Source of the DNA: a virus
Length of the DNA stretch: 58,275 bases
IMG/VR virus record: IMGVR_UViG_3300042691_041303
Location: 1-58,275 of that record
Direction: 5' to 3' (one strand)
A program made the translations under genes and the position numbers. This document shows, in pieces, positions 1 through 58,275 of this stretch. Positions within the stretch are counted from its first letter, which is position 1; every line of letters starts with the position of its first letter. The notes below the pieces were generated by a model. It had not been told where the DNA came from, ran no database searches, and saw only the letters and a program-made list of their open reading frames with translations.

Positions 1-1088
1 TTTTTCTTAAGATCTGTAACATCTTGTCTGATTGATGAAAACCCTTCTAATTTACCATCTTTATCAAATTTTGCCCTAATATATGTATCAACATAATATA
101 GTTCTCCTGACTTTCCTTTATTGGTAACAACGTCATTCCATATCTCACCTTTCATAACGGTTTCATACATCTTACCCCAATACCCATCAGGTTGTAATCC
201 AGAGTTAACAACACTATGATCTTTACCTTTAACCTCCTCTAAAGACCATCCTGAAACCTCTTCAAATTTTTTATTAACGTATGTAATTTTACCATACTTA
301 TCGGTAACTGATATAATTGATGACTCATTTAAGAAGTTTTCATTTTCTTTATTTCTTCTTAATAAATCGTTTCCTTCTTTAACTGAATAAGCAAAAGTAT
401 AAAGGGATGATAATAGTTGGGCAAAATCAACTTCAACCTTATCCCATTTTCTTCCCCAATAACTTTCAATACATATAACACCAATTGTTTCACCTTTATA
501 GATTATTGGAACGTCTAGCATAGATTTTATTCCAAGTGGTTTTAAATATGATTCAGTAAAACATGAAGTGGCTGGGTGTGTTTCCGCATCGTCCGCAATA
601 ATTATTGGGTTTATTAATAAAGTCAAAAAATATGGTTGGAAATCTTTTTTATGAAGTTCTATATCTTGATACCATTTATCCTCTTCTTCTATATATAATT
701 GTTGACAAATTATTGATGTTCTATCTTCATTGTATAACCATAATGAACACCTGTCAGCATTAATTGAGTCTGTTACTTCTTTTGTTAATGCCTTAGCACC
801 TTCACTAATATTTCCTTCATAAAATAATGGGTTTTGGGATTGTGATACTAAAGTTTTGTTTAAATCTTTAACGTAATCACTTTTTTCTCTACCTTTTTTA
901 TTTTTTTTTATGTACTCATATACAACAACAGACATAAATGGAAGAAAAGCCAATAAACAGGCATAACCGAAAAAACCAATCATGTCAACATAATTAATAA
1001 AATGGAAAACCAAAAGGGATTGTTGTCCAAAAAATAGTAACATCAAAATTATTGATACAACTAAAGAGATTTTAGAAAGTTTTGTCAT
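1..1088 (-). CDS. Membrane-anchored GAF-PAS sensor protein (C-terminus beyond window)
   Basis: The reading frame is open from an ATG at 1088 to the left edge (362 codons visible). Two hydrophobic segments (about residues 7-22 and 36-58) suggest a membrane anchor with a short extracytoplasmic loop. A GAF-like domain follows (about 90-235), with ADRCSLWLYNED near its start and PIIYKGETIGVICIESY in its core. A PAS/PAC unit follows (about 248-362), with ITYVNKKFEEVSGWS and a closing SSIRQDVTDLKK. This is the usual layout of bacterial sensor kinases or cyclases, but the output domain lies outside the window, so the reaction is unknown. Sensors of this type are rare in phages. GGA and TCA codons look more frequent than in the structural genes, which would fit acquisition from a bacterium. 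Domain calls are by eye. Confidence 0.8.
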   Translation of the reverse strand, partial: MTKLSKISLVVSIILMLLFFGQQSLLVFHFINYVDMIGFFGYACLLAFLPFMSVVVYEYIKKNKKGREKSDYVKDLNKTLVSQSQNPLFYEGNISEGAKALTKEVTDSINADRCSLWLYNEDRTSIICQQLYIEEEDKWYQDIELHKKDFQPYFLTLLINPIIIADDAETHPATSCFTESYLKPLGIKSMLDVPIIYKGETIGVICIESYWGRKWDKVEVDFAQLLSSLYTFAYSVKEGNDLLRRNKENENFLNESSIISVTDKYGKITYVNKKFEEVSGWSLEEVKGKDHSVVNSGLQPDGYWGKMYETVMKGEIWNDVVTNKGKSGELYYVDTYIRAKFDKDGKLEGFSSIRQDVTDLKK

Positions 1089-1091
1089 ACT

Positions 1092-1100
1092 AATAAATAT
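1092..1100 (-). promoter_or_regulatory. Weak copy of the ATATTTAT(A/T) motif
   Basis: On the minus strand this reads ATATTTATT and ends only 3 nt before the ATG at 1088. That is closer than in the other copies, so a role as promoter would imply a nearly leaderless message. It may be a chance match in AT-rich DNA. Confidence 0.25.
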
Positions 1101-1133
1101 CAAGTAAAAGCTTGACTTTTTATTTATGAGCAT

Positions 1134-1166
1134 AAAAAATGGGGGTAGTTTTTGACCACCCCCATT
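1134..1166 (-). terminator. Rho-independent terminator after the 1181-1921 gene
   Basis: Perfect 9-bp arms (AATGGGGGT at 1138-1146 and its complement at 1158-1166), extendable to 12 bp with one wobble pair. Read on the minus strand the hairpin is followed by six T residues. It lies just past the stop codon at 1181. Confidence 0.88.
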
Positions 1167-1180
1167 AAAAGTTAATTTTA

Positions 1181-1921
1181 TTAATCTTTTAAAGCTTTTT
1201 TATTTGAAGCTTCTCTGTTTGTTGGTCCTTCTTCTAATCTTTCATTAATAATATTCATTATTTCACCACCTAACATCCCATAAACTTTCATTGCGTTACT
1301 AACACCCATTTGGATATCTTTTATATCCCATAATGTGATACCATCAGTTTTTTTCTTATCATTATGGAAAGCTACTTTAGCGAAATCGTTATTTCTATAT
1401 TCAGATTCTTTAACACTTTTGTCAATAACAAAGATAAGAACACCGTTATCTGTATATTGTTTATAGTATTTACCATAATTATTATCTTCACTAGAAACAC
1501 ACCATTTAGTACCTTTACCATAAAGGTTTGAACTACGTGTGGTTAAAGGGAATACGATTAACCAACGGTCATCTTCATACAATACTTCAGTTTCTTTTTT
1601 CTTAACCTCTGAACGAGTTACTTTTTCTTTAGCAATTTTTACCGCCTCAATAATGTCTTGGTTGGTCTCATAAGAATAAATGTCTTTATTATCCAATAAA
1701 TTACGTTGTGAAAGGTCTTCAAAATCTTTAACAACCTCAAACATTTCTTTAAATGTTTCATTCTTTAACTCATTGTTAATCCACTCTACCCAATCAGACG
1801 TACATTTAATCATAAAAGGTAAGTACTTGTTTGTTTTAGAGGGGTCCATAGAAGCCAACACATCAATAACATCAATGGTGTAAGAAGGGTTTTGTAATTT
1901 CAAATCTTTAACTTTTGCCAT
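1181..1921 (-). CDS. Hypothetical protein with a GTKWC motif
   Basis: A 246-residue soluble protein of unknown function. The centre (about residues 115-170) has a compact conserved-looking core: DDRWLIVFPLTTRSS, then GTKWCVSSED, a tyrosine-rich stretch, then GVLIFVIDKS. I have the impression that this Trp-Cys core recurs in proteins of large phages, but I cannot name a reaction. The C-terminus is Lys/Glu/Asn-rich. It has its own host-type promoter (1958-1988) and its own terminator (1134-1166), so it is a single-gene unit and probably early. Start ATG at 1921. Confidence 0.75.
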   Translation of the reverse strand: MAKVKDLKLQNPSYTIDVIDVLASMDPSKTNKYLPFMIKCTSDWVEWINNELKNETFKEMFEVVKDFEDLSQRNLLDNKDIYSYETNQDIIEAVKIAKEKVTRSEVKKKETEVLYEDDRWLIVFPLTTRSSNLYGKGTKWCVSSEDNNYGKYYKQYTDNGVLIFVIDKSVKESEYRNNDFAKVAFHNDKKKTDGITLWDIKDIQMGVSNAMKVYGMLGGEIMNIINERLEEGPTNREASNKKALKD

Positions 1922-1957
1922 ATTTTTATATATTTTTTTTACTAATCATTAATAGTA

Positions 1958-1988
1958 CAAATATAAAAAACTTTTTTATTTCAATCAA
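1958..1988 (-). promoter_or_regulatory. Host-type (Bacteroidota) promoter for the 1181-1921 gene
   Basis: On the minus strand TATATTTG (1965-1958) matches the -7 consensus TAnnTTTG. A TTG at 1988-1986 lies 20 nt further upstream, and a second at 1984-1982 lies 16 nt upstream. The -7 box is 36 nt from the start codon. It supports a Bacteroidota host and early transcription by host polymerase. Confidence 0.6.
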
Positions 1989-2020
1989 TTAAAAAGATAA
2001 AAATTTTTATCATTTAAAAG

Positions 2021-2029
2021 ATATTTATA
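2021..2029 (+). promoter_or_regulatory. Candidate late promoter motif ATATTTATA
   Basis: ATATTTATA ends 17 nt before the ATG at 2047. It is one of more than a dozen copies placed just before transcription-unit starts in this window. A 16-bp AT-only-core palindrome at 1996-2011 lies just upstream. Confidence 0.55.
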
Positions 2030-2046
2030 AAGTAAAAGAATTTATT

Positions 2047-2463
2047 ATGAAAAAAATAGTAAGATTAACAGAATCAGATTTAGAAAATCTGGTAAAAAAA
2101 GTTATTAAAGAAGAGGAGGCAGAAGTAAAAGAAAAGAAAACCACCCTAACAAAACATCCGGCTTATCCGGCTATAGATAATTTAGAAAGAAAATTAGAAG
2201 AACTTAAAATGGAGTTTAAAGATGGTATAGCTAATGCTGTTTCGGGTGAAGATGGTTATCATAGTGAAATTGATAAATTTTCTGAAGATTTTGGTAAATT
2301 TATTAATAAAGTATCAAACCTTAAAAGTAAGATTAATGATTATCAAATTGCTAGTAAAGATAAGATGAAAGCTGAAGCTCAAAAGAAAATGCAAGAAATG
2401 CGTAAATATCAACATTATATGAAAGAAAAGGCTAGAAAAGAAGGTCGTAAATATTCTTATTAA
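2047..2463 (+). CDS. Small coiled-coil protein with (I/L)-x-Glu leader
   Basis: A 138-residue, Lys/Glu-rich, largely helical protein. The N-terminus MKKIVRLTESDLENLVKK is followed by VIKE. This leader type (a short amphipathic helix ending in hydrophobic-x-Glu) recurs at the start of the proteins at 52866, 55127, 56026 and 56529, and more loosely at 53575 and 29471. The remainder has heptad-like spacing (about 40-110) and a basic tail. Function is unknown. The leader resembles the propeptides that T4 uses to bring proteins into the prohead, so it may be a packaged protein; that is inference. It is a single-gene unit with a motif upstream and a terminator downstream. Confidence 0.78.
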   Translation: MKKIVRLTESDLENLVKKVIKEEEAEVKEKKTTLTKHPAYPAIDNLERKLEELKMEFKDGIANAVSGEDGYHSEIDKFSEDFGKFINKVSNLKSKINDYQIASKDKMKAEAQKKMQEMRKYQHYMKEKARKEGRKYSY

Positions 2464-2480
2464 AAAAGTTTTTATAAATA

Positions 2481-2508
2481 AAAAAGGTCTGATTTTTCAG
2501 ACCTTTTT
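2481..2508. terminator. Bidirectional terminator between convergent genes
   Basis: The 12-bp arms AAAAAGGTCTGA (2481-2492) and their complement (2497-2508) close a TTTT loop and are flanked by A and T tracts. It serves the plus gene ending at 2463 and the minus gene ending at 2512. Confidence 0.9.
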
Positions 2509-2511
2509 TTA

Positions 2512-4020
2512 TTAACACCAATCTTTTTCAGAAACAATTTCAAAAGGTATAGTATCATGGTAAGTCCGTATTTCTTGACCAGATTCTATTTTTATCTCCA
2601 TATAATAATCGTTAGGAATGAACCAAGAAGTATCTATTAAAAAGAAATTACCATCTGGTGTTCTACTAACTTCGTTCCATTCAACATATTCTATTTGTGT
2701 TTCACCTTCCTTTATAAAGATTCTATAATATATTTTATCTACTGCTTGTGATTGATCATAAGTAAAAGGTATTCTAGCTATAACATTAACCCGTCTAGTA
2801 TCACCACGTTTAATTTTTTCCCTTCTTTTAATACCAGTTATAGCGAATTCATAATCAAAAATAGAAAGATTATTAGAATCACCAACACCCAAGCCAAAAG
2901 CACCCGCACTATTATTAGACCCTATGTTATAATAATTACTCTCATCTTTAACAATGAAATTTAATTCAACATCACCAATGTAATTATTACCAATTGTTAT
3001 ACCACTCCATATATCAGTAAATTGTGTATTACCACAATAATTACTTGTTTTTGGAACTTTTACTGACACACAATAAACACCTGTTGTTATTTGTGTTATA
3101 CCAGTGCTTGTTATTGTTTGAAATAAATTATCATCTTGGTCGTAAATAGTTACAGCTGAAATACTAGCATTAACTCTTTGTCCACCAGCATTAACATAAA
3201 GACATAAATTATTATTTTTATTTATAATAAAATTATCTCTGTCGTCTTTTATAGTGTCATCAAAAACTGTTTCTAAAAAAGGTTCATAAACCGTTTGTGT
3301 TTCTTTAGTGAAAAAACCGACATAACAAACACCATCTATTGGTGCTTGTTCTTCAGAGGATTCAAAAGCCACACCTAGGTTAGCCTCAGTTATTCCACTA
3401 GATATTAATTCATTTATATAATCTGTTATGTCTATACATAAATTTTCATCACCACGACCAAAGTGTTGTGTAGCTTTAACTAAATTTAAAGTTGTACCAG
3501 TATAACCAGTTGTTGAACCCGAATACCACATTGTGGGGTCATTATATACACCTAATTGTGACCAAGGTTGGTTAAAACTCCTTTCTTCCCAATTTACAGG
3601 TCCTTCACAATAAGCATTATCACCGGAATCACAATTTACTTGTGTTGATGGGATATAATCATATCCATCACCCTCATCCCATGATTCAGGTACCTCAAAT
3701 AATATTAGATCAAAGGCTGTAGCTCTTTTAACTTCACCACAAGAAGCGATTAATGTTTTACAATAAATTTCTTTATCAAAACAAGAGGTATTAGTTATTT
3801 TAATCTTGTGTGTCATCCTATCTGTAAACAATTGTTTATTGTCTACTTTTTGTAGTATATCACTCAAATCTAAACTAAAAAGGTATCTAGAGTAGGTTAC
3901 TTTATTTGAATCTAGTGAACCACCGTGAAATATTTCAGCTATTGGGTTTCTACCTGTATTAGCACAAGAATTTCTAACTATTACAGCATCTTTATTAAAA
4001 TATGTTCTATAAAAATTCAT
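2512..4020 (-). CDS. Putative virion structural protein, DNRLRE-like beta-sandwich
   Basis: A 502-residue protein rich in Thr, Asn, Gly and Cys with predicted beta structure throughout. The first 250 residues look like a DNRLRE or carbohydrate-binding-type sandwich: a long block with SFNQPWSQLGVYND and a later LCIDITDYINELISSG followed by LGVAFESSEEQ. The second half appears to hold Ig-like domains, ending in a Trp-Cys tail. It lies next to the baseplate genes with its own late motif (4033-4041) and a terminator, so a baseplate- or fibre-associated surface protein is likely. No enzyme motif is seen. The exact family is uncertain. Confidence 0.65.
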   Translation of the reverse strand: MNFYRTYFNKDAVIVRNSCANTGRNPIAEIFHGGSLDSNKVTYSRYLFSLDLSDILQKVDNKQLFTDRMTHKIKITNTSCFDKEIYCKTLIASCGEVKRATAFDLILFEVPESWDEGDGYDYIPSTQVNCDSGDNAYCEGPVNWEERSFNQPWSQLGVYNDPTMWYSGSTTGYTGTTLNLVKATQHFGRGDENLCIDITDYINELISSGITEANLGVAFESSEEQAPIDGVCYVGFFTKETQTVYEPFLETVFDDTIKDDRDNFIINKNNNLCLYVNAGGQRVNASISAVTIYDQDDNLFQTITSTGITQITTGVYCVSVKVPKTSNYCGNTQFTDIWSGITIGNNYIGDVELNFIVKDESNYYNIGSNNSAGAFGLGVGDSNNLSIFDYEFAITGIKRREKIKRGDTRRVNVIARIPFTYDQSQAVDKIYYRIFIKEGETQIEYVEWNEVSRTPDGNFFLIDTSWFIPNDYYMEIKIESGQEIRTYHDTIPFEIVSEKDWC

Positions 4021-4032
4021 TTAATCTTTTCC

Positions 4033-4041
4033 TATAAATAT
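4033..4041 (-). promoter_or_regulatory. Candidate late promoter motif ATATTTATA
   Basis: Minus-strand ATATTTATA ends 12 nt before the ATG at 4020. It lies in the 22-bp gap after the baseplate hub gene, so the 2512-4020 gene may have its own transcript. Confidence 0.55.
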
Positions 4042-4042
4042 C

Positions 4043-5209
4043 TTAATTAATCCTAATGTGTGGTGACAATATAGATAAAAGATCAAACTTTTCTATTTCT
4101 GGTTTTGAGTTAGAGTTTGTTGCTGGATGTTTATGATAAGGATGGTTGTGATTTTTAACATAATTAACCAATAATCTTAAAAACTCTACTAACCTATCAC
4201 CCCTAACCATCGGTGATAATGCGTCGTGGAAATTTTTTAAATCCACATCTTTTTCTAAAAGTGGGTTTATTTTAAACACTTTCGGTGTACCAGTTCTACC
4301 ATCACTGTTTTTATATGAAACAATACTAATATAATCAGAATACAACATAGAATGTGTTTCTGAACTTTCTATATCATTTTTTAAATCCATAACTTTAATC
4401 CTTAAAAAACCTGGGTTAACCGTGTTTAAAGTCAGTTCTTTAGATTTTTTAAAACTAAATTTACCAGCTCTTATTAAAACTTCACCACCAGTATTTAATC
4501 TGTCTGGACCTTCTTTTCTCGTAGGTAAAACAATATCCGAATTATTTCTACCCATTATCGCAATATCTGTTTTTTCAGGGAAACCACCAGTAAAATCACC
4601 TTTTCTTTTTAAATCTTCACCGTTTTCATTTAAGTTTTCTGTAACGTCTTTTGTGCTTTTTGGTATTACGTTTGAATTTAATAAATCACCACCAGAATTA
4701 GCGTCTTCATAAGAAAGTTTAGATTTATCAGACATTAAAGGACCTATCCACGCTCTATTTTGTTGTGGGTTATTATTATTAAACACAATAACCATACACA
4801 TCTCCCCAACTTTTGGCATAACTTGTAAATGTTTAGGTAGTAAAGATACTGCCCAAGGCACTTCAGTACAAGCTTGGTTTGTTACTTCTGGGTTATTAGT
4901 ACTTTTTCTTTTAGATAAGGCATTTACTTTTAGTGGGTCTGTTATATTAGTAATACTATTTGGATCACCGTTAACACCGGTAGAACCTTGTTTTCTAACT
5001 AAAACAACATCATTAGAATTTAAACTGTTTGGTGTTAAATCTTTACAAAAAATCTTACTACTCCTATCAAAAGAGGGAATACTAACTTTTATTCTACCCT
5101 CATTTAATGGGTCATCAATAGAAACCACTTTACCATAAAAAATGTTAGTATTGACTAATGGGTTAGAATTACCAGATTTTTCAGTATTTAAAATTTTACC
5201 ATCAGCCAT
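4043..5209 (-). CDS. Baseplate hub/spike protein with gp5-type OB fold
   Basis: A 388-residue protein. Residues about 22-165 fit the OB-fold domain of T4 gp5 and phage spike proteins: GKVVSIDDPLNEGRIKVSIP at the start, PWAVSLLPKHLQVMPKVGE in the middle and NRAWIGPLMSD at the end. The remainder lacks an obvious lysozyme domain. The last 60 residues contain a His-rich stretch (NHNHPYHKHPATN), as seen where beta-helical spikes bind metal or near hub C-termini. It should sit at the centre of the baseplate, coupling tail tube and spike. The ATG at 5209 overlaps the stop of the upstream 65-residue gene, so the two are translationally coupled. Confidence 0.75.
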   Translation of the reverse strand: MADGKILNTEKSGNSNPLVNTNIFYGKVVSIDDPLNEGRIKVSIPSFDRSSKIFCKDLTPNSLNSNDVVLVRKQGSTGVNGDPNSITNITDPLKVNALSKRKSTNNPEVTNQACTEVPWAVSLLPKHLQVMPKVGEMCMVIVFNNNNPQQNRAWIGPLMSDKSKLSYEDANSGGDLLNSNVIPKSTKDVTENLNENGEDLKRKGDFTGGFPEKTDIAIMGRNNSDIVLPTRKEGPDRLNTGGEVLIRAGKFSFKKSKELTLNTVNPGFLRIKVMDLKNDIESSETHSMLYSDYISIVSYKNSDGRTGTPKVFKINPLLEKDVDLKNFHDALSPMVRGDRLVEFLRLLVNYVKNHNHPYHKHPATNSNSKPEIEKFDLLSILSPHIRIN

Positions 5210-5399
5210 CTATTAATTTGTTTTTATTTCTATTATTTAAAATCTCATTTATATCTTTATAATCCTGTTCCACTTTCATCCAGTGGTCGTACAAATTAAT
5301 TATTTTTAACCTAACCTCCTCAAATTGGTCTCTTTTTTGTTTTCTAAGTAATTCTAATTCTGAATTAGTTAAATTTTCTAGTTTAATAATTTTTTCCAT
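5202..5399 (-). CDS. Small coiled-coil protein in baseplate operon
   Basis: A 65-residue, highly charged protein, probably one long helix (Leu/Ile/Val in heptad spacing over residues 5-55). It sits between two baseplate genes, 3 nt after the 5403-5852 gene, and overlaps the next gene by 8 nt. It could be a small assembly factor or chaperone. I recognise no family. Confidence 0.65.
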   Translation of the reverse strand: MEKIIKLENLTNSELELLRKQKRDQFEEVRLKIINLYDHWMKVEQDYKDINEILNNRNKNKLIDG

Positions 5400-5402
5400 T
5401 TT

Positions 5403-5852
5403 TTAAGATAAAACACCATAACCATTACTGGTTGTTATAGAAGTACCTACAACTTGTACAGGACCACCCCCAGGTGGTGTCACACCACTAGCTGTAATTT
5501 TCTGTCCAGGTAAATTAACTATAGTAACTCTTGCATCACTAATTAAAGCGTTAACAATTTCTTCTACTCTAATTAATTCCATTTTTTCCGATATGTTTTG
5601 AGTACCGTCATCATTATCACCAATAAAAGCACCTGCTTCAGCTTGTCTCTTTATTATTTGACTAGCTATTTTTGATGGTGATAAACCTGGTCTAAGTACA
5701 GAACTTAAAGCGGTTCTTTTACTAACAGGTGGTGCCGGTATAGGTGGTACTTTAAATAAATTTAAAAGTGCTGATATAACAGATTTTGCTTTATTAAAAT
5801 CTATATTACCATCTTGTTTCGAGTTTTTATTAATTTTAGGTACATTAGCCAT
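5403..5852 (-). CDS. Hypothetical baseplate-region protein
   Basis: A 149-residue protein. Residues 17-35 form a helix; a proline-rich linker (PPIPAPPVSKR) follows, then a helical middle (60-105). The C-terminus is Gly/Pro/Thr-rich (GVTPPGGGPVQVVGTS). Its place between the large 5865-7400 protein and the hub suggests a minor baseplate component. No family is recognised. Confidence 0.6.
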   Translation of the reverse strand: MANVPKINKNSKQDGNIDFNKAKSVISALLNLFKVPPIPAPPVSKRTALSSVLRPGLSPSKIASQIIKRQAEAGAFIGDNDDGTQNISEKMELIRVEEIVNALISDARVTIVNLPGQKITASGVTPPGGGPVQVVGTSITTSNGYGVLS

Positions 5853-5864
5853 AATTATTTTTTT

Positions 5865-7400
5865 TTATCCAGATAAGTTATTAATAAAAGAAAGTAAATT
5901 ATTAACTTGTTTTAATAATTCTCTTGTTGTTTTAATTTGTGATTTATAGTTTTTTGCTTGGTCTTCAGAGAATTTTTTTACTTTAATCTTTACTAATTTT
6001 AAAATTTCTGCTTTGATTATATCAAAAAGAAATTCTACAATAGTAGCTTGTATCTCTTTAACCATACAAACATTAAAACTTTTAAATTTTTGGATGTAGT
6101 CTTCTACAGAACTAGTGTTTAAACTAGTACCATTTATATTTACCCCCGGTGCACCTATTGGTGAGTTAGGATTTATTCCTGCCGTGTTTAATAAGGCTTC
6201 ACCCATTTGTTGTAAAATTAAATTAAAGGGTTTAAAAGTTTGGCTTAATATTATTGCTGTCAGATTTTCCCATATTTGGGTAAACATGTTTTGTAATATA
6301 TTTTCTCTATCTGTTTCGTCACTAGAAGCTGTAGCTTTTTTTAAAATTTTTTCAAGGTTTAAAGTTAAAGATTCTTTAACTAAAGAGGGTTTTATTGTTT
6401 GTAATTCATTAAAAAAAGAATCTAAATCATCTATGTCTACCACAGATTCTACAGTACCACAACCCAAATCAGCTAAATTACCACCATTTAATATATTATT
6501 AACTTTATAATCTATTATATCTTTTTCTTTTTTAGAAAATTGAAAAAAATCATTGTTATAGATAATTGGTGTACCTGATTCATTTAAACTTTCTTTATCT
6601 AAGATTTTATCAACGATTGCTTTTGTTTTATAAAAATCTTTTAATCTTTCAGCACCAGCATCCGTTAAAGAAGAAACGGTACCAAAAATAACATCTAAAA
6701 TAGTAGTCATTAATAAACTTAAATCTAATATTTTAACACTGTTTAAGAAATTTAATAAAAATCTTTCAAAAGTTTTATCAGTTAAATAATTTTGGTCAAT
6801 ACTGACTTTAATTTTATCTTGTGCAGTAGTATATTCTTGCCACTCCATGTACAGGATATTTTTCCAATTACCAGTACCGTTTTTTTTAACATCAAATAAA
6901 AATTTTGTAAAATCACCACCTGGTTCTAACGAAACTTGTACTGTTGGGTTGGTTGGTAAGTTACCTAATCCTAAAGTTGTAGCACTTACCGTTGGTATTG
7001 CTTTTCCGTAATAAAATTTACCTAAATCTGATTCTGGGTCTATTTTTAAAGTACCGTCAATATCTATATCTTTTACTTTTATCTCTAAAACAGGGTTTGT
7101 CACACCAGATAAAGTAAAATTGTTTTCTTTGGCTTTTTTCATTACCTCTTTAACAATCCTTTTTTTCATTTTAGCCTCTAACTTATCTGTCTTTTTAATT
7201 AAATCTTTAAAAGATTTTTTAATATTAGACCCTATTAGGACTTTTAATAAATCAATTAAAAGTGGTACTAAATTACCAGATTTTGATTTTACAGTATTAA
7301 ACCCACTAACTGTTTTATTTAATTCAGGGAAATTATCATTTAGTGCCTTTGTAGCACCTATTTCAGCAAATAAAGAACTTTTATCATCAATAAAACCCAT
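5865..7400 (-). CDS. Large putative baseplate/virion structural protein
   Basis: A 511-residue protein. The first 90 residues and the C-terminal third are Lys/Leu/Ile-rich helices. The middle (about 100-210) is predicted beta, with several Gly-Asn and Pro-rich turns. A hydrophobic stretch near residues 215-245 (SLLMTTILDVIFGTVSSL) could pack inside the baseplate or be membrane-active. No catalytic motif is seen. Position (12 nt before the 5403 gene and 1 nt after 7402) puts it in the late baseplate operon. The assignment is by context only. Confidence 0.62.
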   Translation of the reverse strand: MGFIDDKSSLFAEIGATKALNDNFPELNKTVSGFNTVKSKSGNLVPLLIDLLKVLIGSNIKKSFKDLIKKTDKLEAKMKKRIVKEVMKKAKENNFTLSGVTNPVLEIKVKDIDIDGTLKIDPESDLGKFYYGKAIPTVSATTLGLGNLPTNPTVQVSLEPGGDFTKFLFDVKKNGTGNWKNILYMEWQEYTTAQDKIKVSIDQNYLTDKTFERFLLNFLNSVKILDLSLLMTTILDVIFGTVSSLTDAGAERLKDFYKTKAIVDKILDKESLNESGTPIIYNNDFFQFSKKEKDIIDYKVNNILNGGNLADLGCGTVESVVDIDDLDSFFNELQTIKPSLVKESLTLNLEKILKKATASSDETDRENILQNMFTQIWENLTAIILSQTFKPFNLILQQMGEALLNTAGINPNSPIGAPGVNINGTSLNTSSVEDYIQKFKSFNVCMVKEIQATIVEFLFDIIKAEILKLVKIKVKKFSEDQAKNYKSQIKTTRELLKQVNNLLSFINNLSG

Positions 7401-7401
7401 T

Positions 7402-7764
7402 TTATTTTTTGTTTTTGTTTTCTTCAGTAAACATGTCTCTTAAAAGTTCCATGTCCTCTGGGGTTAATTGTCCATTAACAGCACCATCACTAATATTTTC
7501 ACCTTTAAAAATTAATTGACTCATTAATTTAACTAACGATAATTTTTTATCGATAGTCACATCTATTAATTTAAGTAAATCTGTGTTTGCTTTATTGACA
7601 TTAACTAAGTCGTGAACGTCTTCTACCTCTACCTTTTTTTTATTTTCATTTATTTGTCGTATGGCAGTTGTTCTTTGTTCCACTAATTCATTGTAAGCTT
7701 CTTGTGCTAAAGATAAAAAACTATCTGTGTTTAATTTTATCTCTTTTTTTTTAGGTCTAGCCAT
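7402..7764 (-). CDS. Hypothetical helical protein heading the baseplate operon
   Basis: A 120-residue protein, helical apart from a basic start (MARPKKKEIK). It is the first gene after a late motif at 7778-7786 and is followed 1 nt later by the 511-residue baseplate protein. Size and charge would be compatible with an assembly factor or a small terminase-like protein, but no diagnostic motif supports either. Confidence 0.6.
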   Translation of the reverse strand: MARPKKKEIKLNTDSFLSLAQEAYNELVEQRTTAIRQINENKKKVEVEDVHDLVNVNKANTDLLKLIDVTIDKKLSLVKLMSQLIFKGENISDGAVNGQLTPEDMELLRDMFTEENKNKK

Positions 7765-7777
7765 GTTATTTTTTATT

Positions 7778-7786
7778 TATAAATAT
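7778..7786 (-). promoter_or_regulatory. Candidate late promoter motif ATATTTATA
   Basis: Minus-strand ATATTTATA ends 13 nt before the ATG at 7764 and would drive the baseplate operon 7764-4043. It lies directly after the stop of the gp55-like sigma gene. Confidence 0.58.
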
Positions 7787-7800
7787 CAATTTATATGATT

Positions 7801-8574
7801 TTATAAATCATCTTTTAACATAAGATAAATTGTTTTATATCTTTTCATAGCGTTTCTAATATCTTTAGTATTTAAAGATGTCATGTTTCTCATATATAAC
7901 AAAATTAAATTTTTATTATATTTTTTGTTTTTACCAACATCAGAACTAAAAATATTGTCCCATTCATCTAATATTTTAACTAAAGACACACCAACTTTTA
8001 ATTCATTTTCTGTTAGAACTTTATCATTTAACTCTTCTTTTATGGAATTGGATATTTGTTTAATAAACAAATTTAAATCAGTATCTTCTTCATCTATTGT
8101 ATAACTTTTTTCTTCATCATTTTCTATTATTGAAGAAAAATCTTCATAAGGTAATACAGATTTGATTTTCTTATCTTCTTTTATTAACTTACCTAATAAA
8201 TAGTGTTTACAAATGGTGCCATAGTATGAGTATGATTTTTTATCTTTTTCTGAACTAAATTTGTGAAATTTTATCATTAAAAATGATAAAGCATCAGCAT
8301 GAGCATCTTCATAAGAAATGGTTTTAGGGTATAATTTATATTTTCTTATTATACTCTCAACCATTTTGTCTAAGGGTTTTTTTAAAAAATCTCTATATAT
8401 TTTTTCCCTCCTGACTAAATCTGAGGTGGTCCCAGTCCATCGATAACCATCCATAGCGTTATCGTCTGAAATTAAACCACCTAAAGATAAAAAGTCTCTT
8501 ACGGCCTTTTCTTGGTCTTCACCAAAATAATTTTTGTCTTTTGGTTTTCTACCCCTAGTTTTTTTTTCAGACAT
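7801..8574 (-). CDS. gp55-like late sigma factor
   Basis: A 257-residue protein. Residues about 57-135 match the sigma region 2 core as found in T4 gp55: helices with RREKIYRDFLKKPLDKM, then SYEDAHADALSFLMIKFHKF, then SYSYYGTICKHYLLGKLI. T4 gp55 binds host core RNA polymerase and recognises TATAAATA late promoters. This protein is longer (T4 gp55 is 185 residues), with a basic N-terminal extension (TRGRKPKDK) and a helical C-terminal third. It would give polymerase specificity for late genes, and the recurrent ATATTTAT(A/T) motif is its natural candidate target. It lies at the distal end of the long minus-strand operon. Confidence 0.75.
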   Translation of the reverse strand: MSEKKTRGRKPKDKNYFGEDQEKAVRDFLSLGGLISDDNAMDGYRWTGTTSDLVRREKIYRDFLKKPLDKMVESIIRKYKLYPKTISYEDAHADALSFLMIKFHKFSSEKDKKSYSYYGTICKHYLLGKLIKEDKKIKSVLPYEDFSSIIENDEEKSYTIDEEDTDLNLFIKQISNSIKEELNDKVLTENELKVGVSLVKILDEWDNIFSSDVGKNKKYNKNLILLYMRNMTSLNTKDIRNAMKRYKTIYLMLKDDL

Positions 8575-8577
8575 AAA

Positions 8578-9390
8578 TTACTCCACATTTTCTAGCTCAT
8601 ATTTTATTCCTCTATCTTTTTTAAAATAACATTCTTTTTTTGAAGCGTTGTACCAAAATTTAGATTCTAGTGGGTCAATAAAATATTTTTTATCATTTTT
8701 ATAACTCCAAAATAAAGAGTTTTCTCTCATATTAATTTTTTTGTAACCAATCTTAGGTATTGTCATCATTTTCATGTCATAATATGACATTCTTAGTAGA
8801 AATTCATAGTTAAAAAACATTTTTATACTTGGTTTAAAACCACCGACTGATTTAAAAGATTCTTTTTTAATAACAGATCCAGATAATTGGAAATTAGGGA
8901 AATTTAAAAGTGAGTCATAATCTAAGAATCCCATTTTTTCACTAAAATCTCTAGCCCAAACAGGTTCATTACTAAAATGAATAAATTTATTTTCAGTGTT
9001 CACATCTAGTACAATAGGTAAAAATAAATCAACGTCTGTATAGTGTTTTTTATATTCCACAAAATTATCAAACCATATTGATGAATATACGTCATCTAAT
9101 TCTAGAATTGAAAACCACTCTGTTTCGGTGTTTTCTACGCCTAAATTAACTTGTGAACAAAAATCTGTATCACCCTCGTTTTCAATTATTTTTAATATTT
9201 TTTTAGTATCTTCAGAAAAATCATAAGAATCTAAAATTTCTTTTACTTCACTACCTTTAGGGACAACTATTACTAAAGAATCTACATCCACTTTCTGTTC
9301 CTCAATACTTTTAATTGCGTTAGCAAATAAATCCTTTTCTTTTTCATCTAAAGTAAGGATTGGTAATATTACTGTTAAATTTGTTTCCAT
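8578..9390 (-). CDS. GT2-like (GT-A) glycosyltransferase
   Basis: A 270-residue cytosolic protein. The N-terminus (TVILPILTLDEKE, then SIEEQKVDVDSLVIVVP) and the acidic metal-binding signature SILELDDVYSS (about residues 95-105) fit a GT-A fold family 2 glycosyltransferase. FKSVGGFKPSIKMFFNYEF (about 190-208) corresponds to the usual acceptor-side 'GGF' block. The donor sugar cannot be read. It is followed closely by the sigma gene (3 nt) and preceded by a GT-B glycosyltransferase, apart from the main glycan block. Confidence 0.75.
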   Translation of the reverse strand: METNLTVILPILTLDEKEKDLFANAIKSIEEQKVDVDSLVIVVPKGSEVKEILDSYDFSEDTKKILKIIENEGDTDFCSQVNLGVENTETEWFSILELDDVYSSIWFDNFVEYKKHYTDVDLFLPIVLDVNTENKFIHFSNEPVWARDFSEKMGFLDYDSLLNFPNFQLSGSVIKKESFKSVGGFKPSIKMFFNYEFLLRMSYYDMKMMTIPKIGYKKINMRENSLFWSYKNDKKYFIDPLESKFWYNASKKECYFKKDRGIKYELENVE

Positions 9391-9397
9391 TTTTGTA

Positions 9398-10501
9398 TTA
9401 ATTTTTTTGTTCTTCTACATTATTAACTTCATACTTTTCTAAAGTATCTTTTATTTCTTTTTTTCTACCCTCAAAAATTTCCGTATAAACAGATTCTAAA
9501 ATTTCTTTTTGAACCTCAACCGTATAATTTTTAACCGTATTATCCATTTCAGAAAAAATGTCTGAAGGAACGGAATCTTCTAACCAAGATTGGATGTACT
9601 GGGATAGTAAATCAGGGATAATAACACTATTATCAACCCAAATACCATTTTTTTCTGTTAACCAATCATTAACTAAACTAGGTAGTTTACCAATAACAGG
9701 TGTACCACATGCCATAGATTCTAAGGGGAAAGTACCAAATGCTGCAATATCATCAACCCAAACAGAAATACAAGATTCTTTTAATGCTTCAGAAAAAACA
9801 TCTTTTGTCATACCTCTCATATCTCTAAATGTTACCCATTTTAAATGTGGGTACTTAATATAGAAACTTTTAAAAATTTTAACAGTATCTCTTTGGTCTC
9901 TAGTCATAATAGAGATTATTGGTTTTTTAGGTTTTTCAGATTTTTTAAATCTAGGATCTATTGAAACTGGGATAACGGATGTCTTAACACTGTTATTAAA
10001 TAAACTATCAATGTAATTTTTTTGTTTTTCTGTTGTTGTAATACATTCAGTTATTCCGTAATTAGCCCAAGTTTTACCTGGTTGTAAAGTTTCTGTGATA
10101 TAATCATATGATTGACATAAAACAATTCTTTTACCAGGTAAATTAACAGTTTGTTCCATTACATTAGCGAACAATTCTGGTATTATAATAAAATCCGTCA
10201 TATCAATCTTAACCGTTTTATCTTCTATAGAAGCGTGTGGTAAAGAAGAATAATCAGAACCTAACCAATTTTTAATAAACTCTAATTGTTTAGTTGTGTA
10301 CTCATTTTTTTCATGTAAGACATAGGCTTTATAACCCAGTTCATTTAACATTTTAACATGTTCATAAATGTTAGCGACAGAACCTATCGGTGAACCATTT
10401 GTGTCAATAACAAAAAAATAAATGGAAAAATCTTTTTCCTCCATTTTTGTTAAATTTTTCTTTAAATTCTCTAGAATTTCATCTGTTTTTAAATTATCCA
10501 T
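9398..10501 (-). CDS. GT-B glycosyltransferase (GT4-like)
   Basis: A 367-residue protein. Its C-terminal donor-binding half has the classic E-x7-E-type signature FGTFPLESMACGTPVIG (residues 255-271), followed by NGIWVDNS. The N-terminal half has GSPIGSVANIYEHVKMLNEL, the glycine-rich loop and acceptor helix typical of GT-B enzymes. Retaining transfer from a nucleotide sugar is expected; substrate unknown. It overlaps the upstream gene by 8 nt. It was probably derived from host-type glycan genes but is now embedded among phage genes. Confidence 0.8.
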   Translation of the reverse strand: MDNLKTDEILENLKKNLTKMEEKDFSIYFFVIDTNGSPIGSVANIYEHVKMLNELGYKAYVLHEKNEYTTKQLEFIKNWLGSDYSSLPHASIEDKTVKIDMTDFIIIPELFANVMEQTVNLPGKRIVLCQSYDYITETLQPGKTWANYGITECITTTEKQKNYIDSLFNNSVKTSVIPVSIDPRFKKSEKPKKPIISIMTRDQRDTVKIFKSFYIKYPHLKWVTFRDMRGMTKDVFSEALKESCISVWVDDIAAFGTFPLESMACGTPVIGKLPSLVNDWLTEKNGIWVDNSVIIPDLLSQYIQSWLEDSVPSDIFSEMDNTVKNYTVEVQKEILESVYTEIFEGRKKEIKDTLEKYEVNNVEEQKN

Positions 10502-10844
10502 TTTTCTTTATAATTTTATGTTTTAGTAATGTATTAAATGATAATCTAAAAGGTATTGATAATTGTGTTTCCAATTTTTTCATACCCATAGATTCATCAA
10601 TAATACCATTTTCGTTTAATAATGACTCTAATAAAGCTTTAACAACTTCCCATTTAGCAACATCCATCATTTGAGCGTTACTAACAATAATATGTTCGGG
10701 TCCGTTATTTTCTAACTCTTCTTTTTCTGATTCCCCGTAACCATCTAATATCTCATCTATTGATGGTTCTATTTTAATTAATTCAGAAATTTTATCTAAA
10801 TCAATAAAATATTCTTCATTTGCGATGCTAAATAATCCTTCCAT
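10494..10844 (-). CDS. Hypothetical acidic protein
   Basis: A 116-residue protein with an acidic N-terminal half (DLDKISELIKIEPS, then GESEKEELENNG) and a helical C-terminal half (VVKALLESLLNENG) ending in a basic KHKIIKKNG. No family recognised. It overlaps the GT-B gene by 8 nt. Confidence 0.6.
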   Translation of the reverse strand: MEGLFSIANEEYFIDLDKISELIKIEPSIDEILDGYGESEKEELENNGPEHIIVSNAQMMDVAKWEVVKALLESLLNENGIIDESMGMKKLETQLSIPFRLSFNTLLKHKIIKKNG

Positions 10845-10882
10845 ATGGTTATATTTAATATGTTTTTAAAATTTGTAAACTT

Positions 10883-11554
10883 TTATTTAACAAGTAAATT
10901 AGAAATTTCTTCTATAAAATCATTGTCTAACTCTTTTATTGTTTTAAAAACAAAATCACTATCGTATGAGTCGTTATAATTTTTATTTATTTTAATACAA
11001 ATTTTATTTTTTGGTTTACTGTTTATTATTTCTGGTCTATCTGTAACCATAACATCTACTAAATCCCAACAAGATTTAAAATCTGTGACAAAATTTACGT
11101 TTTGTATCATACATTTTGTTTTTGATAAGAAAAAAAACGTAGAGGGTACTGATAACCCTATTTCACGACTTATTAAATAAAATTCATGTTTGGGGTTATC
11201 TATTATTAATTGATTTAATGTTTGTACAGCCGAATTAATTTCTTCATCAGCATAACCAAATATTTCTAAAGTACATTTATTATATAAAAAATCCTCAACA
11301 GTTACCTTATCTATTTTTTTTTCTAATTTTGTTTGATCCTCAGAAACTAAAAAATCTTTTTCATTAAAATTTACATCAAACTCTATTTCACCTTGTTTTA
11401 CTTCTTCTTCTGGGAATTTTAACCATTTATCTAAATCATAATCTAAAACTTGTATCTCATCTTCTTCTGATTCTGAAAAATATTTTTTATGTACCTCTTC
11501 TACTCTACCTAAAAAATTTCTTAAAACACCGTCTATTGAAAACCCTATTTTCAT
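10883..11554 (-). CDS. HAD-like protein with altered nucleophile motif
   Basis: A 223-residue protein. The start MKIGFSIDGVLRNFLGRVEE corresponds to HAD motif I (hhDxDGV) of phage nucleotidase-like proteins, but the nucleophilic Asp is Ser (residue 6) while the second Asp (residue 8) is kept. A motif-II-like YLISREIG occurs near residues 126-133, and a degenerate VMVTDRPEIIN near 168-178. A large acidic insertion (residues 28-75) follows motif I. It is probably catalytically inactive or uses another mechanism, perhaps a binding or regulatory protein. It lies 1 nt after phoH. Confidence 0.6.
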   Translation of the reverse strand: MKIGFSIDGVLRNFLGRVEEVHKKYFSESEEDEIQVLDYDLDKWLKFPEEEVKQGEIEFDVNFNEKDFLVSEDQTKLEKKIDKVTVEDFLYNKCTLEIFGYADEEINSAVQTLNQLIIDNPKHEFYLISREIGLSVPSTFFFLSKTKCMIQNVNFVTDFKSCWDLVDVMVTDRPEIINSKPKNKICIKINKNYNDSYDSDFVFKTIKELDNDFIEEISNLLVK

Positions 11555-11555
11555 A

Positions 11556-12311
11556 TTAATTTTTTCTTTTAGTTGTTGGTATCCTGCCGTCAGCTATAGC
11601 TTTTTCGTAGTTATCTATTATTTTAATTAACAAAGGGTCTCTTACAATATCTGTTCTATCAAATTTAAAGTGAAACATTTGTTCATCTTCACCTAAGATA
11701 TCGTTAATAAAAAAATCTAAAGCAACATATTTTTCATTTATATCGTTTTGCCTAGAATCACCAATTATTGTTATTTTAGAACCTTGACCAAACCTAGTGA
11801 TTGTGGTCATTAATTGTTTGATGTCAGCGTTTTGCATTTCATCACAAATAATAAAACAGTTTTTAAAAGTTCTACCTCTCATATAAGCTATTGGTTCAAA
11901 TTTAATAGTACCATTGTCAATAAACATTTTTAAAGTTTTACCATCTAACATTTCTACTAAATTGTCCAAGAAAGACTCCATATATGGTTGTACTTTATCT
12001 TTTTCTGAACCAGGTAAAAAACCTAAATCTTCCCCTGAGGTCTCTAGTGGTTTAACTAAAATAATTCTTTTAACTTCACCCTTTTGTAGAGCTTTAACAG
12101 CGGCCCAACAAGCTGTAAATGTTTTTGATGTACCAGGAGGACCAACGATTGTTGATATTCTAGTATCTTTTATTCCGTTAAATAATTCGTATTGTTTTTC
12201 AGATAGTTTGACTGTTTTGTAAGAACCAAATTCTTTATTTATTGAGTCATTATTCAAATACTCATCGTAAGCATCTTGTGTATTTATTTTATTTTTTCTA
12301 CGATTTGTCAT
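11556..12311 (-). CDS. phoH: PhoH-like ATPase
   Basis: A 251-residue P-loop ATPase. Walker A GPPGTSKT is at residues 57-64 and Walker B FIICDEMQ at 153-160. The PhoH-specific block LVKPLETSGEDLGFLPG is at 85-101, and IIGDSRQND follows at about 178. PhoH proteins are common in large phages of many hosts; the family is linked to RNA metabolism, but the phage role is unproven. There is no KH or PIN domain; the N-terminal 35 residues are a charged leader. It lies 3 nt after the GDP-fucose synthase gene, at the boundary of the glycan block. Confidence 0.9.
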   Translation of the reverse strand: MTNRRKNKINTQDAYDEYLNNDSINKEFGSYKTVKLSEKQYELFNGIKDTRISTIVGPPGTSKTFTACWAAVKALQKGEVKRIILVKPLETSGEDLGFLPGSEKDKVQPYMESFLDNLVEMLDGKTLKMFIDNGTIKFEPIAYMRGRTFKNCFIICDEMQNADIKQLMTTITRFGQGSKITIIGDSRQNDINEKYVALDFFINDILGEDEQMFHFKFDRTDIVRDPLLIKIIDNYEKAIADGRIPTTKRKN

Positions 12312-12314
12312 ATA

Positions 12315-13229
12315 TTATTTTCTTATAATATTATAGTATTTTTCAAAATACTCAATAGTTTCTTTTAATCCATCATAAAGTGGTGTAAACTTAAAGTCTG
12401 GTAAATATGATTTTATTTTAGAATTATCACTAGGTTTTCTATATTGCCCATCAGTTTTTTTATTATCCCAAACAACATCTCCTTTAAAATTCATTAGTTC
12501 GATAATTATATCAACAACCTCTTTTATTGATATCTCATTAGAGGTTGATAAAATTATTGGTTCCTCTTCTTCATAATTTTCTAAAACCCATTCAGTTAAT
12601 TTTGCCACATCTCGACTAAAAATAAACTCCCTTAAAGGTTTTCCTGTCCCCCAAATTGTAAGGTTAGTTTTATTTTCCCTCGCCAAATAACATTTATGTA
12701 TTAATGATGGTATAACATGACCGTTTTCGATATCATAATTATCATTAGGTCCATAAATATTTGTGGGAATAACTGATTTGTAGTTAAGACCATATTGTTC
12801 CCTATATGCCCTTATTTGAATATCAGCCATTCTTTTAGCGTAAGCATAAGCATCATTTGAAAAATGTGGGGGTCCTAAATGGATTTTAGATTCGTTTAAA
12901 GGATAATCCACATTGTGCGGAAAAACACAAGTAGATAAAAAAGAAACTAATTTTTTAACCCCATATTTTCTTGCTGATTCTATAACGTTTGTGTTTATCA
13001 TGATATTATCATAAAAAAACTCACCCTTGTACTTCATGTTACCACCAACACCACCGACTTTGCCAGCACAATGAATAACACCATCAAAACTATTACTATT
13101 AAAAAAATTATTAACCTGATTTGTGTTTCTAAAATCAACATCAACTGATGTGGGTTTGATGTATTTTTTTTGAACAAACTCAGTTCCTACTAAACCGTAA
13201 CCACCAGTAACTAATATTTTATTTTCCAT
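12315..13229 (-). CDS. fcl: GDP-L-fucose synthase
   Basis: A 304-residue short-chain dehydrogenase/reductase. The NADP(H) loop GGYGLVG is at residues 9-15. The catalytic Ser-Tyr-Lys set is present as STC (99-101) and YAYAK (128-132). The block FDGVIHCAGKVGGVGGNM is typical of GDP-fucose synthase (WcaG/Fcl). It epimerises and reduces GDP-4-keto-6-deoxymannose to GDP-L-fucose, directly after the product of gmd, whose gene overlaps this one by 11 nt upstream. Family length is about 310-320, so it looks complete. Confidence 0.9.
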   Translation of the reverse strand: MENKILVTGGYGLVGTEFVQKKYIKPTSVDVDFRNTNQVNNFFNSNSFDGVIHCAGKVGGVGGNMKYKGEFFYDNIMINTNVIESARKYGVKKLVSFLSTCVFPHNVDYPLNESKIHLGPPHFSNDAYAYAKRMADIQIRAYREQYGLNYKSVIPTNIYGPNDNYDIENGHVIPSLIHKCYLARENKTNLTIWGTGKPLREFIFSRDVAKLTEWVLENYEEEEPIILSTSNEISIKEVVDIIIELMNFKGDVVWDNKKTDGQYRKPSDNSKIKSYLPDFKFTPLYDGLKETIEYFEKYYNIIRK

Positions 13230-14196
13230 AATATTTTAACCAATATTCTATCATTTCATCCAGCATAGTCTCAAATGTATATTGAGGTTGCCAATTTAAT
13301 TGATTCCTTAATTTTGATGAGTCCCCTTTTAAATTTTCTAATTCTTCAGGTCTAAAATGTTTTTCATCAACAACAATATAATCTAAATAATTTAAACCCA
13401 ATGAACTGAATGTATATTCACACAAATCTTTTACTGAATGGGAAACTCCTGTTGAACACACGTAATCGTCTGGTTTATCTGTTTGTAACATTAACCACAT
13501 TGCTTCAACATAATCTTTAGCGTGACCCCAATCTCTAGTTGCGGATAAATTACCAATGTGTAACTTATCTTGTAATCCTAAACTAATTCTAACGGCTGCT
13601 TTAACTACTTTATTAGTAACAAAATTGGTTCCTCTTCTTGGTGACTCGTGATTAAAAAGTATACCATTCCAAATTTTCATTCCATACGAGTTTCTATAGT
13701 TTCTACAAATATTATAAGAAAAAACTTTTGCACAACCATAAGGAGAAACAGGATTCATTGGTGTTGTTTCCCTTTGGTATCCGTCATCATCAATATTATT
13801 ACCGAACATTTCTGAAGAAGATGCTTGATATAGTTTAGAGTGGGGGGAAACCATTCTTATAGCTTCTAACATATTTAGAGTCCCGATACCTGTCGCATTT
13901 GCCGTGTATAGTGGTTGATCAAATGAAATTCTAACGTGAGATTGTGCTGCTAAATTATAAATTTCATCAGGTTGTACTTTTTGTAGTACTCTTATTAATG
14001 ATGCCATATCTGTTAAATCAGCATATTCTAAATTAACCTTATTACTATCTCTTAAGTGGTCTATTCTTGATGACTGTGTTTCAGATACGGAATTTCTTTT
14101 TACAGTACCCCAAACGTCATAATTTTTTTTTATTAAAAATTCTGCTAAATATGAACCATCTTGTCCATTTATCCCGGTTATAAGTGCTTTTTTCAT
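13219..14196 (-). CDS. gmd: GDP-mannose 4,6-dehydratase
   Basis: A 325-residue extended SDR enzyme. It has GINGQDGSYLAEF with the Rossmann glycine loop (residues 8-14), SSSEMFG (126-132) with the catalytic Ser/Thr-Glu region, and YGCAK (153-157) with catalytic Tyr and Lys. The GMD-specific NHESPRRGTNFVTNKV follows. It converts GDP-D-mannose to GDP-4-keto-6-deoxymannose, the branch point to GDP-fucose, GDP-perosamine and related sugars. It is slightly shorter than many bacterial GMDs (about 340-370) but keeps every motif. Cytosolic; needs NADP. The 11-nt overlap with fcl supports coupled expression. Confidence 0.93.
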   Translation of the reverse strand: MKKALITGINGQDGSYLAEFLIKKNYDVWGTVKRNSVSETQSSRIDHLRDSNKVNLEYADLTDMASLIRVLQKVQPDEIYNLAAQSHVRISFDQPLYTANATGIGTLNMLEAIRMVSPHSKLYQASSSEMFGNNIDDDGYQRETTPMNPVSPYGCAKVFSYNICRNYRNSYGMKIWNGILFNHESPRRGTNFVTNKVVKAAVRISLGLQDKLHIGNLSATRDWGHAKDYVEAMWLMLQTDKPDDYVCSTGVSHSVKDLCEYTFSSLGLNYLDYIVVDEKHFRPEELENLKGDSSKLRNQLNWQPQYTFETMLDEMIEYWLKYYGK

Positions 14197-14199
14197 TTT

Positions 14200-15129
14200 T
14201 TATAAAGTTTTTTTGTAGTACTCAATGGTGTTTTTAATACCTTCATTTTGTTCAGTAAAAACAAAATATGGAAAATATTTTTTAAATAACTTATTTGACA
14301 TAATTTTTTTTGGTGCTCCGTCTTTTTTTGTTAAATCATAATTTATCTTAAAATTAGTTTTTAATATTGATTGTACGATATTAACAGAATCTTTAATAGA
14401 AAAACCCATTTCTTGACCTATATTAATAGGGTTTGGTAGGTTATGTAAATTTTTATCTATAATTAATTTTATTAACTTTGCAACATCCTCCATATAAACC
14501 CATTCTCTAATTGGTGTACCTGAACCCCATATATTAAACTCATCATCACCATTTTTAATAGATTTAAGTAGTCTAATAATAATACCATTCATTGCGTGTG
14601 TTTTTTCTTCATCTAAATAATCAAAAGGACCATATGCATTAGGTACCAATAAGTTTATACTTTTAATATTATATTTTTTTCTATAACATTCTGATAATAT
14701 AAAACCAATTTTTTTAGAACTACCGTAGGACTCTACAGATTCATGTAAAGGACCTTGCCACCAATTTTCCTCCGATAAAATTTCAAAATTATCACCAGGA
14801 TAAGAACAATTAGCTAAAGGATTTATTAAAATAATATTTTTGTCAACATCGTTAATAGCTTTAAAAATATTAATATACATTAAAGTATTGTCACTACAAA
14901 TTTCAGGTGACATTTTAGAAACATAACCAACACCACCAACATGTGCTGCAGCGTTTATTATAACATTTGGTTTAATTTTTTTAATTTTTTCTAAAAAAAT
15001 TTCATAATTTAATATGTCACAACCAGTTCTCCTTGATTCTAAAAAAATTTCGTAATCGGTATTTTTAAAAACCTCACTTAAATTTTTACCCATAAAACCA
15101 AAACCACCTAAAATTAAAATTTTTTTCAT
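14200..15129 (-). CDS. Second GDP-fucose-synthase-like epimerase/reductase
   Basis: A 309-residue SDR protein, diverged from the fcl product at 12315-13229. GGFGFMG is at residues 8-14, NCSYPGD at 107-113 and catalytic YGSSK at 135-139. AAAHVGGVGYVSKMSPE is the Fcl-like substrate loop. The NCSYPG motif and GPLHESVESYG are shared with GDP-4-keto-6-deoxysugar epimerase/reductases. It may make a second deoxysugar (for example a GDP-fucose isomer, GDP-rhamnose or GDP-colitose-type product) rather than duplicate Fcl. It overlaps the downstream gene as ATGA. Confidence 0.78.
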   Translation of the reverse strand: MKKILILGGFGFMGKNLSEVFKNTDYEIFLESRRTGCDILNYEIFLEKIKKIKPNVIINAAAHVGGVGYVSKMSPEICSDNTLMYINIFKAINDVDKNIILINPLANCSYPGDNFEILSEENWWQGPLHESVESYGSSKKIGFILSECYRKKYNIKSINLLVPNAYGPFDYLDEEKTHAMNGIIIRLLKSIKNGDDEFNIWGSGTPIREWVYMEDVAKLIKLIIDKNLHNLPNPINIGQEMGFSIKDSVNIVQSILKTNFKINYDLTKKDGAPKKIMSNKLFKKYFPYFVFTEQNEGIKNTIEYYKKTL

Positions 15130-15950
15130 TTAGAATTTCTAGTTAAATTTATTATAGTAGGATAATTAGATTTATTATCTTCTATTATTTGTGGATACTG
15201 TTCAAAAGTACCGTATTTATAACCACCATTAGATATAAATCTATTATAATTTTCTAATGTGTAAACATTGTTTGTGGCTTTTACTATTTCCTCCTCACCA
15301 AATTGACAAGGATTTCTATAAGGGTATAGTCCATATTTTTTAGCCATTATAGAAATTAAAGATTCATCGTGTCTATGGTCTCTAAAATTAGGATAATTAG
15401 GTAAACCACATTCATTAGGTGAATCAGTTATTATTCTATAGTCTTGTCCGTATTTTAATAATTCATTAAAAAACTTAATTGACGTTTTATCTTTTTTAAA
15501 CATAAAAAACCCACCTACTCTTTGACCTGTATCTGTATATTTTGGTTCATCTGAATTAGTATAAACAAAAGCATCCCTTTTTGTCCAAAAAGAAGATTTA
15601 TGTAACTGTAAAAAAGTCATAATAGATAGGTTATCCCTATTAAAAACCTCCACCATTGGGTTAATTGAATTAATAAATTCTGAACCACTATCACAATAAA
15701 AAATTATATCTTCCTCACTTATAGCTGGGTCATTTAATAATTTTACCGCAAAATAGTATTTCCATAACCAATAACCAGCCCCTCTAGGTTGATCTAGTAT
15801 ATGTTTATTTTTTTTATAAAATTCAGTATCTATATCATTAAATCTGAATTGATAGACCCTATCAAACCCACCCACTTTTAAACCTGTTTCTGAGTTATTT
15901 ATTTGTGAATTTAAAAATCTATTATGTGCGTAATTAAAAAGTATTTTCAT
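15126..15950 (-). CDS. Putative glycosyltransferase (GT-A-like)
   Basis: A 274-residue cytosolic protein. It contains RGAGYWLWKYYFAVKLL, IIFYCDSGSEFINSI (with a possible metal-binding Asp), FWTKRDAFVY, and GFFMFKKDKTSIKFF. These resemble uncharacterised nucleotide-sugar transferases of capsule and O-antigen loci. No classical DxD is present and the donor is unknown. Its overlap with both neighbours in the glycan block supports a glycan role. Confidence 0.62.
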   Translation of the reverse strand: MKILFNYAHNRFLNSQINNSETGLKVGGFDRVYQFRFNDIDTEFYKKNKHILDQPRGAGYWLWKYYFAVKLLNDPAISEEDIIFYCDSGSEFINSINPMVEVFNRDNLSIMTFLQLHKSSFWTKRDAFVYTNSDEPKYTDTGQRVGGFFMFKKDKTSIKFFNELLKYGQDYRIITDSPNECGLPNYPNFRDHRHDESLISIMAKKYGLYPYRNPCQFGEEEIVKATNNVYTLENYNRFISNGGYKYGTFEQYPQIIEDNKSNYPTIINLTRNSK

Positions 15951-16509
15951 TTTTATAAAAATTTTTAAATATTTCTGTATTTTTTATTTTATTGATATTT
16001 CTAGTTTTTAAAAATTTAGCCGGGATTCCTATGTACAAGCTCCAAGGTAAAAAATCCATTTTTCTTAATAAGCTATAAGAACCACAAGCAAAACCGTCTG
16101 GTAAAAACACACCAGGTAATAAACAAGAATGCGAACCAACAGTAACAAAATTAGCTATACTAACATCAGATATTTCACCACCAAATTGATCTTTAACATC
16201 TACTGAAGGTAAATCGAGGGAAACATCTGTATAATCACTAGATGCACAATGTATAGAAGAGTGATTTGATATTGTAGAATAATCCCCCATTTTAAATTTA
16301 CCCGCACCACCAGATATTGAGACGTGTGAAGCTATGTGGCAATTTTTACCTATTTCTATAGGGCAGGAAATATACGCAAAATCGTCAATAATTGTATTGT
16401 CACCTATTACACATTCTTCAGGTTTTCTAATTCTAACAGTTTTACCTATTATTACGTTTTTACCACAATATTTTAATTTTTTTTTATCAAAAAATATATT
16501 ATCACTCAT
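15934..16509 (-). CDS. Left-handed beta-helix acyltransferase
   Basis: A 191-residue protein with imperfect hexapeptide repeats from about residue 15 to 165: IIGKTVRIRKPEECVIGDNT, IEIGKNCHIASHVSISGG, VTVGSHSCLLPGVFLPDG. The end SLYIGIPAKFLK is the usual cap of sugar O- or N-acetyltransferases. It probably acetylates a sugar in the glycan made here, possibly the amino sugar made with the DegT-type enzyme; that pairing is inference. The start ATG at 16509 lies within the upstream methyltransferase gene (8-nt overlap). Confidence 0.82.
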   Translation of the reverse strand: MSDNIFFDKKKLKYCGKNVIIGKTVRIRKPEECVIGDNTIIDDFAYISCPIEIGKNCHIASHVSISGGAGKFKMGDYSTISNHSSIHCASSDYTDVSLDLPSVDVKDQFGGEISDVSIANFVTVGSHSCLLPGVFLPDGFACGSYSLLRKMDFLPWSLYIGIPAKFLKTRNINKIKNTEIFKNFYKNENTF

Positions 16510-17203
16510 TTTTTTTGGCTAATAAATTACAATAATTAATAGATTTTGTTTTTTCATATACACTTTCATTGGTTAAATCTAAAGATTTAATACTATCATT
16601 TTCTATTATATAAAATTTAAAACCTTTTGATAGAAGTGAAACAATGTCTTTAAGTTCACAATTAGAACTAGAGTAGGTACCGATACCATATTCAAATATT
16701 ATGTTATTAACAATATCTATTTTTTCTTCTAACCCTTTTATAACTTTATACTCATAACCCTCAACATCTATTTTAATTAAATCTATTTTTTTAATATCAT
16801 TATTTTTAATGTAATCAACTAGTTTTAAACAACTAATTTTTTCTGTTATGCCATTTATTACTCTATGATCACCGTTTTTATCCCATATATAAGTAAAATT
16901 TAATCTTTTATTTATACTTTCAGACTCTTTAAAAATTTCAACCTCTTCTTCACAATCAGATAAACAATATTTGTTAATTATCACATTATTAAAACTTGAA
17001 TACTCTTTGTATAATTTATCTACATTATAAGATATTGGTTCAAAAAGATGGTATTCTGAATTTTTGTTTAAAAGAGGAATTTTACTATCTCTCGCACCCA
17101 CATCAAAAACAATACTATTATCTTTTATAATGTTATTTATTAATGATAATTCAGCATAAGTTTCCGAATTATCATTTTTTACTAATTTTTCTAATTCACT
17201 CAT
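16502..17203 (-). CDS. FkbM-family methyltransferase
   Basis: A 233-residue SAM-dependent methyltransferase. FDVGARDSKIPLL is the SAM-binding motif I, and IDLIKIDVEGYEYKVIKG is the FkbM hallmark. The likely start is the ATG at 17203, overlapping the stop of the aminotransferase gene as TAATG; a TTG six bases upstream is possible but less likely. FkbM proteins O-methylate sugars or other small acceptors. It probably caps or modifies the glycan. Confidence 0.82.
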   Translation of the reverse strand: MSELEKLVKNDNSETYAELSLINNIIKDNSIVFDVGARDSKIPLLNKNSEYHLFEPISYNVDKLYKEYSSFNNVIINKYCLSDCEEEVEIFKESESINKRLNFTYIWDKNGDHRVINGITEKISCLKLVDYIKNNDIKKIDLIKIDVEGYEYKVIKGLEEKIDIVNNIIFEYGIGTYSSSNCELKDIVSLLSKGFKFYIIENDSIKSLDLTNESVYEKTKSINYCNLLAKKNE

Positions 17204-18297
17204 TACCAACCAGATTTAATTACTTTAACAATTTTTTGAATGTCTTCTTCAAAAATTTTATCATTAATGGGTATATGTATTTGATTTTCATCAAAATATC
17301 TTTGATTGATTAAATCAAAATTTTTACCACCAAAAACAGTATTTTTATCAATACCTAAATGTACAACCGATGTAGGTATGTTTTCAGATTTTAATTTTTT
17401 AATAAATTCAATTCTATCTTCAACAAAAACAGGAAATAACCAATAAGAAGACTCTCTATCACTTTTATAGTTTAATAATTTTAATCCTTTTACATTGGAC
17501 AACTCTGATTTATAAATTTTAGCTATTTTTTTAATATAATCTAATTTATTATCAATAATAGTTAAATTACCCAAACCAATTGTGGCAGCTAAATCATTCA
17601 TGTGGTATTTAAACCCAATATTAGTAGCATCGTATTCTCTTTCACCTAATATAGAAGTTTTTGAATTTTCTCTATCAATATCAAACCAGCTTAATCTTTT
17701 AATTAATTTAGCATCTTCTTCTTTTTTACACGTTAATAACCCACCATCACCAGTTGTTAAATGTTTTATGGCTTGGAATGAAAAAGATGTGAAATCAGAT
17801 AAAGTACCTATATTTTTACCTTTATATTTTGCACCCAAAGCATGTGCGGCATCTTCAATAACTATTAAATTGTATTTTTTAGCTAAATCATTTATTTCAT
17901 CCATATCACAAGGATAACCACCCCAATGTACAGGTATTATAGCTTTTGTTTTTTCAGTTATTTTTTCTTTAATAGATTCAACAGATATATTACCATCTAA
18001 GTTTATGTCAGCAAAAACTGGTTTAGCACCACATTGTAAAATAACGTGACCTGTGGCAATAAAAGTTTGTGCAGGTAATATGACTTCATCACCTTCACCA
18101 ATATTTGAAGCTATTAAAGCTAACTTCATGGTTACAGTACCACTATTAAGACTTATTGGATTAGGGTAACCGTATTTTTGATTTAGTTTCTTTTCAAACA
18201 ATTCCGCTTTTTTACCGGCAGAAACCATTGTACTTATTAAAGTTTCATTTACCATGTTAATGGAATTATCAGATATTGTTGTAGAAAAAAATTCCAT
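17203..18297 (-). CDS. DegT/DnrJ/EryC1-family sugar aminotransferase
   Basis: A 364-residue PLP enzyme. EDAAHALGAKYKG (from residue 148) holds the cofactor-stacking region. The PLP lysine is K178 in SFQAIKHLTTGDGG; it is Lys, not the His of the 3-dehydratase subfamily (ColD), so transamination is expected. With GMD supplying GDP-4-keto-6-deoxymannose, a perosamine-synthase role is the simplest guess, but the keto-sugar acceptor cannot be read from sequence. It lies 0-1 nt from both neighbours. Confidence 0.85.
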   Translation of the reverse strand: MEFFSTTISDNSINMVNETLISTMVSAGKKAELFEKKLNQKYGYPNPISLNSGTVTMKLALIASNIGEGDEVILPAQTFIATGHVILQCGAKPVFADINLDGNISVESIKEKITEKTKAIIPVHWGGYPCDMDEINDLAKKYNLIVIEDAAHALGAKYKGKNIGTLSDFTSFSFQAIKHLTTGDGGLLTCKKEEDAKLIKRLSWFDIDRENSKTSILGEREYDATNIGFKYHMNDLAATIGLGNLTIIDNKLDYIKKIAKIYKSELSNVKGLKLLNYKSDRESSYWLFPVFVEDRIEFIKKLKSENIPTSVVHLGIDKNTVFGGKNFDLINQRYFDENQIHIPINDKIFEEDIQKIVKVIKSGW

Positions 18298-19095
18298 TTA
18301 TTTCATATAATTTAAATACATATAATCCTCTGAAATAGGCCAATCTAAAACCCTTTCCAAGTTATCCTTTATAGCATCCATTTTAGAAAAATATAAATCT
18401 TCTGAAATTTCTTTGATATTAAAGTCATCTAATAAAATAATACCGTCTTTATTAAAGAAGTCACCTATTTCAGAGGTACCCCAAAAAATAGGTATAGTAC
18501 CAGTTGCAAAACAATCAGTTATTTTTTCTGTAAAAATATTTGGATAATTATCATTTTCCATCGCTATAGAAAAATAATAATCAATTAGGCCATGTTCTTT
18601 TTTTTGAATGTTTCTAAAACCAGAACCATAATGGTCTACACTATTTTTGTATTTATCTATAATTGTTCTTCTATAAACATGTCCTGGACAAAAAGTCTTA
18701 GAAGAAGCTATCATAGATATTAATTTAGTTTTTTTATGGATTTCACGACCATCAACCCAAGGTACTGCATTAGGTATTAAAAATTTAAACTTTGGTGATA
18801 AATTTAATAACCTAATGTCGTGGGTAAAAATTAATTCAAAATTAGAATTCATAAATTCTACATTTTCTTTTACCCAATCAATAACGTTATTAATGATAGC
18901 TGAAGATTCTGCTATCCAAGCATAATTTTTCTTTGTACTATCAACTTTAGCATCTATAATAGAGTTATCTATATAAACACTTATGGGTGCTGTCATTTCA
19001 TTTTTAACCCATTCAATATATTTAGGTACAGACCAACCTGATGAGGAATATGCGTGTTGAAATCCTCCCCCTATTAAATTAATTTTTTGTTTCAT
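18298..19095 (-). CDS. GT10 fucosyltransferase-like glycosyltransferase
   Basis: A 265-residue protein. Its C-terminal half carries the GT10 (alpha-1,3/4-fucosyltransferase) signature: FSIAMEN (residues 175-181), FTEKITDCFATGTIPIFWG (188-206), and LLDDF soon after. SKTFCPGHVYRRTIIDKY and HYGSGFRN match the earlier donor-site helices. It lacks any signal peptide or membrane anchor, as in bacterial members. GDP-fucose from gmd and fcl is the expected donor. The first 100 residues are divergent, as expected for the acceptor domain. Confidence 0.82.
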   Translation of the reverse strand: MKQKINLIGGGFQHAYSSSGWSVPKYIEWVKNEMTAPISVYIDNSIIDAKVDSTKKNYAWIAESSAIINNVIDWVKENVEFMNSNFELIFTHDIRLLNLSPKFKFLIPNAVPWVDGREIHKKTKLISMIASSKTFCPGHVYRRTIIDKYKNSVDHYGSGFRNIQKKEHGLIDYYFSIAMENDNYPNIFTEKITDCFATGTIPIFWGTSEIGDFFNKDGIILLDDFNIKEISEDLYFSKMDAIKDNLERVLDWPISEDYMYLNYMK

Positions 19096-19708
19096 ATTTT
19101 TTTACATAAAATGCATCACCCCATGTACCGCCATCCCAAGTTGTTTCTACTCTTTCAAAATTATATGATGACAAAAAATCATCTAATTCTTCTATCATAG
19201 GACAATTTTTATAAACTTCATCTCTATTAACTTCTGTCATAATATAATCAATACTTTTTAGATATTCAACAGAACCTTTAAAAACTTCTAATTCATAACC
19301 CTGTACATCGATATTAATAAAATTATATTTTTCTTTATCCCCAATAAAATTGTCTAATTTAGTTATGGGTACGACAACTTTATTATTAAATTTTATGTGT
19401 GGGTATTGTTTTAAATGTATTGATGGTTCTAAAATAGAACTAGATTGCCCTTGATTGGCTGATTCTACAAACATTTCTATTTCACCTATATGATTACCTA
19501 AAGCCGTTTTTACTAAGACAACATTTTTATCTTTTGTATTTTCTTTTAATTTTTCAAAAGTATGAGGCAAAGGTTCAAAAAACATAACGTTTTCAATACC
19601 AACCTTTTCATAGGTTGTTAATTCTTGACCAAAATGTGCTCCGATGTGTAAGACACCTTTTATTTTTAAATTATATTTTTCTTTTAATTTAATTAAATCT
19701 AGTAACAT
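19079..19708 (-). CDS. FkbM-family methyltransferase (second)
   Basis: A 209-residue SAM-dependent methyltransferase with KGVLHIGAHFGQELTTY (motif I), a central MFFEPLPHTFEKLKEN, and FINIDVQGYELEVFKG (FkbM hallmark). The start chosen is the ATG at 19708, which overlaps the upstream stop as TAATG; a TTG at 19729 would add seven residues. It overlaps the GT10 gene by 17 nt. It is different in sequence from the 16502-17203 enzyme, so it may act on another acceptor position. Confidence 0.83.
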   Translation of the reverse strand: MLLDLIKLKEKYNLKIKGVLHIGAHFGQELTTYEKVGIENVMFFEPLPHTFEKLKENTKDKNVVLVKTALGNHIGEIEMFVESANQGQSSSILEPSIHLKQYPHIKFNNKVVVPITKLDNFIGDKEKYNFINIDVQGYELEVFKGSVEYLKSIDYIMTEVNRDEVYKNCPMIEELDDFLSSYNFERVETTWDGGTWGDAFYVKKYETKN

Positions 19709-20484
19709 TAAAAATTTATTTTTACGCAATTATTATTTATATAATCAACCATATTTTTATCACTAGTAACAATTTTATTGTACATTAATTTAGGTTCATT
19801 ACTTATTTTTTGGTATATCATAGGAAAATCCCTTTCAAAAAAATATCTATCTAATTTTTCACCGTATTCATCTTTGATTAATCTTTCAAAAGAAGTTATT
19901 TTTTCTGTTAAAAAATTAAGATTACAATTATCAATAAAATAATTAATTACTTCACCATCGTGTACCCAAAAAGTATAATAGCTGGCTAAATTATCTTTAT
20001 TAGGTTTCCCATATATTATTAATGGTAATGTGGTGTTTAAATAATTTTTTGCTGTAGTACCAATATAGGGTGTGTAAATAGAAATGTTTTCTTTAAACAT
20101 CTTTATTTCTATTTTATCTTTTTGATTCCAAAATACATCAAAAACTTCTTTTCTAAAATTATGTGACCCACTAGTAACACCTTTAGTATGGCCAAACCAA
20201 TACACATCGTATTTTTTATTAGTTTTTTTTAAAAGTCTTAAAGCACTTTGAAATGCTGATACATCACTATCTATTAATAACTCTTTTGGTGTTATTTCAT
20301 ATTTTATGTTTAAAATTTTTGAGTAGTCCTCTAGTGTTTTAATCCATTCGTCACAAGAATCATTTATACCAACGTATATGTCATATTTAGTAAATGATTC
20401 TATGAATTTATCTAAAAACTCTTTACCGATATAAATTTTGTCTTTTGTGGGTATATATGAAGCGAAAACTACACAACCTTTCAT
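19708..20484 (-). CDS. Hypothetical glycan-locus protein, possible glycosyltransferase
   Basis: A 258-residue protein. VFASYIPTKDKIYIGKEFLD, DIYVGINDSCDEW and YDVYWFGHTKGVTSG could belong to a GT-A-type transferase related to rhamnan/teichoic acid synthesis proteins, but no clear DxD is present. FWVHDGEVINYF lies later. I assign it by context between two methyltransferases. It starts within the stop of its upstream neighbour. Confidence 0.55.
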   Translation of the reverse strand: MKGCVVFASYIPTKDKIYIGKEFLDKFIESFTKYDIYVGINDSCDEWIKTLEDYSKILNIKYEITPKELLIDSDVSAFQSALRLLKKTNKKYDVYWFGHTKGVTSGSHNFRKEVFDVFWNQKDKIEIKMFKENISIYTPYIGTTAKNYLNTTLPLIIYGKPNKDNLASYYTFWVHDGEVINYFIDNCNLNFLTEKITSFERLIKDEYGEKLDRYFFERDFPMIYQKISNEPKLMYNKIVTSDKNMVDYINNNCVKINF

Positions 20485-21143
20485 TTTTTATAAATTATAG
20501 CTATTTCAGAAGATCTACCCATTTTTACCTCTAAACCACCAATATTATTTTCTAAATAATTGGATTCATCCTCTGTAATGTATTTAGATTTAATTTTACC
20601 TTCTTTTTGAAAATCATACAACATATCCAATGTTTTTTCATCTCCATTGACATAAGATCCGATGTGACAAGTATGTAAATCTTCTATGACATAGATTCCG
20701 TTTGGTTTTAAATGTTTAAATAAAACAGATATAGTTACTTGGTGTTGTTTCATTGTGTGCCCACCATCATCTATTATGACATCAAAATCAGAACCTATTT
20801 TTTCTATTAAATTATTAAGTTCTTCTTTTGATTCTTGGTTACAAATAAAAGTCTTTATTTTATCATTTTCTATATCAGAAAAATCGTGTAAATCAATACC
20901 ATAAATTTCTGAATTTGGTAGATATTCGTTCCAAGTCCTTAAAGAGGCACCTGGTAATCTACGACCTTCATTCTCTTTTCTTTGTTGTTCAGGTAATGAC
21001 GGTCTATATATACCTATTTCTAAAATTTTTAATTTTTCATTTCTTTTATTTTCAAAAATTTCTTCATAAAAAGAAACGTAATTATGGTCAGATTCCATTT
21101 TGTCTGTACCATAAAATATCATAATTTCATTTAATTTTTTCAT
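20481..21143 (-). CDS. Class I SAM methyltransferase (MycE/cephalosporin-hydroxylase type)
   Basis: A 220-residue protein. LKILEIGIYR is motif I, followed by an insertion rich in Arg, Glu and Pro, then GASLRTWNEYLPNSEIYGID. FDVIIDDGGHTMKQHQVTIS and LKPNGIYVIEDLHT match sugar O-methyltransferases of the MycE kind. The GTG at 21155 is less likely than the ATG at 21143, which forms an ATGA overlap with the GT11 stop. It probably methylates a sugar hydroxyl. Confidence 0.78.
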   Translation of the reverse strand: MKKLNEIMIFYGTDKMESDHNYVSFYEEIFENKRNEKLKILEIGIYRPSLPEQQRKENEGRRLPGASLRTWNEYLPNSEIYGIDLHDFSDIENDKIKTFICNQESKEELNNLIEKIGSDFDVIIDDGGHTMKQHQVTISVLFKHLKPNGIYVIEDLHTCHIGSYVNGDEKTLDMLYDFQKEGKIKSKYITEDESNYLENNIGGLEVKMGRSSEIAIIYKK

Positions 21144-21937
21144 ATTTTTATCCACTGTTTAGGTATTGTATCTTCTTGATCTTGTGGTCCCCCAAGACCA
21201 AACCATAATTTAGGCCCTATGACAACTTTATTTTTATTTTGATTTAAATAAGCACCCCACCAACTAAAACTACTATTTGCTATAATATTATGGTCACAAT
21301 TACTCATTAAAATTAAATCTTCTATTTCATCAAAAAAAGGTGAAATAATACCAATTAAATTATTTTTACACCAAAGTTTATCATCAGATATTATTATTGG
21401 TGTGAAGTGACCTATTTTTTCTTTTATTAAATTTAAAGAATTTTTATAATAATCTAAAGAACATATAGTATGTATATTTGGGAATTTTAAATAATCACCT
21501 CTTCTAACATGTATTGAGACTAATGGTAGATTATTATTCTCTTCTTTTACTTTTTTTAACCAAAGAACAATTTCTTTGTATTTTTTATCCTCTGTTTTTA
21601 ATCCATTAATTATTTTTTCAACAATTTCATTTTTGTTTTCAGTAAAAAATTTTTCTGACTGAAAGAATCCTTGTAATTGTACATTTTTTTTATACGGTAT
21701 TTCTTCAAAACTATGACCAGACTGTGAAAAAATATTGTCAATTATAATATTTTCTGAATGTTTAAATTCTTTAAAAACATTATTCTTATATTTTATTATT
21801 TCATTACCCTGTAAAGGTGTGTGTGAGGTATTAAAATTAAAAACGGGTTCATCACCAAATTTTTTAGCTAAATTATATGTTGCCGCAACTTGAAAAAGTT
21901 GATTACCTAGACCACCAGCAAAATAAACTGTAACCAT
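21140..21937 (-). CDS. GT11 alpha-1,2-fucosyltransferase
   Basis: A 265-residue protein with all GT11 landmarks: GGLGNQLFQ (8-16), HVRRGDY (143-149), and NSSFSWWGAY (221-230). The HxRRxD motif binds GDP-fucose. Together with the GT10 enzyme at 18298 it gives the phage two unrelated fucosyltransferase families. No membrane segment is present. It lies between a GT25 gene and a methyltransferase gene in the same operon. Confidence 0.9.
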   Translation of the reverse strand: MVTVYFAGGLGNQLFQVAATYNLAKKFGDEPVFNFNTSHTPLQGNEIIKYKNNVFKEFKHSENIIIDNIFSQSGHSFEEIPYKKNVQLQGFFQSEKFFTENKNEIVEKIINGLKTEDKKYKEIVLWLKKVKEENNNLPLVSIHVRRGDYLKFPNIHTICSLDYYKNSLNLIKEKIGHFTPIIISDDKLWCKNNLIGIISPFFDEIEDLILMSNCDHNIIANSSFSWWGAYLNQNKNKVVIGPKLWFGLGGPQDQEDTIPKQWIKI

Positions 21938-21938
21938 T

Positions 21939-22595
21939 TTATTTTTTTAAAAAATTATAATCCATATAAGCCCCTTGTATATCAGAATGTCCATCTTTTT
22001 GCCAAGCTAAATGGGGTAAAAAACAATAAGTATTTAAAACTCTATGTAGGTCACCCAAGAAATAATCTGCAGCGACAGAAGGTTTATGTGTAATTGTTAA
22101 ATCTGACATAACTTTATTTATTTTATTTTCTAAATGTTGTATCATTATGTCGTAACTACTTTCTTTAATACCACAAGCGTGTATTGCGTAACTTCTATTT
22201 ATTTTTACTATACCTTCAGTGATAGGTAAATAACCACCAACGTGGTTACCGCCAAAAAACAAATAATCCCAATCGTTAGGTACCCTTTCTATTAAAGATT
22301 CAAATAATTCGTTAACTTTTTCTTTAAAAAAAACATCATCTTCTAAAAGAAGTAATTTTTTTACCTTATTTTCTTTAGCTTTTTTTAAAGCATTTAAATG
22401 ACTATAACTACCAGCTAATTCCGCACTATAAACAGAACCTTGTGGTAAACCCAATTCCTTACCGTCTACTGCTGAAAATCTTTCAACATCCAATCCAATT
22501 TTTTCGAATTGTGGTAAACAATTTTCTTCCCACCTATCAGTTCTTCTATCTAAATTTATACAATAAATTTTATCAAAATATTCATTTATTCCCAT
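21939..22595 (-). CDS. GT25-family glycosyltransferase
   Basis: A 218-residue protein. INLDRRTDRW is at residues 13-22 and the metal-binding LLLLEDDVFF at 81-90, both diagnostic of GT25 (LPS galactosyltransferase-like). SYSHLNALKKAKENKVKK precedes the DD motif as in family members. It probably adds a hexose to the glycan; the donor is unknown. It overlaps the upstream gene by 10 nt. Confidence 0.85.
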   Translation of the reverse strand: MGINEYFDKIYCINLDRRTDRWEENCLPQFEKIGLDVERFSAVDGKELGLPQGSVYSAELAGSYSHLNALKKAKENKVKKLLLLEDDVFFKEKVNELFESLIERVPNDWDYLFFGGNHVGGYLPITEGIVKINRSYAIHACGIKESSYDIMIQHLENKINKVMSDLTITHKPSVAADYFLGDLHRVLNTYCFLPHLAWQKDGHSDIQGAYMDYNFLKK

Positions 22596-23362
22596 GTTTG
22601 AAACTTTTTATCTACTTTTACAATGTTATAAAATTTGTCTGGTGCCCCACCCATTAGAGCTTGTTGTGGATACATCCATTTATCAAAGTAATCAACTATT
22701 TTATTTATATTTCTAAAATTAGGACTAGCTGAAGAGTTTTGTAATTTTCTAAATAAATTTTTTCTTATATAACTCATATGATGCATTTCTATTTCATCAC
22801 GAGTAAATATTTTACATTTACCAGGTTCCATTCTTCTAGTTGGGTCTACTAATACAGGGAATGGATGTCCTATTACATATTCTCTATTTTGTCTTATTTT
22901 ATACAAAAGTGAAACAAAATATTCTTCTTTAGGTTCTAATCTGTATGTTGGTTCTTTATAATAAGTTGTCATTTGACAAGCCGAAGAATCGTAGTCACCT
23001 TCTAACATTATTTTTTTAAGATATTTAAACTCTTCCTCATCATAAAATTCATCAGAATCCATGGCCATATGATGTGTACAACCAGCTCCTTCAGATAAAG
23101 AAAGACCAATATTTCTTTTAGTTATTTCATTAAAATGACCACCTCTATTAATTTTTGGTTTAAACTCAAAAATTTCATCAATTAAATTTTTATTTTTTAA
23201 ATACTCTAAAATTGACACCAAATTTTTATCACATTCGTTCCCAAAATTAGAAATAGTTTGATAAACCACAGATATGTAATCAACGTTATTTCTTATTGAT
23301 TTAATAGAGCTTTCTAATAATTCTTCACCGTCAAAAATATTATATGATACACCTATTTTCAT
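22586..23362 (-). CDS. GT2-like glycosyltransferase
   Basis: A 258-residue protein. MKIGVSYNIFDGEELLESSI resembles the donor-domain start of GT2/GT92-like proteins, and MAMDSDEFYDEEEF is a strong DxDE metal-binding motif. FTRDEIEMHHMSYIRKNLF is a likely acceptor-side block. The substrate is unknown. Its stop overlaps the GT25 start, and its start overlaps the stop of the large GT2 protein. Confidence 0.75.
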   Translation of the reverse strand: MKIGVSYNIFDGEELLESSIKSIRNNVDYISVVYQTISNFGNECDKNLVSILEYLKNKNLIDEIFEFKPKINRGGHFNEITKRNIGLSLSEGAGCTHHMAMDSDEFYDEEEFKYLKKIMLEGDYDSSACQMTTYYKEPTYRLEPKEEYFVSLLYKIRQNREYVIGHPFPVLVDPTRRMEPGKCKIFTRDEIEMHHMSYIRKNLFRKLQNSSASPNFRNINKIVDYFDKWMYPQQALMGGAPDKFYNIVKVDKKFQTWE

Positions 23363-24909
23363 TACACTAAATTTTTTAAAGTTCTTTCAACAATCATTTC
23401 CATATCTTTTTCAGATACATTTTCAAAATGTTTGTAAGTTTTTTTATTTTTTAAGATATAAGGTATTATTCTTTGGGTATAATCCTCAGCTTCATTTTGC
23501 CATTTTTTATCACTCTTGTTTCTTGTTTGTGATTCATAGTGATAACATACAGCATCAGAAACAAAATAATTTTTTAAATTACGGTTTAAACAATCTATGT
23601 TAAGTTGTACATCCTCAAAACATTCTTTATAAGATTCTTCAAACCCGCCAATTAGATCAAATATATCTTTTTTAATTAACATAAAAGCTGCTGTATTACC
23701 AAATACATCTCTTGTTTGTGTTGGGTATGTATAATAGGATTTTAAACCTTTATGGGTTAACATTACTCTACGGTCTTGTCCTAAGTATAAAATAATTCCA
23801 CCGTGTTGTATAGTATTATCCTCAAAATGTAGTCTAGCCCCAATAGTACCCACCATTTTATTTTTAAGGTAAACGTCAACCATTCTACTGATAGCGTCAT
23901 TAACTAATTGAATATCGTTATTACAAAATAATAATAATTCACTATCATTAGGAACATGATTTTTTACAACATCGTTATTTATAGATGCAAAATTATAATA
24001 ATCATATTCTACTAATCTTATTTTTATTTTATCTATGTTATTATTTATCAATTCCTCAATACCTTTCTTTTCCTCTAAAGAAGAACCTGTGTCTGCAATT
24101 ATAATCTCTAAATTATCATAAGAATCTTTTTCAACTATAGAATTAACACAATTAGATAATAAATCTACATTACCTTTAGTTGGTATAATAACCGATATTT
24201 TAGGTGTTCTTTTTAGTTTTTTAATCGGATTTTTTTCGTAGATTAAATCAACTTTTAGATTATATGGTAAATTTTCTTTGTAATTTTCTGAAAATTGTTT
24301 TCTATTGTCTTCCCACTCTTGATTTGTCATACCAATAGATTTATGTGTTACTGTAACATCAAAAATAACACCCACTTTAACACCACTTAAATGATTATTA
24401 AAACTAAAATCTATATCGTAAAAATGAAAACCTTTAATATTTTCATTAAATTCTTTTTTAATTTTTTCTTTATTGATTACAAAAAATAAACCGTCTACAG
24501 ATATTGTTTGAATAATTTCTTTACCAAAATTATTGGAGTATTTATTTTCCCAAGTTTTACCATCGTTTTGATGTTTAACAATACCAACCATTTTAGCTCT
24601 ATCTTGCCACCACATACCACTTTCAGGTAAATTAGTGGTACCAGCAACACCTAAAATACCATAATCACTCTGATTAAAATGATTTAATATTTTTTTACCC
24701 CAATTATTAGGTAATATTAAATCATCGTGGATAAAAGCTATTATATTATTTTTAGATTGTTTTAAACCTAAATTATAAGCTTCAGTTAAAGAATATTTAC
24801 CTTGATTTATTATTTGTATAATTTCAAAATCTTTAACACCAATAGTTTGTGTTATGTGTTTTTTATATTCAGGGTTATCTTCTCTAGTTGAGAATACTAT
24901 AGTAATCAT
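23362..24909 (-). CDS. Two-domain GT2 glycosyltransferase
   Basis: A 515-residue protein with two GT-A units. The first (about 1-210) has TREDNPEYKKHITQTIG, NIIAFIHDDLILPNNWG with its acidic pair, and GLFFVINKEKI. The second (about 235-490) has PKISVIIPTKGNVDLLSNCV, IIIADTGSS, ELLLFCNNDIQLVND and GGFEESYKECFEDVQL. Two-domain GT2 proteins often add two residues in turn or alternate sugars. It is the first and largest transferase of the main block. The coding sequence ends 0-1 nt from the next gene. Confidence 0.85.
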   Translation of the reverse strand: MITIVFSTREDNPEYKKHITQTIGVKDFEIIQIINQGKYSLTEAYNLGLKQSKNNIIAFIHDDLILPNNWGKKILNHFNQSDYGILGVAGTTNLPESGMWWQDRAKMVGIVKHQNDGKTWENKYSNNFGKEIIQTISVDGLFFVINKEKIKKEFNENIKGFHFYDIDFSFNNHLSGVKVGVIFDVTVTHKSIGMTNQEWEDNRKQFSENYKENLPYNLKVDLIYEKNPIKKLKRTPKISVIIPTKGNVDLLSNCVNSIVEKDSYDNLEIIIADTGSSLEEKKGIEELINNNIDKIKIRLVEYDYYNFASINNDVVKNHVPNDSELLLFCNNDIQLVNDAISRMVDVYLKNKMVGTIGARLHFEDNTIQHGGIILYLGQDRRVMLTHKGLKSYYTYPTQTRDVFGNTAAFMLIKKDIFDLIGGFEESYKECFEDVQLNIDCLNRNLKNYFVSDAVCYHYESQTRNKSDKKWQNEAEDYTQRIIPYILKNKKTYKHFENVSEKDMEMIVERTLKNLV

Positions 24910-24913
24910 AGAT

Positions 24914-25405
24914 TTATTTTTCTATTTCAATAATGTTTATTGGTTCTTCACAGTAAACAGATAAATGACACGAAGCTTTAATAGCCTCTTTAACTGAATT
25001 ACCTAAATAAAGTGCGGCTAAAGCGAAGTCCATTCCAGCACCAATTGCTGTATAATCAGTTACTTCTTTACACCAAAAACCTTCCATTACAAATGCCTTA
25101 CCTTCAAAAACAATAATATATTGATTGCTTAATTTAGGTTCTTCAGTTTTATTTCTATACCAATCTTGGAATTCGGACATAAATTCAACTAAAGCATCTA
25201 CTGATGCTTCTCTAGGTTTTCTAGTTTTAGAATAAATTAAAAATAATCCACCTTCTTGTGCATCACCACAATCACCTATGACCATTCCGTTAACTTCATT
25301 AAGTTTAGCTAACTTATCTTTTTCTTGTGTCCATCCAGAGACTAAAATACTATCAGCTCCGATAGTTATTTTTTTATTTGTTACTTTTACTGCTACTACT
25401 GACAT
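24914..25405 (-). CDS. HslV-like Ntn hydrolase with N-terminal serine
   Basis: A 163-residue protein that follows HslV/proteasome beta subunits along its length. MSVVAVKVTNKKITIGADS aligns with the HslV start, placing Ser2 at the position of the mature nucleophile, Asp18 at Asp17 and Lys34 at Lys33 of HslV. The C-terminal AIGAGMDFALAALYLG and SVKEAIKASCHLSVYCEE match the HslV AIGSGG helix and the closing strand; the Ser of that loop is Ala here. Bacterial CodW uses an N-terminal Ser, so activity is plausible. No HslU-like unfoldase is visible in the window. It may borrow the host's or act alone. Confidence 0.75.
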   Translation of the reverse strand: MSVVAVKVTNKKITIGADSILVSGWTQEKDKLAKLNEVNGMVIGDCGDAQEGGLFLIYSKTRKPREASVDALVEFMSEFQDWYRNKTEEPKLSNQYIIVFEGKAFVMEGFWCKEVTDYTAIGAGMDFALAALYLGNSVKEAIKASCHLSVYCEEPINIIEIEK

Positions 25406-25407
25406 TT

Positions 25408-25728
25408 TTAAGCTGTTGTTGTTATATTATAAATTCCGTTATTTAAAGTTATATTATCAGTACCCGATGTTGTATACCAAACTTGTGGGTATGTTCGTGG
25501 GTACGGATTAGTATATGGATTAGTTTCAAATGGTACAAAAGGGTTTATTTGTGGGTTGGGGTTAACAGTTATTGGGTTATCCCAACCCTTAATTTTATTT
25601 ACTTTTAAAGTAAATTCTCTCCATAAACCATTAGGTAGTAAACTATTTAACTGTTCATAAAAATCATGAACATTAACATCCTCTTCGATGGTAATAGTTT
25701 TATTAATAGTATCTAACTGTATTTTCAT
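25408..25728 (-). CDS. Hypothetical protein with Pro/Asn/Tyr-rich tail
   Basis: A 106-residue protein. The first 55 residues look like a small globular unit (two strands and a helix, NVHDFYEQLNSLLPNGLW). Residues 56-85 are rich in Pro, Asn and Tyr (NPFVPFETNPYTNPYPR), and the end is Thr/Asn-rich. It could be a linker-bearing adaptor or a minor virion protein. No family recognised. It overlaps the dUTPase stop as TAATG. Confidence 0.55.
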   Translation of the reverse strand: MKIQLDTINKTITIEEDVNVHDFYEQLNSLLPNGLWREFTLKVNKIKGWDNPITVNPNPQINPFVPFETNPYTNPYPRTYPQVWYTTSGTDNITLNNGIYNITTTA

Positions 25729-26309
25729 TATTTAGTACCCGTTGATCCAAATCCACCTTCACCTCTTTCGGATTGGCTTATTTCTTTAACTTCTATTAAA
25801 TCACCGTAATCTGAACTAACTCTTGGTGAAACAACCCCTTGAGCTATTCTTTCTCCTTTTTCCCAAGTAAATTCTTCATTACTTAAATTTATTAAAAGAA
25901 CTTTAATTTCACCACGATAACCAGTGTCAACAGTTCCTGGTGAATTTAATACTGTTATACCATTTTTATATGCTAAACCACTTCTTGGTCTAATTTGTAA
26001 TTCATACCCATCAGGTAATTCAAAGTATAAACCAGTACTAACAAGTTTTCTTTCTAATGGTTTTAATGTGCCATCTTCATTAGACCTTAAATCAAAACCA
26101 GAATCACCTATTTTTTCATATAAAGGATTTTTATTTTCTGACTTATTGATAAATTTTATTTTTATTTTATCATTTTTTTCTTTTTTAAAATAAGTTACAC
26201 TATTCATCAATTCTAATGCCTGTTTTATTTCTTTTTTTTGTTCATTAGGTAAAGCATCTAAACTTAACAAATACTCTAACTCTTTTATTTTTTCGCTAAT
26301 TTCTCCCAT
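25728..26309 (-). CDS. dut: dUTPase with N-terminal helical extension
   Basis: A 193-residue trimeric-type dUTP pyrophosphatase. All five motifs are present: DSGFDLR (69-75), RPRSGLA (107-113), SPGTVDTGYRGE (123-134), KGERIAQGV (151-159) and RGEGGFGSTG (182-191). It hydrolyses dUTP to dUMP, keeping uracil out of phage DNA. An extra N-terminal 45 residues form a charged helix pair (ISEKIKELEYLLSLDAL, then EQKKEIKQALELM) not found in standard dUTPases (about 150 residues); it may mediate a protein contact. Coupled to the exonuclease gene through TAATG. Confidence 0.93.
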   Translation of the reverse strand: MGEISEKIKELEYLLSLDALPNEQKKEIKQALELMNSVTYFKKEKNDKIKIKFINKSENKNPLYEKIGDSGFDLRSNEDGTLKPLERKLVSTGLYFELPDGYELQIRPRSGLAYKNGITVLNSPGTVDTGYRGEIKVLLINLSNEEFTWEKGERIAQGVVSPRVSSDYGDLIEVKEISQSERGEGGFGSTGTK

Positions 26310-27031
26310 TATTTAAGATTATTTAATTTATTAATAATATCAACAAGAGCTTTTACATCTCTTTCACAATATTCTTTAATTTCTTCATGATTACCCTCCC
26401 AATAATTAGTGGTAACATTATCCCCCTTAACATCACCATTTTTAGGTGACTCAATATTTAAAACAGAACAGATTAAATCCAAAGAACCCAAAGACCAATT
26501 ATTACCAAATTGCCAAATTTCTTTAGTATCCAAAACTCTAAGGTCCCACGGTTTGGTATCGTGTGCCGGAAAAAGCTTGGGTGGTTTTAATCCATTAATA
26601 AAATATCTTTTACCTAAAAATGGGATATCAAAAATTTTAATACTTTGACCACATAAATCAAAACCAAGAGGTTCAATTTTATCAAAAATTTTCTTAGTTT
26701 CTGTTAAAATTTGTATTTCGTCTTCACCATAAAAAGATTCGTATCTAACCTCACCATTTTTTGTTACAAATGCCATAGATACACAAGCAACTTTACCAAA
26801 TTCAGGGAAAAAAGCTGCTGTTTGTCTATAAACTTCTTTATTTACATTTTTTTGATTAAAGTTTTTACTCAACCCTTGGTCTAACTTACTTTCATCTGTA
26901 ACTTTTTTTCTAAAAGTATCATAATAAGATTCCCACATTTTTAGTTTATCTTCAGGCATTTCGTATAAATCTTTATACTGACTTACCGTCTCAATATCAA
27001 AAAATAGTAATTTATCTACTTTAAATTGCAT
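26309..27031 (-). CDS. Stand-alone PolB-type 3'-5' exonuclease
   Basis: A 240-residue DnaQ-fold exonuclease of the kind related to the DNA polymerase B proofreading domain. FDIET (residues 11-15) is ExoI, GQSIKIFDIPFLGKR (about 128-142) is ExoII, and YCERDVKALVDI (221-232) is ExoIII. ATG at 27031 is preferred over the TTG at 27043. It overlaps the upstream glycosyltransferase by 11 nt. The phage polymerase at 30856 has its own exonuclease domain, so this enzyme probably acts in repair or recombination or degrades host DNA or RNA. Confidence 0.82.
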   Translation of the reverse strand: MQFKVDKLLFFDIETVSQYKDLYEMPEDKLKMWESYYDTFRKKVTDESKLDQGLSKNFNQKNVNKEVYRQTAAFFPEFGKVACVSMAFVTKNGEVRYESFYGEDEIQILTETKKIFDKIEPLGFDLCGQSIKIFDIPFLGKRYFINGLKPPKLFPAHDTKPWDLRVLDTKEIWQFGNNWSLGSLDLICSVLNIESPKNGDVKGDNVTTNYWEGNHEEIKEYCERDVKALVDIINKLNNLK

Positions 27032-28340
27032 TTGTTTCTTCAATTAATTGTTCTAATTCTTTTCTATTATCACTAACCATTTTTTTATACAAAGAGGCTC
27101 TTGATTTTGTTACCGTATCAATGTGATATTTTTCTTTAACAGTATTATATAAATTATTTTGTAACAAATCAACTAATTCAGGGTTTTCAATTAATTTTTT
27201 CATTGCTTTATACCAATCTTTGTGATTTCTATTACCATCAATTAATATAGCGTTACCATTCTCATTTATTTTACCACCCCTCTCAAATATATTAACACAA
27301 TCTATTTTATAAGGCCCAAAATCTTGTGCAATTAAAGCTTTTTTATGGAAACCAGCTTCAATAACCTTTAGTTGGGATTTGACTTTATTAAAAACGTGCT
27401 CAACTAATGGTGCCATAGATACATCAAATGAATTATAATTCATAGCAAAAGTAGTAATTGGTTTTGTCCAAACTCTACGATATGTTTGGTCAATAATTTT
27501 TAGATTATCCTCTAAATCTCTATCATATTTTAATAAAAGATCTTTGTATTCAGAATTAACCACTTCTAAATCATTGGTAAACATTTGTTCGTATTTGTTC
27601 CAAACACTTTCTTCTGGTTTTATTTTTCTTGTTCTTTGTTGTCCCGTATTTTTATCAATCTCAGTAATATTTCCTCTAATATCAAAACCACATAAAACAA
27701 ACTGTGATTCTTCTTTATATTCTCTTAAAAATTGTAAAACATTTGGAGCCATCAATCTTAAATCGTGAAAATGTGAAGAACCACCTAACCAACCAAATCT
27801 AAGTTTTTTATCGGTTTCTTCTTTTTTTGGTGTGAATTGTTTTTCGGAAGGGTCAATAGCATTAGGTAATACTATTACATTTTTATTAAATTTAGAAATT
27901 TCGTTAGCAAACAAAGGTGTCGTTGTTGTTACAAAATCAACCCTTTTTAAATTTTCTTTAATTTTAACATCTAATTGTTCTCTGGTTATTAGGAAATATG
28001 CCGGATGTTCTTTAGTTGGTGCCCAATAGTCATCCAAATCCATCACTGTTATTATACCTAATGATTTTAATTTATCTAAAATTTTAAAAGATTCTTCTAA
28101 ATAAACTTGTTGTACTGTATTTTCTTTTTTAGCCGGTAAACCTCTGTGAAAATGAATTATGTCATATTTTTTTAAAAACTCATCATCACTCCAATCAAAA
28201 TCTATTGTACCAGCAGTTATTATATCTACATGAAATTCATCACTATATAATTCCTGTAATTTCATGTGTGGTTCTACTGAACGAAATTTAGAAACACCAG
28301 TTCTATCTGAAGGTAGAACCAAAACTTTAATTTTACTCAT
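27021..28340 (-). CDS. GT-B-type glycosyltransferase
   Basis: A 439-residue protein. Its N-terminus VLVLPSDRTGVSKFRSVEPH and DIIHFHRGLPAKK are the first Rossmann domain of GT-B enzymes. VTTTTPLFANEISKFNKNV, VLPNAIDPSE and FGWLGGSSHFHDL mark the hinge and second domain. KVIEAGFHKKALIAQDFGPY stands at the donor-binding E-x7-E position. No membrane segment is present. It is the first gene of the long minus-strand operon after the terminator at 28389-28417. Confidence 0.82.
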   Translation of the reverse strand: MSKIKVLVLPSDRTGVSKFRSVEPHMKLQELYSDEFHVDIITAGTIDFDWSDDEFLKKYDIIHFHRGLPAKKENTVQQVYLEESFKILDKLKSLGIITVMDLDDYWAPTKEHPAYFLITREQLDVKIKENLKRVDFVTTTTPLFANEISKFNKNVIVLPNAIDPSEKQFTPKKEETDKKLRFGWLGGSSHFHDLRLMAPNVLQFLREYKEESQFVLCGFDIRGNITEIDKNTGQQRTRKIKPEESVWNKYEQMFTNDLEVVNSEYKDLLLKYDRDLEDNLKIIDQTYRRVWTKPITTFAMNYNSFDVSMAPLVEHVFNKVKSQLKVIEAGFHKKALIAQDFGPYKIDCVNIFERGGKINENGNAILIDGNRNHKDWYKAMKKLIENPELVDLLQNNLYNTVKEKYHIDTVTKSRASLYKKMVSDNRKELEQLIEETNAI

Positions 28341-28355
28341 ATTAATATTTTTTAA

Positions 28356-28389
28356 AAAATATAAGTAATTATTTAATCTTAGTAAACAA
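28356..28389 (-). promoter_or_regulatory. Possible host-type promoter for the long minus operon
   Basis: On the minus strand TATATTTT (28363-28356) matches TAnnTTTG at 7 of 8 positions, with a TTG 23 nt further upstream (28389-28387). It follows the terminator directly, where a new promoter would be expected. The spacing is at the long end of the known range, so this is tentative. Confidence 0.35.
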
Positions 28390-28417
28390 AAAACCCGACT
28401 TATTAGGTCGGGTTTTT
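28389..28417. terminator. Strong terminator hairpin
   Basis: The 11-bp arms AAAAACCCGAC (28389-28399) and their complement (28407-28417) enclose a 7-nt loop, with A and T tracts on both sides. It follows the 17-codon ORF on the minus strand and would end the 30823-28419 unit. Confidence 0.9.
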
Positions 28418-28418
28418 A

Positions 28419-28472
28419 TTACTTTTTAGGGGTACCTTTGTTACCCTTACAACTACATCCTTTTTGTCTCAT
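28419..28472 (-). CDS. 17-residue Cys-Lys-Gly peptide
   Basis: ATG at 28472, TAA at 28419; the product is MRQKGCSCKGNKGTPKK. It lies between the 28486-29088 gene (13 nt) and the terminator. The CxC pair and high Lys/Gly content are unusual for a random ORF of this length, and the position as last gene before a terminator favours a real gene. Too short for firm support by sequence alone. Confidence 0.45.
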   Translation of the reverse strand: MRQKGCSCKGNKGTPKK

Positions 28473-28485
28473 CGTTACTTTTTTT

Positions 28486-29088
28486 TTATAGATTATTATT
28501 TGTGACCCTCTTTTTGGTTATTATAGATTTTAATAATTTGACATTCTCTTGTATCATTTTTTTATCGAAATAATTTTCAACAATAGAAGGTAAAGCTTTA
28601 GCTATTTCTTCAGCAATCATTTTTCTAATAGAAAATTCATCAAAATTTAACTTATTAGATGTTACTTTTTTCTCTAAAACTTCTTTTGTTTCTGATATAA
28701 AATCAAATTCATCTTTTTCAGTGTAAGCCGATTTTTTACCATAATCAGGATTAATTTCTTTAATTAAATCATCGTCTAAAGAAAATGTTCCTACTGGGTC
28801 AGCTTGTGGTATTGGGTTTTCTAACATAGCTTTTTGTATTGCTGCTGGCAATTTAGATTCGATAACCCTTTTTTTATATTCACTACTATTAACATCTATT
28901 TTTTTATTAACAACACCACTATTTGTGGGTTTAGATATTTTTTGTTCATTTTCTAAAATTGCTGTATTTTCTTGAAACATTGATTCTGCTTTACTTCTTA
29001 AATGTGATTTATCGGAAGAATCATACTGTTTAGCTCTATTATCAATTTCCTTCGCTTTCTTTAATATTTCTGCTAACTTATTATTCAT
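28486..29088 (-). CDS. Hypothetical helical protein, possible virion component
   Basis: A 200-residue charged protein. Helical N-terminus (LAEILKKAKEIDNRAKQ), a low-complexity middle, then VIESKLPAAIQKAMLENPIP (residues about 75-94), a helical block that looks conserved. The C-terminal 70 residues are coiled-coil-like. It is the fifth gene of a unit headed by a late motif at 30835-30843, so a minor virion or assembly protein is likely. No family recognised. Confidence 0.6.
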   Translation of the reverse strand: MNNKLAEILKKAKEIDNRAKQYDSSDKSHLRSKAESMFQENTAILENEQKISKPTNSGVVNKKIDVNSSEYKKRVIESKLPAAIQKAMLENPIPQADPVGTFSLDDDLIKEINPDYGKKSAYTEKDEFDFISETKEVLEKKVTSNKLNFDEFSIRKMIAEEIAKALPSIVENYFDKKMIQENVKLLKSIITKKRVTNNNL

Positions 29089-29090
29089 AC

Positions 29091-29471
29091 TTAAAATTTT
29101 GCTTGTTTGTAAATTCTTGTCATAGTTCTATCACCACTTTGGTTATATCTAGGTATGTTACCTATACGATTAGATATTGGACTTGTAAAAGGTATTTCAT
29201 TTAAAGGATCCCAATCCATTATTTTATCTAATAATAAAGTTTTCCAACCTAATTCAGTTTCAGTATCTCCTGCGTATTGATAAACTCTAACTATTTTATT
29301 ATCTTTTTTTGAGTTACCTAAAACGTAAGATTCAATGTACCTAGTACTGTAACTACCATCGTCTTCTTTATAACGAATTTTTACTCGTTCATGTTTTACA
29401 ATAGCATCACCGACTTCGGCATCTGAAGCTGCCTCTAAAATAAGTGTATTTAAAATAGAGTAAAGCCTCAT
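29091..29471 (-). CDS. WYL-like small protein with possible capsid-targeting leader
   Basis: A 126-residue protein. The start MRLYSILNTLILE is followed by AASD, which fits the T4 prohead protease rule (I/L-x-E, then Ala). Residues 22-100 resemble a WYL-type small beta-barrel: AIVKHERVKIRYKEDDGSY, IESYVLGNSKKDNKIVRVYQ, and LGWKTLLLDKIMDWDPL. WYL domains bind nucleotides or act as regulators of host defence systems. A packaged, injected WYL protein would be notable, but both parts of the call are inference from weak similarity. It lies 1-2 nt from its neighbours. Confidence 0.5.
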   Translation of the reverse strand: MRLYSILNTLILEAASDAEVGDAIVKHERVKIRYKEDDGSYSTRYIESYVLGNSKKDNKIVRVYQYAGDTETELGWKTLLLDKIMDWDPLNEIPFTSPISNRIGNIPRYNQSGDRTMTRIYKQAKF

Positions 29472-29472
29472 T

Positions 29473-29823
29473 TTACCAATATTCTTCGTTATAATCTATA
29501 TTGTAGTAACCATCTCCAGGTTTATATTTATTACCAGAAGAGTAAAGTAAAGTATTTTTTGTTAGACGGTCAGTTAAAGTACCAACACCAGTACCTAAAT
29601 CACCACGACCATATTCATCACCATCACTAAGTGCGTTAGGGTGTACTGAGTTATATTTTTGACCATCAATATTTTTGTAAGTATTAAAAGTCGTGTTTTG
29701 TAATCTAACTAACTCCGCAGTTTGTTTTAGTGAAGGTAATTGATTTAATACCCCACCTGGCCCTAAGTCCTCAACTGAATCATTATCAGTTAATATTGGT
29801 GCTATTTGTTGTCCGTTTGGCAT
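29473..29823 (-). CDS. Hypothetical virion-type protein
   Basis: A 116-residue protein, Asn/Gly/Tyr/Asp-rich and poor in Lys/Glu relative to its neighbours (GPGGVLNQLPSLKQTAELVR, GDEYGRGDLGTGVGTLTDR, YYNIDYNEEYW). The composition is typical of extended virion proteins. It overlaps its upstream neighbour by 22 nt. No family recognised. Confidence 0.58.
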   Translation of the reverse strand: MPNGQQIAPILTDNDSVEDLGPGGVLNQLPSLKQTAELVRLQNTTFNTYKNIDGQKYNSVHPNALSDGDEYGRGDLGTGVGTLTDRLTKNTLLYSSGNKYKPGDGYYNIDYNEEYW

Positions 29824-30296
29824 AATTTTTTGTTTTTATATATCTCATTTATTATGGAATCAACTATTCCTATATTATAAATAGCTTCTTGCCTTAAAAT
29901 TTTATTAACATCTGAATCGTGTGAATCTAATTTCACACCATCTTTAGTGTGTGTTTTAATATATTGGTTTGGCATTCCTATTGAGGACATAGCTTTTTTC
30001 TTACCTTCTATATTACCTCTTAAATCATTTAATGTAATATTTACCCAATCTTTCATTTTACTACCACCATTTAACAAATATGGTGTATCATTTCTTTTAC
30101 CAGAAAAATTATCAAAAAAGTTTTTTATACGTTTTAATTGTTCATAACTAATTTCATTTTCATCACATAGATTTTTTAATCTAGTATAACCCTCAATCTT
30201 TTTATCACCTTTATAGGCATTGTATATTTTTAATAGGTGGTCTTTTAATTCTTCATCTATTTTAACACAATTATTTTTTAGTGAACTATTAGCCAT
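29802..30296 (-). CDS. Hypothetical phage protein
   Basis: A 164-residue helical protein. Conserved-looking blocks are KNLCDENEISYEQLKRIKNF, TPYLLNGGSKMKDWVNITL, and IYNIGIVDSIINEIYKN at the end. The block with GGSKMKDWVN looks like a phage structural-operon protein, but I cannot name it. Its ATG overlaps the upstream stop. Confidence 0.6.
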   Translation of the reverse strand: MANSSLKNNCVKIDEELKDHLLKIYNAYKGDKKIEGYTRLKNLCDENEISYEQLKRIKNFFDNFSGKRNDTPYLLNGGSKMKDWVNITLNDLRGNIEGKKKAMSSIGMPNQYIKTHTKDGVKLDSHDSDVNKILRQEAIYNIGIVDSIINEIYKNKKLCQTDNK

Positions 30297-30823
30297 TAAT
30301 TAAGTTTATTTTTTAGTATTTTTTTATATTCAGTGGGTACTTGTGTTAGATCTAAATCTAAAAGAAAGTTTAATATAATAGCTATCTCTTCACCAGAAGA
30401 GTTGTTTTTTTCAATTATTTCTTTTAGAGCATTTACCTTTCTAATTAAAATAGGATTTGTTTCTCTTATTTGTTCTAGATTAGGTATTTCATTTTTATAT
30501 AAACTATCTTCTTGTTTTTTAACGAATTCACGGTCAAATTCTTTTTTAGTGAATACAGTATTTTCTTTTAGTTTATTTTTTGGGTATTTTTTATTTTTAT
30601 CTTTCTTTGGCAATTTAATATTGTCTTCTTTTTCATCTTCAGTGTAAAAAGAACGATACATATATCTAGTTTTACCTTGTCTAGTGGTTTTAATAAAATC
30701 GTCTGTTGTTGTAGGTGGTTCTGTTGGTGAGGTTGTTGCAGAATCATCTTGATCTATTTTTTGATCACCACTTATTTTAGACCCGTTTTTATTTATTAAC
30801 TCTGATATTAATATGATATTCAT
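30296..30823 (-). CDS. Hypothetical disordered protein heading a late unit
   Basis: A 175-residue protein. A short hydrophobic start (MNIILISELINKNG) contains I-S-E, a weak match to the leader type seen elsewhere. A Thr/Pro/Ser linker (residues 28-41) follows, then a Lys/Glu-rich region and a helical end (EEIAIILNFLLDLDL). It is the first gene after the late motif at 30835-30843. Function unknown. Confidence 0.58.
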   Translation of the reverse strand: MNIILISELINKNGSKISGDQKIDQDDSATTSPTEPPTTTDDFIKTTRQGKTRYMYRSFYTEDEKEDNIKLPKKDKNKKYPKNKLKENTVFTKKEFDREFVKKQEDSLYKNEIPNLEQIRETNPILIRKVNALKEIIEKNNSSGEEIAIILNFLLDLDLTQVPTEYKKILKNKLN

Positions 30824-30834
30824 AATGTTTTCTT

Positions 30835-30843
30835 TATAAATAT
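30835..30843 (-). promoter_or_regulatory. Candidate late promoter motif ATATTTATA
   Basis: Minus-strand ATATTTATA ends 11 nt before the ATG at 30823, in the short gap after the polymerase stop codon. It would drive the five virion-type genes and the 17-codon ORF down to the terminator at 28389-28417. Confidence 0.58.
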
Positions 30844-30855
30844 CATTCTTTTATA

Positions 30856-33729
30856 TTAAAAATATTCTTTTTCTTCCTCTAACAAATCTTTTATCATATA
30901 CTCAGGGGAAATACCTTTCATTTTCCAAAAACGCATTTCTTCTTCACTCATGGTCATTAATTCTTCTAACGTGTCTTGGTCGCCTTCTTCAGATGGTATA
31001 CCAGATACTAACTCCAATTCAGTTCTAGTAAAATATTGTCTGTCAGCTGGATTTGTTATTAATAAACTTTCTCTAATATGTGTTCTAAAAACAACTAAAA
31101 GTGGTTCCACTTTTTTATTAAAAGATTCGATATATTTTGGTATGTTATAAGTACCTTTTAAATTAGGGTTTTTTTCTATTTGTTCACTAGTGATTAAATA
31201 AGAATTAAAAACTAAAGTTCCTTCTGGTGGGTCATTTTTAGTTTTTTTAACCTGTATGTCACCATGAGATTTCTTAGTACCGTTATTTACATAATAAACA
31301 TCGTCACCTAATTGTACATTAACGTCCTCTTTTATTATCAACTCCATATGTGCTTGTCTAGGCAAATCAGAACCATTTTTATTTTTACCTCTTCTTAAAT
31401 ATTGCTCTACACTTTTTTTAACTTTAGATTTATTAGCTATGTCGGCTAACGGAATATCCATGTTATAAATCTTTTCAAGGTATTCATTATAATAGTCCAC
31501 AAATTCTTTACCCTGACCTAACAATAACATTTTAATCCCCTTATTAAGGAAGTTTTTAATATATTTTTGGATGGTTTTACCTTTGATTGTGTTTCCTGTT
31601 AGTTTAATCTTACCATTTGGTTTTAGTGTTGCATAATTTTTACGAGATAAATTTATTGTCGCAGGCCACACCTCATCAATATCTAAACCCATTACGCCTT
31701 GCATAAATCTATCATTATATTCAGCAACATCAGCTTCAATACCTTCATATTTTTTACCTTTTTCAACAAAACGATGATTACCCTTACCAAAGTAAACATG
31801 GTCGTTTACCTTTTCTTTATATGAAAAGTTAACACCGTCAGTATCCAATACAAGAGGCTCATACCCTCTAGATATAAAAAATTTAATCATGTGTCTTAAA
31901 TATTGTCTACCAGTACAAGTAATTGTTTCACCAATATCGATATCACCCCAAGGAAATATGTAAGGAGCCGAAATAGAACCAAAAGCTGAGTTGTTAAAGA
32001 TTTTAATCGGTAACTGTTTTTTATCAAATTTACTAGCTAATTTATCATCACCCTCTTTAGCGTATTTACCAGCTAAATATTTATACTCATTACGAGTATC
32101 TAACAAATATTTTAACATAGCTCTTAAAGCACCAGAAACATCTACCGTTGGGAATACTTCATGTGTTAATTGAATAGACGGGTAAAGTGAGGCGTAGTCA
32201 AATTTAGCGATATTTTGACTGAAACCTAATTTTAGGAGTCTAGATAAACCACCAACAAAATCACGTTTTGGTTGTGTATCTGGTAAAGCTAAACTATTTT
32301 CATATGACCAAGCCATCATTAATGTTTTCCACATTGTTGCAGTACCCATGGTAATTGAACGGATAAAGTTAGTTGGTACTAATGCTGCAGTTAAAAATCC
32401 TGCTTGAGCATAGATATCATCTACTTGTTCAGTTTCTAAAAGGTCATCATGAAGATATTCCCTGACTAAAAACATACCATCAACAATCTCCCATTTATCT
32501 TCATATCCTTCTATTATTTTTAATTCACCTGTTTTTTTATCTTCAACTTCTTTAGGTTCTGGTTTAACACCATCAAGACTATACCATTGGCCAGATGTTG
32601 GGTTATAATAATAATTTTTATTTTCTTTCCATATTTTACCCAATTGACCACCATCAATATAAACACGGTTATTTCTTTCAATTCCGGCTTCTTTTGAGAT
32701 GTATTTCAAACCGCCACTTTGTAAACTAGAATTTAAAGCCATTGCTTGTCTAACTCTATGGTAGGTATCCATGATATTATAACCCCAAAGATTGGTTTGA
32801 AAATAATCTTCTGTTTCTGCCCCTAATTTTAACGTAGCTGGTTTTCTACTACATTTAATCATTGGGTGTTTAGTTTTTATAATATCTGTGTCTATATTTA
32901 GAGAAGTAATTCTACCTGTTTTTTTAGACTTAGAAATTGTGGTCCTTGAAATACCTAAAATTTCCATTCTTTTAAAGATATAATTCCAGTCAAAATTTTC
33001 AGAGTTGTAACCAATAACAATAGTGGGTTCTAATTCATGAATTATATCAAAAAATTCTTGGTACATCCTTTTTTCATCCTCAATATTGTACTCACTATTT
33101 TCATTATAAGCTGTTAATAATTTTTGAAAACCTCTGTTATCTTTAACCCCAATCATAAAACAATGACCATTTTCAGGTTCAAGACTTGTTGTTTCAATAT
33201 CGAATGTTAGTTTATGTACTTCAGTATAATCTTCATAACCTTTGAAAAGTCTTTTTCCTGTTTGAATCATAAATTGTTCTACAGGCGGTAATATTTGTAT
33301 TAAATTATTTTCCTTACTCCAAGGATCAACACCACCTTTAGTAAAAAAATTAACTAAATCTCTATAAGTACCACTAGTCTTAACTAAAAATTTATAACCA
33401 TTTTCAAGCCTTTCATTATCACCTGTTTCTAATTTTTCTGTGTGAATACCAAATTTTTTGGCAGCTTTTCTTATTTCATCCAAATCATCACCATAAAAAC
33501 CACTACCACGTAAAGATTTTGTCCAACAAAAAGGTGTGAATTTTTGTACTTTTATTTTTTTACCCTTATTTGGGTCATCAATAACTAAATAAACTTTATT
33601 AGTTTCATCAATTGACCAATCATTTGTTTGGTCTAACTCTATGGATACAATGTATTTTTCATCGTCATGACCCTCTAAAAATTTTTTAATATCTTCTGGG
33701 GTCGCCTGTTTAATTTCTTTTTTGCTCAT
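30856..33729 (-). CDS. Family B DNA polymerase (T4 gp43-like)
   Basis: A 957-residue replicative polymerase. Exonuclease motifs: FDIET (176-180), YNSENFDWNY (241-250) and a YLHDD region (425-429). Polymerase motifs: FDYASLYPS (A, 510-518), KIFNNSAFGS (B, 576-585) and LVLDTDGVNF (C, 627-635). Both activities should be intact. In motif C the usual DTDS is DTDG. It has a 5' leader of about 54 nt with a late-type motif at 33784-33792; a replication gene would be expected to be early or middle, so other signals may exist. Length is close to T4 gp43 (898). Confidence 0.94.
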   Translation of the reverse strand: MSKKEIKQATPEDIKKFLEGHDDEKYIVSIELDQTNDWSIDETNKVYLVIDDPNKGKKIKVQKFTPFCWTKSLRGSGFYGDDLDEIRKAAKKFGIHTEKLETGDNERLENGYKFLVKTSGTYRDLVNFFTKGGVDPWSKENNLIQILPPVEQFMIQTGKRLFKGYEDYTEVHKLTFDIETTSLEPENGHCFMIGVKDNRGFQKLLTAYNENSEYNIEDEKRMYQEFFDIIHELEPTIVIGYNSENFDWNYIFKRMEILGISRTTISKSKKTGRITSLNIDTDIIKTKHPMIKCSRKPATLKLGAETEDYFQTNLWGYNIMDTYHRVRQAMALNSSLQSGGLKYISKEAGIERNNRVYIDGGQLGKIWKENKNYYYNPTSGQWYSLDGVKPEPKEVEDKKTGELKIIEGYEDKWEIVDGMFLVREYLHDDLLETEQVDDIYAQAGFLTAALVPTNFIRSITMGTATMWKTLMMAWSYENSLALPDTQPKRDFVGGLSRLLKLGFSQNIAKFDYASLYPSIQLTHEVFPTVDVSGALRAMLKYLLDTRNEYKYLAGKYAKEGDDKLASKFDKKQLPIKIFNNSAFGSISAPYIFPWGDIDIGETITCTGRQYLRHMIKFFISRGYEPLVLDTDGVNFSYKEKVNDHVYFGKGNHRFVEKGKKYEGIEADVAEYNDRFMQGVMGLDIDEVWPATINLSRKNYATLKPNGKIKLTGNTIKGKTIQKYIKNFLNKGIKMLLLGQGKEFVDYYNEYLEKIYNMDIPLADIANKSKVKKSVEQYLRRGKNKNGSDLPRQAHMELIIKEDVNVQLGDDVYYVNNGTKKSHGDIQVKKTKNDPPEGTLVFNSYLITSEQIEKNPNLKGTYNIPKYIESFNKKVEPLLVVFRTHIRESLLITNPADRQYFTRTELELVSGIPSEEGDQDTLEELMTMSEEEMRFWKMKGISPEYMIKDLLEEEKEYF

Positions 33730-33783
33730 ATTTTTGATTTTTGGGACGGGTCAAATCTTAACCTCTCACTATTTTTACTTAAA

Positions 33784-33792
33784 AATAAATAT
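33784..33792 (-). promoter_or_regulatory. ATATTTATT motif upstream of DNA polymerase
   Basis: Minus-strand ATATTTATT lies 54 nt before the polymerase ATG, in the 136-bp divergent gap. Its distance differs from the tight 9-17 nt of the structural units, so its function is less sure. Confidence 0.35.
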
Positions 33793-33844
33793 AATAACTT
33801 TTCTAGTAAAGATGTTTTTTGAATTAGGTTTATTGAACTGGTGA

Positions 33845-33853
33845 ATATTTATA
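33845..33853 (+). promoter_or_regulatory. Candidate late promoter motif ATATTTATA
   Basis: ATATTTATA ends 12 nt before the ATG at 33866. It would drive the neck, fibre and lectin genes from 33866 to 38091, on the other side of the gap shared with the polymerase gene. Confidence 0.6.
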
Positions 33854-33865
33854 AAATAAAAGAAA

Positions 33866-35011
33866 ATGGCTTTATTAATTTCAGAAACAGAAAGAGAAAA
33901 AATCTTTAGACAAGTAAAACATAGATTGGGTGCCCCAATAAGAAAAGTCGAGTTAGAGGACGAAATGTTAGAAACTTTATTAGAAATCTCAATTGAAGAC
34001 CATTCTTCTTATATAAATGAGTGGTTAATTGAATCACAATGGTCAGCTTTATATGGTAAAGATTTAACCGTAACTGATTTAACTAAGGCTTTAACCACTA
34101 GAGAAACTGGATATGAAGATTCTTTTACTTACGCTTATTCTAAAATAGTTGGTTTACAAGCAAGGGGTCCTTGGGAGTTAAAAAAAGATTACGTTGAGCT
34201 TGTTAAAGGTCAACAAGTTTATGAGATACCAGCATGTAGAGAAGTTAATGAAGTTCTTTGGATAACACCACCCACAATAGACCATGCTTTATATGCGGCT
34301 TATGGTTTTGGTGATTACGGTTTTGGTGGTGGTTTTGCTCAATTACCTTTTGGTGGTGGAGGTGGTTCTTTTGGTTATGGTGGGTTTTTCTTAGGTTCTG
34401 CTTACGATATATTAGCTAGAGACGCTGATTATAGTTTAAAACAAAGAATAATCTCTTCTGATTTAGTATATAAAATAACTGCTGGAGCTAATGGTACTAA
34501 GTTATTACACTTAATACCACCTCCAGGTTCTAGAGTTATTTTTGGTAGAATAGGTGGTGGTTTAAATGGCATAGACATTACAGGTAGTAAAGTTTGGTAT
34601 CACTATTATGAGGCTTGTGAAGAAGATAGACAACGATGTTTAAATGAAAATAAAGATATTGTTAAACTACCATCTGACGTACCAATAAATGTTGTAAACT
34701 TTGATGAACTAAACACACCATCTAAACAGTGGGTTAGAGATTACTTTACAGCGGTGTGTAAAGAAACTTTAGGTAGGGTTAGAGGTAAGTTTGGTGGTTC
34801 GCTTGGTGTGACTGACTCTGATGTGACAATGGATTTTGATTCTTTACTTAGTGAAGCTAAAGAAGATAAAGAAAAATTGTGGGAAAGACTTAAAGAAAGA
34901 TTAGAAAGATTAAGACCAGACAAGATGTTAGAAAGAAAAGCACTTGAAGCAGAAAACCTTAATAAAACATTACAATTTAGACCATTGGGTCACCATTGGA
35001 ACGTTATATAA
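33866..35011 (+). CDS. Neck protein (T4 gp13-like) with Gly-rich insertion
   Basis: A 381-residue protein. VKHRLGAPIRKVELEDEM, followed by a helix (LLEISIEDHSSYINEWL), is the usual start of gp13-type neck proteins of marine T4-like phages (RLGAP...E..D). KQWVRDYFTAVCKETLGRVR (about 290-309) is the second landmark of that family. Residues about 145-185 form an insertion of Gly, Phe and Tyr (GFGDYGFGGGF, GGGGGSFGYGGFFLG), a flexible or aggregating loop not seen in T4. It should sit at the head-tail junction. The C-terminus is charged and helical. Confidence 0.65.
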   Translation: MALLISETEREKIFRQVKHRLGAPIRKVELEDEMLETLLEISIEDHSSYINEWLIESQWSALYGKDLTVTDLTKALTTRETGYEDSFTYAYSKIVGLQARGPWELKKDYVELVKGQQVYEIPACREVNEVLWITPPTIDHALYAAYGFGDYGFGGGFAQLPFGGGGGSFGYGGFFLGSAYDILARDADYSLKQRIISSDLVYKITAGANGTKLLHLIPPPGSRVIFGRIGGGLNGIDITGSKVWYHYYEACEEDRQRCLNENKDIVKLPSDVPINVVNFDELNTPSKQWVRDYFTAVCKETLGRVRGKFGGSLGVTDSDVTMDFDSLLSEAKEDKEKLWERLKERLERLRPDKMLERKALEAENLNKTLQFRPLGHHWNVI

Positions 35012-35017
35012 TATTTT

Positions 35018-36301
35018 ATGGCAAATTTTAATACCAGAGTAAGATTCCAAGACAGGGATGTAAAACAATTAAGTGGTGATACAATAGTACTCTCAGGTAC
35101 AACAAGTATTGACGGTATTTTTAAGTACACACCTGGAGCTGTAGCTGGTTATGTATTAACTTCAGATGCTTTTGGTGTGGCTTCTTGGCAAATGTCTCCT
35201 AGTGGAAGTAGTGTATTCACAGGAAACACACCAGCAACCTGTATTACTGATTTATATATTTCTAACCTACACGGTTGTTCACCAATAACGATACATAACA
35301 GTATACAATATAATAATTCATTAGCAACAGGTACACTTTCTCACGCTGAGGGTGGTCAAACAACGGCATCAGGTGTTTATTCCCATGCTGAAGGTATTCT
35401 TACAAAAGCTTTAGGTATCGGTTCTCACGCTGAAGGTGGTGGTAATTTAGCCTCAGGAACTTATTCACACGCTGAGGGTCAAAGTAATACCGCTTCGGGT
35501 TATTATTCCCATGCAGGTGGTTATGGCTCAACCTCCTTAGGTGGAGCCTCTTTTGTACATTCATTTGATTCTTTAATTATTGGTAGTGGTTCTGCCATTT
35601 TGGGTGGTCAAAATATAACTGGTTTGACTAACAATACAACATATGTACCTAATTTAACGGTAAGGGAAAATTTTATTTTACATTCTGATTCTGTTTTAGA
35701 GGTTGTAGACATACCAGGTTCTTTTGAAAACTCAGCAAAAGGTTCTTATACCGAATTTAATTGGGATGGGATAACAACAAATCTTTTATCAAACAATAAC
35801 CCTAGTGGGTATACTTCTTTTATTTTAGGTGATTTATCCACATTTCCAACAAATAATAATTATGGTTTTTTAAGTTATTACGGTTCTAGTTATACAAGAA
35901 CTGCTCTACCACAAACAGGCATTGGTTTTTACCAAAATAAATTAGTGTTAAAAGGTGGTAATGATAGTGATGGTTTAGTAATTAACCCTAAAGCTAATGA
36001 CCAAAGTGCTAATATTTGGTTTGAAATAGGTAGTTCTTCTGTCCTTAAAATTAAAGGTGATGGTGGTTCAGGAGCTTATTTAGGTTTAGCTATGGACCCA
36101 AATGGTGTAGAGGATGCTACCGCTTCTTTACAAATTGGTGGTACTGGTACCACAGGTACTTTTGTATATAAACCATCTAATATACCTTCTTCTTCTGGTG
36201 ATACTATTGGTGACATTGGTGAATTTAGTTGGGATAATAATTATTTTTACCTAAAAACTAACTTAGGTTGGGGTAGGGTTGCTTTAGATTATTTATTTTA
36301 A
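35018..36301 (+). CDS. Tail fibre protein with YadA-head-like SHAEG repeats
   Basis: A 427-residue protein. A repeat block (about residues 107-174) has five copies of SHA(E/G)G followed by TASG-like turns; this is the left-handed parallel beta-roll also found in YadA-type trimeric adhesins and phage fibres. SNLHGCSPITIH (82-93) is shared with the 41961 protein. The C-terminal half is Gly/Asn/Ser-rich beta. Probably a trimeric fibre or its attachment part for host recognition. It follows the neck gene by 6 nt and ends in ATG overlap with the lectin-like gene. Confidence 0.75.
   Translation: MANFNTRVRFQDRDVKQLSGDTIVLSGTTSIDGIFKYTPGAVAGYVLTSDAFGVASWQMSPSGSSVFTGNTPATCITDLYISNLHGCSPITIHNSIQYNNSLATGTLSHAEGGQTTASGVYSHAEGILTKALGIGSHAEGGGNLASGTYSHAEGQSNTASGYYSHAGGYGSTSLGGASFVHSFDSLIIGSGSAILGGQNITGLTNNTTYVPNLTVRENFILHSDSVLEVVDIPGSFENSAKGSYTEFNWDGITTNLLSNNNPSGYTSFILGDLSTFPTNNNYGFLSYYGSSYTRTALPQTGIGFYQNKLVLKGGNDSDGLVINPKANDQSANIWFEIGSSSVLKIKGDGGSGAYLGLAMDPNGVEDATASLQIGGTGTTGTFVYKPSNIPSSSGDTIGDIGEFSWDNNYFYLKTNLGWGRVALDYLF
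35338..35540 (+). repeat. SHAEG repeat block
   Basis: Five imperfect copies of a unit encoding SHAEG or SHAGG, spaced about 14 residues, within the fibre gene. The copies vary at synonymous positions (tctcac, tcccat, tcacac), so selection acts on the protein. Confidence 0.85.
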
Positions 36302-38091
36302 TGGGAATTAGTAGTTATTATTTTAAAAATTTAGAAGGTAAGTTAACCCGTAATAATTATTGGGATGCCAATATAACTTCTGATAATTCTGGTAGAGATT
36401 TAAATTACGCCACTAAAATTAGTGATAGTGGTAATTACAATATTGTTACAGATAAATTAGTTTTTTGGTTAGATGTTAACAATACTGGTACAACCATTGA
36501 TGGTACTTCTTTAAAATCTTTAGTTACTTGGGATGATTTTTTAATAAAATATACTTCTGGTGAAACAGCTAACTGTAATTGTTATTACGGGTTATCTGTT
36601 AACCCAACGGGTATAACCTCTTGTGATTGGGGTTTAACGGGGGTGGATAATGGTAGATATGATAGGTTATCTGGTGTAACGGTAACTTTTACTACGGCTG
36701 ACACAAAAGTTGTACTATATCCTGTAACTGGATACACAGTTAATACCGATAATGGTATAGGAACAAAGGGTAAGTATGACTATCCTTGGACTTATCTACT
36801 AAACACCACAACCAACCAAGAAATAAACCCAAATTCTTGCTGTGGTCCAATATCTGGTGAATCTAAAATTTGTGAAGTGGGTAATGTTATTTGTTTAGAT
36901 GGCGGTTTTTATCAGGGGTTCTTTAAATTAGATTTGGAGGATCCAAACCCAGAAAAGATAAGTGGCACAACTTTTGAATGTGATAAAGAAATACCAAATA
37001 TAGAATATAAAAAAATAGACCCAAATGCTTTTAAATATGATTTAATGCCAATAAATTTTAATGTTTTAAATGGTGATTGTAACACCGGAACTGGTGGTTG
37101 GTCGATGGAGACTTGGGTTAAATGGGATAACTCTAATTGTAAAATTTTATCAGGTAATACATTAAATAACAATTTTAGTGCTAATACTGGTTTCTTTTTT
37201 TATATTGGTGCTAGAGCTGAAAATAAATTTAAAAATGTTTTTTCTGGTGAATCTGGTTTATATACTTGTGATGGTGTAATACCTTTATCACCCGAAGGTG
37301 AAAAACCAAAAATAAGTAACGAGGGTCAAGATTGGTTTAGTATTAGTGACTATAACTTTAATGATAGTTGTTGTAGAGTTTGTCCAGAAAATGTTGTTAG
37401 TGCAACAACAGCCACAACTTATTGTGATGAATTATCAGAAAATGCTTTAGGTTTTAGAATAACACCAGATGGCAGAATAGGTTATCGTAAAATGACAGTT
37501 TCTGGGTATGATTATTGGTGTAAAGAAGATGGTAAAGATAGTAAAAATAAAGGTATTTATAATAATTGTGTTAGTAGTAAATTTTATATAACTGGTACCA
37601 CGATGGAAGAGTCTTATTCCGAAACATCAGTTATATTAAGTGGTGACAATTGGACCCACATTGTAGTAACATATAATCAAAATAGTTTTAAACACGGTTT
37701 ACCCGCTGGAACATTAAAATTTTGGATTAACGGTAGAGTTGTTTACCGTGTTGAAAATTTCATTGGGTTACAATTAAGGCCCTTAAATGAAAAAAGTTCT
37801 AAACAATTAGGTGTTCCATATAACATATCTTGGGGCGGTGGAACCCAAGGTTTATTAGAATCACAAACTTTTAGTGGTCCTGATCCAAAAGACGAAAATT
37901 TAGATTTGGCCAAATATTTTGCTGGTACTTTTGACGGTGAATTATCACAGTTAAGGTTTTATAGTAAAACCCTTAATTTACTAGAAATACGTAGTAATTT
38001 ATATACTGAAAGTAATAGATATTGTATTAGAGAAACTTATGGTGGTTCCTTTATTGTACAACCAAATTTAAATTATTGTGAATGCAAATAA
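36301..38091 (+). CDS. LamG/concanavalin-like adhesin
   Basis: A 596-residue protein. Residues about 266-580 fit a LamG-type jelly roll: WSMETWVKWDNSNCKIL, then GFRITPDGRIGYRKMTVSGY, NWTHIVVTYNQN, LKFWINGRVVYR, and FDGELSQLRFYSKTLNLLE. These are the standard strands of carbohydrate-binding laminin-G domains. The protein is Cys-rich (about 20 Cys), unusual for an intracellular product, so disulfides or metal binding are possible. It starts with ATG overlapping the fibre stop. Likely a receptor-binding tail protein. Confidence 0.8.
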   Translation: MGISSYYFKNLEGKLTRNNYWDANITSDNSGRDLNYATKISDSGNYNIVTDKLVFWLDVNNTGTTIDGTSLKSLVTWDDFLIKYTSGETANCNCYYGLSVNPTGITSCDWGLTGVDNGRYDRLSGVTVTFTTADTKVVLYPVTGYTVNTDNGIGTKGKYDYPWTYLLNTTTNQEINPNSCCGPISGESKICEVGNVICLDGGFYQGFFKLDLEDPNPEKISGTTFECDKEIPNIEYKKIDPNAFKYDLMPINFNVLNGDCNTGTGGWSMETWVKWDNSNCKILSGNTLNNNFSANTGFFFYIGARAENKFKNVFSGESGLYTCDGVIPLSPEGEKPKISNEGQDWFSISDYNFNDSCCRVCPENVVSATTATTYCDELSENALGFRITPDGRIGYRKMTVSGYDYWCKEDGKDSKNKGIYNNCVSSKFYITGTTMEESYSETSVILSGDNWTHIVVTYNQNSFKHGLPAGTLKFWINGRVVYRVENFIGLQLRPLNEKSSKQLGVPYNISWGGGTQGLLESQTFSGPDPKDENLDLAKYFAGTFDGELSQLRFYSKTLNLLEIRSNLYTESNRYCIRETYGGSFIVQPNLNYCECK

Positions 38092-38099
38092 AATTTTAA

Positions 38100-38108
38100 A
38101 TATTTATT
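38100..38108 (+). promoter_or_regulatory. Candidate late promoter motif ATATTTATT
   Basis: ATATTTATT ends 9 nt before the ATG at 38118, in the 26-bp gap after the lectin-like gene. Confidence 0.5.
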
Positions 38109-38117
38109 AAAAAAACT

Positions 38118-38513
38118 ATGGCACAAAATTTCTTCATAAAAAAAAATTCACAACTACCAATATTACAATTAAAAATAATAAATGACGGTAGAAACGATTA
38201 TAAAAAGATATTCCAAGAGTTAGAAAACGCTGCCATAACTTTTTCTATGATAAATTACGAAACAGGTCGTTATAAAGTTTTTAATCAACCAGCACTTTTA
38301 ATACCGGTAGATAATGATTCTTGTTTAGTTGGCCAACAAGAATATTATTTAGGTTACAAATTTAAAAAAAAGGAAGTTAACACAGCGGGTGTTTATAAGG
38401 GTGAATTTAAAATAGATTTTTTTAGTGATAATACTTCTTTAATTGTACCTATTTACGAAGAATTATTTATCAATATTTCAGATAGTTTTGTTAATAGTAC
38501 TATTATTTGTTAA
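38118..38513 (+). CDS. Hypothetical virion protein, BppU-N-like fold possible
   Basis: A 131-residue, mainly beta protein. FIKKNSQLPILQLKIINDGR, AAITFSMINYETGRYKVF and GVYKGEFKIDFFSDN resemble the small beta domain used at the N-terminus of siphophage baseplate proteins, where a 'GVYKGEF' strand is typical. It may be a fibre-attachment or tail accessory protein. It overlaps the convergent helicase gene by 11 nt. Confidence 0.55.
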   Translation: MAQNFFIKKNSQLPILQLKIINDGRNDYKKIFQELENAAITFSMINYETGRYKVFNQPALLIPVDNDSCLVGQQEYYLGYKFKKKEVNTAGVYKGEFKIDFFSDNTSLIVPIYEELFINISDSFVNSTIIC

Positions 38514-40320
38514 GTATAGAAGATATTAAGTCATCGGATATATCCAATTCTTCAAAATCCTCACCTATCGCTTGTGAAATAATGTTTTTCTTTTTGTTTA
38601 AAACATCATACATCATTTCATCTATCGTACCAATAGCTATTGGGTAATAAACGTTAACAGTGTGTTTGACCCCTATTCTCCAAGCCCTATCTTCGGCTTG
38701 AGCATGATTTGCTGGTACAAAATCCAAATCATTCATTATCACTATTTCGGCTTTAGTTAGTGTAATAGCTGTACCAGCAGAAATAAGATTACCGACAAAA
38801 ACTTTTATATTATCGTTTTCTTGGAAGGAATCTATGGAGTTTTGTTTTTGGTTACCATTCATAGAACCGTTATGACCAACAGCTAATTTACCAAAATGTT
38901 TCATTAGAGCATTAAAGGAGTGAGTAAAATTTGTAAATATTATAACTTTTTGACCATTTTCTACAGCTTGTTCAGCCAATTCTATTGTGTGTTTAACTTT
39001 TTCTTCGGCTAAGTATTTTCTTAAAACAACTAATTCAACCATGTGCCTACCATTCCCTAATCTTTTACCTTCAGATTTAGCCCATTCAAGATATTCATCA
39101 AAAACACTATTATATTTCTTCATATCATCTATCTCAATATAATAAGGTGCGACAATTTTAGGTGGTAAATCTAAATGGTCTTCTTTTTTTCTTCTAAGAA
39201 TTAAAGACTTAGTTCTTTCGTGTAACTCATCTAAGTTAGAGGCACCATCTGTAACCCAAATATCTTGTATTTTTCCCGCTTTTGTTTTTTTACGAAATTT
39301 TTTACCATCACAATATCTGAAAGCAAAATATTTCCAACTAGAGGTAACAGGAGAATCACACAAATCCAATAGATTAAAGTAATCCATTGGTCTATTTGCT
39401 ATAGGTGTACCCGTTAGTAACCAATGTTTAGGTATACTATCCGCTATTTGATTCACTATTTTTGTTCTATCTGCTTTTGGATTTTTTACCATGTGAGCCT
39501 CATCTAATATAATTAAATCATAACCTTCATTAACTAAATGTCTATGAATTTCCCATTCTTCATATTTTTTTCTCCTATCAATTAGTGTATGGAAATTTTT
39601 TAAAATATCATAATTAATTATAGTAAATTTTTTAGGGTTCCAATAACCTGTTTTTAAAATACTAATATCTTCTTCAGGTACAAAATTAGCAATTTCACGA
39701 TACCAATTAATTTTAGCGTTTGCCGGACAAACAACTAAAACCTTTTCTGCACCAGTTTCTAAAGCGGCCACAATTGATTGGTAAGTTTTACCTAAACCCA
39801 TATCGTCAGCTAAAATACATTTATTTTTGCTTAAAAGAAATTTAACACCCTCTTCTTGGTGCTTAAAAGCCCTCCAACCTCTTTTATCCTTTTCTTGGTA
39901 AGAATCAAAATCTACATTAACATCTACATTTTTTTCGTATAGATTTTCAAATACTTGGGTTTTTGGTACGTAAAAAACTGGTGAGTATTTTTGATTTTTA
40001 AAAATCTTACCTTTAACGTGGTAACTTTTTTCTGTGTCTCCTAAAACCCATTCTATAAAAATTTTTTCTGGTGTATGAGTAAGTTCAAATTTTTCTTGTA
40101 ATTGTTTACCAAAAAAATCTGTAATAGTCACTATTTTATTAACTTCAACAGAATCTTTATTGTAATTATTTTCAATATATTCAGCAAGACTAGGTGTAAC
40201 AACAAAAGGACCTTCCTCTATTAATTTATTTTTTAAAGATAAAAGGTATTCGTTATTACCCGTATAATTTTCTAATTTTAATAATGTAGTCCTATTTTTT
40301 AACTTATTAGCATCTAACAT
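38503..40320 (-). CDS. SNF2-type helicase (UvsW/SMARCAL1-like role)
   Basis: A 605-residue SF2 ATPase. Walker A ADDMGLGKT is at 171-179, DEAH at 273-276, LTGTPI at 302-307 (motif III), and the motif VI AEDRAWRIG at 542-550. FTNFTHSFNALMKHFG begins the second RecA-like lobe. The 'Q-rich insertion' of SNF2 proteins is short. SMARCAL1-type enzymes reanneal and remodel forks; phage T4's UvsW plays such a role, so recombination-dependent replication is a reasonable guess. The N-terminal 140 residues lack a clear domain. It converges on the 38118 gene with an 11-nt overlap and no terminator. Confidence 0.9.
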   Translation of the reverse strand: MLDANKLKNRTTLLKLENYTGNNEYLLSLKNKLIEEGPFVVTPSLAEYIENNYNKDSVEVNKIVTITDFFGKQLQEKFELTHTPEKIFIEWVLGDTEKSYHVKGKIFKNQKYSPVFYVPKTQVFENLYEKNVDVNVDFDSYQEKDKRGWRAFKHQEEGVKFLLSKNKCILADDMGLGKTYQSIVAALETGAEKVLVVCPANAKINWYREIANFVPEEDISILKTGYWNPKKFTIINYDILKNFHTLIDRRKKYEEWEIHRHLVNEGYDLIILDEAHMVKNPKADRTKIVNQIADSIPKHWLLTGTPIANRPMDYFNLLDLCDSPVTSSWKYFAFRYCDGKKFRKKTKAGKIQDIWVTDGASNLDELHERTKSLILRRKKEDHLDLPPKIVAPYYIEIDDMKKYNSVFDEYLEWAKSEGKRLGNGRHMVELVVLRKYLAEEKVKHTIELAEQAVENGQKVIIFTNFTHSFNALMKHFGKLAVGHNGSMNGNQKQNSIDSFQENDNIKVFVGNLISAGTAITLTKAEIVIMNDLDFVPANHAQAEDRAWRIGVKHTVNVYYPIAIGTIDEMMYDVLNKKKNIISQAIGEDFEELDISDDLISSILNK

Positions 40321-40376
40321 AACTAATTAAATATAGTATAAAATAAAATAAAATAAATGAAATAGGTTTTAAGTGA

Positions 40377-40385
40377 ATATTTATA
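40377..40385 (+). promoter_or_regulatory. Candidate late promoter motif ATATTTATA
   Basis: ATATTTATA ends 14 nt before the ATG at 40400. A longer frame from a GTG at 40373 would run through this motif, which argues for 40400 as the true start. Confidence 0.58.
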
Positions 40386-40399
40386 TAAAAAACTATTTT

Positions 40400-40918
40400 A
40401 TGAGTAAAAAAAGATTTCCTATTTCTAGACTACATAAATTTTACGATAACACTGATTTTGATTTAGAAAATGAAATGGCTCGTGAATTTATAGAGGGTGA
40501 TCTTAATTTTACGGTTGTTTTATTTAGGGTTGATAAAATCAAAAGTCAAACAGATGATGTTTATGGTGAATCTAGTACATCTGAAATTAGATTTTACCCA
40601 CCAGTAGAATTAAAAATTAGACCAGTTTTAGAAAAAGCTGAATCTAAGTCATACTCAGAAGGTTATATTAGGTTCCAAGAATACGGTAATTTTACTTTCA
40701 CCATTTTTGTTTCTCATTTAGAAGAGCTAGGTGTTGATATCTCTTACGGTGATTATATAGGATATCCAGATAAAGAAGATAATATAAAATATTTTACAGT
40801 AGTAGATGACGGTAAAGTATTTTCAGATAACGAACATACTAGGTTAGGTTATAAAGGTTATTATAGAACTATTGTGTGTACTAATGCTGATGAAAACGAA
40901 TTTAATCCAAACTACTAA
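40400..40918 (+). CDS. Neck protein (T4 gp14-like), putative
   Basis: A 172-residue protein. VYGESSTSEIRFYPPVELKI resembles the 'L(F/Y)GE..S' block of gp14-type neck proteins, and GYIRFQEYGNFTFTIFVSHL plus ISYGDYIGYP continue that pattern. gp14 joins the head connector to the tail. The start at 40400 is preferred because the upstream motif would otherwise be coding. It is coupled to the next gene as TAATG. Confidence 0.5.
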   Translation: MSKKRFPISRLHKFYDNTDFDLENEMAREFIEGDLNFTVVLFRVDKIKSQTDDVYGESSTSEIRFYPPVELKIRPVLEKAESKSYSEGYIRFQEYGNFTFTIFVSHLEELGVDISYGDYIGYPDKEDNIKYFTVVDDGKVFSDNEHTRLGYKGYYRTIVCTNADENEFNPNY

Positions 40919-41961
40919 TGTCTTTACCAAAAAAAAGAAAGACTGATATAAACGTAAAAGTGATAGACCCAAATGGTGGTCCAAAAAATTGGACTGGCCA
41001 ATTTTTGGAACAAAACAAACAATTTTTACCAAGAGAGGTGGATATTGATGATTTAGATAAGGGGTTTGTTGGTTTTATTGAAAACGATTTAGAGGTTGTT
41101 ATAGAAGGTCAAAAAGTTCCATCACATTTTTTAACACTACAAAGATGGAATGAATTTGCAAAAACTTGGAAGACTAGTGATAAATATAAAAATATTAAAA
41201 TACCTTTTATTTCAATAGTTAGAAGACCAAACCCAGAAACTGGTACCAATCCAGCAGATTTTAAAATACCTGTTAGAAAAAATTTTCCATATATGCAAAT
41301 ACCTGTGTGGGATGGTAATAGAAAAGGTGCTGACATTTATGGAATACCAAATCCTGTGGGTATTGATATGTATTATACTGTTAGGTTTTTTACTTTTAAA
41401 ATGAGGGAACTTAACAAATTAACAAAAAAAGTTTTACAAACTTTTGCTTCAGCTCAAGCTTATGTTAACATAAAAGGACATTATTTCCCAATAATGTTAG
41501 AGGGTATTGGTGATGAGAGTCAAATAGATGATTTAAATGGTAAAAGATATTATGTACAATCCTATGACATGAAAATGTTGGGTTATTTAGTTGATACAGA
41601 AGAATTTGAAGTTAAACCAGCTATTAATAGACTTTTTGTTACTACTGAGGTTGATGTTGGTAGAGTAAAAAATGTTAGTAGAATTATAAAAGATGAGACT
41701 AGTGATGATAAATCATTAAAATGTATTATACAGTTTTTACCTTCAGCTCCTACAAGTATTAAATTTAAAACTGAAATTAAAACAACTTTTAGTACCATAG
41801 AAAAAGATAATTTGATTTCCTACACTATATACAAAAATGGTGTACAGGTGCCTATATTACCTTTTACAGTGGACCCAGAAGATGAAATTTATATATCGGT
41901 GGTTAAATCTGATCCAAATAAAATTGCTGAAATAACGATTAGAGGTGTAATTATTGTATAA
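40918..41961 (+). CDS. Putative tail completion or structural protein
   Basis: A 347-residue protein of alpha/beta type. LPREVDIDDLDKGFVGFIE and RWNEFAKTWKTSDKYKNIKI begin the protein; YTVRFFTFKMRELNKLTKKV and ASAQAYVNIKGHYFP lie in the middle. This part could correspond to a tail terminator (gp15-like), and residues about 270-347 look like an Ig-type domain. Position between gp14-like and fibre genes supports a tail component. No catalytic motif. Confidence 0.55.
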   Translation: MSLPKKRKTDINVKVIDPNGGPKNWTGQFLEQNKQFLPREVDIDDLDKGFVGFIENDLEVVIEGQKVPSHFLTLQRWNEFAKTWKTSDKYKNIKIPFISIVRRPNPETGTNPADFKIPVRKNFPYMQIPVWDGNRKGADIYGIPNPVGIDMYYTVRFFTFKMRELNKLTKKVLQTFASAQAYVNIKGHYFPIMLEGIGDESQIDDLNGKRYYVQSYDMKMLGYLVDTEEFEVKPAINRLFVTTEVDVGRVKNVSRIIKDETSDDKSLKCIIQFLPSAPTSIKFKTEIKTTFSTIEKDNLISYTIYKNGVQVPILPFTVDPEDEIYISVVKSDPNKIAEITIRGVIIV

Positions 41962-42437
41962 TGAGTAATAGATCTTGTGGACCAGATATAATAAAATATT
42001 TTGTTGTAGAACCGGCTAGTTCTACTACTTCTGGTTTTTCTATTTGTGAGGGTTTTTTATATGTAGATAAAATAACTGGTTGTACTGATAGCGTAAACAT
42101 AAACAATAATATTTTTAATGGTGACGGTAGTGTTTTATTTGTTTCTACTATAACAGCTTGTACTGGTATACACACTTCTAATTTATATGGTTGTTCACCT
42201 ATTACAGTACACACAGATTTAATACCCACAAATAACGATGTTTTAAATTTAGGTACACCTACTAATAGATTTAGAGATATTAATACTGTTAGTGGTAACA
42301 CTACTGTTTGGCAATCTACAGTTAAAGTCACTACACCAGAAATAGATTTAGGTTTGGATACGTTAGGAAACCAACGAATAATAACGGCCGATAGCTCAAT
42401 ATTACAAAATGATATTTTATTGGGTGGTTTATATTAA
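41961..42437 (+). CDS. Short fibre-type protein
   Basis: A 158-residue Thr/Asn/Ser/Gly-rich protein. It contains SNLYGCSPITVH (residues 73-84), nearly the same as SNLHGCSPITIH in the 35018 fibre, followed by a short beta pattern (VLNLGTPTNRFRDINTVSG) seen in fibre shafts of T4-like phages. It is probably a fibre segment or a fibre-tip adaptor. It starts in ATGA-type overlap with its upstream neighbour. Confidence 0.65.
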   Translation: MSNRSCGPDIIKYFVVEPASSTTSGFSICEGFLYVDKITGCTDSVNINNNIFNGDGSVLFVSTITACTGIHTSNLYGCSPITVHTDLIPTNNDVLNLGTPTNRFRDINTVSGNTTVWQSTVKVTTPEIDLGLDTLGNQRIITADSSILQNDILLGGLY

Positions 42438-42446
42438 TGTGATAAT

Positions 42447-42455
42447 ATATTTATA
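42447..42455 (+). promoter_or_regulatory. Candidate late promoter motif ATATTTATA
   Basis: ATATTTATA ends 16 nt before the ATG at 42472. Confidence 0.58.
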
Positions 42456-42471
42456 ATAAAAACAAAAAATT

Positions 42472-43743
42472 ATGGCAACAAGAAGTACTAGATTAATATT
42501 AAAAAACAGTGACATAGTAAATAGACCATTACCGTCATCATTATTAGCAGGTGAACCCATTGTAAATACTGCTGAAGGTATTGTATATTTTTCAGGTATA
42601 ACAACTTCTACACAAGTATGGACTTCTGCTGGTACTGGTAATACTGCAAACTTTTTTGAGGTTGGTTCTAACCTTTATGATTTAAAATTAAGGAATCAAA
42701 TAATAGAGTACCAAGGAGCCTCTGGTTCTGGTTTGGTAGGTAAAATTTTATCGGGTACTACTTCTGGTTTTGTTTTAGCCGATTCTTCTAGTATACAAGG
42801 GGTCGATAGGTATGTCACAGGTGCCACATATAATGGACCAAGTAATGGTAGTAACTTAACTAGTTTTGATTTAGAATATAATTTAATAACAAGTCCCTAT
42901 AGTATTAATTCAACTGATACTTTTACAACAGGTGCTACTTATGACAATTTTACTAAATTAATTACTTTTGTTAAAAACGATACAACTAACTATACTGTAG
43001 ACTTAAGTACTTTAGATAATAAAGACACATTTGTTACTGGTTTCACATATAACCCATCAAATAATACTTTTACAATTTCTAGGAATGAGGGTGAACCCGA
43101 TTTAACCGCATCAATAGGTTCAATTTCAGGATTGACAATCACAAACTTAACTGCGGGTAGGGTCGTTTATGTTGGTGTTGGTGGTTTGTTAACAGATGAG
43201 TCAGGATTTGAATATAACGATGGTACAAATTTAATGACTGTTGGTAACATTAATGTTACAAATGCTTCAGGTACAACAGCTAATATTGGCCAAGGTGGTT
43301 TAGTAATTGGTTCTGGTGGTTCTTTAACCGTTCCAGGGCTAGGTGATTTAACTGTACACGGTAATTTTACTGTTTTTGGTACTGCAACAACTGTTTCCAC
43401 TAATGAACTTTATATAGAAGATTCACAAATTACTTTAAATTATAACCCAACAGGTGATACATCTATAACTTCAGTTTCTTCAGGTATAAAAATACAAGAC
43501 GGTAATGGTACTTCAACAGGTGACACATTCTTTACTATTGGGCAAATGCAAAACCTTACAGGTATTGTAGTCGGTGAAAACCCTGATGTAACTGAATATA
43601 CAGGATTAACAGGTTACACTAACAGAGGATGGGTCACTCAATTAAACGATATTGTTATTAGAAACAATAATTTTAATGAAGGATCACCTAATGGAGTTAG
43701 AGTCTTAACGGAATTCGATATTTTAGATGGAGGATCTTATTAA
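42472..43743 (+). CDS. Tail fibre protein
   Basis: A 423-residue fibre. The N-terminus RLILKNSDIVNRPLPSSLLA, with GEPIVNTAEGIVYF after it, matches the attachment domain of many T4-like and Bacteroidota phage fibres (GE.A.NT.D). The shaft holds LGDLTVHGNFTVFGTATTVS and ELYIEDSQITLNY, the familiar fibre linker of cyanophage-like fibres. It ends at a terminator (43761-43790). It shares its N-terminal plan with the 1104-residue fibre that follows. Confidence 0.75.
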   Translation: MATRSTRLILKNSDIVNRPLPSSLLAGEPIVNTAEGIVYFSGITTSTQVWTSAGTGNTANFFEVGSNLYDLKLRNQIIEYQGASGSGLVGKILSGTTSGFVLADSSSIQGVDRYVTGATYNGPSNGSNLTSFDLEYNLITSPYSINSTDTFTTGATYDNFTKLITFVKNDTTNYTVDLSTLDNKDTFVTGFTYNPSNNTFTISRNEGEPDLTASIGSISGLTITNLTAGRVVYVGVGGLLTDESGFEYNDGTNLMTVGNINVTNASGTTANIGQGGLVIGSGGSLTVPGLGDLTVHGNFTVFGTATTVSTNELYIEDSQITLNYNPTGDTSITSVSSGIKIQDGNGTSTGDTFFTIGQMQNLTGIVVGENPDVTEYTGLTGYTNRGWVTQLNDIVIRNNNFNEGSPNGVRVLTEFDILDGGSY

Positions 43744-43760
43744 TAGAGATTAATAACAAT

Positions 43761-43790
43761 AAAAAAGGGGGGATTAATCTTCCCTTTTTT
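43761..43790 (+). terminator. Rho-independent terminator
   Basis: A 13-bp stem with two wobble pairs (43761-43773 with 43778-43790) and a TTAA loop, ending in a T tract. It follows the 42472-43743 fibre gene. Confidence 0.85.
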
Positions 43791-43800
43791 ATTTTAATAC

Positions 43801-43809
43801 ATATTTATT
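43801..43809 (+). promoter_or_regulatory. Candidate late promoter motif ATATTTATT
   Basis: ATATTTATT is 59 nt before the ATG at 43869, so this unit would have a longer leader than the others. Confidence 0.42.
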
Positions 43810-43868
43810 CTTAAAGGTTATATAACCATAAATTTATCCTTAAATAAGGTCACACAATTGTCATAAAT

Positions 43869-46800
43869 ATGACGAATAGAAAAAATACATTCCTTTTAAA
43901 AAGGTCTAACGTACCCGGTAAAGTACCGTCTCCCGGTGATTTACAATTAGGTGAGTTAGCCCTAAACACAGCTGATGTAATTCTTTATGCATCAGGAACT
44001 ACAACAAACCAAATATTACCCATAGGTTGGGATAGGTTATCAACGTTATCAGGTGGTACTGTTTACGGTCCCACAATTTTTACAAATGGTTTAACAGCCA
44101 ACACTTTAACTGTTCAAGGTCTAACACAAACTAGTGGTGTCACATCAACCGGAGGTATTATATTCCCACAAAAGACAATTAACTCAACTTATACTGCACA
44201 AACAGAAGATTATACAATAGATGCTTCTGGTGGTACATTTACAGTTTATTTACCAACAGCTGTTGGTATACAGGGTAAATTATATAATGTTAAAAATAAT
44301 GGTGGTGGTGCGGTAACAGTGCAACCCTTTGGTTCAGAAACAATAGATGATAAACCATTTGTTATTCTTGGTGAGACAAATGCATTACAATTGGTTAGTA
44401 ATGGTTCCGGTTGGGTAGCTTTAGGTTATAATGTATCAACAGTAAATTCATCAACAGGTGTATTTGAATTTACTGGCATTACAACAGCCTCAACAACAAC
44501 ATTTTACGTATCACCAGTTAAAGGCTGGATTGTTGATGATACAACAAATCCTTTAAGTCCACAAATATATTATTTATCTTATAGTGGTGGGGTAAACACA
44601 GATAATTTTGTTAACACTTCCAATGAAACATTTGTGTTTTTAAATAGTGGTGGTATAATATCACAACAATCAACACCTTTAACGGAACAACAAAGAAGAC
44701 AAAATATATTTTTAGGTAAATTAAGTCACCCAGATAAAACATCAATTTATTCAGTATTTAGCCAACCTGATTTTGTTTTATCCCCATTGGGTCAATTAAG
44801 GGATATGTTCACACCTATTAATTTAATTAATGGGGGTATACTACCATCAACAAATGGGGCTAATTTAAAGTTTAATACAAGTGCTGGTTACTTATATGGG
44901 TTAGGTATTAATTTTGCAAATAATACTTTAAGTCCAAATACTATTTACGTTACGGGGGAAAACCCTAGAACATTTCAATATAGAACACAAACAGGTGCGA
45001 CATTAACAGATGTTACAGATATTGACCCTTTAAATTATGATCTTGGGGGTGTTATTACACCAATAACGGGAACAAAAGCAACAAATCAAAGAATTTACTT
45101 ACAACAAGATGGTTCAGTTGTAGTAATGTATGGTCAACAAAATTACAATACATTAGCATTAGCAATTTCATCAATACAAAATGAATCATTTATATCATTC
45201 CCTAATTTAAGTACAGATGCCGTTCTTATAGGTGTTTTATCTGTATTAAGTACAGCAACTGATTTAACTGACACAACTAAGGCTAAATTCTTTTTTGCGT
45301 CTAAGTTTGGTGAAACAATAGGTGCCGCTGGTGGAACAGCCGTAACAAATTTACAACAAGCATATAATAATTCAACATCACCTGAAATTACAACAAATTC
45401 TATACTTGGTGGGGTTCAATTTAAAGGTGGCACTGGAAATGATAATGATAAAAATATTATCGTTGAAAACAATGCTGGTGTTGAAACAGCTTGGGTTACC
45501 GCATCAGGGAATTCAAAATTTAATTCGTTATCCGCAACATCAGTATATACTAATTATATTGATTTTAATACAGGAGCTACTGTAACACAATCGGTTGGTA
45601 GAGTAAGTTGGGATTCAGGTACAGGAACATTAAATGTTGCTGTTGGTGATGATGGTACGGGACTAATTGATTTACAAGTAGGTCAAGAAGAAATAGTTAG
45701 GGTTTTTAATGATGAGGCAACAACTTTAGTAAAAGGTGAAATTGTTTATGTGTCAGGGTCAAATGGAAATAGACCTAGAGTAAAAAGAGCCGTAGCGATA
45801 AGTGATGGTTATTCAGTAACAACTTTAGGTATGGTTAGTAGAAATATCGCATCAGGAGATGAGGGGTATGTTACTACATTTGGTATTATTAGTAATCTTA
45901 ATACATTAGGTTTATCTGGTGGTACTCCTATTTGGTTATCGGGAACTGTGCCGGGTGCATACACATCAACAAAACCAATCGCACCTGAACATATTGTTCT
46001 TATTGGTTATGTTGTTAGAGTAAGTGCAACAGTTGGTTCCGTATTTGTAAATATTTCAAACGGTTGGGAGTTAGATGAATTACACGATGTTAGAATAAGT
46101 GGTGTAACTGAAGGGGATTTATTAATTAGAAGTTCTTATAGTGGAACACCTGTTTGGATAAATTCTAAAACTTTAAAAGGTAATTATACTTTTTCCGGAA
46201 ATACCAATCAAATTGGTAATTTTAATATAACCGGAAACACCAATCAAATTGGTAACTTTACAATTACGGGTAATACTTTTCAATCGGGTAATACTAGTCA
46301 GAAAGGAAACTTTAATATAACCGGTAATACTAGTCAGATTGGTAATTTTAATATAATTGGGAATACAAATCAGGTTGGTGATGTGATATTATCAGGGTAT
46401 TCATATCAGATTGGCAATAATAATTTATTTGGTGATTTTAATGTTACTGGGAACACAAATCAGGATGGTAATTTTTATATAAATGGTCTCATAGAACAAA
46501 TTGGTGATGTTTACCAAGTCGGTAATGTTTTTCTAACAGGATATACAGAGCAAATTGGTGATGTTTATCTAGTGGGAAATACTGAACAAATTGGTAATCT
46601 TTACCTAACTGGTGACACTGAACAAATTGGTGATGTAAGTCAGGTTGGTGATGTTTATCTTACTGGAAATACAACACAAATTGGTAACTTTAATATTAAT
46701 GGTAATACTGAACAAATTGGTAATTTTAATATTACAGGAAATACAATAATTGACGGTTCTTTAAGTGCTGACACAATAACAATAACAAACACACCATTAC

Positions 46801-47183
46801 TTAATAATACCTTATTTCAGATACTTGGGAGAAATGAAACAACTGGTGATGTTGAATATAGGCAAGTTAATACAATTGGGAACAATGTAACAATTTTAAC
46901 TGGTGGTACTTACTCCGCTCAAACAACAATTGATAATGTAATTGGTGTTGATACTACTTTAATTTCTACCACAATATATTTACCTGATTCTGTTTCTTCG
47001 GGAAGATTGCGGTTTGAAATAAAGGACGTTGGTTTAAATGCTTATAATAACCCAATAACAATTATAGCTTCAGGTACGGATACAATAATTTCATACACCA
47101 ACTCACAAACACTAATAATGGAATCTGAAGGTGGGGCTATAATTTTATTTAATACAGGTTTAGGTCAATGGTGGCAAATGTAA
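43869..47183 (+). CDS. Giant tail fibre with NxxQIGN repeats
   Basis: A 1104-residue fibre. The N-terminus (NTFLLKRSNVPGKVPSPGDL, then GELALNTADVILYASG) is the attachment domain also seen at 42472. Residues about 770-967 form a long repeat of (T/S)GNTxQIGNFNI units, an extended beta-rich shaft. The end (SSGRLRFEIKDVGLNAYNN, then LGQWWQM) looks like a tip or chaperone-free cap. From about 44100 on, TCA, ACA and GGA codons seem more common than in the genes before, so the main part may come from another source. Likely host-recognition fibre. Confidence 0.8.
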   Translation: MTNRKNTFLLKRSNVPGKVPSPGDLQLGELALNTADVILYASGTTTNQILPIGWDRLSTLSGGTVYGPTIFTNGLTANTLTVQGLTQTSGVTSTGGIIFPQKTINSTYTAQTEDYTIDASGGTFTVYLPTAVGIQGKLYNVKNNGGGAVTVQPFGSETIDDKPFVILGETNALQLVSNGSGWVALGYNVSTVNSSTGVFEFTGITTASTTTFYVSPVKGWIVDDTTNPLSPQIYYLSYSGGVNTDNFVNTSNETFVFLNSGGIISQQSTPLTEQQRRQNIFLGKLSHPDKTSIYSVFSQPDFVLSPLGQLRDMFTPINLINGGILPSTNGANLKFNTSAGYLYGLGINFANNTLSPNTIYVTGENPRTFQYRTQTGATLTDVTDIDPLNYDLGGVITPITGTKATNQRIYLQQDGSVVVMYGQQNYNTLALAISSIQNESFISFPNLSTDAVLIGVLSVLSTATDLTDTTKAKFFFASKFGETIGAAGGTAVTNLQQAYNNSTSPEITTNSILGGVQFKGGTGNDNDKNIIVENNAGVETAWVTASGNSKFNSLSATSVYTNYIDFNTGATVTQSVGRVSWDSGTGTLNVAVGDDGTGLIDLQVGQEEIVRVFNDEATTLVKGEIVYVSGSNGNRPRVKRAVAISDGYSVTTLGMVSRNIASGDEGYVTTFGIISNLNTLGLSGGTPIWLSGTVPGAYTSTKPIAPEHIVLIGYVVRVSATVGSVFVNISNGWELDELHDVRISGVTEGDLLIRSSYSGTPVWINSKTLKGNYTFSGNTNQIGNFNITGNTNQIGNFTITGNTFQSGNTSQKGNFNITGNTSQIGNFNIIGNTNQVGDVILSGYSYQIGNNNLFGDFNVTGNTNQDGNFYINGLIEQIGDVYQVGNVFLTGYTEQIGDVYLVGNTEQIGNLYLTGDTEQIGDVSQVGDVYLTGNTTQIGNFNINGNTEQIGNFNITGNTIIDGSLSADTITITNTPLLNNTLFQILGRNETTGDVEYRQVNTIGNNVTILTGGTYSAQTTIDNVIGVDTTLISTTIYLPDSVSSGRLRFEIKDVGLNAYNNPITIIASGTDTIISYTNSQTLIMESEGGAIILFNTGLGQWWQM
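46180..46760 (+). repeat. Degenerate 33-54-bp tandem repeats in fibre gene
   Basis: About 17 imperfect units encoding GNT(N/S/E)Q(I/V)GNFNITGNT-like text. The units vary in length and third positions, so this is a protein repeat, not a CRISPR array or recent slippage. Confidence 0.85.
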
Positions 47184-47191
47184 TTATTAAC

Positions 47192-47200
47192 ATATTTATA
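47192..47200 (+). promoter_or_regulatory. Candidate late promoter motif ATATTTATA
   Basis: ATATTTATA ends 12 nt before the ATG at 47213 and would drive the five genes to 49686. Confidence 0.58.
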
Positions 47201-47212
47201 TAAAAAGAAAAA

Positions 47213-47554
47213 ATGGCATTTTTACCAGAAAGAAACTATATTGAAGAAACATTAGCCTCAAGTTATAATTTAACTTCTGGGTCAGACATTTTTCAAAGTT
47301 CAGATATTTCAAGGTATAGTATTATTTCATTTCAAGTAATTGCTTCAAGTATAAATGGAATTAATAGATTTAGGTTGGAACAAAGTTCAAATGGAACGTC
47401 TTGGGTTCCACTTAAAGATATAACTTATGAATTAGAAACAGGGTCGGGTTCTTTAATAATTGAAAAGTCTGCTTTTAGTGGAAAATACGTTAGATTTAAT
47501 CTAACTGATACAGATTCAGGAACATTAACTGTAATATTAATATGTAAGAGATAA
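47213..47554 (+). CDS. Small beta-sandwich virion protein
   Basis: A 113-residue, beta-rich protein. ISFQVIASSINGINRFRLEQ, SSNGTSWVPLKDITYELETG and KYVRFNLTDTDSGTLTVILI give a clean eight-strand pattern typical of small virion decoration or fibre-tip domains. It follows the giant fibre. No family name. Confidence 0.62.
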   Translation: MAFLPERNYIEETLASSYNLTSGSDIFQSSDISRYSIISFQVIASSINGINRFRLEQSSNGTSWVPLKDITYELETGSGSLIIEKSAFSGKYVRFNLTDTDSGTLTVILICKR

Positions 47555-47563
47555 TTATATAAT

Positions 47564-47791
47564 ATGGCAGAACAAATTTTAGCATATAACACACTTACAA
47601 ACCTTAGTTCTACTGAAGGTGAATTAACGGTAATTGTTAAAAACTTAGATGACCAAGCAGCATTATTAAGAGACCAAATAAGTCAAAACCAAAAAATGTT
47701 ACATCAATTAAGAATACAAAATATGTATAAGGCAAGTGAAAATGATTTTATTATTGATGAAAACATTTTTGAAAATGACGAAATAGATTAA
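47564..47791 (+). CDS. Small coiled-coil virion-unit protein
   Basis: A 75-residue protein. Residues 20-58 form a likely coiled coil (VIVKNLDDQAALLRDQISQN, QKMLHQLRIQNMYKAS); the tail is acidic. It sits between the beta-sandwich gene and the tandem paralog trio. Perhaps a trimerisation or assembly helper. Confidence 0.6.
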   Translation: MAEQILAYNTLTNLSSTEGELTVIVKNLDDQAALLRDQISQNQKMLHQLRIQNMYKASENDFIIDENIFENDEID

Positions 47792-47809
47792 AAATAAAAA
47801 AAATAAAAT

Positions 47810-48403
47810 ATGGCAACAACAATTCAAGATGGAACCGGTAAAGGGTTTCAAGCAAAAATAGACGATACGAATCGTTTAGAAGTAAGAGCGGTAGTTGAGG
47901 ATAGTGCGTTAGAAGGTGCAAGTGAAGGTAATACCTTTGTTGTAGGTACACCTTTTTTAACACAAACAAGTTCTTCAGCAAACGGATTATTATACTTTAA
48001 CTTTAATGAAAATGTTTCATTATTTGCTAAAACTTTTTCTTCGCAAGCAAGATGGGCATCAGGTGCAACATTTCAAAACTACTTGATAAATGTTTATACA
48101 GACGTTCCTGAGTCTGTGTTAGGTGGAACTTGGATAGATTTTACACCATTTAACGCGAATATCGGAAGTTCTAACGAATTATCAGGAACATTTAAATATG
48201 GTTCACCGGCAGGAGCTACTGGGTTTTCGGCATTAACACCATCATTCCAATTAGCATTTCCTGTTAATGTTTATAATCAAATTAATACAAACTTAATATT
48301 TCCAAAAGGGGTTGGTATATTATTGTCGATTGTTCCCCCATCAGGAAACGTACAGATGCCGATAAACTTTACAACAACTGTAACTAAATTAAACTACATA
48401 TAA
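47810..48403 (+). CDS. Virion protein, tandem paralog 1 (IQDGTGKG family)
   Basis: A 197-residue beta-rich protein. It starts TTIQDGTGKGFQAKIDDTNR, continues LEVRAVVED, and the next two genes start with the same plan. Further shared blocks are GNTFVVGTPFLTQTSSSANG, NIGSSNELSGTFKYG and FPKGVGILLSIVPPSGNVQM. The three copies suggest a decoration or fibre-collar protein present as heteromer. Codon use is like the shaft of the giant fibre. Confidence 0.68.
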   Translation: MATTIQDGTGKGFQAKIDDTNRLEVRAVVEDSALEGASEGNTFVVGTPFLTQTSSSANGLLYFNFNENVSLFAKTFSSQARWASGATFQNYLINVYTDVPESVLGGTWIDFTPFNANIGSSNELSGTFKYGSPAGATGFSALTPSFQLAFPVNVYNQINTNLIFPKGVGILLSIVPPSGNVQMPINFTTTVTKLNYI

Positions 48404-48415
48404 AAAAATTAAATT

Positions 48416-48991
48416 ATGGGATTTCAAATACAAGACGGAACAGGTAAGGGTTATGTGACTGGAGTTGATTCTAAAAATAGATTATTAACTGCAACCATTA
48501 ATGAAACAACTTTCCAACACGCAGCAGAACAAGGAGACGCATTCTTTTTGGGGACACCAACAATTACTTTAACAAATGCTGCAGCAAGTGCAATATTTTT
48601 TATTGAAAATAATGAAGACCAACCATTAACCATCGGTGAGTTTTTAATTATGGCTGATGCGACAACAGGAGGTAGTCCAGCGGCATTTAAAGTATCATGG
48701 TATAAAAATCCAACAGATATTTCAGGAACCACTATTTCGGCACTTAATCAAAATTTTGGTTCATCAAATGAATTAGATGCAACAATTAAATACGGATTAC
48801 AAGGTTCAGTTGTTTCAGGGGGTGAATTAGTTGCGACACTCTCTTTTCCTATTGGTCAGTTTAATAGAGTAGAGGTGAATTTAGTATTAGAAAAAGGATC
48901 TTCTTTTGCATTAACGGTTACTCCACCAACAGGTAATTCATCAATGCCAGTTACATTTGGTGCAAGATCAATACTTTTTGATAGGAATTAA
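48416..48991 (+). CDS. Virion protein, tandem paralog 2
   Basis: A 191-residue paralog of the 47810 protein: FQIQDGTGKGYVTGVDSKNR, GDAFFLGTPTITLTNAAASA, NFGSSNELDATIKYG and LEKGSSFALTVTPPTGNSSM align in order. Of its Gly codons I count 8 GGA, 10 GGT and 2 GGG, and of its Ser codons 9 TCA to 4 TCT. In the first 100 codons of the tail sheath I count 9 GGT to 1 GGA, so this gene family differs from the sheath. Confidence 0.7.
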   Translation: MGFQIQDGTGKGYVTGVDSKNRLLTATINETTFQHAAEQGDAFFLGTPTITLTNAAASAIFFIENNEDQPLTIGEFLIMADATTGGSPAAFKVSWYKNPTDISGTTISALNQNFGSSNELDATIKYGLQGSVVSGGELVATLSFPIGQFNRVEVNLVLEKGSSFALTVTPPTGNSSMPVTFGARSILFDRN

Positions 48992-48993
48992 AT

Positions 48994-49686
48994 ATGTCTA
49001 CAAGAAACAATATAATTGATGCCACGGGTTCAAACTATGGTGCGAAGGTTGATAAATACAACACCTTATGGGTTAGAGATTTAGGTATACCACCAACATC
49101 AGATCCAGACGGTACTGGTGGGTCCGCATTAGCATTAGGGGAAGTTCAAACCGCATATAGAGAATACCTAACTTTAAATGGTGATGGTGTGACTTTTGAC
49201 GCAAGAGTTACAGGAACACTAGCATCTCCTGTTAGTTTTTTTGTTGCGGCAGAACAAGGTTTTGATATTTATATAACATCTTTAGCAATCGTGGCTGCTG
49301 GTGGTGGTTTGACACTTGCAAGATTTGGTGGTGGTACCGCACTAACAAACGGTTTAAAATTTTATTATCAATCAGCAAACGGAAATATTATTATCGGTAA
49401 TGATATAAAAAGTTCATTTGATGTTGTAAGATTATGTCAAGGAAATCCGGCATTTACTGATGCTTCATCTGGTGCGTTTATTGCATCAAATGTTATTGGT
49501 GCAAGTGAGGCTTTACTTCAAGTTTTAGATTTTAGAAAAACTTTTGGGTTACCATACGGTATAAGATTAAATACTAGTTCAGTTAATAAGATAGTTATGG
49601 AGGTCAGAGACGCAATTCTAACAACAGGACCAACAACAACTACTCAATTTGATGTAATTGCATACGGAACAAGAATCAAAATTTAA
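48994..49686 (+). CDS. Virion protein, tandem paralog 3 (diverged)
   Basis: A 230-residue protein. NIIDATGSNYGAKVDKYNTL corresponds to the start of the other two, but the rest is longer and more diverged (FDIYITSLAIVAAGGGLTLA, LPYGIRLNTSSVNKIVMEVR). The last is a beta pattern like the ends of the other two. It overlaps the RHH gene by 4 nt at the convergent stop codons, without a terminator. Confidence 0.62.
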   Translation: MSTRNNIIDATGSNYGAKVDKYNTLWVRDLGIPPTSDPDGTGGSALALGEVQTAYREYLTLNGDGVTFDARVTGTLASPVSFFVAAEQGFDIYITSLAIVAAGGGLTLARFGGGTALTNGLKFYYQSANGNIIIGNDIKSSFDVVRLCQGNPAFTDASSGAFIASNVIGASEALLQVLDFRKTFGLPYGIRLNTSSVNKIVMEVRDAILTTGPTTTTQFDVIAYGTRIKI

Positions 49687-49841
49687 GTAATCTCATCCCC
49701 GTATATATCAGTTTTAGTTTTACACTTTTCTTTTATTAATTTTTCAACAAAAGCAAACATTTTAAAACCATTTTTTTGGCAATAATCTTTTAGTATTTTA
49801 TGTGTTTGTGGCGTTATTTTTAAATTTTTGTCCCTTTTCAT
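49683..49841 (-). CDS. Ribbon-helix-helix DNA-binding protein
   Basis: A 52-residue protein from the ATG at 49841. Pattern: a short strand with basic residues (RDKNLKITPQTHKIL), a first helix (KILKDYCQKNGFK), and a second helix (MFAFVEKLIKEKCK), with the turn N-G-F-K between; this fits MetJ/Arc/CopG-type dimeric regulators. A frame extended to 49910 would start inside the palindrome at 49888-49915, so the shorter start is preferred. It may repress its own promoter and affect the sheath promoter next to it. Other DNA-binding small proteins are possible. Confidence 0.65.
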   Translation of the reverse strand: MKRDKNLKITPQTHKILKDYCQKNGFKMFAFVEKLIKEKCKTKTDIYGDEIT

Positions 49842-49887
49842 ATAAGCTTTTTTTATAAGTATGATAAAAGTATCTTTTTTTTCATAG

Positions 49888-49915
49888 TTATTTTGTGGTA
49901 TATACCACAAAATAA
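49888..49915. promoter_or_regulatory. 28-bp perfect palindrome, likely operator
   Basis: Perfect dyad with half-site TTATTTTGTGGTAT and its complement, no central spacer. It overlaps the -7 box of the RHH promoter (minus) and lies about 20 bp before the late motif of the tail sheath gene (plus). A perfect 28-bp dyad in non-coding DNA next to a gene for a dimeric DNA-binding protein is strong circumstantial evidence for an operator. No U tract follows, so it is not a terminator. Confidence 0.75.
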
Positions 49916-49936
49916 ATTTTTTGCTTTTTTTGTCAA
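49908..49936 (-). promoter_or_regulatory. Host-type promoter for the RHH gene
   Basis: Minus strand: TTGACA starting at 49936, 18 nt after the TTG, then TTATTTTG (49915-49908), 7 of 8 to TAnnTTTG. The -7 box is the outer part of the palindrome, so repressor binding would block polymerase. The -7 box lies 66 nt from the ATG at 49841. Confidence 0.6.
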
Positions 49937-49944
49937 TATTTATT
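49936..49944 (+). promoter_or_regulatory. Candidate late promoter motif ATATTTATT (tail sheath)
   Basis: ATATTTATT ends 33 nt before the sheath ATG at 49978. It abuts the TTGACA of the divergent RHH promoter, so early and late promoters stand back to back. Confidence 0.5.
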
Positions 49945-49977
49945 TAGAAATAACATAAAAGAAAAAAAATATTTTCA

Positions 49978-52794
49978 ATGGCAGATAATAAAATTTATGT
50001 ATCACCTGGAGTGTTCACATCAGAAAAAGATTTAACATTTGTATCCCAACAAGTCGGTGTTACCACACTAGGTATTGTAGGTGAAACAACTAAAGGTCCA
50101 GCTTTTGAACCAATATTCGTTACAAATTACGAAGAGTATTCAACAATTTTTGGTGGTCTTAATTCTAAAATTTTCAAGAACGGTAAACCTCAATACGAGG
50201 CTTCTTATATAGCTAAACAATATTTAAAGGAGTCTAATCAGTTATTTGTGACTAGAGTACTTGGGTTAACCGGTTATGATGCTGGTCACGCTTGGGCTAT
50301 TGTTGCTGACGCTAATTATGACCCTTCAACAATAACTACTGCGGCAACAGATACATTTACCGCACAGTTTTCCGGTTCAAGTACAAACTTAACATTTTTT
50401 AACTTTTCACCAGGTTTAGGTGGTTTAGAAGCTTTTGAGTTAATAGACTTATTTGATGGCATAAACGTTAACCCATACACTGGTGTTGGTACTGAATTTA
50501 GTTTACCTGGTGGTGGTCAAATTGCTTGGTCTAAAGTAGGTGGTTCTTTTACTGGTTCTAGTCTTATCGGTGAAGTTACTTCAGAAGACAGTTTTGCTTT
50601 AACTGGTACTGTTTCAGGTAACGTTTATACTTTCACTGCTTCCGCTTATTCACAGTACGAAAATAAAGTAATAGCAATGATTAGGTCTAGAGCTGATATA
50701 ATTGCTGATAATCTATATTGGAGAACAGACCAATCAATTAATGGTTTATTAGGTGATTTTAGTTTAACAGAATTTGACCCACTTGGTAATTTTGTTCTTT
50801 CAGCTGCTAGCTCTGGTTTAACCAGTGTAATTACTTATGACGTATCATTAGATTCTACAAGAAGAAATTATTTACCTAGAGTTATTGGTGAAACTTGTTC
50901 AGATAGAGATACTAGAATTTGGGTTGAGGAAATTTACCCTAATATGTTGATTGATTTAATTTCAAACGGACAAATTTTAGGTCTTAAACCACAACTTTTA
51001 CATTTTAATACTTTCAACAATTACCAACAACAATGGCAAACACCTGAAACTCCTTGGGTTGTTTCTGAACTAAGAGGTAATAAAGTTGAAAAGTTATTTA
51101 AATTTATTTCCATATCAGATGGTAGTGAGGCAAACAGAGAAATAAAAATTTCAATACAAAGAATTAATTTAGAAGATAAAACTTTTGATGTTGTTGTTAG
51201 ACAATTTAATGATTTAGATTCTAGACCACAAATTTTAGAAGCATTTTCTAAATGTTCTTTAGACCCAACAGATAGATCTTTTATTGGTGAAAGGATTGGT
51301 ACTGCCGATGGTGAATATGTTTTAAAAAGTAGATTTATAATGTTGGTTTTAAACCCAGAAGCACCAATAGATGCTTTCCCTGCTGGTTTTGAGGGGTATA
51401 GAGTTAGAGATTATGTTTCCTCAACGTCAGTTTCAGCAAAAGCACCTGAATTAGAATATAAAACTACTTATGATTTAGTTAACGATAAAATAAGAAAAAC
51501 TTATTTAGGTTTATCTGATATTGTTGGTATTGACCAAAACATGTTTAATTGGAAAGGTTATACTAACGATTCAACACCTAATATGTGGACTGCTACAACA
51601 AAAGGTTTCCATTTAGATAGTGGAGCAACAGTAGCTGGTGATTTTATTGTTGGCTGTTGTCCTTTTACAGACGCTTTAGCAATAGTTGACACTGTTTATG
51701 AGAGTGTTAACGCTAGGAAATTTACTTTTGTACCTTATTTAGGTTTTGATGGTTGGAATTGTCATAGAGAAAGTAGTACAGTACCTAGAACAAACACTGA
51801 TAGATATAGAATTGGTAGAACAGGTTTTTCTAATGGTTTAGCTAACGGTGAGTTTATACAAATATCTAATACTGAAGCTACTTCAGATTATTACGCATAC
51901 TTAGGGGCTATTAGAACTTTTGCTAACCCTGAAAGTGTGAATATAAACGTGTTTACCACACCTGGTATAGATTACCAAGATAACGCTGATTTAGTTCAAG
52001 AAACTATAGATATGGTAGAAGAAGAAAGAGCTGACTCTATTTATATCGTAACTTCACCTGATGGAGCTGTAGACGACAACACAACATTTGACCTATCTTC
52101 TTTAGGATTTAGTAGTATCGATAAATTAGGTCCAGAAGACATCGTTGATGTTTTAGAAAACGCGGATATTGACTCTAACTACACTGCTACTTATTGGCCT
52201 TGGTTACAAATGAGAGATAGTGAAAATAGTGTTAACATTTTCTTACCACCAACGTTGGAGGTTGTTAAAGATATCGCCTTAACAGATAATATAGCTTTCC
52301 CTTGGTTCGCGACAGCTGGTTACACAAGAGGTAGAACTGAGGCTATTCAACCTAGAATAAAATTAACTGAATCACAAAGAGATACACTTTATGAAGGTAG
52401 AATTAATCCTATGGCATTTTTCTCTGATGAGGGTACTTTAATTTGGGGTAATAAAAACCTACAAATTAGAGATTCAGCTTTAGATAGATTAAATATTAGA
52501 AGATTATTATTACAAACTAGAAAACTAATTTCAGCGGTAGCGGTTAGATTGTTATTTGAACAAAATGACCAAATAGTAAGAAACCAATTCTTAAATTTAG
52601 TTAACCCTATTCTAGATAATATTAGAAGAGAAAGAGGTTTAGCTGACTTTAGAGTAGTTCTTTCTAGTGACCCAGAAGAAATAGATAGAAACGAAATGAG
52701 AGGTAAGATTTATATTAAACCTGTACCTACATTAGAATTTATTATATTAGAATTTAATATTACTCCGACTGGAGCGTCATTTGACGACATCTAA
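49978..52794 (+). CDS. Tail sheath protein (T4 gp18-like)
   Basis: A 938-residue contractile sheath subunit. The N-terminus IYVSPGVFTSEKDLTFVSQQ, followed by TLGIVGETTKGPAFEP and FGGLNSK, is the standard sheath start. The C-terminal domain with RRERGLADFRVVLSSDPEE and KIYIKPVPTLEFIILEFNIT contains the polymerising handshake. SDRDTRIWVEEIYPNMLIDL and AFPWFATAGYTRGRTEAIQP are further family blocks. T4 gp18 has 659 residues; the extra length lies in the middle (about 130-400), the part that forms surface protrusions. It is the clearest marker of a myovirus here. Confidence 0.93.
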   Translation: MADNKIYVSPGVFTSEKDLTFVSQQVGVTTLGIVGETTKGPAFEPIFVTNYEEYSTIFGGLNSKIFKNGKPQYEASYIAKQYLKESNQLFVTRVLGLTGYDAGHAWAIVADANYDPSTITTAATDTFTAQFSGSSTNLTFFNFSPGLGGLEAFELIDLFDGINVNPYTGVGTEFSLPGGGQIAWSKVGGSFTGSSLIGEVTSEDSFALTGTVSGNVYTFTASAYSQYENKVIAMIRSRADIIADNLYWRTDQSINGLLGDFSLTEFDPLGNFVLSAASSGLTSVITYDVSLDSTRRNYLPRVIGETCSDRDTRIWVEEIYPNMLIDLISNGQILGLKPQLLHFNTFNNYQQQWQTPETPWVVSELRGNKVEKLFKFISISDGSEANREIKISIQRINLEDKTFDVVVRQFNDLDSRPQILEAFSKCSLDPTDRSFIGERIGTADGEYVLKSRFIMLVLNPEAPIDAFPAGFEGYRVRDYVSSTSVSAKAPELEYKTTYDLVNDKIRKTYLGLSDIVGIDQNMFNWKGYTNDSTPNMWTATTKGFHLDSGATVAGDFIVGCCPFTDALAIVDTVYESVNARKFTFVPYLGFDGWNCHRESSTVPRTNTDRYRIGRTGFSNGLANGEFIQISNTEATSDYYAYLGAIRTFANPESVNINVFTTPGIDYQDNADLVQETIDMVEEERADSIYIVTSPDGAVDDNTTFDLSSLGFSSIDKLGPEDIVDVLENADIDSNYTATYWPWLQMRDSENSVNIFLPPTLEVVKDIALTDNIAFPWFATAGYTRGRTEAIQPRIKLTESQRDTLYEGRINPMAFFSDEGTLIWGNKNLQIRDSALDRLNIRRLLLQTRKLISAVAVRLLFEQNDQIVRNQFLNLVNPILDNIRRERGLADFRVVLSSDPEEIDRNEMRGKIYIKPVPTLEFIILEFNITPTGASFDDI

Positions 52795-52801
52795 AAATTA
52801 A

Positions 52802-52839
52802 AAAAAATGGGGAGGTTTTAAGCAACTTCCCCATTTTTT
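52802..52839 (+). terminator. Strong terminator after tail sheath gene
   Basis: A stem of A-tract, TGGGGA and GGTT pairs with its complement (52802-52817 with 52824-52839, one wobble), then a T tract. It ends the sheath transcript. Confidence 0.9.
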
Positions 52840-52841
52840 AT

Positions 52842-52850
52842 ATATTTATT
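52842..52850 (+). promoter_or_regulatory. Candidate late promoter motif ATATTTATT
   Basis: ATATTTATT ends 15 nt before the ATG at 52866, directly after the terminator. Confidence 0.55.
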
Positions 52851-52865
52851 AATAAAAATATAATT

Positions 52866-53570
52866 ATGTCAAAAATCATAACAAAAAAACAATTAAATCT
52901 AGTAATAGAGTCTACGATTAAAGAAGCGACAGACTATATGAACGAAGCTGAAATTAAATTAACAAAACAACATATGGATGACTTACATAAAAACGGTCAT
53001 TGTATGTGTGATGATAAATGTTTAATTTACTATGAAGATATTAAAGGTGATGAGAAAAAAATGTCTGAACTTTTAACTAAATTATCTTCAGAAAAAATGG
53101 ATTGTGTTGTTATTTCTAAACAACAAATGGATATGTTACACAAAGATGGTAAATGTGAATGTGACAACAATCTAACACTTTCTTATGAGGATTCAATGAA
53201 TGAAGGTGATTACATGAAAGAAGGTGAAATGTGTTCTGAGTGTGGTTCTGGAACTATGATGGAAGGTACTTGTAATGAGTGTGGTTATTCTATGAATATG
53301 GGTGAGGACGAAATTAAAAACCCTGGTAAATATATGGGTGGTGAAAGACAGAAAGCCGGTATTGATGATGATGGTGATGGTGTTCCTAATAAGGCCGATA
53401 AAGACCCTAAAGATGGTAATGTCACAGAAATTAAAGTAGGTGATAAAACTTATAAAGTTGTAGACGAATCAATTAATGAATTAACAGAATCTTTAATGAA
53501 AACAACTAATAATAAATTATTAAAAGAAGAGAAAGATTTCTTTAATAAAATCATAAATTATAAAAAATAA
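52866..53570 (+). CDS. Leader-bearing protein with duplicated CxC motif, zinc ribbon and Ca-type repeat
   Basis: A 234-residue modular protein. Leader MSKIITKKQLNLVIESTIKE is followed by ATDY (I-K-E then Ala, the best (I/L)-x-E match of the plus-strand set). Two copies of a 26-residue unit follow: KQHMDDLHKNGHCMCDD (from 34) and KQQMDMLHKDGKCECDN (from 85). A zinc ribbon has Cys at 123, 126, 136 and 139. DDDGDGVPNKADKDPKDGN (167-185) is a thrombospondin-type-3-like calcium-binding repeat. A protein with metal sites and a packaging-like leader may be an internal head protein; function unknown. Confidence 0.68.
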   Translation: MSKIITKKQLNLVIESTIKEATDYMNEAEIKLTKQHMDDLHKNGHCMCDDKCLIYYEDIKGDEKKMSELLTKLSSEKMDCVVISKQQMDMLHKDGKCECDNNLTLSYEDSMNEGDYMKEGEMCSECGSGTMMEGTCNECGYSMNMGEDEIKNPGKYMGGERQKAGIDDDGDGVPNKADKDPKDGNVTEIKVGDKTYKVVDESINELTESLMKTTNNKLLKEEKDFFNKIINYKK

Positions 53571-53574
53571 AAAC

Positions 53575-54273
53575 ATGAAAACAAGATATAAAGTAACAAA
53601 ACAACAATTAGAAATGGTCGTAGAATCATTCGTTACAGAAAATTCAAATAGAAGAACTAGGAGAATGAATGAAGCCAAATTAAATGAAATTTTTGGTCTT
53701 GGTAAGAAATTTGAAGAATTAATGAAACAAGCTAAAGAAAGAGCTAATAAATATTTAGATACATTGTCTGATGAAGAAAAAGAAGAACTTGCTAATTCTT
53801 TAATTGAAAAATCACCAAAAGCCGCTAGAGAAGTACAAAACGCTTCTTCTATGGATTCTTTATTGCCTTCAGCCGAAGAAGCGGCTGAAATAGCTGATGA
53901 AACGGGTTTAACAACAGAAAGTCTAAAATTAAATGAAGTTGGTAGTGGTAAATTTAGACAAATATTTGCTAGACTTGTTGCACTAGTTGGAGCTCCTTTA
54001 TCCGCAGCATTAGCTATAGCTGGTATTGCTGGAGATGCCGCGGGTTGGGCAGATTCACCTTGGTCAGTAGTAGCTCACGATTTTATTAATATGTTTGGTC
54101 AGGCTAGAGGCTTTGTGGTTATATTAGGGTTTCTTTTATTTCTAGTTTGTGTAATGTGGGGTAGTTTTAACTTTAATGTCGCTAAACAAAGAGCGGCAGA
54201 AAAAGAAAGAGCGGCAGAAAGAGAAAGAAAAAGAATGGAAAAAATGGCTAACCAAGGTGGTAAACAAATGTAA
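53575..54273 (+). CDS. Leader-bearing membrane protein
   Basis: A 232-residue protein. Start KVTKQQLEMVVESFVTE fits the leader family with Val in place of Ile. The middle is charged and helical (40-90); two membrane segments are at about 132-153 and 178-197 (VVILGFLLFLVCVMWG); the tail is rich in Ala, Glu and Arg (KQRAAEKERAAERERKR). It could act at the host membrane after injection, or in infection exclusion; both are guesses. It lies 4 nt after the 52866 gene and is followed by a terminator. Confidence 0.65.
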   Translation: MKTRYKVTKQQLEMVVESFVTENSNRRTRRMNEAKLNEIFGLGKKFEELMKQAKERANKYLDTLSDEEKEELANSLIEKSPKAAREVQNASSMDSLLPSAEEAAEIADETGLTTESLKLNEVGSGKFRQIFARLVALVGAPLSAALAIAGIAGDAAGWADSPWSVVAHDFINMFGQARGFVVILGFLLFLVCVMWGSFNFNVAKQRAAEKERAAERERKRMEKMANQGGKQM

Positions 54274-54298
54274 TTATAAAAATATAATCAAATATTAT

Positions 54299-54329
54299 AA
54301 AATGGTATGAGTTTAACTCATACCATTTT
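54299..54329. terminator. Bidirectional terminator overlapping a stop codon
   Basis: Arms AAAATGGTATGAG (54299-54311) and complement (54317-54329), loop of five. The stop codon of the minus gene at 54313 lies in the loop, so its last codons are in the stem. Confidence 0.9.
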
Positions 54330-54639
54330 TATTTTGTAGATATTTAATTAATTCATTAATAATAAAATTAATTTCATCATTTTCTTCAGTCATAGTTTTT
54401 TTATTTAAAATATAAGGACTAATAATAACCCAAGATATAAAATGTGTGAATAAAAACAACAAAATAGAAATACCAATTAAATAAGATATCAAAAAACCTA
54501 TTGATAGGGATAATAATAAATAAAACACATCTGTGTTTACATTCTTAATAACTCTAAGAAATAAAATAATAGTTTTTATTTTAAACCTTGACTTAGATTT
54601 ATAAGATTCAATTTCTTGTAATAATTCTTTTTTTTCCAT
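54313..54639 (-). CDS. Small two-helix membrane protein
   Basis: A 108-residue protein with charged ends and a hydrophobic block at about 38-77 (VFYLLLSLSIGFLISYLIG, then ISILLFLFTHFISWVII), enough for two membrane passes. It is second in a two-gene unit with the similar-sized membrane protein at 54652. Could be a holin-like or superinfection protein; there is no diagnostic sequence. Confidence 0.6.
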   Translation of the reverse strand: MEKKELLQEIESYKSKSRFKIKTIILFLRVIKNVNTDVFYLLLSLSIGFLISYLIGISILLFLFTHFISWVIISPYILNKKTMTEENDEINFIINELIKYLQNKNGMS

Positions 54640-54651
54640 TTTTATATTAAT

Positions 54652-55032
54652 TTAATATTTTTCAAACCAAAGTTTTTTTATTTCTAAATTTTCAATTTTA
54701 TGTTTGTTCTGTTTAGTCAAAATATTTTTTTCTTTATATTTAGAAACAAGAAACCAATATTGCCTCATAACATCTTTTCTTTTACCATAATTAGAACTAG
54801 CTAAAAACAAAGAAATAAAAGAAACGATACCAAAAAATATGGTTACAGTTGTAAAGATAGTAAAAAAATAACATATAATTAAACAAATCAACTGTAAATT
54901 TAAATGTCTGATATTATTATGTATTTTATTTGTCAGGTAATTCATATAATGAACTTTTTCTAAAATATCAGAAATCATATTTTCTTCGGTAAGTTTCTCC
55001 TCTTCATCAAATAAAAAATCTAAATCTGTCAT
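54652..55032 (-). CDS. Small two-helix membrane protein under a host-type promoter
   Basis: A 126-residue protein with an acidic start (DLDFLFDEEEKLTEEN), a helical region, then two membrane segments at about 46-80 (LICLIICYFFTIFTTVTIFF, GIVSFISLFL) and a basic tail. Its promoter is host-type (55053-55060), so early expression and a role in host takeover or exclusion are plausible. It is the first of two membrane genes. Confidence 0.6.
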   Translation of the reverse strand: MTDLDFLFDEEEKLTEENMISDILEKVHYMNYLTNKIHNNIRHLNLQLICLIICYFFTIFTTVTIFFGIVSFISLFLASSNYGKRKDVMRQYWFLVSKYKEKNILTKQNKHKIENLEIKKLWFEKY

Positions 55033-55052
55033 ATCTTATAAATATTATAATA

Positions 55053-55060
55053 CAAATATA
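55053..55060 (-). promoter_or_regulatory. Host-type -7 box TATATTTG
   Basis: Minus-strand TATATTTG lies 20 nt before the ATG at 55032 and matches TAnnTTTG exactly. No TTG is found at the -33 position. A late-type motif copy lies between (55037-55045), but is too close to the ATG to be useful. Confidence 0.45.
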
Positions 55061-55102
55061 ACATATTTTTACTTAAATAAAAAAATTTAATCACATTTTT
55101 TA

Positions 55103-55111
55103 ATATTTATA
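55103..55111 (+). promoter_or_regulatory. Candidate late promoter motif ATATTTATA
   Basis: ATATTTATA ends 15 nt before the ATG at 55127 and would drive the three leader-bearing genes to 57047. Confidence 0.58.
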
Positions 55112-55126
55112 TATAAAAAGATTTTT

Positions 55127-56029
55127 ATGAATATCAGAAAAAAAATCATATCAGAATTAAATAGGGTTAAAATTGGTAAAATATTAAAAGAAAGAGAACT
55201 TAGAATATATACTCTTGATTGGGATGATAATATTTTAGAAATGCCAACCACCATTAAAATGGATAAAAAAGTTGGTAACTCTTGGGAGCCTGTTGAGGTT
55301 TCTACTGAAGAGTTTGCTAAAGTTAGAACAAGTCCTGATTATAGGCCAAGGAATAATGATTTTAAACAAGCTTTTATAGATTTTACGTTACCCGATACTT
55401 TTTTAAGAGACACAGAAAAGGCTATTAAACTAAATAAAACATCACCTAGTTTTAATAAATTTAAAGAAAATTTAATCTATGCAAACCCATTTTCTATTAT
55501 TACAGCTAGAGGTCACGACCCGCAAATAATTAAAAAGGGTGTTAAATTATTTATCGATATTGTTTTAACGCCACAAGAAAAAATGGGAATGGTTAAAAAC
55601 ATTAAAAATGTTTTTGAGTATGAAAAAATATATAGTCAAAGTTTTTTAGATAAGATGGAAGATTTATCCATGGAACAAATTATAGACCTTTATCTAGATG
55701 AAAAAGGTGATTATTACCCTGTTTCTTCTGCTGAATTTGGTAAAAGAATAGGTTTAGATGTTACTGGTGGAGCTTCAAATCCTGAACATTCTAAAAAAAT
55801 GGCTCTAGCTAATTTTATTGAAAAAGTTTTTTACAACGTTGGTAAATTAATCGAAAGTGGGCAATATACAAAAGTTTCTTTAGGTTTTTCTGATGACGAT
55901 GTTAGAAACGTTAGAGCAATGATAGAATTTATTGAAGACGAATTATCCAAGATGTACCCCGAAATTCACTTTGTTATTTATGACACCTCTGAAGGTGGAA
56001 AAAGAAAACTAGTTATTGAAAAAGGATGA
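55127..56029 (+). CDS. HAD-superfamily hydrolase with packaging-like leader
   Basis: A 300-residue protein. The leader (1-21) ends GKILKE. HAD motif I is IYTLDWDDNIL with both Asp residues kept (31 and 33). Motif II is in PFSIITARGHDPQI (about 122-135), and motif IV SLGFSDDDVRNVRAMIEF (251-268). Large insertions between II and IV act as caps. Probably a phosphatase or nucleotidase; substrate unknown. In contrast to the HAD-like protein at 10883 it keeps the nucleophile. Its stop overlaps the next ATG. If the leader is a capsid-targeting peptide, the enzyme would be injected with the genome. Confidence 0.72.
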   Translation: MNIRKKIISELNRVKIGKILKERELRIYTLDWDDNILEMPTTIKMDKKVGNSWEPVEVSTEEFAKVRTSPDYRPRNNDFKQAFIDFTLPDTFLRDTEKAIKLNKTSPSFNKFKENLIYANPFSIITARGHDPQIIKKGVKLFIDIVLTPQEKMGMVKNIKNVFEYEKIYSQSFLDKMEDLSMEQIIDLYLDEKGDYYPVSSAEFGKRIGLDVTGGASNPEHSKKMALANFIEKVFYNVGKLIESGQYTKVSLGFSDDDVRNVRAMIEFIEDELSKMYPEIHFVIYDTSEGGKRKLVIEKG

Positions 56030-56529
56030 GATCATTAATTAAAAAAATATTAAAAGAAGATTTTGAATGGGCTAGTCAAGTGGACCCACTAAAGTCTTTT
56101 GAAGATTATTTTTATGGTAATTACCGAATGAATACTTCACACATAAAAGATAGTTTTTCACCAGGTAGATGGATTAGACGTGATATTAATTGGTGGAAAA
56201 ATTGGATTCACGAAGTTGAAATGTCTCATGCAACATTTCTAGAAGAAATAGAGGAGTTAAATGATATGGTTCATGATTTGGTTAACCCTGTAGACGGTTC
56301 AAAAAAATATTATCAATTATCTGAAGATGTTTATAGTTTCCTAAAACCAAGTCCAGCTTTAAATGGAAAAAGTATATTTCAAGATTTAGCTTTAACAATA
56401 TTTGATGCTTATACAGAATTAGGTCCTTTTGCAGAAGATAACAATTTAACCATTTTAGAAACTTTAAATGTTTTTAAACAATGGTTAAACAAAATGGAAT
56501 CTGAGGATAGAACTTTACATAGATCATAA
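56026..56529 (+). CDS. Leader-bearing hypothetical protein 1
   Basis: A 167-residue protein starting MRSLIKKILKEDFEWA, nearly identical at the protein level to the start of the next gene. The remainder is helical and Trp/Glu-rich (RRDINWWKNWIHEVEMSHAT, LEEIEELNDMVHDLVNP). No family recognised. It starts as ATGA within the HAD gene stop and ends as TAATG. Confidence 0.68.
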   Translation: MRSLIKKILKEDFEWASQVDPLKSFEDYFYGNYRMNTSHIKDSFSPGRWIRRDINWWKNWIHEVEMSHATFLEEIEELNDMVHDLVNPVDGSKKYYQLSEDVYSFLKPSPALNGKSIFQDLALTIFDAYTELGPFAEDNNLTILETLNVFKQWLNKMESEDRTLHRS

Positions 56530-57047
56530 TGAAAAATTTAATTAAAAAAATATTAAAAGAGGATTTTGACTGGATAAATGATATCCCTTCATTTATTGAA
56601 GTTACTGAACCAGTTTCCCAAAATAACCCTAAAGATATGTTTAGATTAAATTGGACCAATTCACATTATACTGGTGATTATGATGTTTGGGCTGATGAAT
56701 GGTATAATTTTAAAAACGATTCTGATGGTATAACTAAATTAACAAGATTTGTTAAAATATTGCAAAACGGGGTAAATCCAAGAAGTGATGATTTTGATTT
56801 TAATTTATTATCTGATTTATATTTTAAAGGTGGGCATGATTATATAGTAACTAAAGAAATGGAAAACATACTTTCTAATTTGTCTGATTATGATGAAGAA
56901 GAAAAAAAAGAAAAATTAGTTGAAATGTTAGAAGAAAATTTATCTGACCTTGGTGTTTATCAATATAACTCATCTTTACAGAGATGGCGGGTTACTTACT
57001 TTGATGAAAACGGAATAGAGTTTAATACAAAAATTAATATAGTATAA
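56529..57047 (+). CDS. Leader-bearing hypothetical protein 2
   Basis: A 172-residue protein starting MKNLIKKILKEDFDWIND. The rest does not align with the 56026 protein (GITKLTRFVKILQNGVNPRS, EEKKEKLVEMLEENLSDLG); only the leader is shared, including its DNA (27 of 30 bases around 56041-56070 and 56540-56569). It is closed by a terminator at 57046-57075. Function unknown. Confidence 0.68.
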   Translation: MKNLIKKILKEDFDWINDIPSFIEVTEPVSQNNPKDMFRLNWTNSHYTGDYDVWADEWYNFKNDSDGITKLTRFVKILQNGVNPRSDDFDFNLLSDLYFKGGHDYIVTKEMENILSNLSDYDEEEKKEKLVEMLEENLSDLGVYQYNSSLQRWRVTYFDENGIEFNTKINIV

Positions 57048-57075
57048 AAAAAGGGACCCGAAAGTCCCTTTTTTT
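57046..57075. terminator. Bidirectional terminator between convergent genes
   Basis: Arms AAAAAAAGGGAC (57046-57057) and complement (57064-57075) with a 6-nt loop, flanked by the stop codons at 57047 and 57074. Confidence 0.9.
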
Positions 57076-57763
57076 ATTTTTTATTTTGTTTACCAATAAT
57101 CTCATCAATAATACCATATGATAAAGCTTCTTCAGAACTTAACCATAAATCACGTTGTGCATCTTTTTCAACTTGTGTGGGTTTTTTACCACAATAATCA
57201 CCCAACAATCTAAACAATTCTTTGTTAATTTTTTCCCATTCATTCATTGTAATTCTAGCATCTTGAATATTACCCATTGCTCCACCACTAGATTGATGTA
57301 GCATCGTTCTTGAGTGAGGTAAAGAAGCTCTCATCCCCTTTGTTCCTGCCCCTAATAAAACAGAACCCATTGAAGCTGCCATACCTGTGTTGATGGTTTG
57401 GATATTATTTGGGATATAATTCATAACATCTACCATAGATAAACCAGCTTTAACTGAACCACCAGGTGAGTCGATATGCATTGTAATTGTTTTCTTTGGG
57501 TCTTGTTGTGACAAAAACAAAAGTTGTGCTTGAACAATAATAGCCATCCTATCGTCAACTGGTCCTGCACACCATATAATTCTATCCATCATCAATCTAT
57601 CAAAAACTGACATTACAGCAACATTAAGTTGCCTTTCTTCGATAATTGTTGGTGTTACTGAGTTAGTCACCATAGGTGTAATTGATTGAAATCCTTGATA
57701 ATCGTGTAGTGTATTAGAATTAACACCTAGATGATTAACAGCATAATTATTAAAATCTTTCAT
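57074..57763 (-). CDS. clpP: ClpP-like serine protease
   Basis: A 229-residue ClpP. Catalytic triad: Ser131 in GMAASMGSVLL, His156 in RTMLHQSSGG and Asp205 in AQRDLWLSSEEALSYGIID. MHIDSPGGSVKAGLSMVDVM is the usual substrate and head-domain region. The N-terminal 50 residues are longer than in bacterial ClpP (about 195-205), possibly a propeptide. It would form a tetradecamer with a host or phage ClpX/ClpA ATPase, or process phage structural proteins. Phages often use ClpP-fold enzymes as head proteases, but sequence and gene context favour a true ClpP here. Confidence 0.9.
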   Translation of the reverse strand: MKDFNNYAVNHLGVNSNTLHDYQGFQSITPMVTNSVTPTIIEERQLNVAVMSVFDRLMMDRIIWCAGPVDDRMAIIVQAQLLFLSQQDPKKTITMHIDSPGGSVKAGLSMVDVMNYIPNNIQTINTGMAASMGSVLLGAGTKGMRASLPHSRTMLHQSSGGAMGNIQDARITMNEWEKINKELFRLLGDYCGKKPTQVEKDAQRDLWLSSEEALSYGIIDEIIGKQNKK

Positions 57764-57825
57764 ATTTTTTTATTTTTATAAAACTATTTATTATTGAATA
57801 ATAAGTCAAATAAAAAAAAAACAAA

Positions 57826-58188
57826 ATGGGATTAGAAAAACTAAATGTTTATGTGACCACAGACGGTAATATTTTTGAGTCTTTAGAGGAAGCAAAAAAT
57901 AATCAAGAAAAAATAGATAAAGAAATTAAAGAAAATGTTTTAAGACAAAAATTTACTAATTCTATTTCTTCTTTAGCGAGTAAATACTCTTCTATAAATA
58001 AAAACTTTAATACAATAAATGGGGTACTAGTTGGGGAATTAACACATTATGAAATGTTAGAAAAAATGTTATTAACAGACCCTAAAAACGGTTCTTTATT
58101 TTTACGTGATGTGGTGAATATTTTAAGAGCTCTTTCTTCTGGTAGAGAATTACCGACAAAAGAAGGTGAAATTTTTGTAAAAGGTTAA
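57826..58188 (+). CDS. Small protein with TTDGxxF motif, tandem copy 1
   Basis: A 120-residue protein. The start MGLEKLNVYVTTDGNIFESL gives a beta-hairpin-like YxTTDGxxF, then coiled-coil helices (EEAKNNQEKIDKEIKENVLR). A second gene with KYKTTDGTLFD starts at 58221. Tandem pair; function unknown. A loose late-type match (CTATTTATTA, 57784-57793) lies 32 nt upstream. Confidence 0.65.
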   Translation: MGLEKLNVYVTTDGNIFESLEEAKNNQEKIDKEIKENVLRQKFTNSISSLASKYSSINKNFNTINGVLVGELTHYEMLEKMLLTDPKNGSLFLRDVVNILRALSSGRELPTKEGEIFVKG

Positions 58189-58220
58189 TAACAAATAAAA
58201 AAAATAAAAAAAAAATAAAA

Positions 58221-58275
58221 ATGAGTATTAAAACATTAACTAAATATAAAACAACAGACGGTACTTTATTTGATT
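58221..58275 (+). CDS. Paralog of the preceding TTDGxxF protein (cut by window edge)
   Basis: ATG at 58221; visible start MSIKTLTKYKTTDGTLFD shares YxTTDGxxF and length of the first strand with the 57826 protein. The rest lies beyond the right edge. Confidence 0.55.
   Translation, partial: MSIKTLTKYKTTDGTLFD

Follow-up and report, generated by a model that had tools for sequence, protein, structure and literature searches.

A ribbon-helix-helix-like protein, a putative three-half-site operator and the divergent tail sheath gene in uncultured phages

Results

The window, by which we mean the whole stretch of 58,275 bases that we analysed, contains a gene for a 52-aa ribbon-helix-helix (RHH)-like protein that diverges from a tail sheath gene (Table 1). 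A preliminary description of this DNA had listed the RHH-like gene, a perfect 28-bp dyad and the divergent sheath gene with its late motif, and all of these are present. The RHH-like gene is a single gene, and its 3' end overlaps a convergent ORF (48994-49686) by 4 bp. IMG/VR holds at least 450 stretches encoding the RHH protein, and in hundreds of uncultured phage contigs the RHH-like gene lies back to back with a contractile tail sheath gene. The RHH genes that we retrieved with the protein amount to 238 loci, including that of the window, and a divergent sheath gene was found at 237 of them; counted by distinct upstream region, the figure is 133 of 134. Among 50,697 named phage records, a search with the protein gave no match at E 1e-3; in GTDB genomes, one of 291 stretches was confirmed, a contig in a Prochlorococcus single-cell genome.

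Table 1. Features of the region between and including the RHH-like and sheath genes.
Feature	Position	Strand	Remark
52-aa RHH-like protein gene	49683..49841	-	beta strand KNLKIT
half-site 3, TCATAC	49859..49864	-	proposed RHH operator; conserved in 43-sequence profile
half-site 2, AGATAC	49870..49875	-	differs from TCATAC at two positions; 11 bp from half-site 3
half-site 1, CTATGA	49882..49887	-	inverted; one mismatch to GTATGA; from profile
perfect 28-bp dyad, TTATTTTGTGGTAT/ATACCACAAAATAA	49888..49915		lineage-restricted; sequence variable; abuts half-site 1
TTATTTTG, proposed -7 box of host-type promoter	49908..49915	-	consensus match only; variable in relatives (by eye)
TTGACA, proposed upstream promoter element	49931..49936	-	consensus match only
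late motif of tail sheath gene, ATATTTAT	49936..49943	+	conserved as ATAAATAT on RHH strand
tail sheath gene, 938 aa	49978..52794	+	Pfam and PHROG sheath models match

Structure prediction for the 52-aa protein gave helices at residues 11-24 and 28-39, preceded by a basic N-terminal stretch (mean pLDDT 70); the N-terminal strand was not formed in the predicted monomer, and was also absent from a single-sequence prediction (pLDDT 65). Foldseek ranks 1-7 were taken by Arc, ParG, TacA2 and CopG, all with E ≥0.59, and there was no match at 0.001 or less. The protein of the window reached no Pfam cut-off, scoring 14.6 bits against 33.3 for Omega_Repress (PF07764; E 0.042) and 15.3 bits against 21 for RepB-RCR_reg (PF10723); with E values up to 1 allowed, 16 of 18 RHH members matched RepB-RCR_reg (best E 2.4e-4). 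For 27 of its 28 rows, a profile search of solved structures, which we set aside, returned SUMO-type chance matches; SvtR (2kel) came up at E 0.16. The scores behind the predicted RHH fold are weak.

The gap between the RHH and sheath genes, 136 bp long, holds an array of three half-sites (49859-49887) whose general form is an inverted AGTATGA followed by two copies of TCATAC, 11 bp apart, with half-site 3 usually placed at -23 from the ATG. Half-sites 1 and 2 are degenerate in the window, so that its array has only one perfect half-site. A profile built from 43 non-redundant regions shows information of about 1 to 2 bits at the array columns. Of the 117 listed IMG/VR occurrences of an array 20-mer, 116 are flanked by an RHH gene on one side and a divergent sheath gene on the other. 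At 70 sheath loci with an RHH gene the array score was 13-19 of 19; at the eight of 78 usable sheath loci in which no RHH gene was detected it was 11-13, each below its own shuffle 95% level, and the two sets touch at 13. Additional copies of the array in the window do not exceed the number expected by chance. Among 11 long records searched at ≤2 mismatches, 11 of 14 places were the RHH locus and the other three each had two mismatches; the reversed-pattern control for this search was not clean because the reversed pattern closely resembles the original. At 54299-54329 the window has another perfect hairpin that contains GTATGA/TCATAC; it was not seen in nine near loci, some of which perhaps do not reach that far.

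A second RHH clade has the strand residues KIS in place of KIT; in this clade the geometry of the array is kept and the half-sites read TCTRCC. Among 141 KIT rows, 112 were scored AA (TCATAC-type), 21 weak and eight mixed or mis-called; the 48 KIS rows comprised 38 BB (TCTRCC), five mixed, one AA and four weak, and three further rows with D or K at this strand residue were BB. Four KIT rows scored as BB (L201, L338, L366 and L400) appear mixed by eye, with one TCTACC- or TATACC-type half-site and one TCATAC; members such as L400, L366 and L201 have one half-site of each type. In 21 of the 141 KIT rows no array was recognisable within 85 nt of the start, owing to inserts or rearrangements. On the sheath tree the KIT/KIS change maps to one event and yields only one independent pair, and hence the association between protein and half-site is statistically one contrast. 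The association with clade, the scores at sheath loci and the 20-mer occurrences all indicate that the array, rather than the palindrome, tracks the RHH protein. Proteins of the ribbon-helix-helix (MetJ/Arc/CopG) fold bind repeated half-sites as dimers, through the beta ribbon; the observations here that bear on such a mode are the 11-bp pitch of the half-sites and their change alongside a strand residue, the latter a single switch. We consider it most likely that the RHH protein binds the three-half-site array and not the palindrome. In a few relatives, a GIY-YIG nuclease is fused to an RHH copy and inserted beside the array; among the titles and abstract openings listed by our literature searches, none dealt with this RHH family or with a GIY-YIG-RHH homing fusion.

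The late motif that had been placed upstream of the sheath gene is borne out by its distribution: among 65 ORFs chosen as genes, 12 of 23 occurrences of ATATTTAT, including that of the sheath gene, lie 10-60 nt upstream in the sense orientation, with 0.65 expected. In the window, this motif is 68 bp from the start of half-site 2. We removed regions with an array score <14 and near-duplicates, leaving 43, and then three rows with tied late motifs (68 was among the ties each time). In the 40 unambiguous rows that remain, the late motif and the first tandem half-site are 68-69 bp apart in 35, 58 bp apart in four and 79 bp apart in one; the five exceptions are offset by about one helical turn, and two of those at 58 bp (L382 and L419) are close relatives. 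In a larger, partly overlapping set from clade A (eight of 124 regions dropped for a poor array, then near-duplicates; two of three ties re-assigned by hand), 51 of 55 rows share one spacing value to within 1 bp once ties are resolved. This fixed, helically phased spacing makes coupling of the RHH protein to sheath expression more plausible than could be appreciated in the preliminary description, although the spacing could instead come from coupling between the two promoters rather than between the protein and the sheath promoter.

The letters of the host-type promoter proposed for the RHH gene are present, with TTATTTTG 18 nt after TTG, but TTGACA is not kept, as judged by eye, in near relatives (L008, L013, L019, L021, L026, L039, L041, L047 and L069). 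In clade B, a late-type motif is found on the RHH strand in 37 of 44 rows, and its position is constant in 34 of the 44, which suggests that the RHH transcript starts near the array; in clade A, the motif is found on this strand in 9 of 120 rows, fewer than the 24.7 expected, so the motif would not account for RHH promoters in general.

In the model of the preliminary description, an RHH dimer on the 28-bp dyad would block its own host-type promoter and could also gate the sheath gene. The dyad is perfect, adjoins the gene and covers a promoter-like match; it occurs once in the window, with no further copies (at ≤3 mismatches it was held by 0 of 100 shuffles). Its 22-mer core recurs in one other IMG/VR contig, likewise at an RHH locus. 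A dyad is significant in 13 of the 43 non-redundant regions, and in these the dyad centre and half-site 1 are 14.5-16 bp apart. In the other 30 regions, however, no dyad is significant, and 24 of the 28 dyad-zone columns in the profile of the 43 carry <0.8 bits. Across 299 rows, 74 have a dyad, of 22 different sequences, yet nearly all carriers listed have the same KN[LI]KIT strand; among non-redundant rows, a dyad is found in 29 of 83 of A-type and 0 of 39 of B-type, with 16 changes on the tree, and the lack of a conserved TTGACA in relatives, as judged by eye, counts further against this model. Since the dyad differs or is missing in relatives that retain a nearly identical protein, including ones with the same strand, an observation that the preliminary description had itself named as one that would refute its model, we reject it as the main target of the RHH protein; it is probably not the RHH operator, and the model built on it is very unlikely. 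Preservation of the dyad as a structure, either a transcription terminator or an RNA hairpin (a leader or anti-readthrough element), would explain why its arms change together across many lineages, and a near-palindrome lies upstream of the sheath gene at L353, a locus where no RHH gene was detected. We nonetheless regard this as unlikely: the arms are T-rich 5' and A-rich 3' in whichever orientation, the reverse of an intrinsic terminator; the dyad would lie outside the RHH RNA if the transcript starts near the array; most regions have no significant dyad; and paired changes could also arise by template switching, a mechanism that acts on quasi-palindromes.

Two alternatives concern the array and the protein. 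The array could be a promoter or activator site for another phage factor, with the RHH gene merely a neighbour, and TACTTTTG within it matches the Bacteroidetes-type -7 box, TAnnTTTG. This is quite unlikely, since the array is found mostly at the RHH locus itself in the long records and is hence not a general promoter; moreover, its sequence follows the RHH clade, and it was not found where the RHH gene was not found. Alternatively, the RHH protein could be an orphan antitoxin from a toxin-antitoxin system; its size and fold resemble the N-terminal domains of RelB- and ParD-type proteins, and TacA2 is among its Foldseek matches. Against this, there is little room for a toxin-binding tail, and no partner gene was seen: the RHH gene of the window ends inside the convergent ORF, the next ORF is likewise on the opposite strand in L027 and L235, and an adjacent toxin gene in the same operon, as in RelB/ParD-type systems, was found at none of these loci. 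The gene opposite a second RHH copy in L027 had no PHROG match. We give the antitoxin reading almost no weight.

Discussion

From the conserved synteny, the array and its co-occurrence with the RHH gene, the half-site switch with protein clade and the phased spacing, we infer that this small phage RHH protein, as a dimer or as stacked dimers, would bind the three-half-site array, which lies immediately 5' of the start codon of its gene, and thereby repress its own transcription. Because the array keeps a constant helical phase with respect to the divergent sheath gene's late promoter, 68 bp away, the bound protein, or the RHH promoter and operator as a unit, would probably also tune sheath transcription. 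The 28-bp dyad would be a separate, fast-evolving element at the presumed site of the RHH core promoter. Taken together, we consider this account probable. It keeps the earlier view of an RHH-like gene, probably autoregulated, that shares its regulatory region with the sheath gene, and replaces the palindrome with the array as the element that tracks the protein.

Several known systems resemble this one in part. Arc repressor of phage P22, the top Foldseek match (E 0.59, not significant), is an RHH repressor from a phage and similar in size to the protein here; Arc dimers bind neighbouring half-sites and act in a temperate immunity region, whereas here the neighbouring gene encodes the tail sheath of a contractile-tailed phage. 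SvtR, a viral RHH protein of small size, is reported to repress its own gene, has its highest affinity for the promoter region of a tail-fibre structural gene, at a site ~80 nt from TATA/BRE, and was proposed to hold back a late virion protein. Self-repression and an effect on a structural gene are proposed here as well, from the layout and the phased spacing, and the candidate site similarly lies close to its own gene and to a tail structural gene (133 of 134 regions; 116 of 117 array occurrences listed). SvtR differs in belonging to an archaeal virus with TBP/TFB promoters and in having several binding sites with an imperfect inverted repeat; the system described here has one divergent region with an 11-bp array, and its sequence relation to SvtR is a weak match only (PDB 2kel, E 0.16). 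RelB is an RHH autorepressor that binds repeated 6-bp sites on one helix face of relO, where spacing is essential and neither a 2-bp nor a 10-bp insertion between half-sites is tolerated (PMC2812701). RelB/relO is part of a toxin-antitoxin system, whereas here no toxin was seen and the distance between array and sheath promoter changes in steps of whole turns. Omega/ParB of pSM19035 uses short repeats in direct and inverted orientation; these are seven-bp repeats, full activity requires them to be contiguous, and the role is in partition (PMC9499535). The short repeats in both orientations and the weak Omega_Repress match (E 0.042) are points of likeness; the partition role, the contiguous seven-bp repeats and the failure of our protein to reach the Pfam cut-off are points of difference.

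A bolder reading, which we hold tentatively, is that the RHH protein is a one-target regulator. From its operator, kept in constant helical register 68 bp away from the late promoter of the sheath gene, it may contact or pace the late transcription machinery and so set the dose of sheath. Operator and protein may have switched together, and a nuclease may have taken up the DNA-binding domain to home into the site, all within a broad group of uncultured contractile-tailed phages.

The RHH group offers a natural series of matched protein-operator pairs, with intermediates, for studies of how RHH specificity evolves, and the RHH-sheath locus offers clear predictions for a divergent promoter pair. 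In T4-type lytic phages, the late genes are generally regarded as being under common control. If the interpretation given here is right, many uncultured phages would control a single virion gene, that of the tail sheath, through a dedicated small repressor that acts in addition to the general late programme; such single-gene control of the sheath would be unusual among contractile-tailed lytic phages of the T4 kind.

The operator is most likely a half-site array rather than the palindrome

In the window, the gene for a 52-residue ribbon-helix-helix (RHH)-like protein diverges from the tail sheath gene (see table). The preliminary description had suggested as the RHH operator a perfect 28-bp palindrome (the dyad) between them. 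The palindrome is indeed exact, and it occurs once in the record. The sheath late motif, ATATTTAT, is also real: against a set of 65 ORFs chosen as genes, 12 of its 23 occurrences in the window lie 10-60 nt upstream of a gene in the sense orientation, against 0.65 expected. The late-type motif ATATTTATA likewise precedes genes on either strand, 9 of its 12 occurrences being in sense and 10-60 nt upstream.

Features of the window locus and of inserts in related loci (L-numbers)
Feature	Position or locus	Strand	Remark
RHH gene	49683-49841	-	One flank of the gap studied
Tail sheath gene	49978-52794	+	Other flank of the gap, divergent
Dyad	49888-49915		Exact; one copy in the 58,275-base record
Array of three half-sites	49859-49887		Consensus: inverted AGTATGA, then TCATAC twice, 11 bp apart; half-sites 1 and 2 degenerate in the window
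Sheath late motif ATATTTAT	49936-49943	+	Upstream of the sheath gene
ATATTTATA, examples	2021, 33845, 42447, 47192, 55103	+	Window
ATATTTATA, examples	4041, 7786, 30843, 55045	-	Window
GIY-YIG-RHH fusion ORFs	L293 from 3540; L321 from 3542	+	About 450 bp each
'tacccctataaaatcaaa'-unit inserts	L052, L053, L089, L115, L130, L131, L169, L197, L230		Separating the array from the RHH start

The proposed role of the dyad as operator is not supported by comparison with relatives, in which the sequence at its place differs or lacks palindromy and the array is kept instead, with GTATGA at about -46 and TCATAC at -34 and -23 from the RHH start codon. Across 43 non-redundant regions, column information was about 1 to 2 bits in the array and below 0.8 in 24 of the 28 columns of the dyad zone; this profile was anchored on the TAGTATGA site, which favours that site and not the two tandem sites. 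A dyad at the expected place was better than shuffled sequence (p <0.02) in 13 of the 43 regions, and the 74 of 299 rows with a dyad score of at least 10 carry 22 different sequences. On the sheath tree (132 non-redundant rows), the dyad requires 16 changes. Of the 83 rows whose array is A-type (TCATAC), 29 contain it; none of the 39 B-type (TCTRCC) rows and none of the 10 with a weak array does. One and the same beta strand is therefore paired with a variety of dyads yet with a single half-site. These sequence comparisons make the array the most likely RHH operator. Possible roles for the dyad are in the core promoter of the RHH gene, in some lineages, or as a binding site for a different protein.

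Two other inverted repeats were seen. At one sheath locus in which RHH and array were undetected (L353), the late motif of the sheath gene is preceded by a near-palindrome, TTTTTTGTGGGT...ACCCCAAAAAA, that resembles the window dyad. At window 54299-54329, two perfectly matching 15-bp inverted arms (AAAATGGTATGAGTT/AACTCATACCATTTT), separated by a single base, lie at a gene end and include GTATGA/TCATAC; this repeat is probably a terminator, and it was found in none of the nine near loci looked at, some perhaps too short to reach it.

The RHH protein, the array and the sheath gene occur together

Relatives of the RHH protein are encoded on at least 202 stretches of uncultured viral contigs with the window protein as query and at least 450 with an alignment; the best 80 of each were taken. 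At E 1e-3 we found no match among 50,697 named phage records or in PHROGs. The sheath itself is below 60% identity in all 2577 named phage records that match it. In an alignment of 18 relatives, N6, K8, I9 and T10 are invariant, and two helices follow this strand region in the predicted structure. Foldseek ranked Arc, ParG, TacA2 and CopG highest, with weak E-values, and the modelled protein likely has the RHH fold. The sole GTDB genome match, QCKH01000012.1 (L202), is a 51,360-bp contig from a Prochlorococcus single-cell genome; an IMG/VR contig (L153 and L212) has the same length. The match may hint at the host, or the virus may have been sorted along with the cell.

Among protein-retrieved RHH loci that have 160 nt or more of upstream sequence, the window included, a divergent sheath gene lies opposite RHH in 237 of 238. 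These loci comprise 134 distinct upstream regions, of which 133 have the sheath gene, with a start-to-start gap of 130-169 nt in 120 of the 133. Only L027 departs from this: its additional RHH gene, which has the regulatory region duplicated with it, lies opposite a 567-aa gene (no PHROG match) beside a tail-fibre-like gene. Such second genes, each with its own late-motif and array region, are at L027:7313 and L164:7893. Retrieval by sheath (78 usable of 82 loci) gave a divergent RHH gene in 70 and none detected in 8. Array scores, out of 19, were 13-19 in the former and 11-13 in the latter, each of the 8 falling below its own shuffle 95% level.

Scanning IMG/VR for TCATACTTTTRTCATACTTA, a 20-mer of the array, returned at least 120 stretches. 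Among the matches listed, 116 of 117 occurrences, in 117 newly fetched loci, precede an RHH gene and have a sheath gene diverging on the other side, at 31-35 bp from RHH in 108 and, with inserts, 116-186 bp in 8; L186 alone has neither gene so placed.

Sheath retrieval also added a second RHH clade, with strand IKN[LI]KIS and an array of the same geometry whose half-sites read TCT[AG]CC. In 192 protein/upstream pairs, 112 of 141 KIT strands accompany two A-type sites and 38 of 48 KIS strands two B-type sites, as do 3 others; L201, L366 and L400 have one of each. Since strand state changes once on the sheath tree, giving one independent pair, the association counts as one evolutionary event, helped by the mixed-site intermediates.

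Spacing and inserts

From late motif to first tandem half-site, the distance is 68-69 bp in 28 of 32 B-type rows (58 in 4) and in 7 of 8 A-type rows of the same set (79 in 1); it is 68 in the window (49943 to 49875). A bigger set of clade A rows, some of them shared with this one, has 51 of 55 at one value within 1 bp, ties resolved; the outliers are -10, +11, +11 and +12, two of them explained by half-sites that are rearranged or additional. The late motif itself lies at a less constant distance from the sheath start, 26-41 as tabulated, in 52 of the 55. Because the spacing steps by about one helical turn while the sequence between is free, these data point to physical coupling across the gap, the partner being either the RHH protein on its site or the whole RHH promoter. 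In clade B, 34 of 44 rows have a late-type motif on the RHH strand at -26/-25 relative to the first tandem half-site; in L382, by eye, it shifts together with the array. An element CAAAAG on the RHH strand (CTTTTG on the sheath strand) matches at 5 or more of 6 letters in 47 of 80 rows, and in 44 of these 47 its distance to the sheath late motif is 20-21 bp; by eye, the window's other late genes showed no such element.

In L293 and L321, the array and the RHH gene are separated by an ORF (150 and 149 aa, respectively) whose product joins a GIY-YIG domain, scoring above the Pfam cut-off (E 2.3e-5 and 6.4e-5), to an RHH copy at its C-terminus. A nuclease match over the full length occupies this position in L320 too, and remnants occur in L286/L287, L284/L179 and L235; in all, 7 of 434 sequences (loci and window) match the nuclease. 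A homing-type element thus appears to have acquired the DNA-binding domain of the regulator; a nuclease that bears this domain next to the array would be expected if the domain recognises the array. Inserts of another class, about 110-150 bp long and with repeated 'tacccctataaaatcaaa'-like units, directly follow the array.

A proposed mechanism

The RHH protein is most likely an autorepressor that would stack on the array, over or just past its own transcription start, where it would be coupled, in helical phase, to the late promoter of the sheath gene. The archaeal virus regulator SvtR (PMC5569661) is the nearest functional parallel; RelB is an RHH autorepressor whose action depends on spacing (PMC2812701). 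The earlier idea of an autoregulated switch that could gate sheath synthesis survives in altered form, its operator most likely the array and not the palindrome. The RHH protein represents a new family and setting for a known kind of regulator.

Follow-up and report, generated by a model that had tools for sequence, protein, structure and literature searches.

To judge from their sequences, large phages of the Bacteroidota-type group considered here encode dozens of unrelated proteins whose N-terminus is a short, exchangeable helix with (Ile/Leu)-x-Glu at its end, as at the site where phage T4 cuts the proteins that it loads into its head. The pattern of these leaders is that of a modular tag: one can stand in for another, and the [I/L]-x-Glu end is conserved. 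The strongest evidence for a tag is that leaders are swapped between otherwise conserved proteins. Because the same lineage also has a T4-type capsid protein, a gp22-like scaffold protein and an S77 protease, a T4-like propeptide system, greatly expanded and with several interchangeable leader types, is the best reading of this modular tag. That these helices target proteins to the capsid as T4 propeptides do has, in our estimate, a probability of roughly 0.78. From the tag one can probably tell which proteins, out of many unknown ones, are carried in the particle.

Leaders and cargoes in the window

The window, the whole stretch of 58,275 nt that was analysed, is a fragment of a genome. A sequence-only reading had picked out seven N-termini, and all seven are present among its open reading frames as described. 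On the plus strand, ORF 2047-2463 begins with MKKIVRLTESDLENLVKKVIKE (2047..2112; 22 residues, then EEA), ORF 52866 with MSKIITKKQLNLVIESTIKE (52866..52925; 20 residues, then ATD), ORF 53575 with MKTRYKVTKQQLEMVVESFVTE (53575..53640; 22 residues, then NSN) and ORF 55127 with MNIRKKIISELNRVKIGKILKE (55127..55192; 22 residues, then REL). Two leaders of 11 residues follow on the same strand: MRSLIKKILKE (56026..56058; ORF 56026-56529, then DFEW) and MKNLIKKILKE (56529..56561; ORF 56529-57047, then DFDW). On the minus strand, MRLYSILNTLILE (29433..29471; 13 residues, then AAS) opens ORF 29091-29471. The (L/I)-x-Glu end, with Ile or Leu at P3, fits the leaders of 2047, 52866, 55127, 56026, 56529 and 29471; that of 53575 ends in FVTE, with Val at P3. 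In relatives, many unrelated proteins have leaders closely resembling that of ORF 2047. The likeness between 56026 and 56529 continues beyond the Glu (DF[D/E]W); a simple cut would leave this unaccounted for, and we count it against the propeptide reading.

The proteins behind the leaders differ. ORF 55127 encodes a HAD-type hydrolase domain (55196..56029, plus strand) whose motifs (DWDDN, ITARGH, K223 and GFSDDD) are conserved across 26 sequences and so are intact, as had been proposed. The protein has no Pfam match, and the best match in a fold search is a HAD domain, weakly (E = 0.027), with none confident. AlphaFold predicts its leader as an isolated, loose helix (residues 3-22, pLDDT 51-57) that ends at the junction, directly N-terminal to a confident domain starting at residue 24. 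The resemblance of the minus-strand protein (29091-29471) to WYL domains, also proposed earlier, is present but weak (Pfam E = 0.02, below the cut-off); the junctions of its orthologues read LIVE/V, VLLE/V, LIVE/A and LILE/V, the slash marking the position after Glu. ORF 52866 (52866..53570, plus strand) encodes a zinc-ribbon-like protein with an Asp-rich repeat. Its segment IKNPGKYMGGERQKAGIDDDGDGVPNKADKDPKDG (53313..53417, plus strand) recurs in the presumed capsid scaffold protein that other phages encode directly 5' of the capsid gene (L317, L320-L322). ORF 53575 (53575..54273, plus strand), which starts 4 nt after ORF 52866 and is operon-internal, encodes a protein with a hydrophobic segment. 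A protein scan found no relatives of 53575 or 56026; syntenic loci do contain 56026 orthologues and a counterpart of 53575. A ClpP-like protease gene at 57074 adjoins the leader genes, and relatives have a ClpP-like gene in the same block.

Leader patterns and leader exchange

Hydrophobic-x-Glu by itself is no commoner at the N-termini of the window's proteins than elsewhere in them, so the pattern as originally noticed proves nothing on its own. A stricter, amphipathic pattern (two hydrophobic residues, two polar, two hydrophobic, x and Glu, with the Glu within residues 1-30) has 6 matches in the window against 0.63 expected (p = 5e-5); these leaders had themselves served to shape the pattern, which makes the test partly post hoc. 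In eight related contigs (1362 proteins) there are 83 matches against 8.8 expected (p ~ 1e-50). By a regular-expression census, 39 of the 311 proteins of one contig (G008) bear leaders, and in a 635-kb phage with 894 proteins about 140 N-termini above expectation resemble the T4 tag. T4-like forms (MIKKFNQFLE, MKYLKxFNE) are present in LR745206, and Flavobacterium phage vB_FspM_immuto_2-6A has a group of leader proteins with MENFDLKKFLVEN... A primase among the matches (G007 186268) is judged to be a chance pattern match.

Near-identical leaders occur on unrelated bodies: the leaders are 67-91% identical as protein, the bodies 3-12%. Recent DNA duplication was considered as the source of such leaders and rejected. 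At synonymous codons they agree only a little more (0.65-0.67) than codon usage predicts (0.49-0.57), which points mainly to selection on the peptide.

The converse is found as well. Between related phages, four conserved families (the HAD protein, a DHH enzyme and two small families with genes close to that of the major capsid protein) have unrelated leaders, nearly all of which end in [I/L/V/F]-x-Glu directly before the conserved body. Among 25 distinct HAD leaders, 22 have the hydrophobic-x-Glu junction against 9.9 in shuffles, and Glu is the sole enriched residue. At syntenic loci in relatives another leader (MKKYIISEGQYSNIQKFLLE or MKKYILSEKQYTKLQKYLIE) has wholly taken the place of that of the HAD protein, and the leaders of neighbouring genes are still recognisable. 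The RGSY family has [IL]xE in 13 of 13 leaders (2.5 in shuffles), mostly with an E/A junction, and in all 15 of its sequences the residue after Glu is A, G, V or S. The junction motif is present in 14 of 16 leaders of the RYMFFSN family (against 6.8), and the DHH enzyme has five unrelated leaders. A generic test of the junction, run on every homologous pair whose N-termini do not align, is positive (16 against 5.2), although alignment ends blur it. HAD orthologues in LR756504, G006 and LR756501 have no leader ending in hydrophobic-x-Glu; this, too, counts against the propeptide reading.

Head proteins, a late-promoter-like box and competing readings

The gp21-type prohead protease that capsid targeting would call for is found among the relatives rather than in the window. 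The S77 gene is absent from the window and its closest fragments, and an S77 (gp21-type) protease scores above the Pfam cut-off in 12 of the 12 related contigs that carry a capsid gene; four huge phages that encode the HAD protein have it too, below the cut-off. The relatives' protease matches the structure of T4 gp21 (5jbl) and keeps the ELNHP and SRGxGSL segments. In one contig (LR756508) leader genes are clustered around it. The capsid gene is likewise absent from the window, and both absences count against the propeptide reading; among the window's closest fragments the capsid gene is present only in the syntenic relative G020, where it has a VLINE/T motif. The relatives' capsid proteins are of the T4 gp23 type, and 87 of 89 matches have a putative INE/A cleavage site, the motif standing at the expected place in the sequence. 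The lineage also has a gp22-like scaffold protein. Whether the leaders mimic a scaffold helix, EIxxLVKESLxEQ, was considered and set aside: this scaffold segment ranks within about the first 100-150 of 345,000 internal windows, about a 0.15 chance per protein, and the likeness is only suggestive.

The view that all leader genes lie behind late promoters holds for transcription units, not for each gene. The box ATATTTAT stands 18 nt 5' of ORF 2047 (2021..2028) and 16 nt 5' of ORFs 52866 (52842..52849) and 55127 (55103..55110), always on the plus strand; the other four (53575, 56026, 56529 and 29471) lack their own box and seem to lie inside operons. This late-promoter-like box precedes 59% of leader genes and 17% of others (odds ratio 6.9), and it is common to leader genes and the genes for scaffold, protease, terminase and tail. 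The prediction is that leader genes are expressed late, with the virion genes.

On the propeptide reading, the amphipathic helix of a leader protein would bind the prohead's scaffold core during assembly, late in infection. The gp21-type S77 protease would then cut after (I/L/V/F)-x-Glu, so that the mature cargo would remain in the head and could be ejected along with the DNA into the next host. Unrelated helices of several families would be equivalent as tags and would be exchanged between cargoes. The capsid-targeting code proposed from the window is partly supported: it gains from the modular tag and the lineage's head proteins, and loses from the orthologues without a leader. We regard as an even bet the wider claim that huge Bacteroidota-type phages use a swappable (I/L)-x-Glu address code to load dozens to >100 proteins into the head, counter-defence and RNA-repair enzymes among them, as a first-minute toolkit arriving with the DNA.

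The leaders might instead be real prohead propeptides on proteins whose main place is in the core or scaffold, as with T4 gp67 and gp68; these would shape the head and be partly lost, and would not be enzymes delivered to the host. Protein 52866 shares its segment with presumed scaffold proteins, and many cargoes are small, acidic and without assigned function, several of them encoded beside the protease and capsid genes; however, the leader cargoes are far too numerous for a scaffold, and several can be recognised as enzymes and have their catalytic motifs conserved (HAD, DHH, NUDIX, RNA ligase, nucleotidyltransferase and Acb1-like), so we consider this improbable. Somewhat less probable again is a sorting or docking tag for a target other than the head, such as a compartment that the phage makes, a site on the membrane or a partner (e.g. 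the ClpP-like protease at 57074). Such a tag would suit the position of the ClpP-like gene and the resemblance of some cargoes to peptidoglycan (wall) hydrolases, which counts against head loading, itself something we infer; but it leaves unexplained the fixation of Glu alone at the junction, the match of E/small-residue junctions to the capsid-protein site, and the late box common to leader and structural genes. That these are ordinary charged helices, arising by chance in a genome that is AT-rich and abounds in Lys, Ile and Glu, would fit the lack of enrichment of the bare motif but is contradicted by near-identical leaders on unrelated bodies, the 83 matches against 8.8 and the swapped leaders with a conserved junction, and is hardly credible.

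For most genes of huge phages the function is not known. Should the leader prove to be a head address, the sequence of the N-terminus would be enough to predict which proteins are particle-borne and act first, and orthologues with and without leaders would be natural tests. The T4 capsid-targeting principle would then reach beyond four proteins to a large part of a genome, and new packaging tags would become available for protein delivery via phage heads.

Comparison with known systems

We found no papers describing these leaders in the open-access literature; the principle of capsid targeting is already known from T4 (PMC9026906). There, the CTS of IPI, IPII, IPIII and Alt, cut by gp21, is likewise a short, helix-like N-terminal propeptide on unrelated cargoes (PMC9026906). 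Further points of likeness are the (I/L)-x-Glu end, the gp21-type S77 protease and gp23-type capsid protein of the lineage, the late signals, and length (10-19 residues in T4, 11-22 in the window).

Head proteins of phiKZ and SPN3US are also cut after a Glu-ending motif, by a distant relative of gp21, and include ejected proteins (PMC5694885, PMC9026906). In phiKZ the motif is S/A-x-E, and in SPN3US several propeptides are longer than 100 residues; the leaders here end in (I/L)-x-E and have 8-25 residues. Propeptides of the phiKZ type do not fit: the leaders are short and their P3 residue is I, L, V or F, not S or A.

The differences from T4 are of scale and variety. T4 has four CTS proteins, and here there are dozens to >100 candidates per genome. 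At least five leader types occur, most without sequence similarity to the T4 CTS MKTYQEFIAE (those of the window differ from it, which counts against the propeptide reading), and, unlike in T4, leaders are swapped between orthologues; cleavage and packaging are here predicted from sequence. Among T4 precursors (IPII/IPIII MKTYQEFIAE/A, gp24 MAKINELLRE/S and gp22 MLKEQLIAE/A), the N-termini of gp24 and gp22 do resemble short window leaders (e.g. MKNLIKKILKE/D), but gp24 and gp22 are structural proteins, whereas the window leaders stand on a family of exchangeable cargoes.

Leaders within the window and beyond

All seven leaders that the sequence-only reading described in the window—short N-terminal helices ending in hydrophobic-x-Glu, at ORFs 2047, 29471 (minus strand), 52866, 53575, 55127, 56026 and 56529—are present exactly as given. 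Bare hydrophobic-x-Glu is not enriched near N-termini of the window, and so means little alone. A more complete amphipathic pattern, which requires the Glu by residue 30, matches the window six times versus 0.63 expected from internal positions; the window leaders were used to design it, which makes this count partly post hoc. The search beyond the window, in eight related contigs, bears the leaders out (83 versus 8.8 expected among 1362 proteins) and is a mostly independent test. Near-identical 22-residue leaders, MK(K/R)IIRLTESDLxRIV(K/R)RVI(K/N)E, head many unrelated proteins within single genomes; they are 67–91% identical, versus 3–12% for the residues that follow, and their codons match only modestly better than codon usage would predict. 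Counted by pattern, some chance matches included, leaders of five types head 39 of 362 proteins in contig G006, 39 of 311 in G008 and 21 of 224 in G007. One N-terminus (G006 95498) has two tandem leaders, MNLQQTIRKILREEFKSHNNLQETVRKVLREKLRQEKVVLNE.

Exchange of leaders

The decisive question is whether a change of leader leaves the junction intact. For the HAD-type hydrolase at 55127, homologues came from 61 viral loci and four huge-phage genomes. Hydrophobic-x-Glu occurs in 22 of 25 distinct leaders, versus 9.9 in shuffles, and a last-position test with ten residues singled out Glu alone. At two loci with the window's gene order, L314 and L315, the HAD leaders, MKKYIISEGQYSNIQKFLLE and MKKYILSEKQYTKLQKYLIE (each up to the presumed cut), are unrelated to the window's, and those of the neighbors 56026 and 56529 are still recognizable despite the replacement. 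The exceptions are the HAD of phage LR756504, whose sequence starts with the domain itself, without a leader, and the enzymes of G006 and phage LR756501, which lack hydrophobic-x-Glu. In the AlphaFold model of the window enzyme, residues 3–22 form a low-confidence helix, and a confidently predicted domain begins right behind it at residue 24.

Five different leaders occur on a DHH enzyme, every one ending in hydrophobic-x-Glu just before the common body (DHH-family loci: L276:11192-12778; L288:16449-18692; L335; L342; L089). Its gene adjoins that of DNA polymerase in contig G019 and is close to it in G020; the G007 protein has a SET domain as well. Two small families are encoded near the capsid gene. 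In 'RGSY', (I/L)xE occurs in 13 of 13 distinct leaders (versus 2.5), and the next residue is A, G, V or S in 15 of 15 sequences; for 'RYMFFSN' the figure is 14 of 16 (versus 6.8).

The adjacent ORFs 56026 and 56529 have in common (56026-56100 and 56529-56603; 19 residues, 63% identity) the leader LIKKILKE plus DF(D/E)W beyond the Glu, a likeness that a simple cut at Glu does not explain. In their orthologues, inserted residues fall exactly between the Glu and DF(D/E)W.

Lineage and links to the head

The window (29% GC) encodes a contractile-tail sheath (49978), DNA polymerase (30856, minus strand), helicase (38503, minus), PhoH and a ClpP-like protease (57074-57763, minus; Pfam CLP_protease, E=1e-59). 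The protease gene lies in the same gene block in G019 and G020, and at 75119 in phage LR745206. Sugar-nucleotide and glycosyltransferase-like genes (8578-28340, minus), present too in G005 and G020, are flanked by baseplate-like and replication genes, as judged by eye from N-termini. Gene order is kept in G019 (95 kb) and G020 (94 kb). Because the syntenic G020 carries a T4-type gp23 capsid gene (3212-5020; N-terminal motif ASVLINE↓TTDTAGG, the arrow marking the presumed cut), the window's lineage has one. Many related capsid genes occur in IMG/VR. A head module of this kind, with terminase, portal, prohead protease and capsid gene, has been described in freshwater Bacteroidota phages reaching 331 kb (PMC9723584), and we infer that the window belongs to this group.

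The gp21-type prohead protease (family S77) invoked by the sequence-only reading was found in relatives, above the Pfam cut-off in 12 of 12 large contigs with a related capsid gene, and had no match in the 58,275-base window fragment. One such protease, compared with solved T4 gp21 (5jbl; E=4.5e-13), retains the ELNHP and SRGxGSL segments; 5jbl has ELNAP for ELNHP, presumably through mutation of the catalytic His. Of 89 capsid-protein hits, 87 carry INE↓A where the N-terminal site is expected. In the HAD-encoding huge phages, four genomes of 635–735 kb, there are gp23 matches with weaker S77 matches beside them. In phage LR756508 (L142, 150000-170000), the S77 gene is surrounded by a tandem array of more than 10 small leader genes of the type MKxxEQKLRxIIKEEIKxxxNE. 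The box ATATTTAT occurs ≤70 nt upstream of 81 of 138 leader genes versus 221 of 1287 others (p=2e-24), and in G008 also precedes scaffold, protease, portal-like, terminase-like and tail genes.

A 35-residue segment of the zinc-ribbon-like protein 52866 recurs in the presumed scaffold of other phages, whose gene immediately precedes that of the capsid protein. Presumed gp22-like scaffolds (G005, G006, G008, L144–L171) have a conserved, leader-like helix, EIxxLVKESLxEQ, at about residues 35–48; this and the leaders may represent a common docking helix, for which the statistics are only suggestive.

Putative cargo and comparison with T4

Leader proteins include DHH, SET, PAP2, lysozyme, VanY and peptidoglycan-binding domains. 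In LR745206, 197 of 894 proteins (22%) have T4-like starts, ∼140 more than the rate of 6.5% at internal methionines would give. Its HAD begins MIKKFNQFLE↓NNN, and others in the set, where ∼30% chance matches are expected and single entries need care, are a SMODS-associated NUDIX, RNA ligase, poly(A)-polymerase head, 2H phosphoesterase and methyltransferases. The LR745206 protein 448257 (L106:8260-9573) joins a T4-like leader, MKLKKYKQFIKES, to an exonuclease domain and a 2H-phosphoesterase domain resembling, below cut-off, the anti-CBASS protein Acb1; its LR756508 homologue is leaderless. Repeated leaders are also present in immuto, a cultured Flavobacterium phage whose capsid site is QIVSE↓A.

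In T4, propeptides of 10–19 residues steer internal proteins into the core, ten residues sufficing for IPIII, and gp21 cleaves after L/I-x-E (PMC9026906). The T4 N-termini are MKTYQEFIAE↓A (IPII and IPIII), MAKINELLRE↓S (gp24) and MLKEQLIAE↓A (gp22). In a few proteins, leader-like motifs near the C-terminus (e.g. ESLIKRIVRE and DSLVSKIILE; G008 236152, residues 135–152; G006 180498, 135–150; G009 79441, 330–345) recall the C-terminal processing of T4 Alt.

The proposed head-targeting code is partly supported, through swapped leaders with a constant junction; the window leaders differ in sequence from the T4 tag. The best reading, to which we give a probability of nearly four in five, is that many proteins carry propeptides of a T4-like capsid-targeting system in which several leader types are interchangeable. 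On this reading the leaders would work as the T4 tag does, and the proteins that bear them would be cleaved and present in virions.
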